A DNA stretch of 36,877 bases from a bacterium (GTDB lineage: Bacteria; Bdellovibrionota_C; UBA2361; SZUA-149; JAEUWB01), in NCBI GenBank assembly GCA_016786595.1, contig JAEUWB010000022.1:1-36877 (forward strand). Direction: 5' to 3'. This document shows, piece after piece, positions 1-36,877 of this stretch. The translations under genes were made by a program, and so were the position numbers. Position 1 is the stretch's first letter. Each line of letters begins with the position of its first letter. The notes beneath the pieces are model-generated. The model was not told the DNA's origin and did no database searches. It worked only from the letters and a program-made list of their open reading frames with translations.

Positions 1-1
1 A

Positions 2-247
2 GTAGCTTTGCCGCTGGCGATGGCCTTTGCAATTTCCTCCGGCGTAGCCCCACAGGCTGGGATTTACTGCGCAATTTTCGCTGGCTTTATTATCTCAGCG
101 CTGGGCGGTTCTAAAACGCAAATTGGTGGTCCGACTGGAGCTTTTGTCGTTGTTGTATCAGCAATTGTAGCTAAGCATGGCCTGGATGACAACTACGATG
201 TTGATGTTTTTGTTGACGATGGGGCAAACGATTTTAATGAAGCCTGA
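2..247 (+). pseudogene. SulP-family anion transporter, internal fragment (broken)
   Basis: The frame is open from the window edge and reads VALPLAMAFAISSG, then ALGGSKTQIGGPTGAF. These are hallmark segments of the N-terminal membrane domain of SulP sulfate/bicarbonate permeases. Family members run to about 500 residues or more, but here the similarity stops after KHGLD, near base 188, and an acidic unrelated tail leads to a stop. A shifted frame opens nearby (198-350, 50 residues, MLMFLLTMGQ...), with one membrane-like segment and a cysteine-rich end (CCASGEC). I do not recognise that piece, and it does not look like the missing SulP continuation. The gene is therefore a 3'-truncated relic, possibly fused to other debris. 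Its true start lies outside the window. Confidence 0.75.
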
Positions 248-356
248 AGTGATTGCGAACTGGCAATATTTAATTCTAACGCTAGCATGCGCGGCGCTGA
301 GTGACCCGCTTGATGTTTGTTGCGCGTCAGGAGAGTGCAAAACGAAATAACATCAC

Positions 357-387
357 TCAGGCAGAGTCAATCTTGGACTCTGCCTGA
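357..387. terminator. Hairpin terminator between SulP relic and osmC-like gene
   Basis: A perfect 12-bp stem (TCAGGCAGAGTC with GACTCTGCCTGA) encloses a 7-base loop. It lies five bases beyond the stop of the leftward OsmC gene and just after the rightward remnant. Neither flank has a strong T run, so it may act as a modest bidirectional terminator. Confidence 0.6.
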
Positions 388-392
388 AAACT

Positions 393-827
393 TTAGTTTA
401 TCGTTAAATTTACAACTGTCGAATTGATTGTATTTTCTGACACTGGGCAGCGTGCTTCTACTTCATGCAGAAATTCTGCTTTCTGTTCAACGCTCAGATC
501 CGCATCAACATCCACTGTCAGCGCGATCTTCTGGAATCCTGCCCGCTCGCTAGTATTTTTGCCCATTAATACATCAGTATTAATATCCCCTTGAGTAGTG
601 ATTTTCATTCCCCTAAGGTTAATATTTTTCTGTTTGGCAACAATCCGTGCAATGCTTGAAATGCATCCTGCCAAAGATGCTAAATAATACTCAAGCGGTG
701 TTGGTCCCAGGTCTTGTCCACCGGTTGTAGTCGGTTGGTCGATGATGAAATTATGATTTCCGGCATGGCAATCAATTTTCATAGTTTGAGATAACTCAGT
801 TGTGACGGTTACGGTTTTATGTGGCAT
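393..827 (-). CDS. OsmC/Ohr-family protein
   Basis: This 144-residue protein has the OsmC layout. An N-terminal beta region is followed by GPTPLEYYLASLAGC, with a cysteine at about residue 55, and a second cysteine at about 127 in ARCPVSEN. In the family these two cysteines form the redox centre that reduces organic hydroperoxides; some relatives act on sulfur compounds instead. The full usual length is present. The start has a good ribosome site (CGGAGGAAAAG). The upstream microprotein gene ends 23 bases before this start, so the two are probably cotranscribed leftward from the shared promoter region near 1026-1059. The neighbouring ArsR regulator and SulP remnant hint at a sulfur or redox stress setting, which is inference. 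Confidence 0.85.
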   Translation of the reverse strand: MPHKTVTVTTELSQTMKIDCHAGNHNFIIDQPTTTGGQDLGPTPLEYYLASLAGCISSIARIVAKQKNINLRGMKITTQGDINTDVLMGKNTSERAGFQKIALTVDVDADLSVEQKAEFLHEVEARCPVSENTINSTVVNLTIN

Positions 828-850
828 TTGCTTTTCCTCCGATTAAAAAA

Positions 851-1006
851 TTAGCGCAAGAAATATGTAACTAGATAGATCGTCAACGCACAACCCCAGA
901 CTAGCAAGCAGGGTGAGCATGTCAGCTTAGATTTGCATGCACAAGTATTACCCTGACAGGGCTTTGAATTTGTGTTTTGGAGCTGGTTATTATCTTTGGG
1001 TTCCAT
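851..1006 (-). CDS. Cysteine-rich 51-residue membrane microprotein
   Basis: A short ORF starts at an ATG preceded by a clear ribosome site (AGAGGTAA) and ends 23 bases before the OsmC gene. The product has 51 residues. A polar N-terminus leads to a cysteine cluster (NTCACKSKLTCSPC) and then a hydrophobic stretch (LLVWGCALTIYLVTYFL) that could span the membrane. I do not recognise a family. The cysteines could bind a metal or take part in thiol chemistry alongside OsmC. Position, spacing and ribosome site support a real gene, but no homology claim is made. Confidence 0.55.
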   Translation of the reverse strand: MEPKDNNQLQNTNSKPCQGNTCACKSKLTCSPCLLVWGCALTIYLVTYFLR

Positions 1007-1025
1007 AGTTTTACCTCTTTACATA

Positions 1026-1059
1026 TATTACTACATAAGAATATAACCATATAGTAATA
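1026..1059. promoter_or_regulatory. Candidate ArsR operator in divergent promoter
   Basis: A perfect 8-bp inverted repeat (TATTACTA and TAGTAATA) extends imperfectly to about 11 bp per arm. It sits in the 76-bp A/T-rich gap between the leftward microprotein-OsmC pair and the rightward ArsR gene. ArsR/SmtB regulators typically bind such dyads over their own promoters, so this is the likely autoregulatory site for both directions. Confidence 0.55.
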
Positions 1060-1082
1060 CTAAAGCAAGTAAACTGAAAATC

Positions 1083-1388
1083 ATGAGAAAAAACCCAATT
1101 CGTCATTTAAAAGTGGATGATTTAGAAAAAGTAGCGCTTCGTTTTCGCTGTCTTGGGGAAGTCAGTAGGCTGCGCATAGTTCAATCCTTAATGGGAGGTG
1201 AAAAAAATGTCACTGAGATAGTTACCTTCACCGGACTAAGTCAGCCAAATGTTTCTCGGCATCTAACGCAGTTAGTTACTTCTCAGCTAATTGCCAAACG
1301 CAAATCTAGACAAAATGTCATCTATTCGATTCGCGATCGATCGTTAGCTGCAATTTGCTCAATTGTCTGCCAGAGTGTTAAAAGTTAG
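1083..1388 (+). CDS. ArsR/SmtB-family winged-helix regulator
   Basis: This 101-residue protein has the ArsR fold: FRCLGEVSRLRIVQSL (helix 1 region), then the recognition helix GLSQPNVSRHLTQLVTSQLI and a beta-wing around RKSRQNVIYSI. The classic metal motif ELCVCD is absent from helix 3, which reads KNVTEIVTF. Three cysteines remain, at about residues 23, 92 and 96. It may therefore sense through other cysteines, as persulfide- or redox-sensing members do, but this is inference. It is divergent from the microprotein-OsmC pair across a dyad that it probably binds. A DUF1428 gene follows 29 bases downstream, probably in the same transcript. Confidence 0.85.
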   Translation: MRKNPIRHLKVDDLEKVALRFRCLGEVSRLRIVQSLMGGEKNVTEIVTFTGLSQPNVSRHLTQLVTSQLIAKRKSRQNVIYSIRDRSLAAICSIVCQSVKS

Positions 1389-1417
1389 CATACATACCAA
1401 ATGAAAAAGGCAGAACT

Positions 1418-1777
1418 ATGAGCTACGTTGATAATTATATACTACCAATAGCTAAGAAAAATCTTGCTGCGTATAAACGCATGTCCAAAAAAGCCGGAAA
1501 AATCTGGAAAGAGCATGGTGCGCTAGCCTATAAGGAGTGCGTCGCGGAGGATATTAAGATCAAAGGACTGGGTCGATTTGATAAGACCCTCAAATGTAAA
1601 GCCAATGAAACTGTTGTCTTTGCCTATGTGCTCTATAAATCCCGCAAGCACAGAGACCTAGTCAATGCCAAAGTAATGAGCGATCCGAGACTACATAAAA
1701 TATGTAATCCACAAAACGTCCCTTTCGACGTTAAACGCATGGTTTATGGGGGCTTCAAGGCCTTTGTTGATCTTTAA
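1418..1777 (+). CDS. DUF1428 (YbaA-like) family protein
   Basis: This 119-residue protein starts MSYVDNYILP and contains KEHGALAYKECVAED, ANAKVMSDPR-like NAKVMSDPR, and the C-terminal signature PFDVKRMVYGGFKAFVDL. These match the DUF1428/YbaA family in order and in full length. The family adopts a ferredoxin-like alpha/beta-barrel fold; its biochemical role is not established. It lies 29 bases after the ArsR gene and is followed by a hairpin with a T run, so it probably closes that transcript. Confidence 0.85.
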   Translation: MSYVDNYILPIAKKNLAAYKRMSKKAGKIWKEHGALAYKECVAEDIKIKGLGRFDKTLKCKANETVVFAYVLYKSRKHRDLVNAKVMSDPRLHKICNPQNVPFDVKRMVYGGFKAFVDL

Positions 1778-1782
1778 AATTC

Positions 1783-1807
1783 AAGGAACACCCAGTCTTC
1801 CTTTTTT
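1783..1807 (+). terminator. Rho-independent terminator after DUF1428 gene
   Basis: A 6-bp stem AAGGAA/TTCCTT with a 9-base loop runs into a T stretch, six bases after the DUF1428 stop codon. A closely similar hairpin occurs at 7252-7274. Confidence 0.55.
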
Positions 1808-1897
1808 CACGAGTTACCGTAAAGGCTGACACCAGAATTTTCACCAGCATTTCCCGTGATTTGCCTAAAACATGCTAGGCATTTAAAACTTTCCTGC

Positions 1898-2872
1898 ATG
1901 AAAGTAGCATTCTTTAGCACTCATCAATTTGAGAGAAAATATTATCAAAGCACTGAGTCTGTGCAGTTTGTTTTTTTCGAAATGCAACTTAATCAGCAAA
2001 CTGCATCGCTTGCGGCTAATTGTTCGGCTGTTTGTGCTTTTGTGAGTGATGCGATTGACGCTGCAACTGTAAAGAAGCTTGCGGAGGTCGGGGTTGGGCT
2101 GATTGCGTTAAGAAGTGCTGGGTATAATCATGTCGATTTGAAAGCTTGCGCTCAGCATGGTGTGCGAGTTGTGCGTGTGCCTGCTTATTCTCCGCATGCG
2201 GTTGCTGAGCATGCTTTAGCTTTGTTGTTGTGTCTGAATCGAAAAATTCATCGGGCTTATAACAGAGTAAGGGAGTTAAATTTTTCTTTGGATGGATTAA
2301 TTGGATATGACCTTAACAAGAAAACGGTTGGGGTGATTGGAACGGGCAGTATTGGTTCTGTCTTTGGGAAGATCATGCAGGGGCTTGGTTGTGAGGTTGT
2401 TGCCTATGACAAAGTGCAGAATTCCGATTTTCAATTTCTTTCACTTGAGGAGCTATTTAGGGTATCAGATATTATTTCTTTGCATGTGCCGCTTAATCAA
2501 GAAACGCGTCATTTAATTAACGCGGAGTCGATTAGTTTGATGAAGCCTGGGGTAACGATTATCAATACTGGTAGAGGCGGTTTAATTGACACGCGAGCTT
2601 TGATTGCTGGGCTCAAGTCGAATCATATTGGTGGAGCGTGTTTGGATGTATACGAGGAGGAGGAAGGGATTTTCTTTTCTGATTTATCTCAGGCGGGGAT
2701 TTCTGATGACACGTTAGCGAGGCTATTGACGTTTCCTCAAGTGATTATTACGGCGCATCAGGCATTTTTAACGCATGAGGCTCTGGAGAATATTTCGACG
2801 ACGACGATTGAGAATATTCTTGCCTTTCAAAATAACAATGACGGCGCACTTACCAACGAAGTCCGAGCCTAG
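1898..2872 (+). CDS. D-lactate dehydrogenase-type 2-hydroxyacid dehydrogenase
   Basis: This is a 324-residue NAD-dependent D-2-hydroxyacid dehydrogenase that probably reduces pyruvate to D-lactate. The dinucleotide-binding motif is VIGTGSIG at about residues 146-153. The catalytic set is present: Arg226 in NTGRGGLID, Glu255 in DVYEEE and His287 in TAHQAF. The N-terminus MKVAFFSTHQFE is typical of fermentative D-LDHs, so the ATG at 1898 is chosen over an in-frame GTG at 1856 that would add 14 atypical residues. No strong ribosome site is visible. It belongs to the host side of the left boundary: repeat R1 begins about 80 bases downstream. Confidence 0.9.
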   Translation: MKVAFFSTHQFERKYYQSTESVQFVFFEMQLNQQTASLAANCSAVCAFVSDAIDAATVKKLAEVGVGLIALRSAGYNHVDLKACAQHGVRVVRVPAYSPHAVAEHALALLLCLNRKIHRAYNRVRELNFSLDGLIGYDLNKKTVGVIGTGSIGSVFGKIMQGLGCEVVAYDKVQNSDFQFLSLEELFRVSDIISLHVPLNQETRHLINAESISLMKPGVTIINTGRGGLIDTRALIAGLKSNHIGGACLDVYEEEEGIFFSDLSQAGISDDTLARLLTFPQVIITAHQAFLTHEALENISTTTIENILAFQNNNDGALTNEVRA

Positions 2873-2953
2873 GAAATTTACTTAGCCCGCTAAGAACCAG
2901 GATTCTTGCCCTTCATTTCCGAACCTAGCTGGCGCTCGTTAAATATCCCACGC

Positions 2954-3061
2954 TGGGGTGGAGTATCTGATGCCTCTAAAACCCTTGATTTTATTGGGTT
3001 TTATGAAATCGTGCATCCTTTTTGCATCCAATTTTGGGGTAATTCTGAAAGCTCCTGAAAT
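2954..3061. repeat. End repeat R1 (att-like core plus paired GCATCC sites)
   Basis: The block opens with TGGGGTGGAGTATCTGA and carries GCATCC at 3013 and 3024, 11 bp apart. It ends with a TCCTGAAA motif right at the stop of the 1143-residue gene. It aligns along its length with R2 (9152-9262) and at both ends with R3 (9976-10096). The opening resembles the CCA/acceptor end of the tRNA-His gene (TGGGGTGAGTGAT). I read it as an old left attachment end with integrase arm sites. Confidence 0.65.
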
Positions 3062-6000
3062 TTAAAGGTAACTGTTCATGCCAAATCTTAATAAAGCGTT
3101 CTTTAGCTTATTAGCAAGAGATTTCACTTTCGGATCTGAGCTTACTTCTCCAGCAACTATTAGTGGCTTTAAATTCCCATCTCGATATTCAATGACAATT
3201 CGTTGAACATCTCCCCCTTCAACAATGAGAAGAAGAGCCTCAAGCACTTCCAGTCGATACTGCTCGAAACCTTCAATCAAGACCTCAGATACTCTCATCA
3301 ACGGTTCAATCTGACCTGACGTTTTCTTTAACGTTAAGATGAGCCTATCAAGCATATCCTTACGTGGCAGGTATCCATCTACAACCCACCAACCGAACTC
3401 TTTAAGTTCCTGCACATCGCTTGAAGTAGACAAACGCCAATCCCAGAACTCTAAAAGACGATCAATGGGGGGAATATCACCTTGTGGCTCATCTGTATCT
3501 CGCTTTTGTAAAAACGTTGTGCCAACAAACGACACAATTCCAGCACGAGCAGACGAATCTTGCGTGTCAAAATACAATTGTAATTTCTGATCCGCTTGAG
3601 TTGTCCATCTAAAAAGGTATGCGACGGCTATTCTATCACCGATGTCGTGGACGACGTTATGACGATCTTTCCACGGAGGTGTAAACCTAGACAGTTTAGT
3701 TAAGAAATTATCTAAGCTCGGTTCCAGTTCAATATATACAGGTTTCCAAAACCGACCTCTAACGTACCCATCCCATGCCGCAAGTGCACATACGGAATCA
3801 TTGGAACTGAGAATCTCAATAATAATGGACTTTCCAGCTGAACGATCGAGATCATAGATCCAGGGTAAAAATTCCCCCGCAATGTACGACACCCAGAAAT
3901 CTGATTTGCCTCTTTGAATAATTTGCTTCGTTATTTGAGCTACATATTCTGATAGTTTTGTCGATTTATTTCGCTTCAACCACAATAGAAATGAAATACA
4001 AGCTCTATATCCCCAGCCTTGGGTTGTGTTTAAGGCGACATGCGAAGGTTCTGTATTATGTTCTTTGTAAAAATTTAAGTTTTCCTCTGATGGATCGGGA
4101 AATTGGCTGACGACTGAAAGAGCCGCCATCAGCTTAGGTAGTATTTCATCACTATATGGTAATAAGTTAAAACTAAAAATCGATTCAAAGAGTTCAGCTA
4201 TTGCCTGAAGAACCCCCGCCCATCCAACCGAAAGCACTTCGCGCTTAGAAAGTTCGGGGAGTGTATTGATATTTGCAGCCTCACAGATTTTTGAGGACAA
4301 CAAAATCATTGGAATTATATCAAATTTTTCCTTATTTCTGATTGCTTGCCTGACACCAGAAATGAAATGACAAAGGTAAGTAGGGTCAATTTTGGTGTCG
4401 AAGAACTTATCCGCGTGTTCGATGAATTTTATCGGATCTTGACTGACGACTTCGCCCAATGTTCTCGCTAGCCCAGCCATGGAATCGCCAAACCACTCCT
4501 TCTCTGGCTTCCAGGTCTTAAAATATTCCACTGCATCCTCGACCGAAGTGACTTTTAGTTGGTCTTGTGAAACTGGCGAGGTTGGTCCGCGCCAAGTAGT
4601 GGATACTTCGTCGTCATCAGAAATATCAGATGTGTCCTTTGGCTGAAATCTAATCAATCGATTTTTTTGATCGTCCGTGAGATGACGCCAAATTTTTCTG
4701 ATATATTTGGATTTCCAGTAATCGGCTACTTCTTGGTTGTCCTTGTAATCTGGATTACCATTTTCCACTTTGGCTAAAAATTCCGACCTTTCAGCTTCGA
4801 TCAATTCCGAAAAGATTTCTGGCAGTCTTTTCGAAATTTCTTTGCCGATCTTGATAGAATATAATGCATCACCCAATAGGAGTTTTTGCACTTCACCTTG
4901 CAACGATGTGCGATTGTCCATGACTACACACGCCCTGAGGCAGTCTCGTTCTTCATCTTCAGAAATAGAAGCTAGGAATGCATTAAGCTCTTGAATCAAG
5001 GGTTTTGTTCCTTCAGCTCTAGGACAGGAACAGTACTTTTTTATGCACAGCTCTAAGGTAGGCTGAATTAATTTCTCATGGGTATAAAGCTGAAAAGCTC
5101 TAATTCTTATTTCTTTGGAAGTTTCGTCATACTTTGTTTCACGTGCCTTAATAACCGCATCAAGCTTTCGTGTAAGTGCGTTAATAATGAAGCTCAAGTC
5201 GATCGTTGGTTGAACATTCTGAAGTTCATCCAAAACTTTACGAAGGTAGTACTCGTCCAAATATGGTCGACAACGTCCATCAGGATCGTCTAAGTCTTGA
5301 TCAAAATCTAAGAGTCCTTCTAAAAGAATGCCTGCATTCTTATATTGCCCTGAACGGACTAACAATTGCCAAAGCTCGACAGCTTCCATTGAAATCGTAT
5401 GAGCAATGTCAAACTGTAGCCACTTGTCTTTGACAAGCTTCTTAAGCATTGAAGCGACATCTAGCTTCTTTGCAATGGATTTTAGACACTCTAGTGTGTC
5501 GCGAAGCACCCAAGGATCTGAATTATTGGTAAAGGAGAATTCTGATATCACCTTAAAAACTTTATCTGGCACATCGTTCGCCACACGAATTAAATATCGT
5601 GAAGCTGCCCAGGCACATGAAGTGATTCGATCTTTTTCCCTAATTAATTGGGGAAGAGGCGCAAACCATCCAGCTTCAGCTAATGGTTCAATCCAGGTCG
5701 CATCTATTCTGTCCATAAAATAGTTGAATGATGCAGTCCACTGAAGAAGTACATCTAGTTTCCTTAATGCTTCTACAGACGGTTTTTCTTGCTTAATAAA
5801 CGCTTCAACCTTTGCAATTACAGATGACTGTTCCTCTATAATACCTGCTACTAGATCCTCTACTTGTTGAACTTTGTCATCCCATTCCTTTAGGACATCT
5901 CCAATAAGCCCTTTGCAGTGACATACATTTGTAAAGTAGCGCTGAATATCGGTGTATTTCTTTACAAAGGCATCTCTTCGCGCTTGATTGTTCCCCAATG

Positions 6001-6493
6001 GATCAATTTTATTTAAGACAGACTCAATTTTTTCTTTATTACTGGCTTCTTTGACTTCACTGTAGAGAAGCCAACATGCATACTTATATACAAAAGACTT
6101 ACTTAATCCTTGAATCTTCTCTAAAATTTCAAGCGAAATAATTCCCTTCCATTCAAGAGACTTTTCCTCACTATTAACAACAAATTTCGCGGCTAGTTCG
6201 TCTGGAACCTTTATCTCTGGAAATGATTCTTCAACGACAATTTTTTTCTCAACGTAAATATCCGTGCGTTTCCCCGGATAGAAAGCTTCTAGTAGCTCCC
6301 GAACTGCATGAGCTACTCCTATATACCAAAGCTCTTGCCTATTGGTTTTCGATTCGTAGCTGCACCACAGGTCAAAAAGCCCAACCAGATTATATCCCGA
6401 CCTTTTCTCAAAATCTGAAAGCAATTCCCGCAGCTTTCGCCCTCGTGGGCTTAAGGCTTCCTCCGTCGGTATCTTGGGCAATTCATCGGTCAT
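3062..6493 (-). CDS. Very large helical protein, unrecognised; candidate defence cargo
   Basis: This is an intact 1143-residue ORF with no signal peptide, no membrane segment and no Walker A, nuclease or methylase motif that I can find. It appears almost wholly alpha-helical, with many W/L-rich helix pairs resembling HEAT or ARM-type repeats. Recognisable stretches include NTTQGWGYRACISFLLWL and AAWDGYVRGRFW in the C-terminal third. An acidic linker (DTSDISDDDEV) divides the protein near residue 630. The start overlaps the stop of the truncated YgjP-like gene by ATGA, indicating translational coupling. The gene ends directly at repeat R1. Position equivalent to the SIR2-KAP cargo of the intact element suggests a phage-defence role, possibly as a sensor or scaffold. 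That is inference; no function is assigned. Confidence 0.7.
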   Translation of the reverse strand: MTDELPKIPTEEALSPRGRKLRELLSDFEKRSGYNLVGLFDLWCSYESKTNRQELWYIGVAHAVRELLEAFYPGKRTDIYVEKKIVVEESFPEIKVPDELAAKFVVNSEEKSLEWKGIISLEILEKIQGLSKSFVYKYACWLLYSEVKEASNKEKIESVLNKIDPLGNNQARRDAFVKKYTDIQRYFTNVCHCKGLIGDVLKEWDDKVQQVEDLVAGIIEEQSSVIAKVEAFIKQEKPSVEALRKLDVLLQWTASFNYFMDRIDATWIEPLAEAGWFAPLPQLIREKDRITSCAWAASRYLIRVANDVPDKVFKVISEFSFTNNSDPWVLRDTLECLKSIAKKLDVASMLKKLVKDKWLQFDIAHTISMEAVELWQLLVRSGQYKNAGILLEGLLDFDQDLDDPDGRCRPYLDEYYLRKVLDELQNVQPTIDLSFIINALTRKLDAVIKARETKYDETSKEIRIRAFQLYTHEKLIQPTLELCIKKYCSCPRAEGTKPLIQELNAFLASISEDEERDCLRACVVMDNRTSLQGEVQKLLLGDALYSIKIGKEISKRLPEIFSELIEAERSEFLAKVENGNPDYKDNQEVADYWKSKYIRKIWRHLTDDQKNRLIRFQPKDTSDISDDDEVSTTWRGPTSPVSQDQLKVTSVEDAVEYFKTWKPEKEWFGDSMAGLARTLGEVVSQDPIKFIEHADKFFDTKIDPTYLCHFISGVRQAIRNKEKFDIIPMILLSSKICEAANINTLPELSKREVLSVGWAGVLQAIAELFESIFSFNLLPYSDEILPKLMAALSVVSQFPDPSEENLNFYKEHNTEPSHVALNTTQGWGYRACISFLLWLKRNKSTKLSEYVAQITKQIIQRGKSDFWVSYIAGEFLPWIYDLDRSAGKSIIIEILSSNDSVCALAAWDGYVRGRFWKPVYIELEPSLDNFLTKLSRFTPPWKDRHNVVHDIGDRIAVAYLFRWTTQADQKLQLYFDTQDSSARAGIVSFVGTTFLQKRDTDEPQGDIPPIDRLLEFWDWRLSTSSDVQELKEFGWWVVDGYLPRKDMLDRLILTLKKTSGQIEPLMRVSEVLIEGFEQYRLEVLEALLLIVEGGDVQRIVIEYRDGNLKPLIVAGEVSSDPKVKSLANKLKNALLRFGMNSYL

Positions 6494-7128
6494 TGATATG
6501 CCCCCAACGACCGATTTAACTCAGCACGATAACTCCGCCACCTCGGCATCACGCGATCTAGGTGGGCGATAAAACGATCATTGTGCTTACGCTCAAGCAG
6601 ATGAACCAATTCATGAACGATCACATACTCAAGGCATCTGTCGTCTTTCTTGGATAATTCAAGATTGAAAAGAACTCGTTTGGTCTTAGGATTGCAAGAA
6701 CCCCACTTGGTTTTCATCTGACGAATAGACCAAGACTTTACTTGCACACCTAGCTGCTCTTCCCATTTACTTAAAATTGGCTCGATCCGATTCTTTAAGT
6801 CCCGCCGAACCCATTCGGTAAATACAAGCTGCTTATGGGATTTAGAGGTTCCTTTTTTCAGTAAAAGATTGATTCGGGATTTTCCTTGGATTGATACCTT
6901 TGAAGGTAATTTGTGATGCACGACATTTAAGCGGTAACGAATGCCCCGAAAAAGTACACTTTCGCCCGACACAAACTTAGGTGGGTTTTGCCGTTCTTGA
7001 TTCTCAAAGCTACGAATCTGTTTCTTTATCCAAGGTAGCCCTATAACCGTGCCAGCCTCTTTTGTAACTTCCAATAATCCCTCAGTTTTTAATAAGATCA
7101 CTATTTCGGTCTCGCTGCAAATTTGCAA
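6490..7128 (-). pseudogene. 5'-truncated copy of YgjP-like zinc metalloprotease
   Basis: Residues from about 31 onward match the intact copy at 13433-14158 with only about 13 differences in 182 positions. They include the zinc motif HELVHLLERKHNDRF. Before that, similarity ends sharply at about base 7038. The first 30 codons are unrelated, and the only available start is a TTG without a convincing ribosome site. The protein therefore lacks the N-terminal strand region of the family. Its stop overlaps the ATG of the 1143-residue gene (ATGA). It is probably the stump left when the rest of an older restriction operon was deleted, though a shortened protein could still be made. Confidence 0.75.
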
Positions 7129-7251
7129 ATTTAGGCCCTAGTCTAACATTTTCAACCTTGCACTACTACACTAGAGAGGCGCTGTGAAAGGTGACACTGT
7201 GAAATGCAGCACCGTAAGAGGCATACTGCGAAACATTTCGCCTCAGGTTTT

Positions 7252-7274
7252 GGAAGATCCCGGTCTTCCTTTTT
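7252..7274 (+). terminator. Orphan rho-independent terminator
   Basis: A perfect 6-bp stem GGAAGA/TCTTCC with a 6-base loop is followed by TTTTT. No rightward gene precedes it: the preceding 4 kb is the leftward element remnant. It resembles the hairpin at 1783-1807. It may mark the end of a host gene removed when the remnant formed. Confidence 0.5.
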
Positions 7275-7366
7275 CTAAAGCAAAGAATCTTGCAGCTATT
7301 TTACTAGCCTAAATCACCGGTATGACTTAATCCTCCTAGCCGCTACCGACTCAAACACCCTCAAGA

Positions 7367-8104
7367 CTAGAAGAATTTTTTAACCAACAAATCAACAGCC
7401 ATGCCAATCGAAACAATTACAATCACAGGTCGCACCCACTTCGCTCCAAACCGCAAAACCAATCCTGCACCCAAATAACCACCAATCAGTTGCCCCGCAC
7501 CAAGCGCTAACCCGGGCAACAATAAAACATGGCCATCCAGAGCTAAAACAATTAGCGCAGAGACACCAGAAGCGAAATCGACGATCTTCGTTCGAGCGGT
7601 AGCTTCACGAATATTTAAACCAAGCAGCAAAACAAACGCTGCCATATAAAAGCTAGCTGAACCAACACCAAAGAAACCGTCATAGCCAGCAATGGCCGGC
7701 ACAACGAACAATGCAAAATATCGATTACTAATGCGCGGATGCGAACTTTGATTTGTAATGCGGCTACTATACGAAAAATAGATCGCAGAAAAAATTAACA
7801 AAAACGGAATTATCGCTTGCAAAGCCGCGCTACTGAGATGCGTCAAGAAATACGCCCCACTACTTCCTGCAAGCATTGCAGCAATCACTAGCGGTGCAAT
7901 TTCCCTCCATTCATTCAACCCCGCACGTTCAAAACGCACAATTGCCGCAACCGCGCCAAATGCATATTGGAATTTACTCGTTGCTATTGCCTGTAGTGGC
8001 GTTAGGCCGTAAAAAATTAAGGTTGGCAGTGAAATCAAACCGCTACCACCAGCTGAAGCCTCAATCAGCCCGGCAAAAATTCCAATGCAAAACAAAATTA
8101 ACAT
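7367..8104 (-). CDS. TauE/SafE-family membrane permease
   Basis: About 245 residues, nearly all hydrophobic, with roughly eight predicted membrane segments. The N-terminal motif GLIEASAGGSGLISLPTL and the mid-protein ATSKFQ and GYDGFFGVGSASFYM are characteristic of TauE/SafE (DUF81) transporters. These export or import sulfur-containing organic anions or are of unknown substrate. The ATG at 8104 fits the first membrane helix; an in-frame TTG at 8134 would add ten polar residues. The gene stands alone between the element remnant and a divergent small membrane protein. No operon partner shows its substrate. Confidence 0.85.
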   Translation of the reverse strand: MLILFCIGIFAGLIEASAGGSGLISLPTLIFYGLTPLQAIATSKFQYAFGAVAAIVRFERAGLNEWREIAPLVIAAMLAGSSGAYFLTHLSSAALQAIIPFLLIFSAIYFSYSSRITNQSSHPRISNRYFALFVVPAIAGYDGFFGVGSASFYMAAFVLLLGLNIREATARTKIVDFASGVSALIVLALDGHVLLLPGLALGAGQLIGGYLGAGLVLRFGAKWVRPVIVIVSIGMAVDLLVKKFF

Positions 8105-8159
8105 GAATTTCTTTATTCCATTCTTGCGCAACAATTACTATGATAGTTCCGGCATCACT

Positions 8160-8381
8160 ATGCAAAACAAGCTTTATTATAGTTTGAAAATCTTCTTTAG
8201 CGCGCTTTTTGCGGTAGGGGGAGCATACTTATCTTGGCAGTCTTGGGAGCTCTGGCAGAAAGTTTCTCAAAGCTCCGCTAGCCCGGGAGCGATTATCCTA
8301 ATCGCCTTGCCCTTTTTCTTTGGATTTTTTTCACTCCTGGGATGGATTGCACTATTTACGATATTCACTAGTAAGGAGTAA
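8160..8381 (+). CDS. Small two-helix membrane protein, unknown
   Basis: A 73-residue product from the ATG at 8160 has two hydrophobic segments: LKIFFSALFAVGGAYLSW, and IILIALPFFFGFFSLLGWIALFTIF. A tryptophan-rich loop joins them. It is divergent from the TauE-like gene and precedes the NADP-dependent reductase by about 90 bases. An upstream ATG at 8085 would overlap the TauE-like gene and is less likely. The ribosome site is weak. I do not recognise a family. Confidence 0.5.
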   Translation: MQNKLYYSLKIFFSALFAVGGAYLSWQSWELWQKVSQSSASPGAIILIALPFFFGFFSLLGWIALFTIFTSKE

Positions 8382-8472
8382 TAACGAAGGCAGTCATGAA
8401 TTCTAACTCGCTCCAGATAGGAAAATTGAGTAGATCATCAATAGCATCGAGTAAAACTTTGGAGACTTGCTT

Positions 8473-9069
8473 ATGAAAATTGCAATCATTGGCGCGGGAA
8501 ACGTCGGTAAAACTTTAGGAACTGCCTGGGAGAAGAAAGGCCAGAGCGTTCTTTATGGGGTACGAAACCCTAAACCTGGAACTACCGAGTTAGAAGTAAC
8601 TGCGGCAGTCACTGCATCAGACGTAATCATTCTCGCAGTGCCCTGGAGCGCAATGCCTAGTGTTTTAGAAAATAAGGCGCTCTTTCGCGGCAAAGTCGTT
8701 GTGGATTGTACAAATCCCATTAACTCTGATTTCACTGGACTAACTCTAGGAAACACCGATTCAGGTGGCGAAACTGTTGCACGCATGATTCCTGAGGCAA
8801 AGGTCGTGAAGGCATTTAATTCTTGTGGATTTAACGTTATGGCAAATCCTGAATTCCCCACCGGCAAAGCCACGATGTTTGTCGCTGGCGATGACAAAGC
8901 TGCAAAGGAAACTACATTAGAACTGGCCCAATCAATCGGGTTTGAGGCTATTGATGCAGGCCCCTTGGTTCAATCACGTTACCTTGAGGCTACCGCCTGG
9001 CTCTGGATTTCAATGGCAATGAAATATGGACTAGGGCGCGAAATCGCCTTCAGCCTATTACGTAGATAA
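8473..9069 (+). CDS. NADP-binding oxidoreductase, F420-dependent reductase-like
   Basis: This 198-residue Rossmann protein opens with MKIAIIGAGNVGKTLG, the GxGxxG dinucleotide site. It then has GVRNPKPG (phosphate-binding loop suited to NADP), VIILAVPWSA, VVDCTNPI and VKAFNSCGFNVM. This is the signature of the NADPH:F420 oxidoreductase-like family (cd NADP_F420), which also contains proteins that do not use F420. The ATG at 8473 has GGAG nine bases upstream, so it is preferred over the TTG at 8467. The gene reads toward repeat R2 and is probably the last host gene before the tandem element ends. Confidence 0.8.
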   Translation: MKIAIIGAGNVGKTLGTAWEKKGQSVLYGVRNPKPGTTELEVTAAVTASDVIILAVPWSAMPSVLENKALFRGKVVVDCTNPINSDFTGLTLGNTDSGGETVARMIPEAKVVKAFNSCGFNVMANPEFPTGKATMFVAGDDKAAKETTLELAQSIGFEAIDAGPLVQSRYLEATAWLWISMAMKYGLGREIAFSLLRR

Positions 9070-9113
9070 GAGTCATCAAGTTTGGTACTTCCTGAAAATA
9101 TCAAGAAACCTCA

Positions 9114-9135
9114 CACAGGGTTCAAGCCCCATCAC
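9114..9135 (+). repeat. 22-bp direct repeat, copy 1, resembling a tRNA T-arm/acceptor
   Basis: These 22 bases recur identically at 9938-9959. The core GGGTTCAAGCCCCATCACTC (9118-9137) differs from the tRNA-His T-arm and acceptor strand by one base, but lies in the opposite orientation to that gene. The two copies bracket R2 and the BrnT/BrnA pair, like the ends of a small tandem insertion. Confidence 0.7.
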
Positions 9136-9151
9136 TCGTAGTAGTCTACTC

Positions 9152-9262
9152 TGGGGTGGAGTATCTGAGCCTCTCAGAACTCGCATTTTTATTGGGTTTC
9201 GTGAAATCGTGCAGCCTTTTTGCGCCCAATTTGGAGGTAATTTTGAAATTTCTTGAAATATC
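9152..9262. repeat. End repeat R2 (degenerate arm sites)
   Basis: It opens with TGGGGTGGAGTATCTGA, identical to R1, and follows R1 through ATTGGGTTT, TGAAATCGTGCA and a TTGAAATTTC-type end. The paired sites have decayed to GCAGCC and GCGCCC but keep the 11-bp spacing (9211 and 9222). It lies between the host reductase gene and BrnT/BrnA, and probably represents the left end of another, mostly lost insertion. Confidence 0.65.
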
Positions 9263-9281
9263 AACATAATGATAGTATTTA
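9253..9281 (+). promoter_or_regulatory. Possible brnTA promoter
   Basis: TTGAAA (9253-9258) is followed after 17 bases by TATTTA (9276-9281), ten bases before the brnT ATG. BrnA usually represses its own promoter, and the A/T-rich direct TATT repeats here could be its site. The call rests only on spacing. Confidence 0.3.
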
Positions 9282-9291
9282 AGGTATATTA

Positions 9292-9570
9292 ATGGTATAT
9301 TATAAGTATGAATTTGAATTCGACCTCAAGAAGAGTGCGTCTAATAGGAGGAAACACGGGATCGACTTTGAGGAGGCTCAGGGGCTCTGGATCGATCCGC
9401 ACCTATTGGAGATTGAGGCGAGATCGGCAGATGAGCCACGCTTTCTAATGATTGGAAAGATTGGCTCAAAACATTGGAGTGCGGTCGTTACCTTTCGAAA
9501 TGACAAGATACGAATTATTTCGGTTAGACGATCTAGAAAAGAAGAGGTGGAATTATATGAAGAAAGTTAA
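9292..9570 (+). CDS. brnT: BrnT-family toxin (ribonuclease)
   Basis: This 92-residue protein has the BrnT layout: EFEFDLKKSASNRRKHGIDFEEAQGLW, then RFLMIGKIGSKHWSAVVTF and the basic C-terminal IRIISVRRSRKEEVELYEE. BrnT toxins fold like RelE and cleave RNA, and BrnA neutralises them. The reading frame is intact, and the ATG has AAGG eight bases upstream. It overlaps brnA by 14 bases in the usual toxin-first order. The pair lies between two copies of a 22-bp repeat, outside the main element's proposed left end, so it may stabilise an older neighbouring insertion. Confidence 0.88.
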   Translation: MVYYKYEFEFDLKKSASNRRKHGIDFEEAQGLWIDPHLLEIEARSADEPRFLMIGKIGSKHWSAVVTFRNDKIRIISVRRSRKEEVELYEES

Positions 9571-9802
9571 AGCAAAAGATTTTGATGATACTTTTGACCG
9601 AGGCGAGGATGTCACTAAGTATTTGGATAAATCAAAAGCTCGGCGAGTAAATGCCGAGCTTAAGAGAGTTAATATTGACTTTCCTGTCTGGGTTATTGAT
9701 AGCCTCGATAAAGAAGCTCGGCGTCTTGGCATAACCAGACAGTCACTAGTTAAGATGTGGATTGCTGAGAAATTTAAAACTGACAATCAAGCTTCTGAGT
9801 GA
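9557..9802 (+). CDS. brnA: BrnA-family antitoxin (ribbon-helix-helix)
   Basis: The ATG at 9557 is preceded by AGGTGG and gives 81 residues. The N-terminal part (KAKDFDDTFDRGEDVTKYLD) is the toxin-binding region. The C-terminal VNIDFPVWVIDSLDKEARRLGITRQSLVKMWIAEKF is a ribbon-helix-helix DNA-binding domain typical of BrnA. The frame could extend upstream to 9452 inside brnT, but the overlapping internal start fits the family. It should bind BrnT and repress the operon. Confidence 0.88.
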   Translation: MKKVKAKDFDDTFDRGEDVTKYLDKSKARRVNAELKRVNIDFPVWVIDSLDKEARRLGITRQSLVKMWIAEKFKTDNQASE

Positions 9803-9860
9803 GGTACGAACTGACATTTCAGGAAATTTCGAATGCCTCCCTGAAGTGTCAATTTCGCTC

Positions 9861-9873
9861 TGGGGTGAGTGAT
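9861..9873 (-). other. Candidate left attachment core (exact tRNA-His 3' end)
   Basis: TGGGGTGAGTGAT is identical, and in the same orientation, to 29044-29056. There it encodes the CCA, discriminator and 3' acceptor strand of tRNA-His. A 13-bp match is unlikely by chance in this window. It is the expected direct-repeat relation for an element inserted in a tRNA 3' end, although the match is short. A TTTCAGGAAATTTC motif, inverted relative to the R-repeat ends, lies just to the left. Confidence 0.5.
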
Positions 9874-9937
9874 AACGTGTTTTATCGCTTCGCTCAAAAC
9901 TCTGGGCTCGCAGCTTTCCTCGTGCTCGCTTCGCTCG

Positions 9938-9959
9938 CACAGGGTTCAAGCCCCATCAC
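9938..9959 (+). repeat. 22-bp direct repeat, copy 2, resembling a tRNA T-arm/acceptor
   Basis: Identical over 22 bases to 9114-9135, after which the two diverge until the TGGGGTGGAG core of the next R repeat. It follows a GC-rich near-palindrome (GCTCGCTTCGCTCGC). It probably marks the second boundary of the BrnT/BrnA segment. Confidence 0.7.
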
Positions 9960-9975
9960 ACTAGATATTTTATTC

Positions 9976-10096
9976 TGGGGTGGAGTATTTGAAGAGGGTT
10001 AACTTACTGAAATCGGTACATTTTCGGTGCTCCATGCATCCTTTTTGCATCCAACTTTTTCGAAAGTTTTGAAATGTCCTGAAAGCTTCTGAAATG
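9976..10096. repeat. End repeat R3 at left end of intact element
   Basis: It starts TGGGGTGGAGTATTTGA and has GCATCC at 10036 and 10047, again 11 bp apart, followed by TGAAATGTCCTGAAA. It ends 14 bases before the KAP gene stop. The middle differs from R1 and R2. At 10008-10025 it carries TGAAATCGGTACATTTTC, which recurs exactly at 24107-24124 inside the element. I interpret it as the current left arm region of attachment. Confidence 0.65.
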
Positions 10097-10109
10097 AACT
10101 CTAGGTTTA

Positions 10110-12455
10110 CTAATATAGCTCTTTAATTTCGGACCACACATAACTTTCAGAATCTCCAAAAACACTTTCCTTAGGATTTGGATTCTTCTTCGAAAGTTCA
10201 TACATATCGATTATCAGCTTTTCACGAGCATCCTTCGTATTGTAGTTAGCTAAACTTTTGTCGATTACATCTGTACTGAAATACTCTTGGAGCGATGGAA
10301 TTGAAATTCGATATCCTATTTCGCGACGAGAAGAATTGCTTATAGATTGTGAAAATCCAACGATAAATTTAATGGCATTTTGTGGATTTTGAATAACCTC
10401 GTCCAACCAATTCCTTTGAATCTGCTTATCACCGAATTCCGACCAAAACTTCAGGGTCAATGAAATTCTTGTACTAACCCTCAACGTTTTACCTTGTGCA
10501 GCATCATTTATGCGAGAAGCAAGAGTCTTTGATAGTTCAATAATATTATCATCGCTCTGGAAGAGTACCCCCAAATCTCCCCAACCATCCTTTTTTAAGC
10601 TCTTGATAATGTGGTCCACATAGGTAGGAATCACAAAGTCAGTTGCTTTTTCGAATACCCTCTTTAATCTCTGAGTTCGTTCGTTCTCATCCTTCATTCT
10701 ACTCATCATATAGAGGATGATTCTCGTGCATGTCATGCGAGGGTCATCACCGAACAATCCCAACCCGCTTGGTGGCAACAAATCGCCAATATTAATTAGG
10801 CTAACAGCAATTGATTCAAAGTGCTCAACTGGCACTTCATTCTTATAATTTTCTAATGCATCAAGAAGAAATTTAAGTCGATTTCGTTTTACAAATTTAT
10901 TGACGTTCTTCTCCGTCTTTGTAATGTCCTTCAAATCGTCGATAAAAGAATGAATCTCGGAATCCGTCAGTTGATCTGAAGAGAAGACAAGCGTGAAATA
11001 TCTATCGAAATAGTCCTCATGACATGCCCGAGTTTGTTGATACCAACTTTCCATCGTACCCTGGTACGAACCATATCCACCGAGTATTCCAGCCACCTCA
11101 GGAAAAATGCCTTTCACTAAGACTGAGATAGCATCGAGGTTTGCTTTTGAAACCTTCGATAGTAACTCTTCAACTACCTTCTTTCTCTCTCCCTTCTCAT
11201 CATCAAAGCGAATGCGAGTTGTCGTTTTGATGATGTCATCCTTGTAGTACGGTAGGCTGCTATATAATTGAGGCTCGTGAACACGAATGGCTTCTAAAGC
11301 AATAAGATCAACAGGGTCGAGTTCAAAGACTTTCTTACCTTCGAACATTCCAAAATAAAAACTTAGTGTAGAAAGATATCTGTTTACATCCCGTAAGGTC
11401 GAAAAAAGAGGACGAATTCCGTCATGAAAAATTAATCCCCACCTGTCCTTATTAAATTTCTTTTCAGCTCCAGCTGACTTCAAAATTTTGTCTAGACCCT
11501 CGAATAGAACTTTCTCGAACAATTCTCTTGGTGCTTCAGGAATCTGAAAGGAAACTTGTACAATCTTTTTTAGATAATCCTTGCCACGTCCTTCTTCTAG
11601 CTCGCTCGGAAGGAACGACTTCAATGCGTCTTCAACATAGCCCTGATCGTATAAAAGTAAATATACAAGGTTGGGGAAGTCCGCATTACATTTGATCAAT
11701 CTGCAAAGAAGCCCTAGTTCATCGGAAGTTAATCGATCTATCTCATCAATACTAATAATGACGGGCTTTTTTAGTTGTCCCATCAGAGAAGTCAGCTCTT
11801 CCTTTAATTCGAGTATGCTCTTCTTGCTAGCACTGACACGCGCCTCTAACAACTTTATATAGTACTCAAAGAATTGATCCGCCGTGGAAAATAGCCAGAT
11901 AAAGAGGGAGATACTCAAACATGCAATAGCAAACCATGGCGAAACCCACTCGTAGTTGAGCGAGAAAAGGGCAAGAACAGAGAGTGCGAAAGCCAACCCT
12001 TTACGTATTGCCTTGAGTGGGATCAGCTTGAGAAAAAATTCACCTAGCTTTAATCGTGCCTGATAAACACGGAGTGTATTGATAAGTCTAACAGTACTTT
12101 TTGAACTATCTGTCTTCCCAATTGCACGACCTAGTTCTTCAAAAAAGGCTTCATCTAAAATATGATCGCCCGATACTGTCCACGGAATAAATTCATGAAA
12201 AACGGGTCGCTCATTTTCATCGAGCTTGGAAAGTTCTTCCCGAATTAAGTTCTTAACCGAACTTTTTCCACTGCCCCATTTCCCCGAAAGACTGATAACT
12301 AGTGAATCTCGTCCATCCCAATTTGCTAGGCATTGCGCAATACTAGAAGCAAAACCCGTCCGATTTAGCCGATCATGTTTCGAATCTTGGATCGGTCTAT
12401 CTGCATTTAGGTCCACAGCCTGTGATGGTCGCTTCTGTCCCATTTTACCACCCAA
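10110..12455 (-). CDS. KAP-family P-loop NTPase, membrane-anchored; SIR2 partner
   Basis: This 781-residue protein has Walker A GKWGSGKSS at residues 58-66 and Walker B PVIISIDEID at 231-240. Between them lie two membrane segments, at about 153-168 and 173-190. Membrane helices inserted inside the P-loop domain are a hallmark of KAP NTPases, several of which occur in phage-defence loci. The remaining 500 residues are helical with no domain I recognise. Its start overlaps the end of the SIR2-like gene by 11 bases, so the two are translated together. It is the last gene of the restriction operon and stops just before R3. A plausible role is a membrane-bound ATP-dependent switch that controls the SIR2 enzyme; this is inference. 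Confidence 0.85.
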   Translation of the reverse strand: MGGKMGQKRPSQAVDLNADRPIQDSKHDRLNRTGFASSIAQCLANWDGRDSLVISLSGKWGSGKSSVKNLIREELSKLDENERPVFHEFIPWTVSGDHILDEAFFEELGRAIGKTDSSKSTVRLINTLRVYQARLKLGEFFLKLIPLKAIRKGLAFALSVLALFSLNYEWVSPWFAIACLSISLFIWLFSTADQFFEYYIKLLEARVSASKKSILELKEELTSLMGQLKKPVIISIDEIDRLTSDELGLLCRLIKCNADFPNLVYLLLYDQGYVEDALKSFLPSELEEGRGKDYLKKIVQVSFQIPEAPRELFEKVLFEGLDKILKSAGAEKKFNKDRWGLIFHDGIRPLFSTLRDVNRYLSTLSFYFGMFEGKKVFELDPVDLIALEAIRVHEPQLYSSLPYYKDDIIKTTTRIRFDDEKGERKKVVEELLSKVSKANLDAISVLVKGIFPEVAGILGGYGSYQGTMESWYQQTRACHEDYFDRYFTLVFSSDQLTDSEIHSFIDDLKDITKTEKNVNKFVKRNRLKFLLDALENYKNEVPVEHFESIAVSLINIGDLLPPSGLGLFGDDPRMTCTRIILYMMSRMKDENERTQRLKRVFEKATDFVIPTYVDHIIKSLKKDGWGDLGVLFQSDDNIIELSKTLASRINDAAQGKTLRVSTRISLTLKFWSEFGDKQIQRNWLDEVIQNPQNAIKFIVGFSQSISNSSRREIGYRISIPSLQEYFSTDVIDKSLANYNTKDAREKLIIDMYELSKKNPNPKESVFGDSESYVWSEIKELY

Positions 12456-13389
12456 GCTCCCCTAGAAAGTCTGGAATGACTGTCTGTGCCTTTCCGAGAA
12501 ATATCCGTCCCTCGCTCTCCTTCCTCAGTTCTTCTATTCGTTTGGGGTCAAGTTTAAAGGCAGTTCCATAATACTTGTCCTCACCATCCCATGGTTTATT
12601 CCTATCAAACCCATTGATTCGTAGACGATCAAGATTCGTGTCGTCGTAACCAAAGCCAAGAAAAATGACTTTTTTAGCCTTAGCAATTACAGCTTGTGCA
12701 ACTTGCATTTCCTTCCCGTAGTCGTGCTCCAATTCCGAAATTACTCGGATACCTTCTGAACTCTGTAGGATCTGCTCGGCAGTGGCATTGGAGCTATATT
12801 CTCGTTTGAAACCATTCTGCTTATCAGTATCAAGATAACCAAGCCTACCGTGGACGTGCAGTACTTGCGTTGTATCAATCAAACTCTCAGCACGTTTTGG
12901 AAAATTGCTAAAGATTAGGTCCGTAAGAAACTTATCGATTGAGCGATCATAGTTGAAAGTGACAAAGACAGGACCATACTGGTTCTGCTCAATTGCTTCG
13001 ATGATTTTTGTACGAAGTAACAGGTACCAGTTGTCACTTCGCCTCTGAAGTAAATTTGGCTCCTCATATTTGATTAGCTCTTGTGCAATTGCAGCACGTG
13101 CAATTTTAACAAATTCTTCACGACGAGATAGAAATTCATCTATTGTGGGTGCTACTGTCTTTCTGAATTGCTCATGAAAGGTCTTGATCTCATCTCCACT
13201 GAACCCCATGCCCTCAAGCATTTTGAATGAATCGCTGCTAGGATCTCTGGTGTTGTTAAGAATGTTATCACTTAGTTGATTGCCTAAAGGATAGCCCAGG
13301 TGATAACTGGCTCCTGCACCGAGGACAAAGACGGTATTGTAACCTCTCCAACCAATATCAAAATGATAGTTTTTGCCCGATTCCCACAT
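12445..13389 (-). CDS. SIR2-like protein, probable NADase effector
   Basis: This 314-residue protein has a SIR2-type Rossmann fold: VFVLGAGASYHLGYPLG (residues 20-36), VFVTFNYDRS (141-150) and VLHVHGRLG (176-184). A late VIFLGFGYDDTNL (241-253) completes it. Asn146 and His180 align with the catalytic Asn/His pair of defence SIR2 enzymes that destroy NAD. No zinc-binding cysteine quartet of true deacetylases is seen. It follows the YgjP-like gene by 43 bases and overlaps the KAP gene by 11. The AGGA ribosome site lies almost against the ATG, unusually close, which could keep expression low. An abortive-infection NADase function is inferred from family and context. Confidence 0.85.
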   Translation of the reverse strand: MWESGKNYHFDIGWRGYNTVFVLGAGASYHLGYPLGNQLSDNILNNTRDPSSDSFKMLEGMGFSGDEIKTFHEQFRKTVAPTIDEFLSRREEFVKIARAAIAQELIKYEEPNLLQRRSDNWYLLLRTKIIEAIEQNQYGPVFVTFNYDRSIDKFLTDLIFSNFPKRAESLIDTTQVLHVHGRLGYLDTDKQNGFKREYSSNATAEQILQSSEGIRVISELEHDYGKEMQVAQAVIAKAKKVIFLGFGYDDTNLDRLRINGFDRNKPWDGEDKYYGTAFKLDPKRIEELRKESEGRIFLGKAQTVIPDFLGELGW

Positions 13390-13432
13390 ATCCTATTCAA
13401 TTCAAAATGCTTTCGAAGAATCGCATAAAATA

Positions 13433-14158
13433 TTAATAAACCTCATACGCCCCCAACGACCGATTCAACTCAGCACGATAACTTCGCCACTTGGGCATCA
13501 CACGATCTAGGTGGGCGATAAAACGATCATTGTGCTTACGCTCAAGGAGATGAACCAATTCATGAACGATCACATACTCAAGGCATCTGTCGTCTTTCTT
13601 GGCTAATTCAAGATTGAAAAGAACTCGTTTGGTCTTAGGATTGCAAGAACCCCACTTGGTTTTCATCTGGCGAATAGACCAAGCTTTTACTTGCACACCT
13701 AGTTGCTCTTCCCATTTACTTAATAGTGGCTCGATCCGATTCCTTAAGTCCTGTCGAACCCATTCGGTGAATAACAACTGCTTGTGCGATTTGGAGGCAC
13801 CCTTTTTCAGGAACAAATTGATTCTGGATTTCCCCTGAATTGCTACCGTTGAAGGTAATTTGTGATGCACAACGTTCAAGCGGTAGCGAACGCCCCGAAA
13901 AAGTACACTTTCGCCCGAAACAAACTTAGGTGGGTTTTGGCGTTCTTGATTCTCAAAGCTACGGATCTGCTTCTTAATCCAAGGTAGCTTTCTAATGATA
14001 AGTAAACGTACTGCAGTGTCGCGTGTAGTGCTTGGCACGGCAACTCTTAGTCGCCCTTCAGGTGGGTGCACACTTAGATGTATATTCTTGATGGCTTTTC
14101 TAATCACCTCAACTGAATATCCACCAATTTTTAAGTGCCTAGTTCCTCTAATACTCAT
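13433..14158 (-). CDS. YgjP-like (DUF45/WLM) zinc metalloprotease of the restriction operon
   Basis: This 241-residue protein has the complete family layout. An N-terminal strand region is followed by the central SIRQMKTKWGSC and FNLELAK, then the zinc site HELVHLLERKHNDRF at about 199-213. It overlaps the end of hsdR by 11 bases. Genes of this family often accompany type I restriction operons, where their function is not settled; regulated proteolysis of HsdR is one idea. A 3' portion of this gene is duplicated at 6490-7038 next to a different cargo gene. Confidence 0.88.
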   Translation of the reverse strand: MSIRGTRHLKIGGYSVEVIRKAIKNIHLSVHPPEGRLRVAVPSTTRDTAVRLLIIRKLPWIKKQIRSFENQERQNPPKFVSGESVLFRGVRYRLNVVHHKLPSTVAIQGKSRINLFLKKGASKSHKQLLFTEWVRQDLRNRIEPLLSKWEEQLGVQVKAWSIRQMKTKWGSCNPKTKRVLFNLELAKKDDRCLEYVIVHELVHLLERKHNDRFIAHLDRVMPKWRSYRAELNRSLGAYEVY

Positions 14159-17100
14159 ACTGCTTTTTAACTACTTTAAAGATTTTCTCTGCATTTTCCT
14201 CGTCGGTAACGTGACGATTGATAGCTGCCTTTACTTCTCTTTCCTTTATTAAGTTATCTCGCCAATCCGCTTTTCTTGTTGCCATTACCTCTTCATGAAC
14301 TGCCAAAGCTAAACCAGCATCGTTATCTAAGTTATCGTAGAGTGCTCGCTTTGCGGGTGAGTCCAAAGAGGATGGATAGGTTCCTGCTGATTCGGGATTC
14401 TTTGCTCTCTTGGCAAGTTCACAAATCTTACGGAGATACTCCTCATAGCTTAACACTTCTGCACGTCTTGCCTTGATGACTTCATCAAGTAGAACAGACA
14501 TCCTCTCGTAATACTTTGGATTGGTCGGCTTCTCATCGACAATTAGTTTTCGGACGTTATTCTCAATAGTTTCCGCTACTGCTTGTTTATCCTTTCGAAT
14601 ACCCTTTGGAAGATTATCAATGGCACCGACACCACTTTTAACGATCATTTCTACGAGTGTTAAATCATCAAATGCCGAAATCACTTCTCCATCTCCTGCA
14701 CCCACGTACGCATCAATTAAATGCCTCATAGCTGGCTCATACGCTTTAAGATCGATGTAATCACCACTGGCAAGTTTGACCTCAGCACGTACAGTCTCGT
14801 AGTGCTTAACGTCGGCTATGATTTCCTCAGTTTGTTTTGCTGAGTATCCGACCTCAGTCATTTCATTAGCGATCTCTGCGTAAGCACGAATCAAGGAAGA
14901 AGTTAGCTTGTATAGGGTAACTCTCTTCTGCTCGTTCTCTTCGACTTGATTTTCATCCCCTAGATTGTCGCCACAGAAATAATCGAGGTAGTTTTTAGTT
15001 TCATACGGTGGAACAACAGGTTCACAGAGGATCTTAATGGACTCCAAGGCATTATCGAGTCGTTCCCGTGCCTTCTCCAATCTGTCATTAAGTAAACCCT
15101 TTACGTCATCTGGATCGTAATCATCGAAAGCTTCTGATGTGTAATCATTGATCGATCTTTCCAGGCTCTTAAAGAGATCCTTATAATCGATCACATATCC
15201 ATATTCTTTGTCTTCACCGTCTAATCGATTGACCCGACAGATAGCCTGAAAAAGACCGTGATCCTGCATTTTCTTATCAATATAGAGATACGTTGCAGGT
15301 GGTGCATCAAATCCAGTTAGAAGCTTATCTACCACGATAAGAAGCTTCATCTGTGCGGGTTCATCGGTAAACTTCTTCTTTACTTCGTCTTCAAATACGT
15401 CTGGATCTTTTCCGCCCAGCATCTTGTTGTAAATTTCATATTGGCGAAGTCGTTCGGTTAATTCTTCTTCGCCTGTACTCTCTCCCTTGATGTCGTTCTT
15501 GGTGGGCTTGTAAGAGGTAACGATAGCGCACTTGGTAAAGCCATTATTAATAAACAGTTCGTAGTATTTACACGCTTGATAGATGCTACCCGAAACCAAC
15601 ATGGCGTTGCCTCGACCATTTTGAAGTCGATCTTTTGTCGCCATGTCGAACATGATCTCGCCAACGATCTTACTGAGCCTGTCTTGAGAACTTAGGACTT
15701 TGTTTAAAGTTCCCCAGCGTTTTTTAAGTTCGGTTTTTGCAAAATCAGTTAGTCCTTTGGTCTTTGCCTCGAACCATTGATCGATCTTTGCAGGTGAAGT
15801 TATATGCTGATCGATTTTCCGTGCTTCATACCTAAGATCAAGCACGACCTTATCGGCAACGGCTTCATCAAATTTGTAGGTATCAATATATGGTCCAAAT
15901 ACTTCGATGCTCTTTTGCTTATCCTTTCGTAGTAGTGGCGTTCCAGTAAAACCGATCAACATTGCATGAGGTAGAAGCGTGGTCATCGCCTTATGAAGCT
16001 TGCCCGACTGCGTCCGATGACACTCATCTACAAGAACATAGATGTCACCCTTTGCTTTGAAGTCTTTGGGTAGACTATTGATCAGTTCTTCAAGGTAAGA
16101 GTCGTAATCAGGCTCTTCATTTCTTCCGAACTTATGGATTAACGAGCAAAGCAAAAATGGTGTTGGTGCATTCAATTTCTCTACGAGATCCCGCCCACTT
16201 TTGGTTCTGTAGATAGTTTCACTTACACCTGTGAATACCTTTTCAATCTGCTTATCTAGTTCATCACGATCTGTGATCACCAACACACGTGAATCAGGAA
16301 CATTCTCCCTAATCCACTTGGCAAGCCATATCATCGTAAGGCTCTTACCACTCCCTTGACTGTGCCAGATGATTCCGCCTTCACGACGGCGAACACTTTC
16401 CTGTGCTGCTCGAACGCCAAAATATTGGTGATGTCGTGGAAGCTTTTTAATGCCCCGATCAAAGACAATGAAGTCGTGGATAATTTCAAGAATACGCATC
16501 TTGTCACATAGAAGTGCGAGATGCCGATCTAATGAAGTATCCGATTCACCACGCTCTTTCCAGGTCAGGAAATACTTCTCTGGGGTTTCGATAGTTCCAT
16601 ATCTCAATCCTTCAGTATCGTTGCCAGCCATTACAAGCTGAATCGTTGCAAAGAATGGCTTTATAAAGATTGATTTTTGATTATCAAGATTTTGGCGAAT
16701 GCCCTCAGATACAGATATTGTGCTTCGCTTTAATTCTAAAATCGCGATTGCGATCCCGTTTACATAAAGAACAACATCAGGGCGTTTTGTGCTCTCTCCT
16801 TTGACTGTAACTTCCTCTGCGATTGCAAAGTCATTTGCTTCTGGATTGTCCCAGTCAATGAGATGTACCGTCTTTTTAATATCACCAGCATCTTCCTTGA
16901 GAGGAATGCCGTAACGTAAAAGCCCATAAACGTCTTTATTGAGGTCATAAAGTGTCTTGCTTTGATTGCCAGCTACCTTCTGTAATTCTGCAATCGCTCG
17001 GTTTACAATTACTGGGGTGTGCTTCTGATTCTTAGATATGAATGATCTCAATAATTCAGGTTCTATTGGGCTGTTTCTTTCACCATCATGCCAATCACCA

Positions 17101-17183
17101 AGGTAGGTATAATCCAGCGTGTTTTGAAAGAGTTTAACGACTCTTTGCTGTGTCCTTTTTTCTCTTTGTCCTACCTTGCTCAT
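14148..17183 (-). CDS. hsdR: Type I restriction enzyme subunit HsdR
   Basis: This 1011-residue protein is of normal length. The N-terminal PD-(D/E)xK nuclease is present, with Asp136 in RPDVVLY and Glu150/Lys152 in ILELKRS. The superfamily 2 translocase has Walker A SQGSGKS (275-281), DECH (386-389) and TGTP (413-416). The C-terminal helical region contacts the methylase core. HsdR with HsdM and HsdS cuts DNA that lacks host methylation after ATP-driven translocation. It begins one base after the NucS-like gene stop and overlaps the YgjP-like gene by 11 bases. All key motifs are intact, so it is predicted to be active. Confidence 0.96.
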   Translation of the reverse strand: MSKVGQREKRTQQRVVKLFQNTLDYTYLGDWHDGERNSPIEPELLRSFISKNQKHTPVIVNRAIAELQKVAGNQSKTLYDLNKDVYGLLRYGIPLKEDAGDIKKTVHLIDWDNPEANDFAIAEEVTVKGESTKRPDVVLYVNGIAIAILELKRSTISVSEGIRQNLDNQKSIFIKPFFATIQLVMAGNDTEGLRYGTIETPEKYFLTWKERGESDTSLDRHLALLCDKMRILEIIHDFIVFDRGIKKLPRHHQYFGVRAAQESVRRREGGIIWHSQGSGKSLTMIWLAKWIRENVPDSRVLVITDRDELDKQIEKVFTGVSETIYRTKSGRDLVEKLNAPTPFLLCSLIHKFGRNEEPDYDSYLEELINSLPKDFKAKGDIYVLVDECHRTQSGKLHKAMTTLLPHAMLIGFTGTPLLRKDKQKSIEVFGPYIDTYKFDEAVADKVVLDLRYEARKIDQHITSPAKIDQWFEAKTKGLTDFAKTELKKRWGTLNKVLSSQDRLSKIVGEIMFDMATKDRLQNGRGNAMLVSGSIYQACKYYELFINNGFTKCAIVTSYKPTKNDIKGESTGEEELTERLRQYEIYNKMLGGKDPDVFEDEVKKKFTDEPAQMKLLIVVDKLLTGFDAPPATYLYIDKKMQDHGLFQAICRVNRLDGEDKEYGYVIDYKDLFKSLERSINDYTSEAFDDYDPDDVKGLLNDRLEKARERLDNALESIKILCEPVVPPYETKNYLDYFCGDNLGDENQVEENEQKRVTLYKLTSSLIRAYAEIANEMTEVGYSAKQTEEIIADVKHYETVRAEVKLASGDYIDLKAYEPAMRHLIDAYVGAGDGEVISAFDDLTLVEMIVKSGVGAIDNLPKGIRKDKQAVAETIENNVRKLIVDEKPTNPKYYERMSVLLDEVIKARRAEVLSYEEYLRKICELAKRAKNPESAGTYPSSLDSPAKRALYDNLDNDAGLALAVHEEVMATRKADWRDNLIKEREVKAAINRHVTDEENAEKIFKVVKKQYEY

Positions 17184-17184
17184 A

Positions 17185-18111
17185 TCAAACCTTCACCAAT
17201 TTGAAGCTAATCTGATAACGGTAAAAGGATATGGATGAGACAGCCATTAAAGCCCGTCTGATTCGTTGATCATCTTCTAACGCTATAATTACTCCAGATA
17301 CTTGTTGCCCATCTTCTGCCAACTCTTCTTGTACATAGCCCATGTAACGAAGGGTCTGTCCAACAACGACATCACTTGCACGACCTTTCTTTAATTCCAC
17401 TACAAGAAGCTTTTTCTTGTCTTTGCTGATAGCAAGAATATCAACTGGTCCTGTGTCAGTGGGATACTGTTGACCAACGCACTCACCATCTTCTTCATAG
17501 ATGTCGTAAGTCTTTCCTAATTCTGTTTGTGACCAGTTTTGCACCAAGAAATCTTCAAGATGCTTCTCCATTGCAAATGCAGATGGATCTTCTACCGTTT
17601 CATCGGTTGAGATAAGCGAAGTGGCAGATACTCCACCAAGTAGCCTTTCAATTTCTTCACCATAGGTTGAGATATTACAAACTGTTCCTATTGAACCTGC
17701 AGAGTTCTTGAGAGGAGTGCTTAAATCGCTTCTGTCTATGGTCTGATTAAACCATCGGACTGCACGACGATGAGGCAGAATCTCGCCTGGATGATATTCA
17801 TAATTCCCAGTCACTTCACCAACTCTGTATCTGCCACTTCCATCTGGGCATAATACGAGGTCGCCGATCTTAATTCCCTTTGCTACCGTCCAAAGCATTC
17901 CACAGGCTAGTCCAGCACCGATCTTGGTTTTATCGGGATGGGCTTCCAAAAAGATTGGAATGAATTCCTGGTTAAACTCACGCCACTCATCTGGAAGTTT
18001 ATTTGAAAGATTTTGAGTGATCCCAAAATCAGCACCAATGAAACTACCCGCGAGACATGCCTCCGCATGTGCACTCTTTTTACCCAACATTACGCGGTAG
18101 TAGTTCTTCAT
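17185..18111 (-). CDS. NucS/DUF91-like PD-(D/E)xK nuclease with N-terminal EVE-like domain
   Basis: This 308-residue protein has a C-terminal nuclease domain with Glu182 (MEKHLEDFLVQNW), Asp224 (GPVDILA), Glu239 and Lys241 (VVELKKGRASD) and Gln252 (VVGQTLRY). This is the catalytic pattern of NucS/EndoMS and related DUF91 enzymes. The N-terminal 150 residues, including GDLVLCPDGSGRYRVGEV and HRRAVRW, resemble a PUA/EVE-type module that can read modified bases, though this is tentative. It lies between hsdS and hsdR, with gaps of 7 bases and 1 base, and is clearly part of the operon. It may add restriction of modified or otherwise escaping DNA to the type I system. Confidence 0.8.
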   Translation of the reverse strand: MKNYYRVMLGKKSAHAEACLAGSFIGADFGITQNLSNKLPDEWREFNQEFIPIFLEAHPDKTKIGAGLACGMLWTVAKGIKIGDLVLCPDGSGRYRVGEVTGNYEYHPGEILPHRRAVRWFNQTIDRSDLSTPLKNSAGSIGTVCNISTYGEEIERLLGGVSATSLISTDETVEDPSAFAMEKHLEDFLVQNWSQTELGKTYDIYEEDGECVGQQYPTDTGPVDILAISKDKKKLLVVELKKGRASDVVVGQTLRYMGYVQEELAEDGQQVSGVIIALEDDQRIRRALMAVSSISFYRYQISFKLVKV

Positions 18112-18118
18112 TGTTGCC

Positions 18119-19384
18119 TCATATTAATCTGATTTTTCCAGTTAGAAGGTTTTGCATCATGCCTTGTTTCAAGGACTTATATTTTGCAACCTGCTGTACA
18201 AGAGCGTTGATTTCTTGCGTCATAGATTGAATTGCCGAAGCAATTGCAACTTGTTCCTGATACTCAGGATAAGGAACAACTAGTTCTTTTACGTCACGAC
18301 TATTAATTGCAGGGTAGTTCGAACCAGATAGCAATAAATTTATCTGGCGATTCAATGAATCAGCAAAGAAATGTTGGAAAATATAGGGGGCATGAGTGCC
18401 CGTCTCGTCGCACCTAAGAACGGAAAAACCTGTCGAACAAATAGTATTTTGAACCTCACCATCGACATAGTAATGCGACATAAGATTCGGGCGTACGGTA
18501 GCAATGAGGATGTCATTCCTGCGTACAATACGACGAGCACGAGAAGGTGCAGTTTTAAATTCATGGTCTTGTAATGAGAGAAGAATTCCCCGATCGATTG
18601 CCTCCAGTGAAATATATTTGAATTTATAGGAGCTGGGTGTTTTGCTTTGTAAATTTTCAGGATCAACTTGAACGAGATCCCCAATAGACCGCTCGTCCCA
18701 TTTTCCACTAAACCCAGGCAATCGCCTCTTCCCAGTAAGCAACTCCTGCATCGCACCTTGTTTGATGTTGCGTTTCTTTTCGATCAGCTTTTCAAGGGAA
18801 GATATCAGGGCGTCCGTGTCGGAGAGAGCAGTAGCGATAGATTGTTGCTCTGATACATTCTGTGGTACGGGTAGCTTAAAATTGGCTACTGCCTGTTGCG
18901 ACAACGTAGGTATTGCACCACCAACTATAAATGATGCAATTTGTTTTTGGATAATTCCAAAACCCATCATGTATCCTAAAAAGTCACCGCTTATCTTGAA
19001 TTTCTTTAGGACAACAACCTGTGGATTTACGGTGGCTCTTTGAGGAAGATTTCGAACGATTGCAGTTTTACCGAAGGTCGACCCCGTCTTAACCAGGAGT
19101 ATATCGCCGTTGTTAACTTTTATTTCAGGCGATTCCTCGTATTTAAACCACGAAAGATATGTGCAACCAGCAAAATCCATCTGTCCGTCTTTTATATTCG
19201 AGGGGCTAATTGTAATCGCACCTTCACCCTCTCTGACGATGTCGCTAACTGTATAGCCTCTAAAGCCGATTCGACCGTTTATTTCGCAGACATCCCCAAT
19301 ACACCTTATCACCCAGTCATGAGGAATTAGACCGATTTCAGTTTCTTGATGGCTACCCGAAGGAAACTTTTCTGCTACTCCCAT
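18119..19384 (-). CDS. hsdS: Type I restriction specificity subunit HsdS
   Basis: This 421-residue protein has two target-recognition domains, at about residues 25-150 and 225-350, each followed by a conserved helical spacer. These spacers are EQQSIATALSDTDALISSLEKL...QGAMQELLTGKRRLPGF, and EQVAIASAIQSM...LKQGMMQNLLTGKIRLI. The repeated spacers set the distance between the two half-sites that HsdS reads. The gene overlaps hsdM by 10 bases. The target sequence cannot be read from the protein by eye. I see no inverted partial hsdS copies in the window, so phase-variable shuffling is not indicated. Confidence 0.95.
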   Translation of the reverse strand: MGVAEKFPSGSHQETEIGLIPHDWVIRCIGDVCEINGRIGFRGYTVSDIVREGEGAITISPSNIKDGQMDFAGCTYLSWFKYEESPEIKVNNGDILLVKTGSTFGKTAIVRNLPQRATVNPQVVVLKKFKISGDFLGYMMGFGIIQKQIASFIVGGAIPTLSQQAVANFKLPVPQNVSEQQSIATALSDTDALISSLEKLIEKKRNIKQGAMQELLTGKRRLPGFSGKWDERSIGDLVQVDPENLQSKTPSSYKFKYISLEAIDRGILLSLQDHEFKTAPSRARRIVRRNDILIATVRPNLMSHYYVDGEVQNTICSTGFSVLRCDETGTHAPYIFQHFFADSLNRQINLLLSGSNYPAINSRDVKELVVPYPEYQEQVAIASAIQSMTQEINALVQQVAKYKSLKQGMMQNLLTGKIRLI

Positions 19385-21786
19385 GCAAACCCCATATTTT
19401 GCAAGTGAGTACCAACTTTCTGCGACAGTAGTGTAACTTCCGAGGTAATTTCCGACAGCGTCGTATCGTACCTTTGAGCAAGCTCACTAGTCCGTGTTGT
19501 AAGTCTCTGTGAGGTTCGATCTAGTTCTGACTGAATGGCTTGTTGTAGTTGAGCTATCCACTTCTCGTCGACAACTAGGTGCTTAATTTCATCTACCGTG
19601 AGCCTTGGGTATTTTGACAGAACCTTGTCATTTAATTTTGTTGTTGCTTCTTTAATCTGTTTAGTAAGTTCACCTTCTTTGTTAAGTAACGCCAAACACG
19701 ACTCCAAAGCGTCACGCTCATCCTTGAACTCAGGTCTCTTCTTAATCTCGCCAATCCGTTTAGAAACATTCGCTTTACTGATCTTCCCATTGTCGCCAAC
19801 GGCTTCAGCTAGTATTCCTTCATCACCACCATGTTCTTCCTGCATTTCTTCAAACTGTCCCGTGATCTCATCACGAGCCATTTCAAGATTGTCGATAGCC
19901 GTCTTTTCTACAGAAAAGTACTTCGCGATAACCAATTCTTTAGGAATCAATTCGCAGGTGTAATCAACTGTCTGACCTTTCTTATTTGTCACTGCAGTTA
20001 ACTCAGCCTTCCAACCATCTTCTGCGACGATATACAGATCGTCTTTCATGACGTTCAGCCAATACGTCATCAAGTGTTGGTAGACATCGTATTGATCGAT
20101 GAGTGGAATACCACTGAATGCAGTAAGAATTGCTTCTGAAATTTGATGAATGACTTCTTTTGGCTTACATCCAGCTTTAAGCTGCTTTAGAAGGGCGCTT
20201 TGCTCTATAGCCCATTTTGCAAAGGTGGATTTAATCTTCGTCCCAAATTCAACGAATTCTGGATGTGTATAAATCGTGGCTTTTATCTCGTCTTTTTCAA
20301 CTTTTAAATCACAATAGCCGTCACGATTTCCTTTGGTAAAAAGTGAACTTCGTAAAGTTGGACAAACATTCCAGTAGTTACTTAAAGCATCTATATCACG
20401 AAGTGGAATTCCACCTTTTAAGTGAGCTTCGATGTCTTGGATGTCCTCTTCGTCTTGACTGTCGATGTAGCGTGGAATGTTGAGATTAAACTCATTCTTC
20501 TCCTCAATCTCTTTTATTGAAACAAGTCTGGAATACTTGGGAACTTCTATCTGCTTGTTGAAGACATCAACAATTTTGTGAATGTCCTGATCACGAAGAC
20601 GATTTTTATTTCCATCTTTAACAAAGCCCTTACCAGCATCGATCATGAAGATGCCTTTTCGACTTTCAGCATTCTCTTTGTCGATAACAATGATACAAGC
20701 TGGAATACCAGTTCCATAAAACAGGTTTGCTGGCAATGCGATGATGCCTTTGATGTATCCGCGTCTAATTAAATTGGTTCGGATCTTTGCTTCGGCACCA
20801 CCTCTAAAGAGCACACCATGAGGTAGAATGATTGCTGCTTTGCCTCTGCTCTTTAATGATCGAAGAATATGGAGCAAGAAAGCATAATCGCCATTCTTTG
20901 CAGGGGGAACGCCATAGCCATCAAATCTTCCGTAAACATCAGCCTTCTCATTTGCAGTTTCAACACCATCACTCCAGGACTTACTTGAGAACGGTGGATT
21001 GGCTACGGCAAAATCAAAAGTCTTTAACCCATGCCCATCTTTCCAAAATGGGGCTGCTAACGTGTTACCTTGCTGGATATCTGCTGTTGGATTGTTATGC
21101 AGAATCATATTCATGCGAGCCAAACCGCGAGTTGCTACATCATTTTCCTGCCCGTAGATTGTTAATCCTCGCGATGATTCATCTGCAGCTTTCAACAAAA
21201 GAGATCCGCTTCCGCATGTCGGATCGTAGATAGTTTGGTTTTGAGTTGTAGCATCCTGAATGCCGATCACCTTTGCTAAAATTCGCGAAACTTCTGCAGG
21301 TGTATAGAACTGTCCTTTGCTCTTTCCAGATTCTGTCGCGAAGTGTCGCATCAGATATTCATAGGCATCACCTAGAATATCGTCGCCATCTGCTCGGTTA
21401 TTTGCAAAGTCTAAAGTCTTGAAGATAGCAACAAGCTCCGAAAGCTTATCAACCATCTCTTTTCCTTTTCCTAGCTTGTCGGAGTCGGCAAAATCAGCAA
21501 CATCGATCACGCCCTTGAGATCGTTTGCTTCTGCTAGTTTAGAAATGATTTGATTGATTCCATCCCCGATATCTTTCTTGCCATTAAGAGCAAGCATATC
21601 CTGGAAACTTCCGCCTTTAGGAACTTGGATAGGGGCAGATTTGTTTCCAGCGTATTTGTCAGATACATATTTAACGAACAACAACACTAAAACATAGTCT
21701 TTGTACTGTGAGGCATCCATTCCCCCGCGAAGCTTGTCGCAACTTTTCCAGAGGGAGCTGTAGAGTTCACTTTTCTTAATCGCCAT
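19375..21786 (-). CDS. hsdM: Type I restriction methyltransferase HsdM
   Basis: This 803-residue N6-adenine methylase has an N-terminal HsdM_N helical domain (LWKSCDKLRGGMDASQYKDYV), the AdoMet-binding motif DPTCGSGSLL (188-197) and catalytic NPPF (263-266). The C-terminal 300 residues are a charged helical extension found in the longer HsdM subfamily. With HsdS it methylates the host target, and with HsdR it forms the restriction complex. It starts 25 bases after the HTH gene stop and overlaps hsdS by 10 bases. All motifs are intact. Confidence 0.96.
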   Translation of the reverse strand: MAIKKSELYSSLWKSCDKLRGGMDASQYKDYVLVLLFVKYVSDKYAGNKSAPIQVPKGGSFQDMLALNGKKDIGDGINQIISKLAEANDLKGVIDVADFADSDKLGKGKEMVDKLSELVAIFKTLDFANNRADGDDILGDAYEYLMRHFATESGKSKGQFYTPAEVSRILAKVIGIQDATTQNQTIYDPTCGSGSLLLKAADESSRGLTIYGQENDVATRGLARMNMILHNNPTADIQQGNTLAAPFWKDGHGLKTFDFAVANPPFSSKSWSDGVETANEKADVYGRFDGYGVPPAKNGDYAFLLHILRSLKSRGKAAIILPHGVLFRGGAEAKIRTNLIRRGYIKGIIALPANLFYGTGIPACIIVIDKENAESRKGIFMIDAGKGFVKDGNKNRLRDQDIHKIVDVFNKQIEVPKYSRLVSIKEIEEKNEFNLNIPRYIDSQDEEDIQDIEAHLKGGIPLRDIDALSNYWNVCPTLRSSLFTKGNRDGYCDLKVEKDEIKATIYTHPEFVEFGTKIKSTFAKWAIEQSALLKQLKAGCKPKEVIHQISEAILTAFSGIPLIDQYDVYQHLMTYWLNVMKDDLYIVAEDGWKAELTAVTNKKGQTVDYTCELIPKELVIAKYFSVEKTAIDNLEMARDEITGQFEEMQEEHGGDEGILAEAVGDNGKISKANVSKRIGEIKKRPEFKDERDALESCLALLNKEGELTKQIKEATTKLNDKVLSKYPRLTVDEIKHLVVDEKWIAQLQQAIQSELDRTSQRLTTRTSELAQRYDTTLSEITSEVTLLSQKVGTHLQNMGFAWE

Positions 21787-21811
21787 GACTAAATCCTTCC
21801 GCTAAAAACTT

Positions 21812-22039
21812 TCACTTCTCTTCATCGCCCTTGGTTGCAGCTCCACCAGAACGCACCCACGTATCGATCTCAGACATCTTGAACCGCCATAGTCGCCCAA
21901 CCTTGTGCGCTGGCATGTCTTTACGTTCTAGCCATTTGTAAACTGTGTCGGGTTTAACGTTCAGGTGTTGAGCAACCTGCTCAACTGAAACCCACTGTTC
22001 TGTGCTTGATTCTGCTTCCATATGCCTTTTGGACTTCAT
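21812..22039 (-). CDS. Excisionase-family helix-turn-helix protein leading the restriction operon
   Basis: This 75-residue protein carries WVSVEQVAQHLNVKPDTVYKWLERKDMPAHKVGRLWRFKMSEIDTWV, a complete HTH_17 (AlpA/Xis-like) winged-helix domain. Such proteins often precede type I restriction genes and probably control them. The longer start gives MKSKRHMEAESS. The ATG seven codons in is also possible, but its AAAAGG site is only two bases away. It lies 25 bases upstream of hsdM and likely shares its transcript. Confidence 0.85.
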   Translation of the reverse strand: MKSKRHMEAESSTEQWVSVEQVAQHLNVKPDTVYKWLERKDMPAHKVGRLWRFKMSEIDTWVRSGGAATKGDEEK

Positions 22040-22073
22040 TTTAGGCTGTCCAGATAATCCTAATAGACTGGTA

Positions 22074-22102
22074 ATAATCCATGATTACATTGGAAAAAGC
22101 AA
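22074..22102 (-). promoter_or_regulatory. Possible promoter of the restriction/SIR2-KAP operon
   Basis: On the minus strand TTGCTT (22102-22097) and GATTAT (22079-22074) are separated by 17 bases, about 35 bases upstream of the HTH gene start. No other promoter-sized gap occurs between here and 13433, so eight genes probably depend on this region. Confidence 0.35.
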
Positions 22103-22194
22103 TATAAATATTAAGTGTTTATAGGTAGTTAGAGGGGGCAAAACTGATTAAATGGGCAGTTAAGGGGTGACTTGAGGCAAAGCTTCAAGAAGCC

Positions 22195-22431
22195 TCATTT
22201 CTCTGCCTTTTGTAGCTTCTTTTCGGTCTTAATCCATTCGTCCTCTATCAGGTCTAAAAGAGCCTTATCCGAGATTTTTCCTGCCCTACGAAGACCGATT
22301 AATGCCTTTAAAGATATGTTTTCGGTCGCCTTGGACAAGCTGTGATAACCCTGTGGGGTAATGCCAATCTGCCTAGAGAACTCGTACTTAGAGAGTTTTA
22401 GCTTGCCTCTAATTTTCTCAATAAATTTCAC
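22195..22431 (-). CDS. XRE-like helix-turn-helix protein
   Basis: This 78-residue protein reads MKFIEKIRGKLKLSKYEFSRQIGITPQGYHSLSKATENISLKALIGLRRA, a Cro/CI-type HTH with the usual order of helices, followed by a charged C-terminal helix. It is divergent from the catalytic-only recombinase gene. A dyad at 22501-22519 in the shared gap is its likely operator. The ribosome motif TTGGAG sits only two bases before the ATG, unusually close, which suggests weak translation. It may repress the recombinase. Confidence 0.75.
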   Translation of the reverse strand: MKFIEKIRGKLKLSKYEFSRQIGITPQGYHSLSKATENISLKALIGLRRAGKISDKALLDLIEDEWIKTEKKLQKAEK

Positions 22432-22500
22432 TCATTACTCCAATTTCTATAAGTCTAAATCCTAAAGCTCCACCTTATAATGCCGATATTACTATTACAG

Positions 22501-22519
22501 ATATCTTTAATAAAGGTAT
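22501..22519. promoter_or_regulatory. Imperfect dyad operator between XRE-like and recombinase genes
   Basis: ATATCTTTAATAAAGGTAT matches its reverse complement except at the centre and one symmetric base pair. TATCTTTA also recurs just to the right as a direct repeat. The site lies midway in the divergent promoter gap. Confidence 0.45.
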
Positions 22520-22607
22520 CTTTATTAGTCTATCGGTAAAGCTGTTAAAAGACATTACTGAAAGCGAAGGCAACAAAACAGGAAAAGGTTAACTTGAGGG
22601 TAGTAAA

Positions 22608-23189
22608 ATGCGTGGAATGAGGTCACTTACTGAAGCTGAGATTGAACAGGTCAAAAGGTGCTTTTTAGGTGCCTTTGCTGCAAGAGATCGAGCACTCTTC
22701 ACTCTTGGAATTAAATCGGGCTTTAGGATCTCTGAAATCCTTAGCCTAAAGCTGGGCGATGTATTCGATAATGGCAAAATTCAAGATCGAATTTACGTTC
22801 GACGTAAGCATATGAAAGGACGTAATGAAGGCAGGTGTGTAGTTCTCCACCCCGAAGCAAAAGCCTCAATCCAATTATGGGCAGATAAGCTTATTGCTAA
22901 CGGTGCAACAAGCGATACTTATATATTTAAAAGTAGAAATGGAACGAATAAACCGATCACACGAGTACAAGCATGGAAAATGCTGACGCGTATCTATGCT
23001 GCTGCTGGGCTAACTGGCTCACTTGGAACCCACTCGCTTCGTAAAACATTCGCTGATCGCGTTTACGATAAACTTGGGCATGACCTTCTGAAGACACAAC
23101 GTGCCTTAGGTCATAGGGACATAAAAAGTACCGTCTCATACCTGGCGTTCAAGCAAGAGGACGTTGATGATGCAATTCTTTCCATCTGA
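22608..23189 (+). CDS. Tyrosine recombinase, catalytic domain only
   Basis: This 193-residue protein has the full catalytic set of tyrosine recombinases: Arg40 in SGFRISEILSL, a lysine in the beta-hairpin region near residue 70, His142/Arg145 in HSLRKTF, His169 in LGHRDI and Tyr178 in STVSYL. It lacks the N-terminal arm-binding and core-binding domains seen in the element's other integrase. ATG 22608 has GAGGG upstream; a second ATG lies three codons in. Small solo catalytic recombinases of this kind occur in integrative elements and plasmids, and may resolve dimers or invert DNA. The large palindrome at 23456-23506 downstream is a candidate substrate, by inference. Confidence 0.88.
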   Translation: MRGMRSLTEAEIEQVKRCFLGAFAARDRALFTLGIKSGFRISEILSLKLGDVFDNGKIQDRIYVRRKHMKGRNEGRCVVLHPEAKASIQLWADKLIANGATSDTYIFKSRNGTNKPITRVQAWKMLTRIYAAAGLTGSLGTHSLRKTFADRVYDKLGHDLLKTQRALGHRDIKSTVSYLAFKQEDVDDAILSI

Positions 23190-23197
23190 AGATCACC

Positions 23198-23392
23198 ATG
23201 AAGGATTTAATCACCAAGCCAATTGAAATTTTTGATGAGGACAATATCCGAGGTCGAGTTGTATACGTCGCAAAAGCAGATCAACATAGGCATTCAGTGA
23301 TAGGTACTTTAGTTATTGCTTTGATTTCAACGGTACTTTTGGTGCTTGCAGTCGCCGTAATTGCAAGGCTAATAAAAAAGCTTCTGACTTAA
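23198..23392 (+). CDS. Small single-pass membrane protein after recombinase
   Basis: This 64-residue protein starts eight bases after the recombinase stop. A charged N-terminal 30 residues (IEIFDEDNIRGRVVYVAKADQ) precede one strong membrane helix (VIGTLVIALISTVLLVLAVAVIARLI) and a basic end (KKLLT). I do not recognise a family. Close spacing suggests cotranscription with the recombinase. Confidence 0.55.
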   Translation: MKDLITKPIEIFDEDNIRGRVVYVAKADQHRHSVIGTLVIALISTVLLVLAVAVIARLIKKLLT

Positions 23393-23455
23393 GAAAGATG
23401 ATCCGCCCAAACAGGCTCCAAATGGCATTTTTTCATTTCCGATTTTCCCAAAAAT

Positions 23456-23506
23456 AGATTGTACCTAATCGGGATCGATCCCATATGACCCTATTAGGTA
23501 CAATCT
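23456..23506. repeat. Large compound palindrome
   Basis: Perfect 14-bp arms AGATTGTACCTAAT (23456-23469) and ATTAGGTACAATCT (23493-23506) enclose 23 bases that themselves contain the perfect 12-bp palindrome GGGATCGATCCC (23471-23482). It lies between the small membrane-protein gene and the end of the leftward acidic protein gene. It could be a bidirectional terminator, a recombination or resolution site, or a replication or protein-binding locus. There is a short TTTT on one side only. Confidence 0.7.
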
Positions 23507-23522
23507 TTTGAAAAATGCATCA

Positions 23523-23942
23523 CTAATCTGTTTGATCTTCTGTTTCAACTTTTGTTATTTGCGATTGTGCATTCTGGCTTGTCACTGTTGCCTGTACGTT
23601 GATCAGTAGATTACTCGTCGGTACAAATCCCTTTGCTTTTAGAATTTCTTGTTCTTCGATTATACTCTTTTGCAATCCCTCTCGAATGTATTCAAGGAAC
23701 AGAGAGACTCGACCTCGACGAATCATTTTACCCATCTTCTTTGCATCGTTTGCGATATCAATTTCAACGGGCAATCTGACATCCTGAATATTTGGATCTC
23801 TTGGTTTTTTGGGTTTACTACTCTTAACTAATGGAGGGTGCTGATTTGGCGGTCCATCATCATCATCGATTGTGTAATCCTCCTCATATAGTGGAAGAAC
23901 CGTATCCGCTTCGTTTTCAATTTCGTCGTCTTTAATGTCCAT
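23523..23942 (-). CDS. Acidic unknown protein with possible ribbon-helix-helix core
   Basis: This 139-residue protein has a good AGGAG ribosome site. The first 30 residues are very acidic (DIKDDEIENEAD, YTIDDDDGPP), followed by a proline/lysine linker. A segment DVRLPVEIDIANDAKKMGKMIRRGRVSLFLEYIREGLQKSI has a strand-helix-helix pattern like ribbon-helix-helix DNA-binding proteins, and the tail is Gln/Thr-rich. I do not recognise the family. Palindromes stand on both sides (23456-23506 and 23961-24123), so it may be an element-specific regulator or origin-binding protein. The function is not known. Confidence 0.6.
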   Translation of the reverse strand: MDIKDDEIENEADTVLPLYEEDYTIDDDDGPPNQHPPLVKSSKPKKPRDPNIQDVRLPVEIDIANDAKKMGKMIRRGRVSLFLEYIREGLQKSIIEEQEILKAKGFVPTSNLLINVQATVTSQNAQSQITKVETEDQTD

Positions 23943-23960
23943 AAATGCTCCTATTTAAAA

Positions 23961-23978
23961 TGTGTACTTATTTACACA
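23961..23978. promoter_or_regulatory. Small dyad upstream of acidic protein gene
   Basis: TGTGTA and TACACA form a perfect 6-bp inverted repeat with a 6-base loop. It is flanked by two direct copies of CCTATTTA (23950 and 23981). It lies immediately upstream of the ribosome site of the 139-residue gene and is a candidate operator. Confidence 0.4.
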
Positions 23979-24071
23979 CACCTATTTAGGCATCCCGATT
24001 TTGGACATTTCTTGATTTGCCAGTTGAGCTGAGGAAGTTAATCAGCGCACATGCAATCTTGGCTAGATACT

Positions 24072-24123
24072 AAAATGTACCGAAAACATCACTTCTCTCA
24101 GAGGGATGAAATCGGTACATTTT
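24072..24123. repeat. 12-bp inverted repeat containing element-end motif
   Basis: AAAATGTACCGA (24072-24083) and TCGGTACATTTT (24112-24123) are perfect inverted repeats 28 bases apart. The right half is part of TGAAATCGGTACATTTTC, which occurs exactly at 10008-10025 in end repeat R3. It lies in the 333-bp gene-free stretch between the acidic protein and the primase, which otherwise shows only the small dyad and the iteron-like cluster. Confidence 0.65.
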
Positions 24124-24240
24124 CTTTGGTGAATTCAGCATCGAGGAAAAATATTACACACTCAGATGATATCTTTAACTACTTTGACAGTTATTCTTCC
24201 TAGGGGAGTCATACTACTGTTGTTGACCAAATTTTACCCC

Positions 24241-24262
24241 TGTCACAGCGTCACAGTGTCAT
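24241..24262 (-). repeat. Iteron-like cluster downstream of primase
   Basis: On the minus strand three units ATGACA, GTGACG and GTGACA recur every 8 bp exactly. A matching three-unit cluster with the same 8-bp period, in the opposite orientation, lies at 28767-28788. The primase gene ends 14 bases away, so these are candidate origin iterons or regulator sites. Confidence 0.55.
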
Positions 24263-24275
24263 CTTCTTTGCGTAA

Positions 24276-26594
24276 CTAACATTCAAAGGAATCATACTCT
24301 TCATCATCGTCCATAAGCCGATCAAGTGTATTTACTTCATCATCCGTAAGTTCATTCCTGCCCTTCGGTAATTCAAAAGTATATCTTCTTTCCTTTCCAA
24401 TTCTCTTAAACCGACCTGCTTTTTTAAGTGCCTGTCGGATCTGATTGGGACATAGTCCAGTATCTTCAATCATTCGCTCTATCAAATGCCTCTGTTTGAT
24501 TTCAGAATTGGTCAGATACCCCCTGGATCTTGCCGTATCATTAGACGATCCATACATTGGGTTTGAAAGTGAGTCGTGAACATTCTCATCCCATACATCT
24601 ACCAGCGTGTCGTAAGGATCGTCTGGTGTAAGTGCCCTGACTATCGAGTTCATTTTGTCCTGAACTGCCTGATCTGGGCGATGCTCTCCAGTTTGTGCCA
24701 ATGCTTTGAATTGGGCGAGTATCTGAAGTCGTTCTGAACGGAAATTACTTCTGCAGAACATTCCAGGATAATCTTTTTCAACATCCTTGCTGAAGGTAAT
24801 TTTCCCGTTACCGTTAGTTGCGATTTGCCTAAAGCCACCGTACTCAAGATCAATGACCCAGTAACGCCGATTACCAGTTACGTCTGTAAATATATCATCA
24901 ACGTTAGAAGTCGCTGCGTAGCTGGCTCTCACGAAGCGTTCTTGTGGTCTAGGATCAAATGCAAGACGCACTGTGGTTTTGTTCGTTGTAATAATTCGTT
25001 TAACCTGTGCCGACTGCTTCGCACTTCGATCAAATTCTGTAATCTTAAATACAGCTGCCGTATGAAGTTCTCGCTCAGCTTCAGCGATGTTGTTAAGATT
25101 CAACTCGAAGTAATACGGACCAAATCCGCCAACAAGAGCATCTAGTAAAGAATCTTTTCCAACTCCCTGTGCACCTTTAAGGATTAAAACATATGGCTGT
25201 ATCGTTGGATCTTCCATTCGACGGAAGATTGTTACCCCCCAGTTCCTTAGAAGTTGATACAACTCATCACGATTGAAATCTTTGGCTTTCACGCACGAGC
25301 AAATTTCCTTGAGTCGGTCGATTCCATCCCATTCGGGAATATCAATTAACAACTCAGGTTGCTTTTCTTCCAACCAATGCCTGCATAGATGTGTTTCAAA
25401 ATAACTTAGTGTAAATCCACCCGCCTCGATTGCATATGATTGAATATATTTAAGCAGATTCGCGATTGGATACTTCTTCCCATCGTTAGTAAAAACGATA
25501 AGCTCATCTGAAAAGAACTCACGTTTAATCTCCTTTACCTGCGGAAGTGAATAAATAAAGTCTATATATTCCTTTGCCGAACGTTCCTCTTTTTTCTGCT
25601 TTTTCTCAAATCCACCGTCCTTTGCAAATTTACGTAGTGTCTTCATCGTAACCCTTTTTCCTGAGTAGGGATTACTAAAACTCTCCCACTTAGACCTCAT
25701 TTCTTGGGCTTTGTATTTCTTTCCCAAAGAACTCCACGCATCAAACATTTTAAAGCCTGATTCATTTGGATACTCTGAGTGAATTGCCAAGCCAACCTTC
25801 ATCCACGTGTCATAATCACTATCTGGATCAATATACGCGAGCATTTCTTCTATTTGCTCCACGGGAACTGCAGCGTTGCTCTTAGTTGAAGAAGTGATGT
25901 GATTAGGATCTAGTTCTAACTGCAACTCCTTTACGAGTGTATCTATCTGATACGGTGCGCGAGACTGGTCCGTTGAAACTAATCTCGTCATAATTGGATT
26001 ACTCGTTTTTCTGTGAAAGAATCCAGGTAATCGCATCACTCGTGGTAAGTCACAAACCCGAGAGTCACCATTGAATTTCTTAATTAGTGCTTTCTGCAGT
26101 GTGCGAAATGATTCAAGTGGGCAGTCATCAACCAACCAATAGGCATGGAATCTGTCTTTGCTTGACTCCACCACAATATGCGGTGGTGTGCTGCTGTTCG
26201 TTACTGGTTCTATTGGTGAACCATCCAGATCAATGAATAACGCTCTTACTTTAACAACATTTGGTTCACTTCGCCCGAGTTGGTCGCCTTCATTGATCAT
26301 TACGAAGACACCGCACCCATCTTTGTTTGATTCGAGAAGTTTTCCCCATGCTTCTTTCAAAGTGCCAGAGAAATGCTTCGCTTTGCTGTGATCACGCTCC
26401 TCAGTGTCATCAAAGACCTGAAAGGTGAATGTAACATCACTAACATCTTCAGCTCTTCCTAACGCTCTAAGAAAATGAACTGCATCATTGATGTCGGGCT
26501 GGAATGAAGGCTTTTCACTCTCTTCGAATCCAGCATTTTTTCTCAGCAATGCAATTTCTTCGTTCGAGAATAGTTTTTTATTTCTTGTTTCCAT
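24276..26594 (-). CDS. Primase-helicase (PrimPol-like, PriCT, VapE/VirE-type ATPase)
   Basis: A 772-residue product starts at the ATG 26594, which is preceded by GAGGAG and lies four bases beyond the integrase stop; a longer frame would overlap the integrase. A RepB/archaeo-eukaryotic-type primase domain carries FIDLDG (120-125), FHAYW (149-153) and RVMRLPGFFHRK. A PriCT helical domain spans about 247-320. A VapE/VirE-like ATPase follows, with Walker A GAQGVGKDS (474-482), FKITEFDRS and TGNRRYWVID (573-582). The acidic C-terminus ends DDDEEYDSFEC. Such proteins start replication of satellites and integrative elements. Cotranscription with integrase suggests that excision and replication are coupled. 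Confidence 0.88.
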   Translation of the reverse strand: METRNKKLFSNEEIALLRKNAGFEESEKPSFQPDINDAVHFLRALGRAEDVSDVTFTFQVFDDTEERDHSKAKHFSGTLKEAWGKLLESNKDGCGVFVMINEGDQLGRSEPNVVKVRALFIDLDGSPIEPVTNSSTPPHIVVESSKDRFHAYWLVDDCPLESFRTLQKALIKKFNGDSRVCDLPRVMRLPGFFHRKTSNPIMTRLVSTDQSRAPYQIDTLVKELQLELDPNHITSSTKSNAAVPVEQIEEMLAYIDPDSDYDTWMKVGLAIHSEYPNESGFKMFDAWSSLGKKYKAQEMRSKWESFSNPYSGKRVTMKTLRKFAKDGGFEKKQKKEERSAKEYIDFIYSLPQVKEIKREFFSDELIVFTNDGKKYPIANLLKYIQSYAIEAGGFTLSYFETHLCRHWLEEKQPELLIDIPEWDGIDRLKEICSCVKAKDFNRDELYQLLRNWGVTIFRRMEDPTIQPYVLILKGAQGVGKDSLLDALVGGFGPYYFELNLNNIAEAERELHTAAVFKITEFDRSAKQSAQVKRIITTNKTTVRLAFDPRPQERFVRASYAATSNVDDIFTDVTGNRRYWVIDLEYGGFRQIATNGNGKITFSKDVEKDYPGMFCRSNFRSERLQILAQFKALAQTGEHRPDQAVQDKMNSIVRALTPDDPYDTLVDVWDENVHDSLSNPMYGSSNDTARSRGYLTNSEIKQRHLIERMIEDTGLCPNQIRQALKKAGRFKRIGKERRYTFELPKGRNELTDDEVNTLDRLMDDDEEYDSFEC

Positions 26595-26598
26595 GGCT

Positions 26599-27693
26599 TT
26601 ACTTCTCCTCATCTGAATCGGCGGTTGAGTAGTCGAGCACGTCTGTTTGGTTCTGCACCTCGGACCCAACCATACGGCAGTAATCCATCATCGTTTCCAT
26701 GTCTTCGTGCCCAGTCATTTCCATAACGACGGCTGGAGCAACTCCCTTTCGCAGTAGTTGCGTTATGAAAAGTGATCTCAAGTCATGGAATCTAATTGGT
26801 GGGAGACGATGCCCAACAAGAAAGAACTGTAGACATCTTGCAGCATCCCCACGCGTCCACTCCTTGAGCTTTGGAAGAACATAGTCTTCTGGGTTTGAAC
26901 TATTAGGGTTAGCCTCGCGCAGTTCATTGATGATTTGCATCAACGGACGGTTGATTGGGACAGTTCTGTAATGCTTATCTTTTACTTGTTTATATCCGTC
27001 TTCTTTGGTCCACGCTTGACGGACCAGAATTACGCCACGTTCGCCCTCAATTTGAAGGTGCTTGTATTGAAGTGCATACAGCTCACCACTGCGAAGACCA
27101 GAGTAAACGCCGAATGCCCAAATATGATACCATTTTGACTTTTCGTTCTTGGCATATTTGAGAAGAAGCGTGACCTCTTTCTGTGATAGAAGGTCAGGAA
27201 CCTCTCTTACAACTTCAGGCAACTTGACGTGAATGCAAGGGTTGTCTCTGATGTAGCGTTTTTCAATTCCAAACTTAAAAATGTTCTGTGCGGTCTTTCG
27301 AATGTTGTGTTTTGTACTATTCGAGCGTTCGGCTGCTTTCTCAATTATAGCCTCTATGTCTTCTTTCCATATTTGACCAACTTCCTTCCTCTCAAGAGCA
27401 GGATTGAGGTGCAAATTGATAATGGACAGCTCATTTTTTCGAGTAGACCCAGCTTTCTTGTTTAATTTCTGTTGAACGTATTCTGATACAAGTTCGGTCC
27501 AACTAGGGGTCTGTGTTCCGTTAAGAATTGCTTGAAGCTCATTTTTTAATTTTTGCTCAAGCTGATTCGCTTCCCATTTATTCGGGGCGACTCTTCTAAG
27601 GTATTTCTTCTCCTTCGTGATAGGATGTCTGGCTGAAACCTGCACATCATATCCAACTTTTTTCCCATTCTTTACGATCTCTTTAATGCTCAT
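26599..27693 (-). CDS. Tyrosine integrase of the tRNA-His element
   Basis: This 364-residue phage-type integrase has an N-terminal arm-binding strand domain (YDVQVSARHPITKEKKYLRRV, about 15-36) and a core-binding helical domain (about 65-150). The catalytic domain has Arg201 (SGLRSGELYAL), a lysine near 240, His303/Arg306 (HDLRSLF), His329 (TGHED) and Tyr338 (MMDYCRM). All catalytic residues are present. AGGAG lies just before the ATG. It reads away from tRNA-His, lies about 1.4 kb from it, and has an excisionase-like ORF upstream. Clusters of GCATCC at both element ends are probable arm sites for its N-terminal domain. Confidence 0.95.
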   Translation of the reverse strand: MSIKEIVKNGKKVGYDVQVSARHPITKEKKYLRRVAPNKWEANQLEQKLKNELQAILNGTQTPSWTELVSEYVQQKLNKKAGSTRKNELSIINLHLNPALERKEVGQIWKEDIEAIIEKAAERSNSTKHNIRKTAQNIFKFGIEKRYIRDNPCIHVKLPEVVREVPDLLSQKEVTLLLKYAKNEKSKWYHIWAFGVYSGLRSGELYALQYKHLQIEGERGVILVRQAWTKEDGYKQVKDKHYRTVPINRPLMQIINELREANPNSSNPEDYVLPKLKEWTRGDAARCLQFFLVGHRLPPIRFHDLRSLFITQLLRKGVAPAVVMEMTGHEDMETMMDYCRMVGSEVQNQTDVLDYSTADSDEEK

Positions 27694-27746
27694 ACATCTC
27701 CTGCATCAAAGGATCGCCAGTTATCGAACTACAAATAGGTAACAGC

Positions 27747-27926
27747 TTAATGAAGCAGAGCTAAGACACTTTCTCGGCTATATCGGACGCTTCGCTTTCC
27801 TAGCGTTCGTTTCACGATTTTCTCGCGATTCCGATACGCCAGGATTCTAAATGCGTTGACCGATATCGAAAGCATCTCTGCTGCCTCTTCGGCGGTTATC
27901 CAGTCGCTGTGATCCACAACAGGCAA
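27747..27926 (-). CDS. Excisionase-like helix-turn-helix protein
   Basis: A short frame upstream of the integrase encodes up to 59 residues with WITAEEAAEMLSISVNAFRIL, then KRTLGKRSVRYSRESVLALL, the two halves of an HTH_17/Xis winged helix. No in-frame ATG exists; the likely starts are TTG 27926 or GTG 27917, and neither has a strong ribosome site. Size, domain and position just upstream of int fit a recombination directionality factor. The start is uncertain, and a broken gene is possible. Confidence 0.6.
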   Translation of the reverse strand: MPVVDHSDWITAEEAAEMLSISVNAFRILAYRNREKIVKRTLGKRSVRYSRESVLALLH

Positions 27927-28096
27927 TCCAACGGTTAAATTACAAATATTAAGTATTCCCGCTTTACATCCGTATTAACATAAAGTAGGATTTAAATGTG
28001 AAGGCACCTTTTATGTACATTCATCATTTAAATACATCTTTGCATATAAAATGAATATTTGCAAACATTATTTTATTGCCAACTCATGAGGTTCGT

Positions 28097-28744
28097 ATGA
28101 TTCGACTTAATCTATTGAAATTAATACAGATATTAGAGAAAGATTCTGGACGCAAAATATCGTTGAAAGAGGTCGCAGACGAAAGTAAGTGCGATAGGAA
28201 TGCGTTGTCTCGTTTGGTCAACCACCCTGACGTAGTTCCAACAGCAGGAATAATCGACAAGCTAGTTCAGTATTTCTTCTTGGCAAGAAAGGCAGTTCTT
28301 GAGGAAACAGCTCCAAAAAAGGGGCGTATCAATGAGAAGTGGCTAATGGACTCAATCCTACGTAGCTTTATTTCGGTGTATCCTGATACCAAAGAATATT
28401 GGGATGTTCTTCCAGATGAAATTCAGCTTAATCCCAACGAAACCAGCATTGAAACCCTTTGGTCAATCTACGAAAGATTAAAGCAACCACCAGTTGAATC
28501 AGAAAGTCGGAATCCCGAATTCAAAAATAAAGCTGATAGCATTATCACGAAGCTTGAGGCTGCTAGGGATAATGTACGTGGGGGCACGGTTCAGTTGGAT
28601 CTATCAATTGAGGAGTGCAATCTAATTCATAGATTTCTTCCCGATGTATTATTGAAAGCTTTTGCTGAATCGCGAAGCGTACAGAAAGAAGAAGCAGAGA
28701 CACCTGAAGATAAAAGAACTAGAGGTAGACCAAAGAAGGGGTAG
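28097..28744 (+). CDS. HTH regulator with C-terminal AT-hook-like motif
   Basis: The ATG at 28097, with GAGG five bases upstream, gives 215 residues and is preferred over the TTG at 28076. Residues near 20-55 (ISLKEVADESKCDRNALSRLVNHPDVVPTAGIIDKLVQYF) look like a Cro/XRE-type DNA-binding domain. A helical middle region follows. The basic end TRGRPKKG resembles an AT-hook, which binds the minor groove of A/T-rich DNA. It is divergent from the xis-int-primase operon across an A/T-rich gap, so it probably controls excision and replication. An iteron-like cluster begins 22 bases after its stop. Confidence 0.7.
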   Translation: MIRLNLLKLIQILEKDSGRKISLKEVADESKCDRNALSRLVNHPDVVPTAGIIDKLVQYFFLARKAVLEETAPKKGRINEKWLMDSILRSFISVYPDTKEYWDVLPDEIQLNPNETSIETLWSIYERLKQPPVESESRNPEFKNKADSIITKLEAARDNVRGGTVQLDLSIEECNLIHRFLPDVLLKAFAESRSVQKEEAETPEDKRTRGRPKKG

Positions 28745-28766
28745 CCTTAGTTGTCTCAGCTTAATA

Positions 28767-28788
28767 GTGACAGAGTGACACGGTGACA
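28767..28788 (+). repeat. Iteron-like GTGACA cluster near tRNA end
   Basis: Three exact GTGACA units start at 28767, 28775 and 28783, an 8-bp period. They mirror the cluster at 24241-24262. Together they bracket the regulator-xis-int-primase module. Confidence 0.6.
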
Positions 28789-28820
28789 GTCCGTAAACTC
28801 GATCCCTCAACTAATGCCAT

Positions 28821-29029
28821 GCATCCATTGCATCCACCAAAGCTAGGTGCCCTTTTCAGATTTGCATCCTACCTGCATCCAATCCTTGAAATTTCCTGAA
28901 TTTTTGGCAGTGTTCAAGAAAAGATAAAAAGCCTCGACGGAAGCCAAAAAGCTGAACGATTAAAATTGATTATTAGAGTTTCTAACAGCTTAGGAAGAAG
29001 TGACGAATGTGATGCATCTCGTCGCATCC
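28821..29029 (+). repeat. GCATCC motif cluster at tRNA end (R4, putative integrase arm sites)
   Basis: GCATCC occurs at 28821, 28830, 28864, 28875 and 29024, with a GCATCT at 29014. The motifs form three pairs spaced 9, 11 and 10 bp, about one helical turn. A TTGAAATTTCCTGAA segment at 28885-28899 is shared with R1-R3. All lie in the same orientation as the paired sites of R1 and R3, within 225 bp of the tRNA end. The layout is that of an attachment-site arm. No gene is visible in 28745-29043. Confidence 0.65.
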
Positions 29030-29043
29030 ATGCGTACGAAAAA

Positions 29044-29120
29044 TGGGGTGAGTGATGGGGCTCGAACCCACGACATTCGGGACCACAACCCGACGCTCTA
29101 CCAACTGAGCTACACCCACC
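29044..29120 (-). tRNA. tRNA-His (anticodon GTG)
   Basis: The minus strand folds into a full cloverleaf. The acceptor GTGGGTG pairs with CACTCAC, with the extra 5' G of histidine tRNAs at 29120. The D-arm is GCTCAGTTGGTAGAGC. The anticodon stem TCGGG/CCCGA has loop TTGTGGT, with anticodon GTG at 29086-29084. The T-arm contains GGGTTCGAGCCCC. Discriminator C and an encoded CCA end at 29044. It is the apparent integration site of the neighbouring element, whose right end abuts the CCA end. Confidence 0.95.
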
Positions 29121-29150
29121 AGATATGAAATTAACCTACAATACATCCTG

Positions 29151-29315
29151 CTCAGTTGGTAGGTCCTGCGCCAGCAGGACAAATCAAACAGAGTCAACTG
29201 AGCTACACCCACCAGATATTATCAACCAACTCCCCTCGATAAACTCGGGGCATTCTTTTGGCTACCAACTGCTCGTCCGCCGTAGCCTTAGCGAAGGCGG
29301 AAGCTACACCCACCA
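29151..29315. repeat. tRNA-His 5'-end debris with inserted palindromes
   Basis: Bases 29195-29219 repeat 25 bases of the tRNA 5' half and flank (29102-29126) exactly. A third copy, 29262-29271 plus 29302-29315, matches 24 bases of the tRNA but is split by a 30-bp insert containing the palindrome TCCGCC...GGCGGA. An inverted D-arm copy, CTCAGTTGGTAG at 29151-29162, adjoins the perfect hairpin GTCCTGCGCCAGCAGGAC (29163-29180). No gene is seen in 29121-29363. Confidence 0.7.
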
Positions 29316-29363
29316 AAAGCAAACAATAACCAAAACGCTTCAGACCGTAAAATGCTCTAATGA

Positions 29364-30596
29364 CTAAAGAATGTCAACGAACTCAGAAATTGAGTAAAAA
29401 TCCCCTGGATGAGAAAATATCCTGCCCGCCATTTCAAGCCTAGAAAGTTCCGCCCTAAGCTCAACCGCAGACCCAGAAATTAATGGCAGTAACTGATCAA
29501 AAGGCAAAGCTTCCTGCTTTTCAAGCTCAGCAATAATTTGCTGCGAAAGTACGCCCATCTCAGCCGGAAAGTTTCGATCAAGCTGCCCCCCACTATTTAC
29601 GCACTGCGTAGCTACTAGCGGCAAGGCCGCAGATTCAGTTTCGAAATTAAGACAACGCGACCGCAGGTGCGGCAAATCCTCAAAAACATCTGCCACAGAT
29701 TGAATCAAGGTTGCGCCGTTGCGAATTAGTTTATTACTCCCCTGCGCGTAAGGATTAGTGATCTCTCCAGGAAGCGCAAACACCTGCCGGCCAGCATCAG
29801 CAGCAAGACGCGCAGTAATCAGCGAACCACTTTTCTCCCCAGCCTCAATCACAATCAAGGCATCAACAAGCCCAGCAATAATTCGATTACGCTCGGGGAA
29901 AGTGAACTTGGTTGGGTTTTGATCGGGATGATACTCAGACAAGATTATTCCACCCTGCTCAACCAAACGCTCTGCTAGCACACGATTTTGCTTAGGATAT
30001 AAACAATCAAAACCAGACCCTAAAACAGCAATCCCCGGAAATACCTGCAAACGCTCAAGCGCCGCATCGTAAGCCCCTTGATGCGCAGCACTATCAATTC
30101 CAACTGCCAGTCCACTTACAATATATGAGCCAGCAAGCGATAGTTCTTTGGAGATCTTACGCGCGGCTTTGACTCCATATTGACTTGCTCTTCGCGCACC
30201 AACAATGCCAAACGCAGGCAATTGATTTAAATCTGCAAGTAACTTGGGCGCTTTCGCCCAAACATAAAGTCCAAGCGGTTGAAAACTTGTAGCAGCCAAC
30301 CGCGCCGGGAAAAGTTGGCTTGTAAAATTAATAAAAGTATAGCCGCGAGCTGCGATGTCAGAAAGCTGGGCTAAGGCACTTTCAAATTCCTGCGCACTGA
30401 GGCTCTGAATCAATTTTAAGGCCTGCAACGGAGAAATCTCAGGTCGCTCGTTTTGCTTAAGAAGCAACTTAACTTGCCCAGGAATCGCAGTAATCGCTAG
30501 ACTAATAGCCTCTGATAAACCCTGATTGGTACTAAGATAGTCCAAATCAAACATCTGCGAGGTCTGACGATTTAAAGTCGTAGATAAATAATCCAT
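29364..30596 (-). CDS. dprA: DNA processing protein DprA
   Basis: About 410 residues. The Rossmann-like core shows FGIVGARRASQYG, IVSGLAVGIDSAAHQGA, GSGFDCLYP and FPERNRIIAGL followed by IEAGEKSGSLITA. This is the ordered signature of DprA, which loads RecA onto incoming single-stranded DNA during natural transformation. A C-terminal winged-helix-like region (IIAELEKQEALPFDQLL...LSRLEMAGRI) is present. The ATG at 30596 is chosen; a TTG at 30608 would add four residues. It is a host gene flanking the tRNA. Confidence 0.93.
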   Translation of the reverse strand: MDYLSTTLNRQTSQMFDLDYLSTNQGLSEAISLAITAIPGQVKLLLKQNERPEISPLQALKLIQSLSAQEFESALAQLSDIAARGYTFINFTSQLFPARLAATSFQPLGLYVWAKAPKLLADLNQLPAFGIVGARRASQYGVKAARKISKELSLAGSYIVSGLAVGIDSAAHQGAYDAALERLQVFPGIAVLGSGFDCLYPKQNRVLAERLVEQGGIILSEYHPDQNPTKFTFPERNRIIAGLVDALIVIEAGEKSGSLITARLAADAGRQVFALPGEITNPYAQGSNKLIRNGATLIQSVADVFEDLPHLRSRCLNFETESAALPLVATQCVNSGGQLDRNFPAEMGVLSQQIIAELEKQEALPFDQLLPLISGSAVELRAELSRLEMAGRIFSHPGDFYSISEFVDIL

Positions 30597-30767
30597 ATAA
30601 TTGCTCAAAATCCGTGTCGATAAATAATTAAGGGGTATTGATACTTCCTGTTATGAAGTATTTAGTGATTCATCATTATATTCGGCCGTTTTGAGCCAAA
30701 TGTTTCGTTCTTGAGCATAAGGCATTTAAAAGGTTAGACTATTTGTAAGAGTTTTTAAGATTTAAGC

Positions 30768-32753
30768 GTGAGCGCAAAACATACCTTCATCATTCATGAT
30801 TTAACTGACTGGTCGCCAAGTCGACGAGCATTTATTATTGATTTCTTGTCTGAAGAACTCGCATTGTCTCCAGATGCCGTGGCAATGAGGATGAAGAACC
30901 TTCCCTTAATTCTTAAGGATTGGGTTGAAGATGAAAATAAAGAACCATTAAGAGCGAAATGTAAAGAGTTTGGAATTGTTGCTTATTACGAAGGTGAGAC
31001 TCTACCCGAAAAACCCGCGCCCGTAAAAACAACCAGCGAACCGCAAACAGCAACAGTCGTCCCAGAAAAACCAGCAACAAACTTGCAAGATCTCGGTCTA
31101 AGCTTAGATCAAGGCCCGCACATTGCAGAACCTGCCCCCGCGCAAACTCCTTCGCAACCAGAAGTTCAGCCAGTCGCTGCAAAAGTCACAATCCCCGATT
31201 TAGGGCTGACACTCGATGAACCAGAAAAGGACAAGCCGCCGGTTCAGGCTCCTGTCCAGGCACCTATTCAGACACAAGCCGTGCTGAGCGCGCCCCCCAC
31301 ACCCGCAATAAGCCCAGCACCTGCAGCTGAACCTCCGACAGCAGCAAGCGCTCCAATACCAAGCCTTGGCTTAAGTCTTGACGAAGTACTAGCTGAGACT
31401 CCTAAAGCGCCTGCTCCTCAGCCTACAGTCCCTGCTCCAGCAGAAGTAAAGCCTACAACCGCAACGCTTTCTGACTTATCACTCGATGGTCACGAAGAGC
31501 CTGCTCCCGCCAAAGCCAGTCCAACAGAACCTGCCCCCGCACCTACTCCAACAGCAGCAAGTTCCGCAGCGAGCCTTGATCTATCTTTTGGCGAAGAAGA
31601 AAAACCAGCAGAGACAAAAGTTGATTCAAGTACTATTGAAAATGAAAAAGCAATTGAGCAAGAGATTCAAAAAATGCATTCGGCGCTTGACTCTGCGACT
31701 GAAGCTCCTACTCCAAGTAGCGCTCCAGGCCCTACAAGCACGCCTCAAGAAACAAAACTTCAAGCTCAAGAAATCCCCAATTTAAATGTGTCTGACTCGC
31801 CACAAATTAGCCCAACACTGGATCAAAAACCTGAGCGGACGGAAGAGGAGCTATACGACTACTCTACACTTGAACTCCCCGGCAAGCCTCCCACTCCGGT
31901 GGTTGTTTCGGTCTTTCAATGGATTGCCTTGGTGGCAGCATTTTTCGGCCTTTATCTGGTAACTTTTGCGAATGAAACAAAAGTAGAACAAGAGCAAAAA
32001 GGCATGAAAGCCCGCATGTCTGATGATTTAATTTCCAAACTATTACATGAGCAGGAAGTGATGATGAAGCAACTTGCTGAGTCAGATGCGACAGCAAACC
32101 GTGGCACTGGGAAGCTGCTTCTAGGCACAACCAAAGACAAGCAAACGACAGTCAACACAGAAGTGCGTCTCGGCAGATCGCAAGTCTGGATGGCTTTTGA
32201 TGTGAGCATTCTCTCTGCTCCAAAAAAACTAACTCCCGACCAGATCGTTGCCGGTGCGCAGGAACCACTTTGGGTGAAAAAATTTGAACTTGAAGGGGTG
32301 CAGGCTGATTTAGAAACAAGCTCAGAAGGCGGAATTCCCACAACAAAGTTTAACTTTAAAGCCCGAGCTCGAACATACTTACAACAGGGGTCTAATTCCG
32401 CCCGGGTTATTTCTCCAATTATGATTCAAGGCACAGTCGCTCCGGATCGTTCGCAAGTTGTGGGGAGTTGGATGATTTGGCGTGGGCTAATTGACGATCC
32501 AAAATTTGGAGATGTGGATTTCGCGGAAAAAACTCCAGATGGCGATTTTCGCTACACACTGCAAGGGCATTTCGAAGCGACTGCGCCAAATACTGGATTT
32601 AATCCTGAAAGTGACGAGCATAGCTTGTCCCAACCTCAAGAAACAGACCTTGCGACCACAAACGAGAAACAGGAAAAGCAAAAAGCAGCAGAACCTGCCG
32701 AAAAAGCTAAGACTGTAACAAAGAATTTGGCGGCAGAAGCAGAAAGTGAATGA
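30768..32753 (+). CDS. Single-pass membrane protein with repeated LGLSLD motifs, unknown
   Basis: This 661-residue protein starts at a GTG. Residues 1-77 form a compact domain (FIIHDLTDWSPSRRAFIIDFL...LRAKCKEFGIVAYYEG), possibly of ribosomal L7/L12 C-terminal-like fold, which is tentative. Residues 80-375 are a Pro/Ala-rich linker carrying a recurring short motif, LGLSLDQ, LGLTLDE, LGLSLDE, LSLDG and LDLSFG, at about 109, 145, 200, 236 and 270. A membrane helix lies at about 379-401 (VVSVFQWIALVAAFFGLYLV), then a 260-residue presumably periplasmic domain. The motifs could dock a partner protein along a flexible tether. The next gene overlaps its stop. The family is not recognised. Confidence 0.75.
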   Translation: MSAKHTFIIHDLTDWSPSRRAFIIDFLSEELALSPDAVAMRMKNLPLILKDWVEDENKEPLRAKCKEFGIVAYYEGETLPEKPAPVKTTSEPQTATVVPEKPATNLQDLGLSLDQGPHIAEPAPAQTPSQPEVQPVAAKVTIPDLGLTLDEPEKDKPPVQAPVQAPIQTQAVLSAPPTPAISPAPAAEPPTAASAPIPSLGLSLDEVLAETPKAPAPQPTVPAPAEVKPTTATLSDLSLDGHEEPAPAKASPTEPAPAPTPTAASSAASLDLSFGEEEKPAETKVDSSTIENEKAIEQEIQKMHSALDSATEAPTPSSAPGPTSTPQETKLQAQEIPNLNVSDSPQISPTLDQKPERTEEELYDYSTLELPGKPPTPVVVSVFQWIALVAAFFGLYLVTFANETKVEQEQKGMKARMSDDLISKLLHEQEVMMKQLAESDATANRGTGKLLLGTTKDKQTTVNTEVRLGRSQVWMAFDVSILSAPKKLTPDQIVAGAQEPLWVKKFELEGVQADLETSSEGGIPTTKFNFKARARTYLQQGSNSARVISPIMIQGTVAPDRSQVVGSWMIWRGLIDDPKFGDVDFAEKTPDGDFRYTLQGHFEATAPNTGFNPESDEHSLSQPQETDLATTNEKQEKQKAAEPAEKAKTVTKNLAAEAESE

Positions 32754-33910
32754 TGCATCCAGTAAAAAATAAAATAACACCAAAACGCTTAAAAGATGCC
32801 CTGGGCACATTTTCCACCAAGCATAGCGTCACAGAAGTGCATGTTCATTTGGGGGGCAGTGTTCCCTTATATCGCCTCTGGGAGATGGGCATCGCGCGCG
32901 GAATTCGTATGGGAGCTGGATCGTATGAAGAATTTATCCAAACTCTAACTCGTCGGCCAGATAACACGGGTGACCTAGACCGCTATCTTGAGATTTTTGA
33001 AATTGTTGAATTAATTCAAGCGGGACCTGAAGCTGTGGCTGAGTCAATTCGCATTGCAATTAATGGTGCATACCGCACAGGTGGCATGAAGACTCTTGGG
33101 CCAGGTGGCGAAGGAGCAGACCCCGAACCGGCATTTGCGATCAAGCAGCTTGAAATTCGCTTTAACCCGATGAAGCGTTCTGCAGTTTATGTTGCTCGTG
33201 ATCGCGAGGCTGGGATTTTCGATGTCGACCGCATTATTAAAGCTGCCTGCGAATCAGCCGAAGAGAGTGAGTTAGCCTATCGCGGCAATATGAGAGTTGG
33301 ACTAATTTTTTGCTTCGGTAGAGACCTTGCCTTCGAGGTCAACCGCAGACTGGCCGATAAAGTCAAAGCTTGGAAGAAATCACAACGAAAAATTATCGGA
33401 ATCGATCTCGCTGGCCCGGAATCGGTAAATTCTCTGTCAGATCCAAAAGAACTCGATCGTTTTGCCGAACTTTATGCTGACTGCGGTGCCGATCTTGGAC
33501 GCACAATTCACCTCGGTGAAACCCCACACACGACGATTGAAACTTTTATTAATGTGATTAAAGCACTCAAGCCCCAGCGCGTATCTCACCCGATTTCAGC
33601 GATTAAGGCCTTCTGGGATAAGCAAGACGCGCGTGGACTAGAGCTTTTAGCTCAAGAAAAAATTATCTGTGAACTTTGCATCTATTCAAATGTCTTAACA
33701 AAAGCCATTGGTTCAGCTGCTGAATATGGGAAACTTTTAAACACTCTAGATCGATTCAACATTCCCTACTGCTTTTCTACGGATTCACCGGCACTTCAGA
33801 TGTCAACTCTAGCTAGCGAAATTGAATATTTACTTGCCGACAATGCAATTACGCCGGAACAAATTTATAATGCATTGCTGACTGCTGAGAAGTGCACGTT
33901 TATTAAGTAA
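32750..33910 (+). CDS. Adenosine deaminase-like amidohydrolase
   Basis: This 386-residue protein of the adenosine/AMP deaminase family has the zinc ligands HVH (His31, His33), HLGE (His254, Glu257), His280 in RVSHPI and Asp345 in CFSTDSP. ECELCIYSN-like CELCIYSN matches the conserved EVCPxSN segment. Where classical enzymes have two adjacent aspartates (TDDP), this one has Asp-Ser (TDSP). The second aspartate contacts the purine in adenosine deaminase, so the substrate may differ. A Gly-rich insertion lies at 117-127. The start overlaps the previous gene's stop; either of two adjacent ATGs could be used. Confidence 0.85.
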   Translation: MMHPVKNKITPKRLKDALGTFSTKHSVTEVHVHLGGSVPLYRLWEMGIARGIRMGAGSYEEFIQTLTRRPDNTGDLDRYLEIFEIVELIQAGPEAVAESIRIAINGAYRTGGMKTLGPGGEGADPEPAFAIKQLEIRFNPMKRSAVYVARDREAGIFDVDRIIKAACESAEESELAYRGNMRVGLIFCFGRDLAFEVNRRLADKVKAWKKSQRKIIGIDLAGPESVNSLSDPKELDRFAELYADCGADLGRTIHLGETPHTTIETFINVIKALKPQRVSHPISAIKAFWDKQDARGLELLAQEKIICELCIYSNVLTKAIGSAAEYGKLLNTLDRFNIPYCFSTDSPALQMSTLASEIEYLLADNAITPEQIYNALLTAEKCTFIK

Positions 33911-34009
33911 TCTACTTGATCCTTAGCTTAAACTTAACCCTTTTACTTTAGCCCTAACCGACCGCTAACAAACTATAAGGTAGAATTTTTCAAAGGCAAA
34001 AATGAGTAA

Positions 34010-34035
34010 GTTCAAGCTTAAGCTCAACGTTTTTT
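34010..34035 (+). terminator. Weak hairpin with T run before pyk
   Basis: GTTCAAGCTTAAGCTCAAC contains the palindrome AGCTTAAGCT and is followed by GTTTTTT. The stem is short and imperfect. It lies 100 bases after the deaminase-like gene and 40 bases before pyk. Confidence 0.35.
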
Positions 34036-34074
34036 CAACAGCTTTTATAAGTTAACTATTATTGATAAGTAAGT

Positions 34075-35526
34075 ATGATGGAAGGACTACCACGACGAAA
34101 AACAAAAATTGTAGCAACACTTGGACCTGCTTCAAGCACCCGGGAAGTGATTCGTGATTTAATTTTAGCTGGCATTGATGTTGCCCGCCTTAACTTTTCA
34201 CACGGGTCGCACGAAGATCATGCAAAAGTACTTAAATTTGTCCGCGAAGAATCAGAAAAACTCGGACGCCATGTAGCTGTCATGCAGGACCTTTGCGGTC
34301 CGAAGGTGAGAATTAGCGATGTAGAAAATGGTAGCATCGAATTAGTCGAAGGTAGCATTGTGCTACTGACCCATGGCGATCATGAAATCGGCACAAACCA
34401 GAAAATTTTCGTCGAAGCATTTGACCCCATACAAGTAATTAAACCAGAAGAGCGGGTCTTACTCAGCGATGGGAAAGTTGAATTATTTTCTGGCAAAGTC
34501 ACAGGCAACTCGGTCAGTTGTAAAGTTATCGCCGGCGGGACAGTGCGTTCGCGAAGTGGAATTTCTGTTCCTGATTCTAAGCTTGATATCCCCTGCCTGA
34601 CCCCAAAGGATCTTGGCGATCTGGCTTGGGGCGTAAAAAACGCTGTCGACTATGTCGCGCTTTCATTCGTGGCAACAGCTCGAGATGTCTTTACTTTAAG
34701 GGATCAGATCAGGGAGTTAAATGGTGAATGCTTAGTGATTTCTAAACTCGAACGAGCTTCAGCAATCGATGAAATTTCTGACATTATCAAAGCCTCGGAT
34801 GCAGTCATGGTTGCGCGGGGAGACCTTGGGCTAGAGATTCCGCTTGAACGGGTGCCACATGCTCAACAACAAATTATTCAAGAAGCGAACTATCTTGGTG
34901 CTCCGGTAATTACTGCAACGCAACTTTTAATGTCGATGGTTAATGAAGTGCGTCCAACGCGAGCTGAGGTCAGCGACGTTTATACTGCCGTGCGTGATGG
35001 CACGGATGCCGTGATGTTATCTGAGGAAACTGCAATTGGTAAGCATCCGGTTCAAGTTGTGAAAGTCTTATCGAGGATTCTACTTGAAGCTGAGCAGGAT
35101 TTTCAGTTTGAAGAATATCGTCCACGCTTACGGGGGGCGGATCGCGAGACTGTGGCTGACGCGATCTGCTATGCGGCCTGTGCAGCGGCGAATAAGGTGA
35201 CGGCGACGGCAATTTTAGCCTGCACACATTCGGGTTATACTGCTCGGCTTGTAGCCAAGTATCGCCCGCGACAATTTCTTGTTGGCGCGACTTACGAAAA
35301 GAAAACGCTCGCGCGCATTGCACTACTTTGGGGTGTCTATCCTTTATTCTTCCAAGTCAGGGATGATTTTCTTACTGAAGATGAAGTTGTCTCCGTGATG
35401 TCTGCAGCTCGTGAGGTCTATAATATCAAGCCCGGTTCACGTGTGGTGATTACGGCGGGGCTTCGTGCGAAGCGTCCGGGCACGACGACGGTGATGGAGA
35501 TTCGCGAAATTCCCCGCACGATCTAA
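34075..35526 (+). CDS. pyk: Pyruvate kinase
   Basis: This 483-residue protein is of normal length. It opens RRKTKIVATLGPAS and has RLNFSHGSHEDH (substrate-binding arginine), MQDLCGPKVR, DYVALSFV, ISKLERASAIDEI (catalytic lysine), VMVARGDLGLEIPLE, VITATQLLMSM and RPTRAEVSDV. The C-terminal regulatory domain ends PGTTTVMEIREIP. It converts phosphoenolpyruvate and ADP to pyruvate and ATP in the cytoplasm. The start is at the first of two adjacent ATGs with only a weak ribosome site. It is a host housekeeping gene. Confidence 0.96.
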   Translation: MMEGLPRRKTKIVATLGPASSTREVIRDLILAGIDVARLNFSHGSHEDHAKVLKFVREESEKLGRHVAVMQDLCGPKVRISDVENGSIELVEGSIVLLTHGDHEIGTNQKIFVEAFDPIQVIKPEERVLLSDGKVELFSGKVTGNSVSCKVIAGGTVRSRSGISVPDSKLDIPCLTPKDLGDLAWGVKNAVDYVALSFVATARDVFTLRDQIRELNGECLVISKLERASAIDEISDIIKASDAVMVARGDLGLEIPLERVPHAQQQIIQEANYLGAPVITATQLLMSMVNEVRPTRAEVSDVYTAVRDGTDAVMLSEETAIGKHPVQVVKVLSRILLEAEQDFQFEEYRPRLRGADRETVADAICYAACAAANKVTATAILACTHSGYTARLVAKYRPRQFLVGATYEKKTLARIALLWGVYPLFFQVRDDFLTEDEVVSVMSAAREVYNIKPGSRVVITAGLRAKRPGTTTVMEIREIPRTI

Positions 35527-35622
35527 TACATAAAAACTCTCATCTTGAGGCTGTTTGACTTCTCTCAGAGCAGGCTCCGTCGAAAGATCTCCATGATTTT
35601 TAAATACTGTAAGTGGGGCGCT

Positions 35623-35811
35623 TTATAGAAAAAGCCCTTTTAACAGATCTTCTTGCTCTTTGTGCGTACGAATCGACTTCACTTTAGAAAAAAAGAGTGA
35701 CCAGAATAGTGGTTGCGGTAGGCGTTCGCGGCGCGCAGCATTGCTAAACGCCTGATGTTTTAAGCGTTCTAGTTCACGAGCTACATATGAGGGTCGACGT
35801 GAATCATCCAT
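35623..35811 (-). CDS. Hypothetical short basic protein
   Basis: A 62-residue frame from an ATG encodes a polar, basic N-terminus (MDDSRRPSYVARELERLKHQAFSNAARRERL) followed by PLFWSLFFSKVKSIRTHKEQEDLLKGLFL. The only upstream ribosome-like motif is GAG, so support is weak. It lies in the gap between convergent pyk and dut. No family is recognised; it could be a chance ORF. Confidence 0.35.
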   Translation of the reverse strand: MDDSRRPSYVARELERLKHQAFSNAARRERLPQPLFWSLFFSKVKSIRTHKEQEDLLKGLFL

Positions 35812-35909
35812 ACCAATCTCAATCTTAAGATTAGCATAGCATGTGTGAACACAGTTCGTGAAAGACTTTATTTACTCTTTAGAAAAAAGAATTTCTTGAC
35901 AAAGAAAAT

Positions 35910-36416
35910 TTATCTCTTCCCCGTAGAGCCAAAACCGCCGCTAGCGCGTTCAGTTGAACCAAGATCATCAAGAGTTGGAGCAGCTTCCAAAGCATTTCCA
36001 GTTAAATGTTGTAACACCACAAGTTGGGCAATTTTCTCACCAGCTTCAAACGTCAGAGGTGCTTTTGTAGTATTGTGCATTAGAATTTTAACTTCTCCGC
36101 GGTAGGAGCTATCGATCACTCCTGCGGCAGTTAGGCCGCCCTTAACAGCTACGCTGCTGCGGTCGCGCACGATCCCAACAAAGCCTTGCGGGATCGCCAG
36201 ATGCAGTCCAGTTTCAATCAGGGTTTTTTCGCCAGGAGCAATGCTGACAACTTTTAAACAGCGGATATCGAATCCGGCGTCACCTTGACGTGGCGAACTA
36301 AAATTAATTCCTATCTTCTTAGCTTCTTCAGTCAGGAAAAATGTAAAGGTTGGTTCCATCATGGGTACTTGATAGCATCGTTTGGAACAACTGTCGATTA
36401 GAGGCTTTAGCTCCAT
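35910..36416 (-). CDS. dut: dUTP diphosphatase (dUTPase)
   Basis: All five motifs of trimeric dUTPases appear in order: PRQGDAGFDIRC, VRDRSSVAVKGG, AAGVIDSSYRGEVKILMHN, EKIAQLVV and the C-terminal arm RASGGFGSTGKR. The enzyme hydrolyses dUTP to dUMP and keeps uracil out of DNA. The given start yields 168 residues; the family is usually nearer 150, and an ATG pair at 36362-36357 would give that length and may be the true start. Neither start has a strong ribosome site. Confidence 0.93.
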   Translation of the reverse strand: MELKPLIDSCSKRCYQVPMMEPTFTFFLTEEAKKIGINFSSPRQGDAGFDIRCLKVVSIAPGEKTLIETGLHLAIPQGFVGIVRDRSSVAVKGGLTAAGVIDSSYRGEVKILMHNTTKAPLTFEAGEKIAQLVVLQHLTGNALEAAPTLDDLGSTERASGGFGSTGKR

Positions 36417-36730
36417 GGTTAGCTCTATTGCGCGGGGTTAATGCTTATAGCCGAGAAAAAATCTACAGTCATTGCGAGATTGCGCCAGCAGTTGTGGCAA
36501 TCTGTTGACTAAAAAACACGTTTTTCTAGAGAGATTACACTTCCAACTACATTATCGTCCAGATTTATCGATTTGTTGCGTGCGATTGGAAATATTTATG
36601 GCTTCGCCACTGCATTGAGAATATGCCCGTTTGCTTAGGAAAGTTACCCTGTACCAAAAGTTCAAACCCCATACTAGTTATCAACTGCCATTAATTTCAA
36701 TAAGTTACAAAAGAGGATAGCACCAGTTAG
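36417..36730. other. Gene-free stretch with a REP-like palindrome
   Basis: No convincing gene is seen. At 36471-36506 ATTGCGAGATTGC and GTGGCAATCTG form a REP-like palindrome (stem GATTGC/GCAATC at 36478-36483 and 36497-36502). Near 36665 GTTCAAACCCCAT resembles the T-arm-like repeats at 9114 and 9938. Confidence 0.4.
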
Positions 36731-36877
36731 TTAGGGGACAATGCCATGACTGAGAGCTTTTTTAATACTTTAAAAGTGGAGCGGATTCATCAGATGGATT
36801 ATCCTTCTCGTGAAGCCGCCACGGCAGATATCGGTGGCTACATCGAGAACTTTTATAACTCCAGGCGACGACATTCG
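36731..36877 (+). pseudogene. IS3-family transposase (OrfB) fragment
   Basis: The frame reads LGDNAMTESFFNTLKVERIH, then SREAATADIGGYIENFYNSRRRHS. This is the C-terminal part of the IS3-type DDE integrase, including the glutamate region (TESFFNTLK) and the terminal NSRRRHS. A stop codon directly precedes LGDNA, so the upstream catalytic half is missing and the gene is a 5'-truncated remnant that runs off the window. Confidence 0.8.

Follow-up and report, generated by a model that had tools for sequence, protein, structure and literature searches.

In B. subtilis, DSR2 forms a SIR2-MID-CTD tetramer that is activated by a phage tail tube protein; the tail tube protein is bound by the C-terminal domain, which signals via the middle domain to the N-terminal SIR2 (PMC10981675). 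The open-licence literature that we found covers DSR2 and mentions DSR1 (defense-associated sirtuin 1), a bacterial antiphage protein with an NAD-destroying SIR2 domain, for which PADLOC has the model PDLC04166. A different kind of precedent is PrrC, an anticodon nuclease that is embedded in a type IC operon (EcoprrI), sequestered in the enzyme complex and freed on T4 infection (PMC3874165), and that has been proposed as a second line of defence. A further point of comparison is pP_pnuc_1 (Pfam PF18165), a predicted pPIWI-associating nuclease.

Here we analyzed a gene for a 1143-residue protein in the window, by which we mean the whole stretch of 36,877 nucleotides under study. The protein is a member of a clade that lacks SIR2, stands apart and has an N-terminal module of its own. 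It shares with DSR1 a helical sensor that is homologous over ~900 residues, as well as the order of the parts, output domain then sensor. Judged by its sequence it is nevertheless not a DSR1, since it has no SIR2 domain, another helical module being found there, and falls outside the SIR2 group of the sensor tree, in a separate group that is often linked to restriction-modification (RM) genes. DSR2 is a working analogy; in both proteins an N-terminal output domain is followed by a large helical sensor, but ours is without SIR2, and the likeness considered here is one of architecture. Like PrrC, the gene is an accessory gene of an RM operon, here a relic in which it overlaps a YgjP-like gene, although PrrC has another architecture and no homology between the two was seen. 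The N-terminal module and pP_pnuc_1 are collinear helical domains with an R-E and an H position in register. They differ in that the module is fused to a DSR1-type sensor, and the window protein alone gave no match to the Pfam pP_pnuc_1 model up to E=10.

Table 1. Positions of the gene, its parts and its surroundings in the window, and related loci (L numbers) elsewhere
Feature	Position	Strand	Remark
1143-aa gene	3062..6493	-	ATG start; N-terminal helical module and DSR1-type alpha-solenoid sensor
N-terminal helical module	5777..6493	-	residues 1-239; SIR2 position of DSR1; distant relative of Pfam PF18165 pP_pnuc_1
R65 codon	6299..6301	-	Arg kept in 21/22 modules
H192 codon	5918..5920	-	His kept in 22/22 modules
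DSR1-type helical sensor region	3065..5776	-	residues 240-1143
PADLOC Dsr1 (PDLC04166) match	3566..4630	-	residues 622-976; profile positions 715-1056; E=1.9e-16
ELKEFGWW motif	3386..3409	-	invariant in the five closest sequences aligned
YgjP-like metallopeptidase gene, 5'-truncated	6490..7128	-	type I RM operon relic; ATGA overlap with downstream gene
Element-end repeat	2950..3071	.	abuts stop codon of 1143-aa gene
Element-end repeat, second copy	9148..9269	.	beside BrnT/BrnA-like pair
Element-end repeat, third copy	9975..10090	.	abuts KAP stop
SIR2 (12445-13389) and PifA-like KAP NTPase (10110-12455)	10110..13389	-	cargo at equivalent position of sister operon
YgjP-like gene, intact	13433..14158	-	sister RM operon
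Sister type I RM operon	14148..21786	-	hsdM, hsdS, PDC-S02/NucS-like gene, hsdR
Type I neighbours			window relic; L026 hsdM, YhcG (by eye), hsdS, AAA_15; L027 hsdR, split hsdM, hsdS; L056 hsdS
Type II neighbours			L029, methylase and REase
IIG/HKD-SNF2 neighbours			L031, L032, L033
DISARM drmA/drmB neighbours			L063
Split DSR1 locus L066	7050-10774
Split DSR1 locus L067	7160-10929
Split DSR1 locus L068	7085-10901
Split DSR1 locus L075	441-4258
Split DSR1 locus L089	7689-11934
Split DSR1 locus L090	8456-12570

A DSR1-type sensor half in an uninterrupted gene

The original prediction, made from the letters of the DNA, had pointed to a long intact reading frame, and there is indeed no internal stop across its 1143 codons on the minus strand. 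Such a frame is not a product of chance, since 200 shuffles of the region yielded no open stretch longer than 179 codons. The gene shows a clear codon-position bias, and among the genes compared its codon usage is nearest to that of KAP (r=0.88). The predicted ATGA overlap with a protease gene of a restriction operon was also seen, the start (context CATATCAATGACC) overlapping the stop of the 5'-truncated copy of YgjP.

Pfam and NCBIfam gave no named family for the protein; a match to Pfam IL31 (E 0.065, below the cut-off) was dismissed. In line with the expected lack of a recognisable catalytic motif, neither a Walker A, a SIR2 motif nor a catalytic domain of Pfam or NCBIfam was found. Over its C-terminal three quarters the protein shows homology to the sensor half of DSR1. 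Relatives were present on genome contigs from Magasanikbacteria (1165 aa) and Nomurabacteria (1156 aa), and as C-terminal parts from Planctomycetota and Zixibacteria; they matched Dsr1 down to E 5.7e-57, and for those of full length the alignment does not start before profile position 292, past SIR2. This was further supported by a search profile built from five sequences, none with SIR2, which recovered SIR2-bearing DSR1s as well as split ones (E 1e-34 to 1e-51). The same profile found relatives in 2 of 46 genomes of the gene's own phylum (this genome counted), in 9 of 380 from the phylum of the Nomurabacteria genome and in 16 of 392 from that of the Planctomycetota genome, and a wider profile found them in 11 of 132 from the phylum to which the Zixibacteria genome belongs. 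No homologues were detected in plasmids or phages by tblastn with the 1143-aa protein, none of four family members matched viral contigs, and sequence searches of the PDB gave no relative.

The sensor had been likened to the helical halves of large SIR2 or STAND defence proteins. Its homology to DSR1 upholds the SIR2 side of this comparison, even though SIR2 itself is absent from the protein (no match to the SIR2 models of Pfam, NCBIfam or PADLOC, no GAGxS and no TxNxD). The STAND side falls away, as a STAND/Avs P-loop NTPase core was sought and neither an NTPase family match nor a Walker A was present. A structure-based search had been proposed as well; with the full-length model (mean pLDDT 64.8, N-terminus below 50, five sequences), Foldseek returned only generic HEAT/importin-type solenoids and no DSR among the 50 matches listed, a result that with so weak a model speaks neither for nor against a DSR fold, and the kinship to DSR1 was seen by profile instead.

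The N-terminal module and the two sensor clades

The sensor is found with two different output regions. SIR2 is fused to it at five loci (L064, L070, L091, L092 and L093), and at the split loci of Table 1 it is a separate gene adjoining the sensor gene, mostly with a few-base overlap; at L066-L068 this separate SIR2 protein covers Dsr1 positions ~5-300, with E 1e-53 to 1e-58. The helical module is fused to the sensor in the window, L002, L003, L026, L027, L033, L055, L056, L063 and more, and is the preceding gene in L029, L031 and L059. SIR2 and the module occurred together in none of the loci examined. In a maximum-likelihood tree of 34 sensors (ten SIR2-bearing rows, 22 module rows and two others) the SIR2-bearing rows lie on one side of a supported branch (95/91), with the window and the other SIR2-less rows opposite; the window row has a long branch (1.89), and its placement inside its clade is unsure. 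The module, ~200 residues in length, takes the SIR2 position in 22 of the 24 members of the SIR2-less group, fused or as a preceding gene.

The simplest reading of this pattern is one ancient exchange of the output domain, with repeated fusion and fission on both sides. It suggests that one sensor scaffold serves two alternative output domains, each fused or encoded separately, and that this sensor predates the SIR2 effector, after which the family is named, and has found wider use. A search that insists on SIR2 would overlook the SIR2-less half of the family. In the six split DSR1s the SIR2 protein has ~300-340 aa and the sensor ~940-1070 aa. Among the module-bearing loci, L057 (7101-11630) and L062 (966-5456), both from one genome (G680), encode proteins of ~1500 aa with ~390 extra N-terminal residues, winged-helix-like by eye, and the module and sensor gene of L087 (4676-8038) is interrupted by stops in mid-sensor.

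The claim that no effector is attached to the sensor is probably wrong, as a module of residues 1 to ~239 sits in the effector position. This module may be an effector because it replaces SIR2 across the clade, keeps an Arg/His pair and is kin to a predicted nuclease family. In the first 13 modules R65 and H192 were the only invariant columns, at 12-22% identity to the window. When nine more were added the next-best column after Arg and His reached 19/22, and the module of L062 was without the conserved Arg. Matches to Pfam pP_pnuc_1 were obtained for L026 (E 4.8e-6, above the cut-off) and L035 (6.7e-4, below it). When a profile of the module was compared by hhalign with three pP_pnuc_1 proteins, the two aligned collinearly from end to end (95.8%, E 7.3e-9), and of the hits of a module-only profile in 392 genomes, nine were linked to a sensor and the only other one was an independent pP_pnuc_1 protein (E 6e-7). 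The module may thus be a nuclease by its kinship to pP_pnuc_1, itself a predicted nuclease, and the near-invariant Arg/His pair could be structural instead of catalytic.

A model of the module (L003 first, three sequences) had a pLDDT of 58.8 and four main helices, and gave no significant fold match. In this model the conserved His is predicted between the third and fourth main helices, just past the third, a position that we take to resemble the HEPN topology. The window and L003 also have R185-X6-H192, an HEPN-like RX4-6H, the Arg of which is not generally kept in other modules. A profile comparison of the module with a DUF4145 alignment of two sequences was negative, and we therefore treat HEPN kinship as a lead only.

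Restriction neighbourhoods and possible roles of the protein

The truncated YgjP-like gene lies 6 kb from the intact type I operon of the window, and is 91.7% identical in nucleotides over 545 bp to the intact YgjP of that operon. The homology begins abruptly at ~codon 57 of the gene, and hence the 5' part of YgjP and the upstream hsdM, hsdS and hsdR are missing. The operon had been predicted to be lost, and a genome-wide search found no second hsdR beyond the intact operon copy. On plasmids YgjP is the last gene of type I operons, behind hsdR, and the gap between hsdS and hsdR holds varied genes. Three such plasmid loci carry their cargo between hsdM/hsdS and hsdR, namely XisH/XisI and Uma2 (L111), two DUF262 genes (L113), and DUF4433 with a macro domain (L115). 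We found nothing in the open-licence literature on YgjP together with type I restriction and defence.

A survey of the neighbours of homologues, as had been proposed, revealed restriction, DISARM or HKD-SNF2/methylase operons at 9 of the 24 SIR2-less loci, the window relic counted (Table 1), and overlapping frames in L027, L056, L026 and L033. No RM gene was near the other 15 within the contig DNA examined, several contigs being short. At a threshold of E 1e-10, none of 78 neighbours of ten SIR2-type loci matched a type I, II, IIG or DISARM model, and a few matched MADS, PD-T4-6, AriA or PbeA. The enrichment of RM genes in the SIR2-less clade (9/24 vs 0/10) is only suggestive, because the neighbours of the two clades were scanned differently and several contigs are short. 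Together with the sensor homology, the nine loci bear out the view of a candidate defence gene; the contexts were not mainly housekeeping ones, and no clear match to a non-defence family appeared. A pP_pnuc_1 protein of 371 aa without a DSR sensor was likewise found in L102 (5987-14829), behind hsdR-hsdM-hsdS of a type I RM operon and together with an AAA ATPase gene (hsdS named by PADLOC, hsdR and hsdM by eye).

We favour, with moderate confidence, the explanation that the gene represents an ancient SIR2-less sister clade of DSR1 and encodes an RM-associated, DSR1-like alarm with a non-SIR2 output module that acts in second-line defence; the module is best read as the effector or adaptor of this alarm protein. 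Placement in RM operons, as for PrrC and EcoprrI, suggests the second-line role, and by analogy the protein plausibly works like a DSR. When a phage evades or blocks the RM system, the solenoid would bind a phage protein directly, as DSR2 does, or would sense the loss of RM integrity. Rearrangement of the solenoid would then turn on the N-terminal module, which would harm the cell or phage nucleic acid as an abortive second line. Possible, but in our view doubtful, is the further proposal that the module is itself catalytic, a helical nuclease whose active site is made up of Arg and His, and the clade a hitherto unreported family of defence proteins, whose DSR-type sensor leads to nucleic-acid damage and backs up many unrelated RM systems. 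If true, nucleic-acid damage would take the place of NAD loss behind a DSR-type sensor. Because the sensor is linked to RM operons of several kinds unrelated to one another, a single gene is enough to test whether it acts as a backup alarm when RM fails. The window copy might still be active, or it may be unexpressed, given the loss of its RM operon and the truncated YgjP.

The same losses would fit a decaying passenger of a decayed element, without present function in this genome, and promoter-like sites were no commoner than in shuffles. We consider this unlikely in view of the intact 1143 codons, the retained R65, H192 and ELKEFGWW and the codon-position bias; a relative close enough to gauge selection was not found. 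That these genes recur within different types of RM operon, with frames that overlap, can also be accounted for by a PrrC-style guard, which the restriction complex holds inactive, the solenoid docking on Hsd or Drm instead of detecting a phage structural protein, until a phage anti-restriction protein frees it. Such a role has its precedent in the type IC operon of PrrC (PMC3874165), and the varied plasmid cargo of the YgjP-bearing type I family agrees with it. It is made unlikely by the 15 loci without a nearby RM gene in the contig DNA examined, by RM types so unrelated that no single docking partner is common to them, by the SIR2-type relatives, which have the same sensor and none of these RM models among 78 neighbours, and by the lack of an ABC-type NTPase such as PrrC has.

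Alternatively, the protein could be regulatory or a scaffold, in which the module is a dimerisation or adaptor domain and the sensor controls the transcription or the assembly of an effector that is encoded nearby and acts in trans (nuclease, AAA-TOPRIM, helicase). The six loci that encode SIR2 separately beside the sensor show that sensor and output can be split. In addition, L026 has an AAA_15/PtuA-AriA-like gene overlapping the start, a NucS-like nuclease is nearby in L003, and L002 (9539-13036) has a LexA-type DNA-binding domain (E 4e-15) ahead of module and sensor. This LexA-type fusion looks like a variant of the protein that is tied to SOS or to an operator. We nevertheless regard a scaffold as improbable, because no partner gene is constant across the clade, several members stand alone, and the module occupies the effector position with its Arg/His pair kept at low identity.

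Probable sibling elements in the window

The intact operon reads hsdM-hsdS-PDC-S02-hsdR-YgjP-SIR2-KAP. Its SIR2 has the motifs GAGAS, TFNYD and HVHG, and its KAP matches PADLOC PifA (E 1.7e-72); the two genes close a type I RM operon and form a possible two-gene system. A pairing of the DSR1-type sensor in trans with this SIR2 was judged unlikely, since no Dsr1 model matches the SIR2 and queries with DSR1-type SIR2 do not retrieve it. The 1143-aa gene had been placed where the other element carries SIR2-KAP, and this equivalence was confirmed, as the stop at 3062 and the KAP stop at 10110 abut copies of one repeat. This element-end repeat is ~130 bp long, and its 18-mer core is present in 3 copies vs 0.03 expected. 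The simplest reading is that two sibling elements close with different cargo, one with the 1143-aa gene and the other with SIR2-KAP, and that the older one has been reduced to its end, the 1143-aa gene and about three quarters of YgjP.

Three element ends stand in a row, which suggests serial insertion. A BrnT/BrnA-like pair (9292-9802, named by eye) lies in the region 9110-9992, framed by direct repeats and element-end repeats, and the direct repeats resemble a tRNA 3' end. At the left edge of the window (1-246) the 3' fragment of a SulP-type transporter frame was read by eye.
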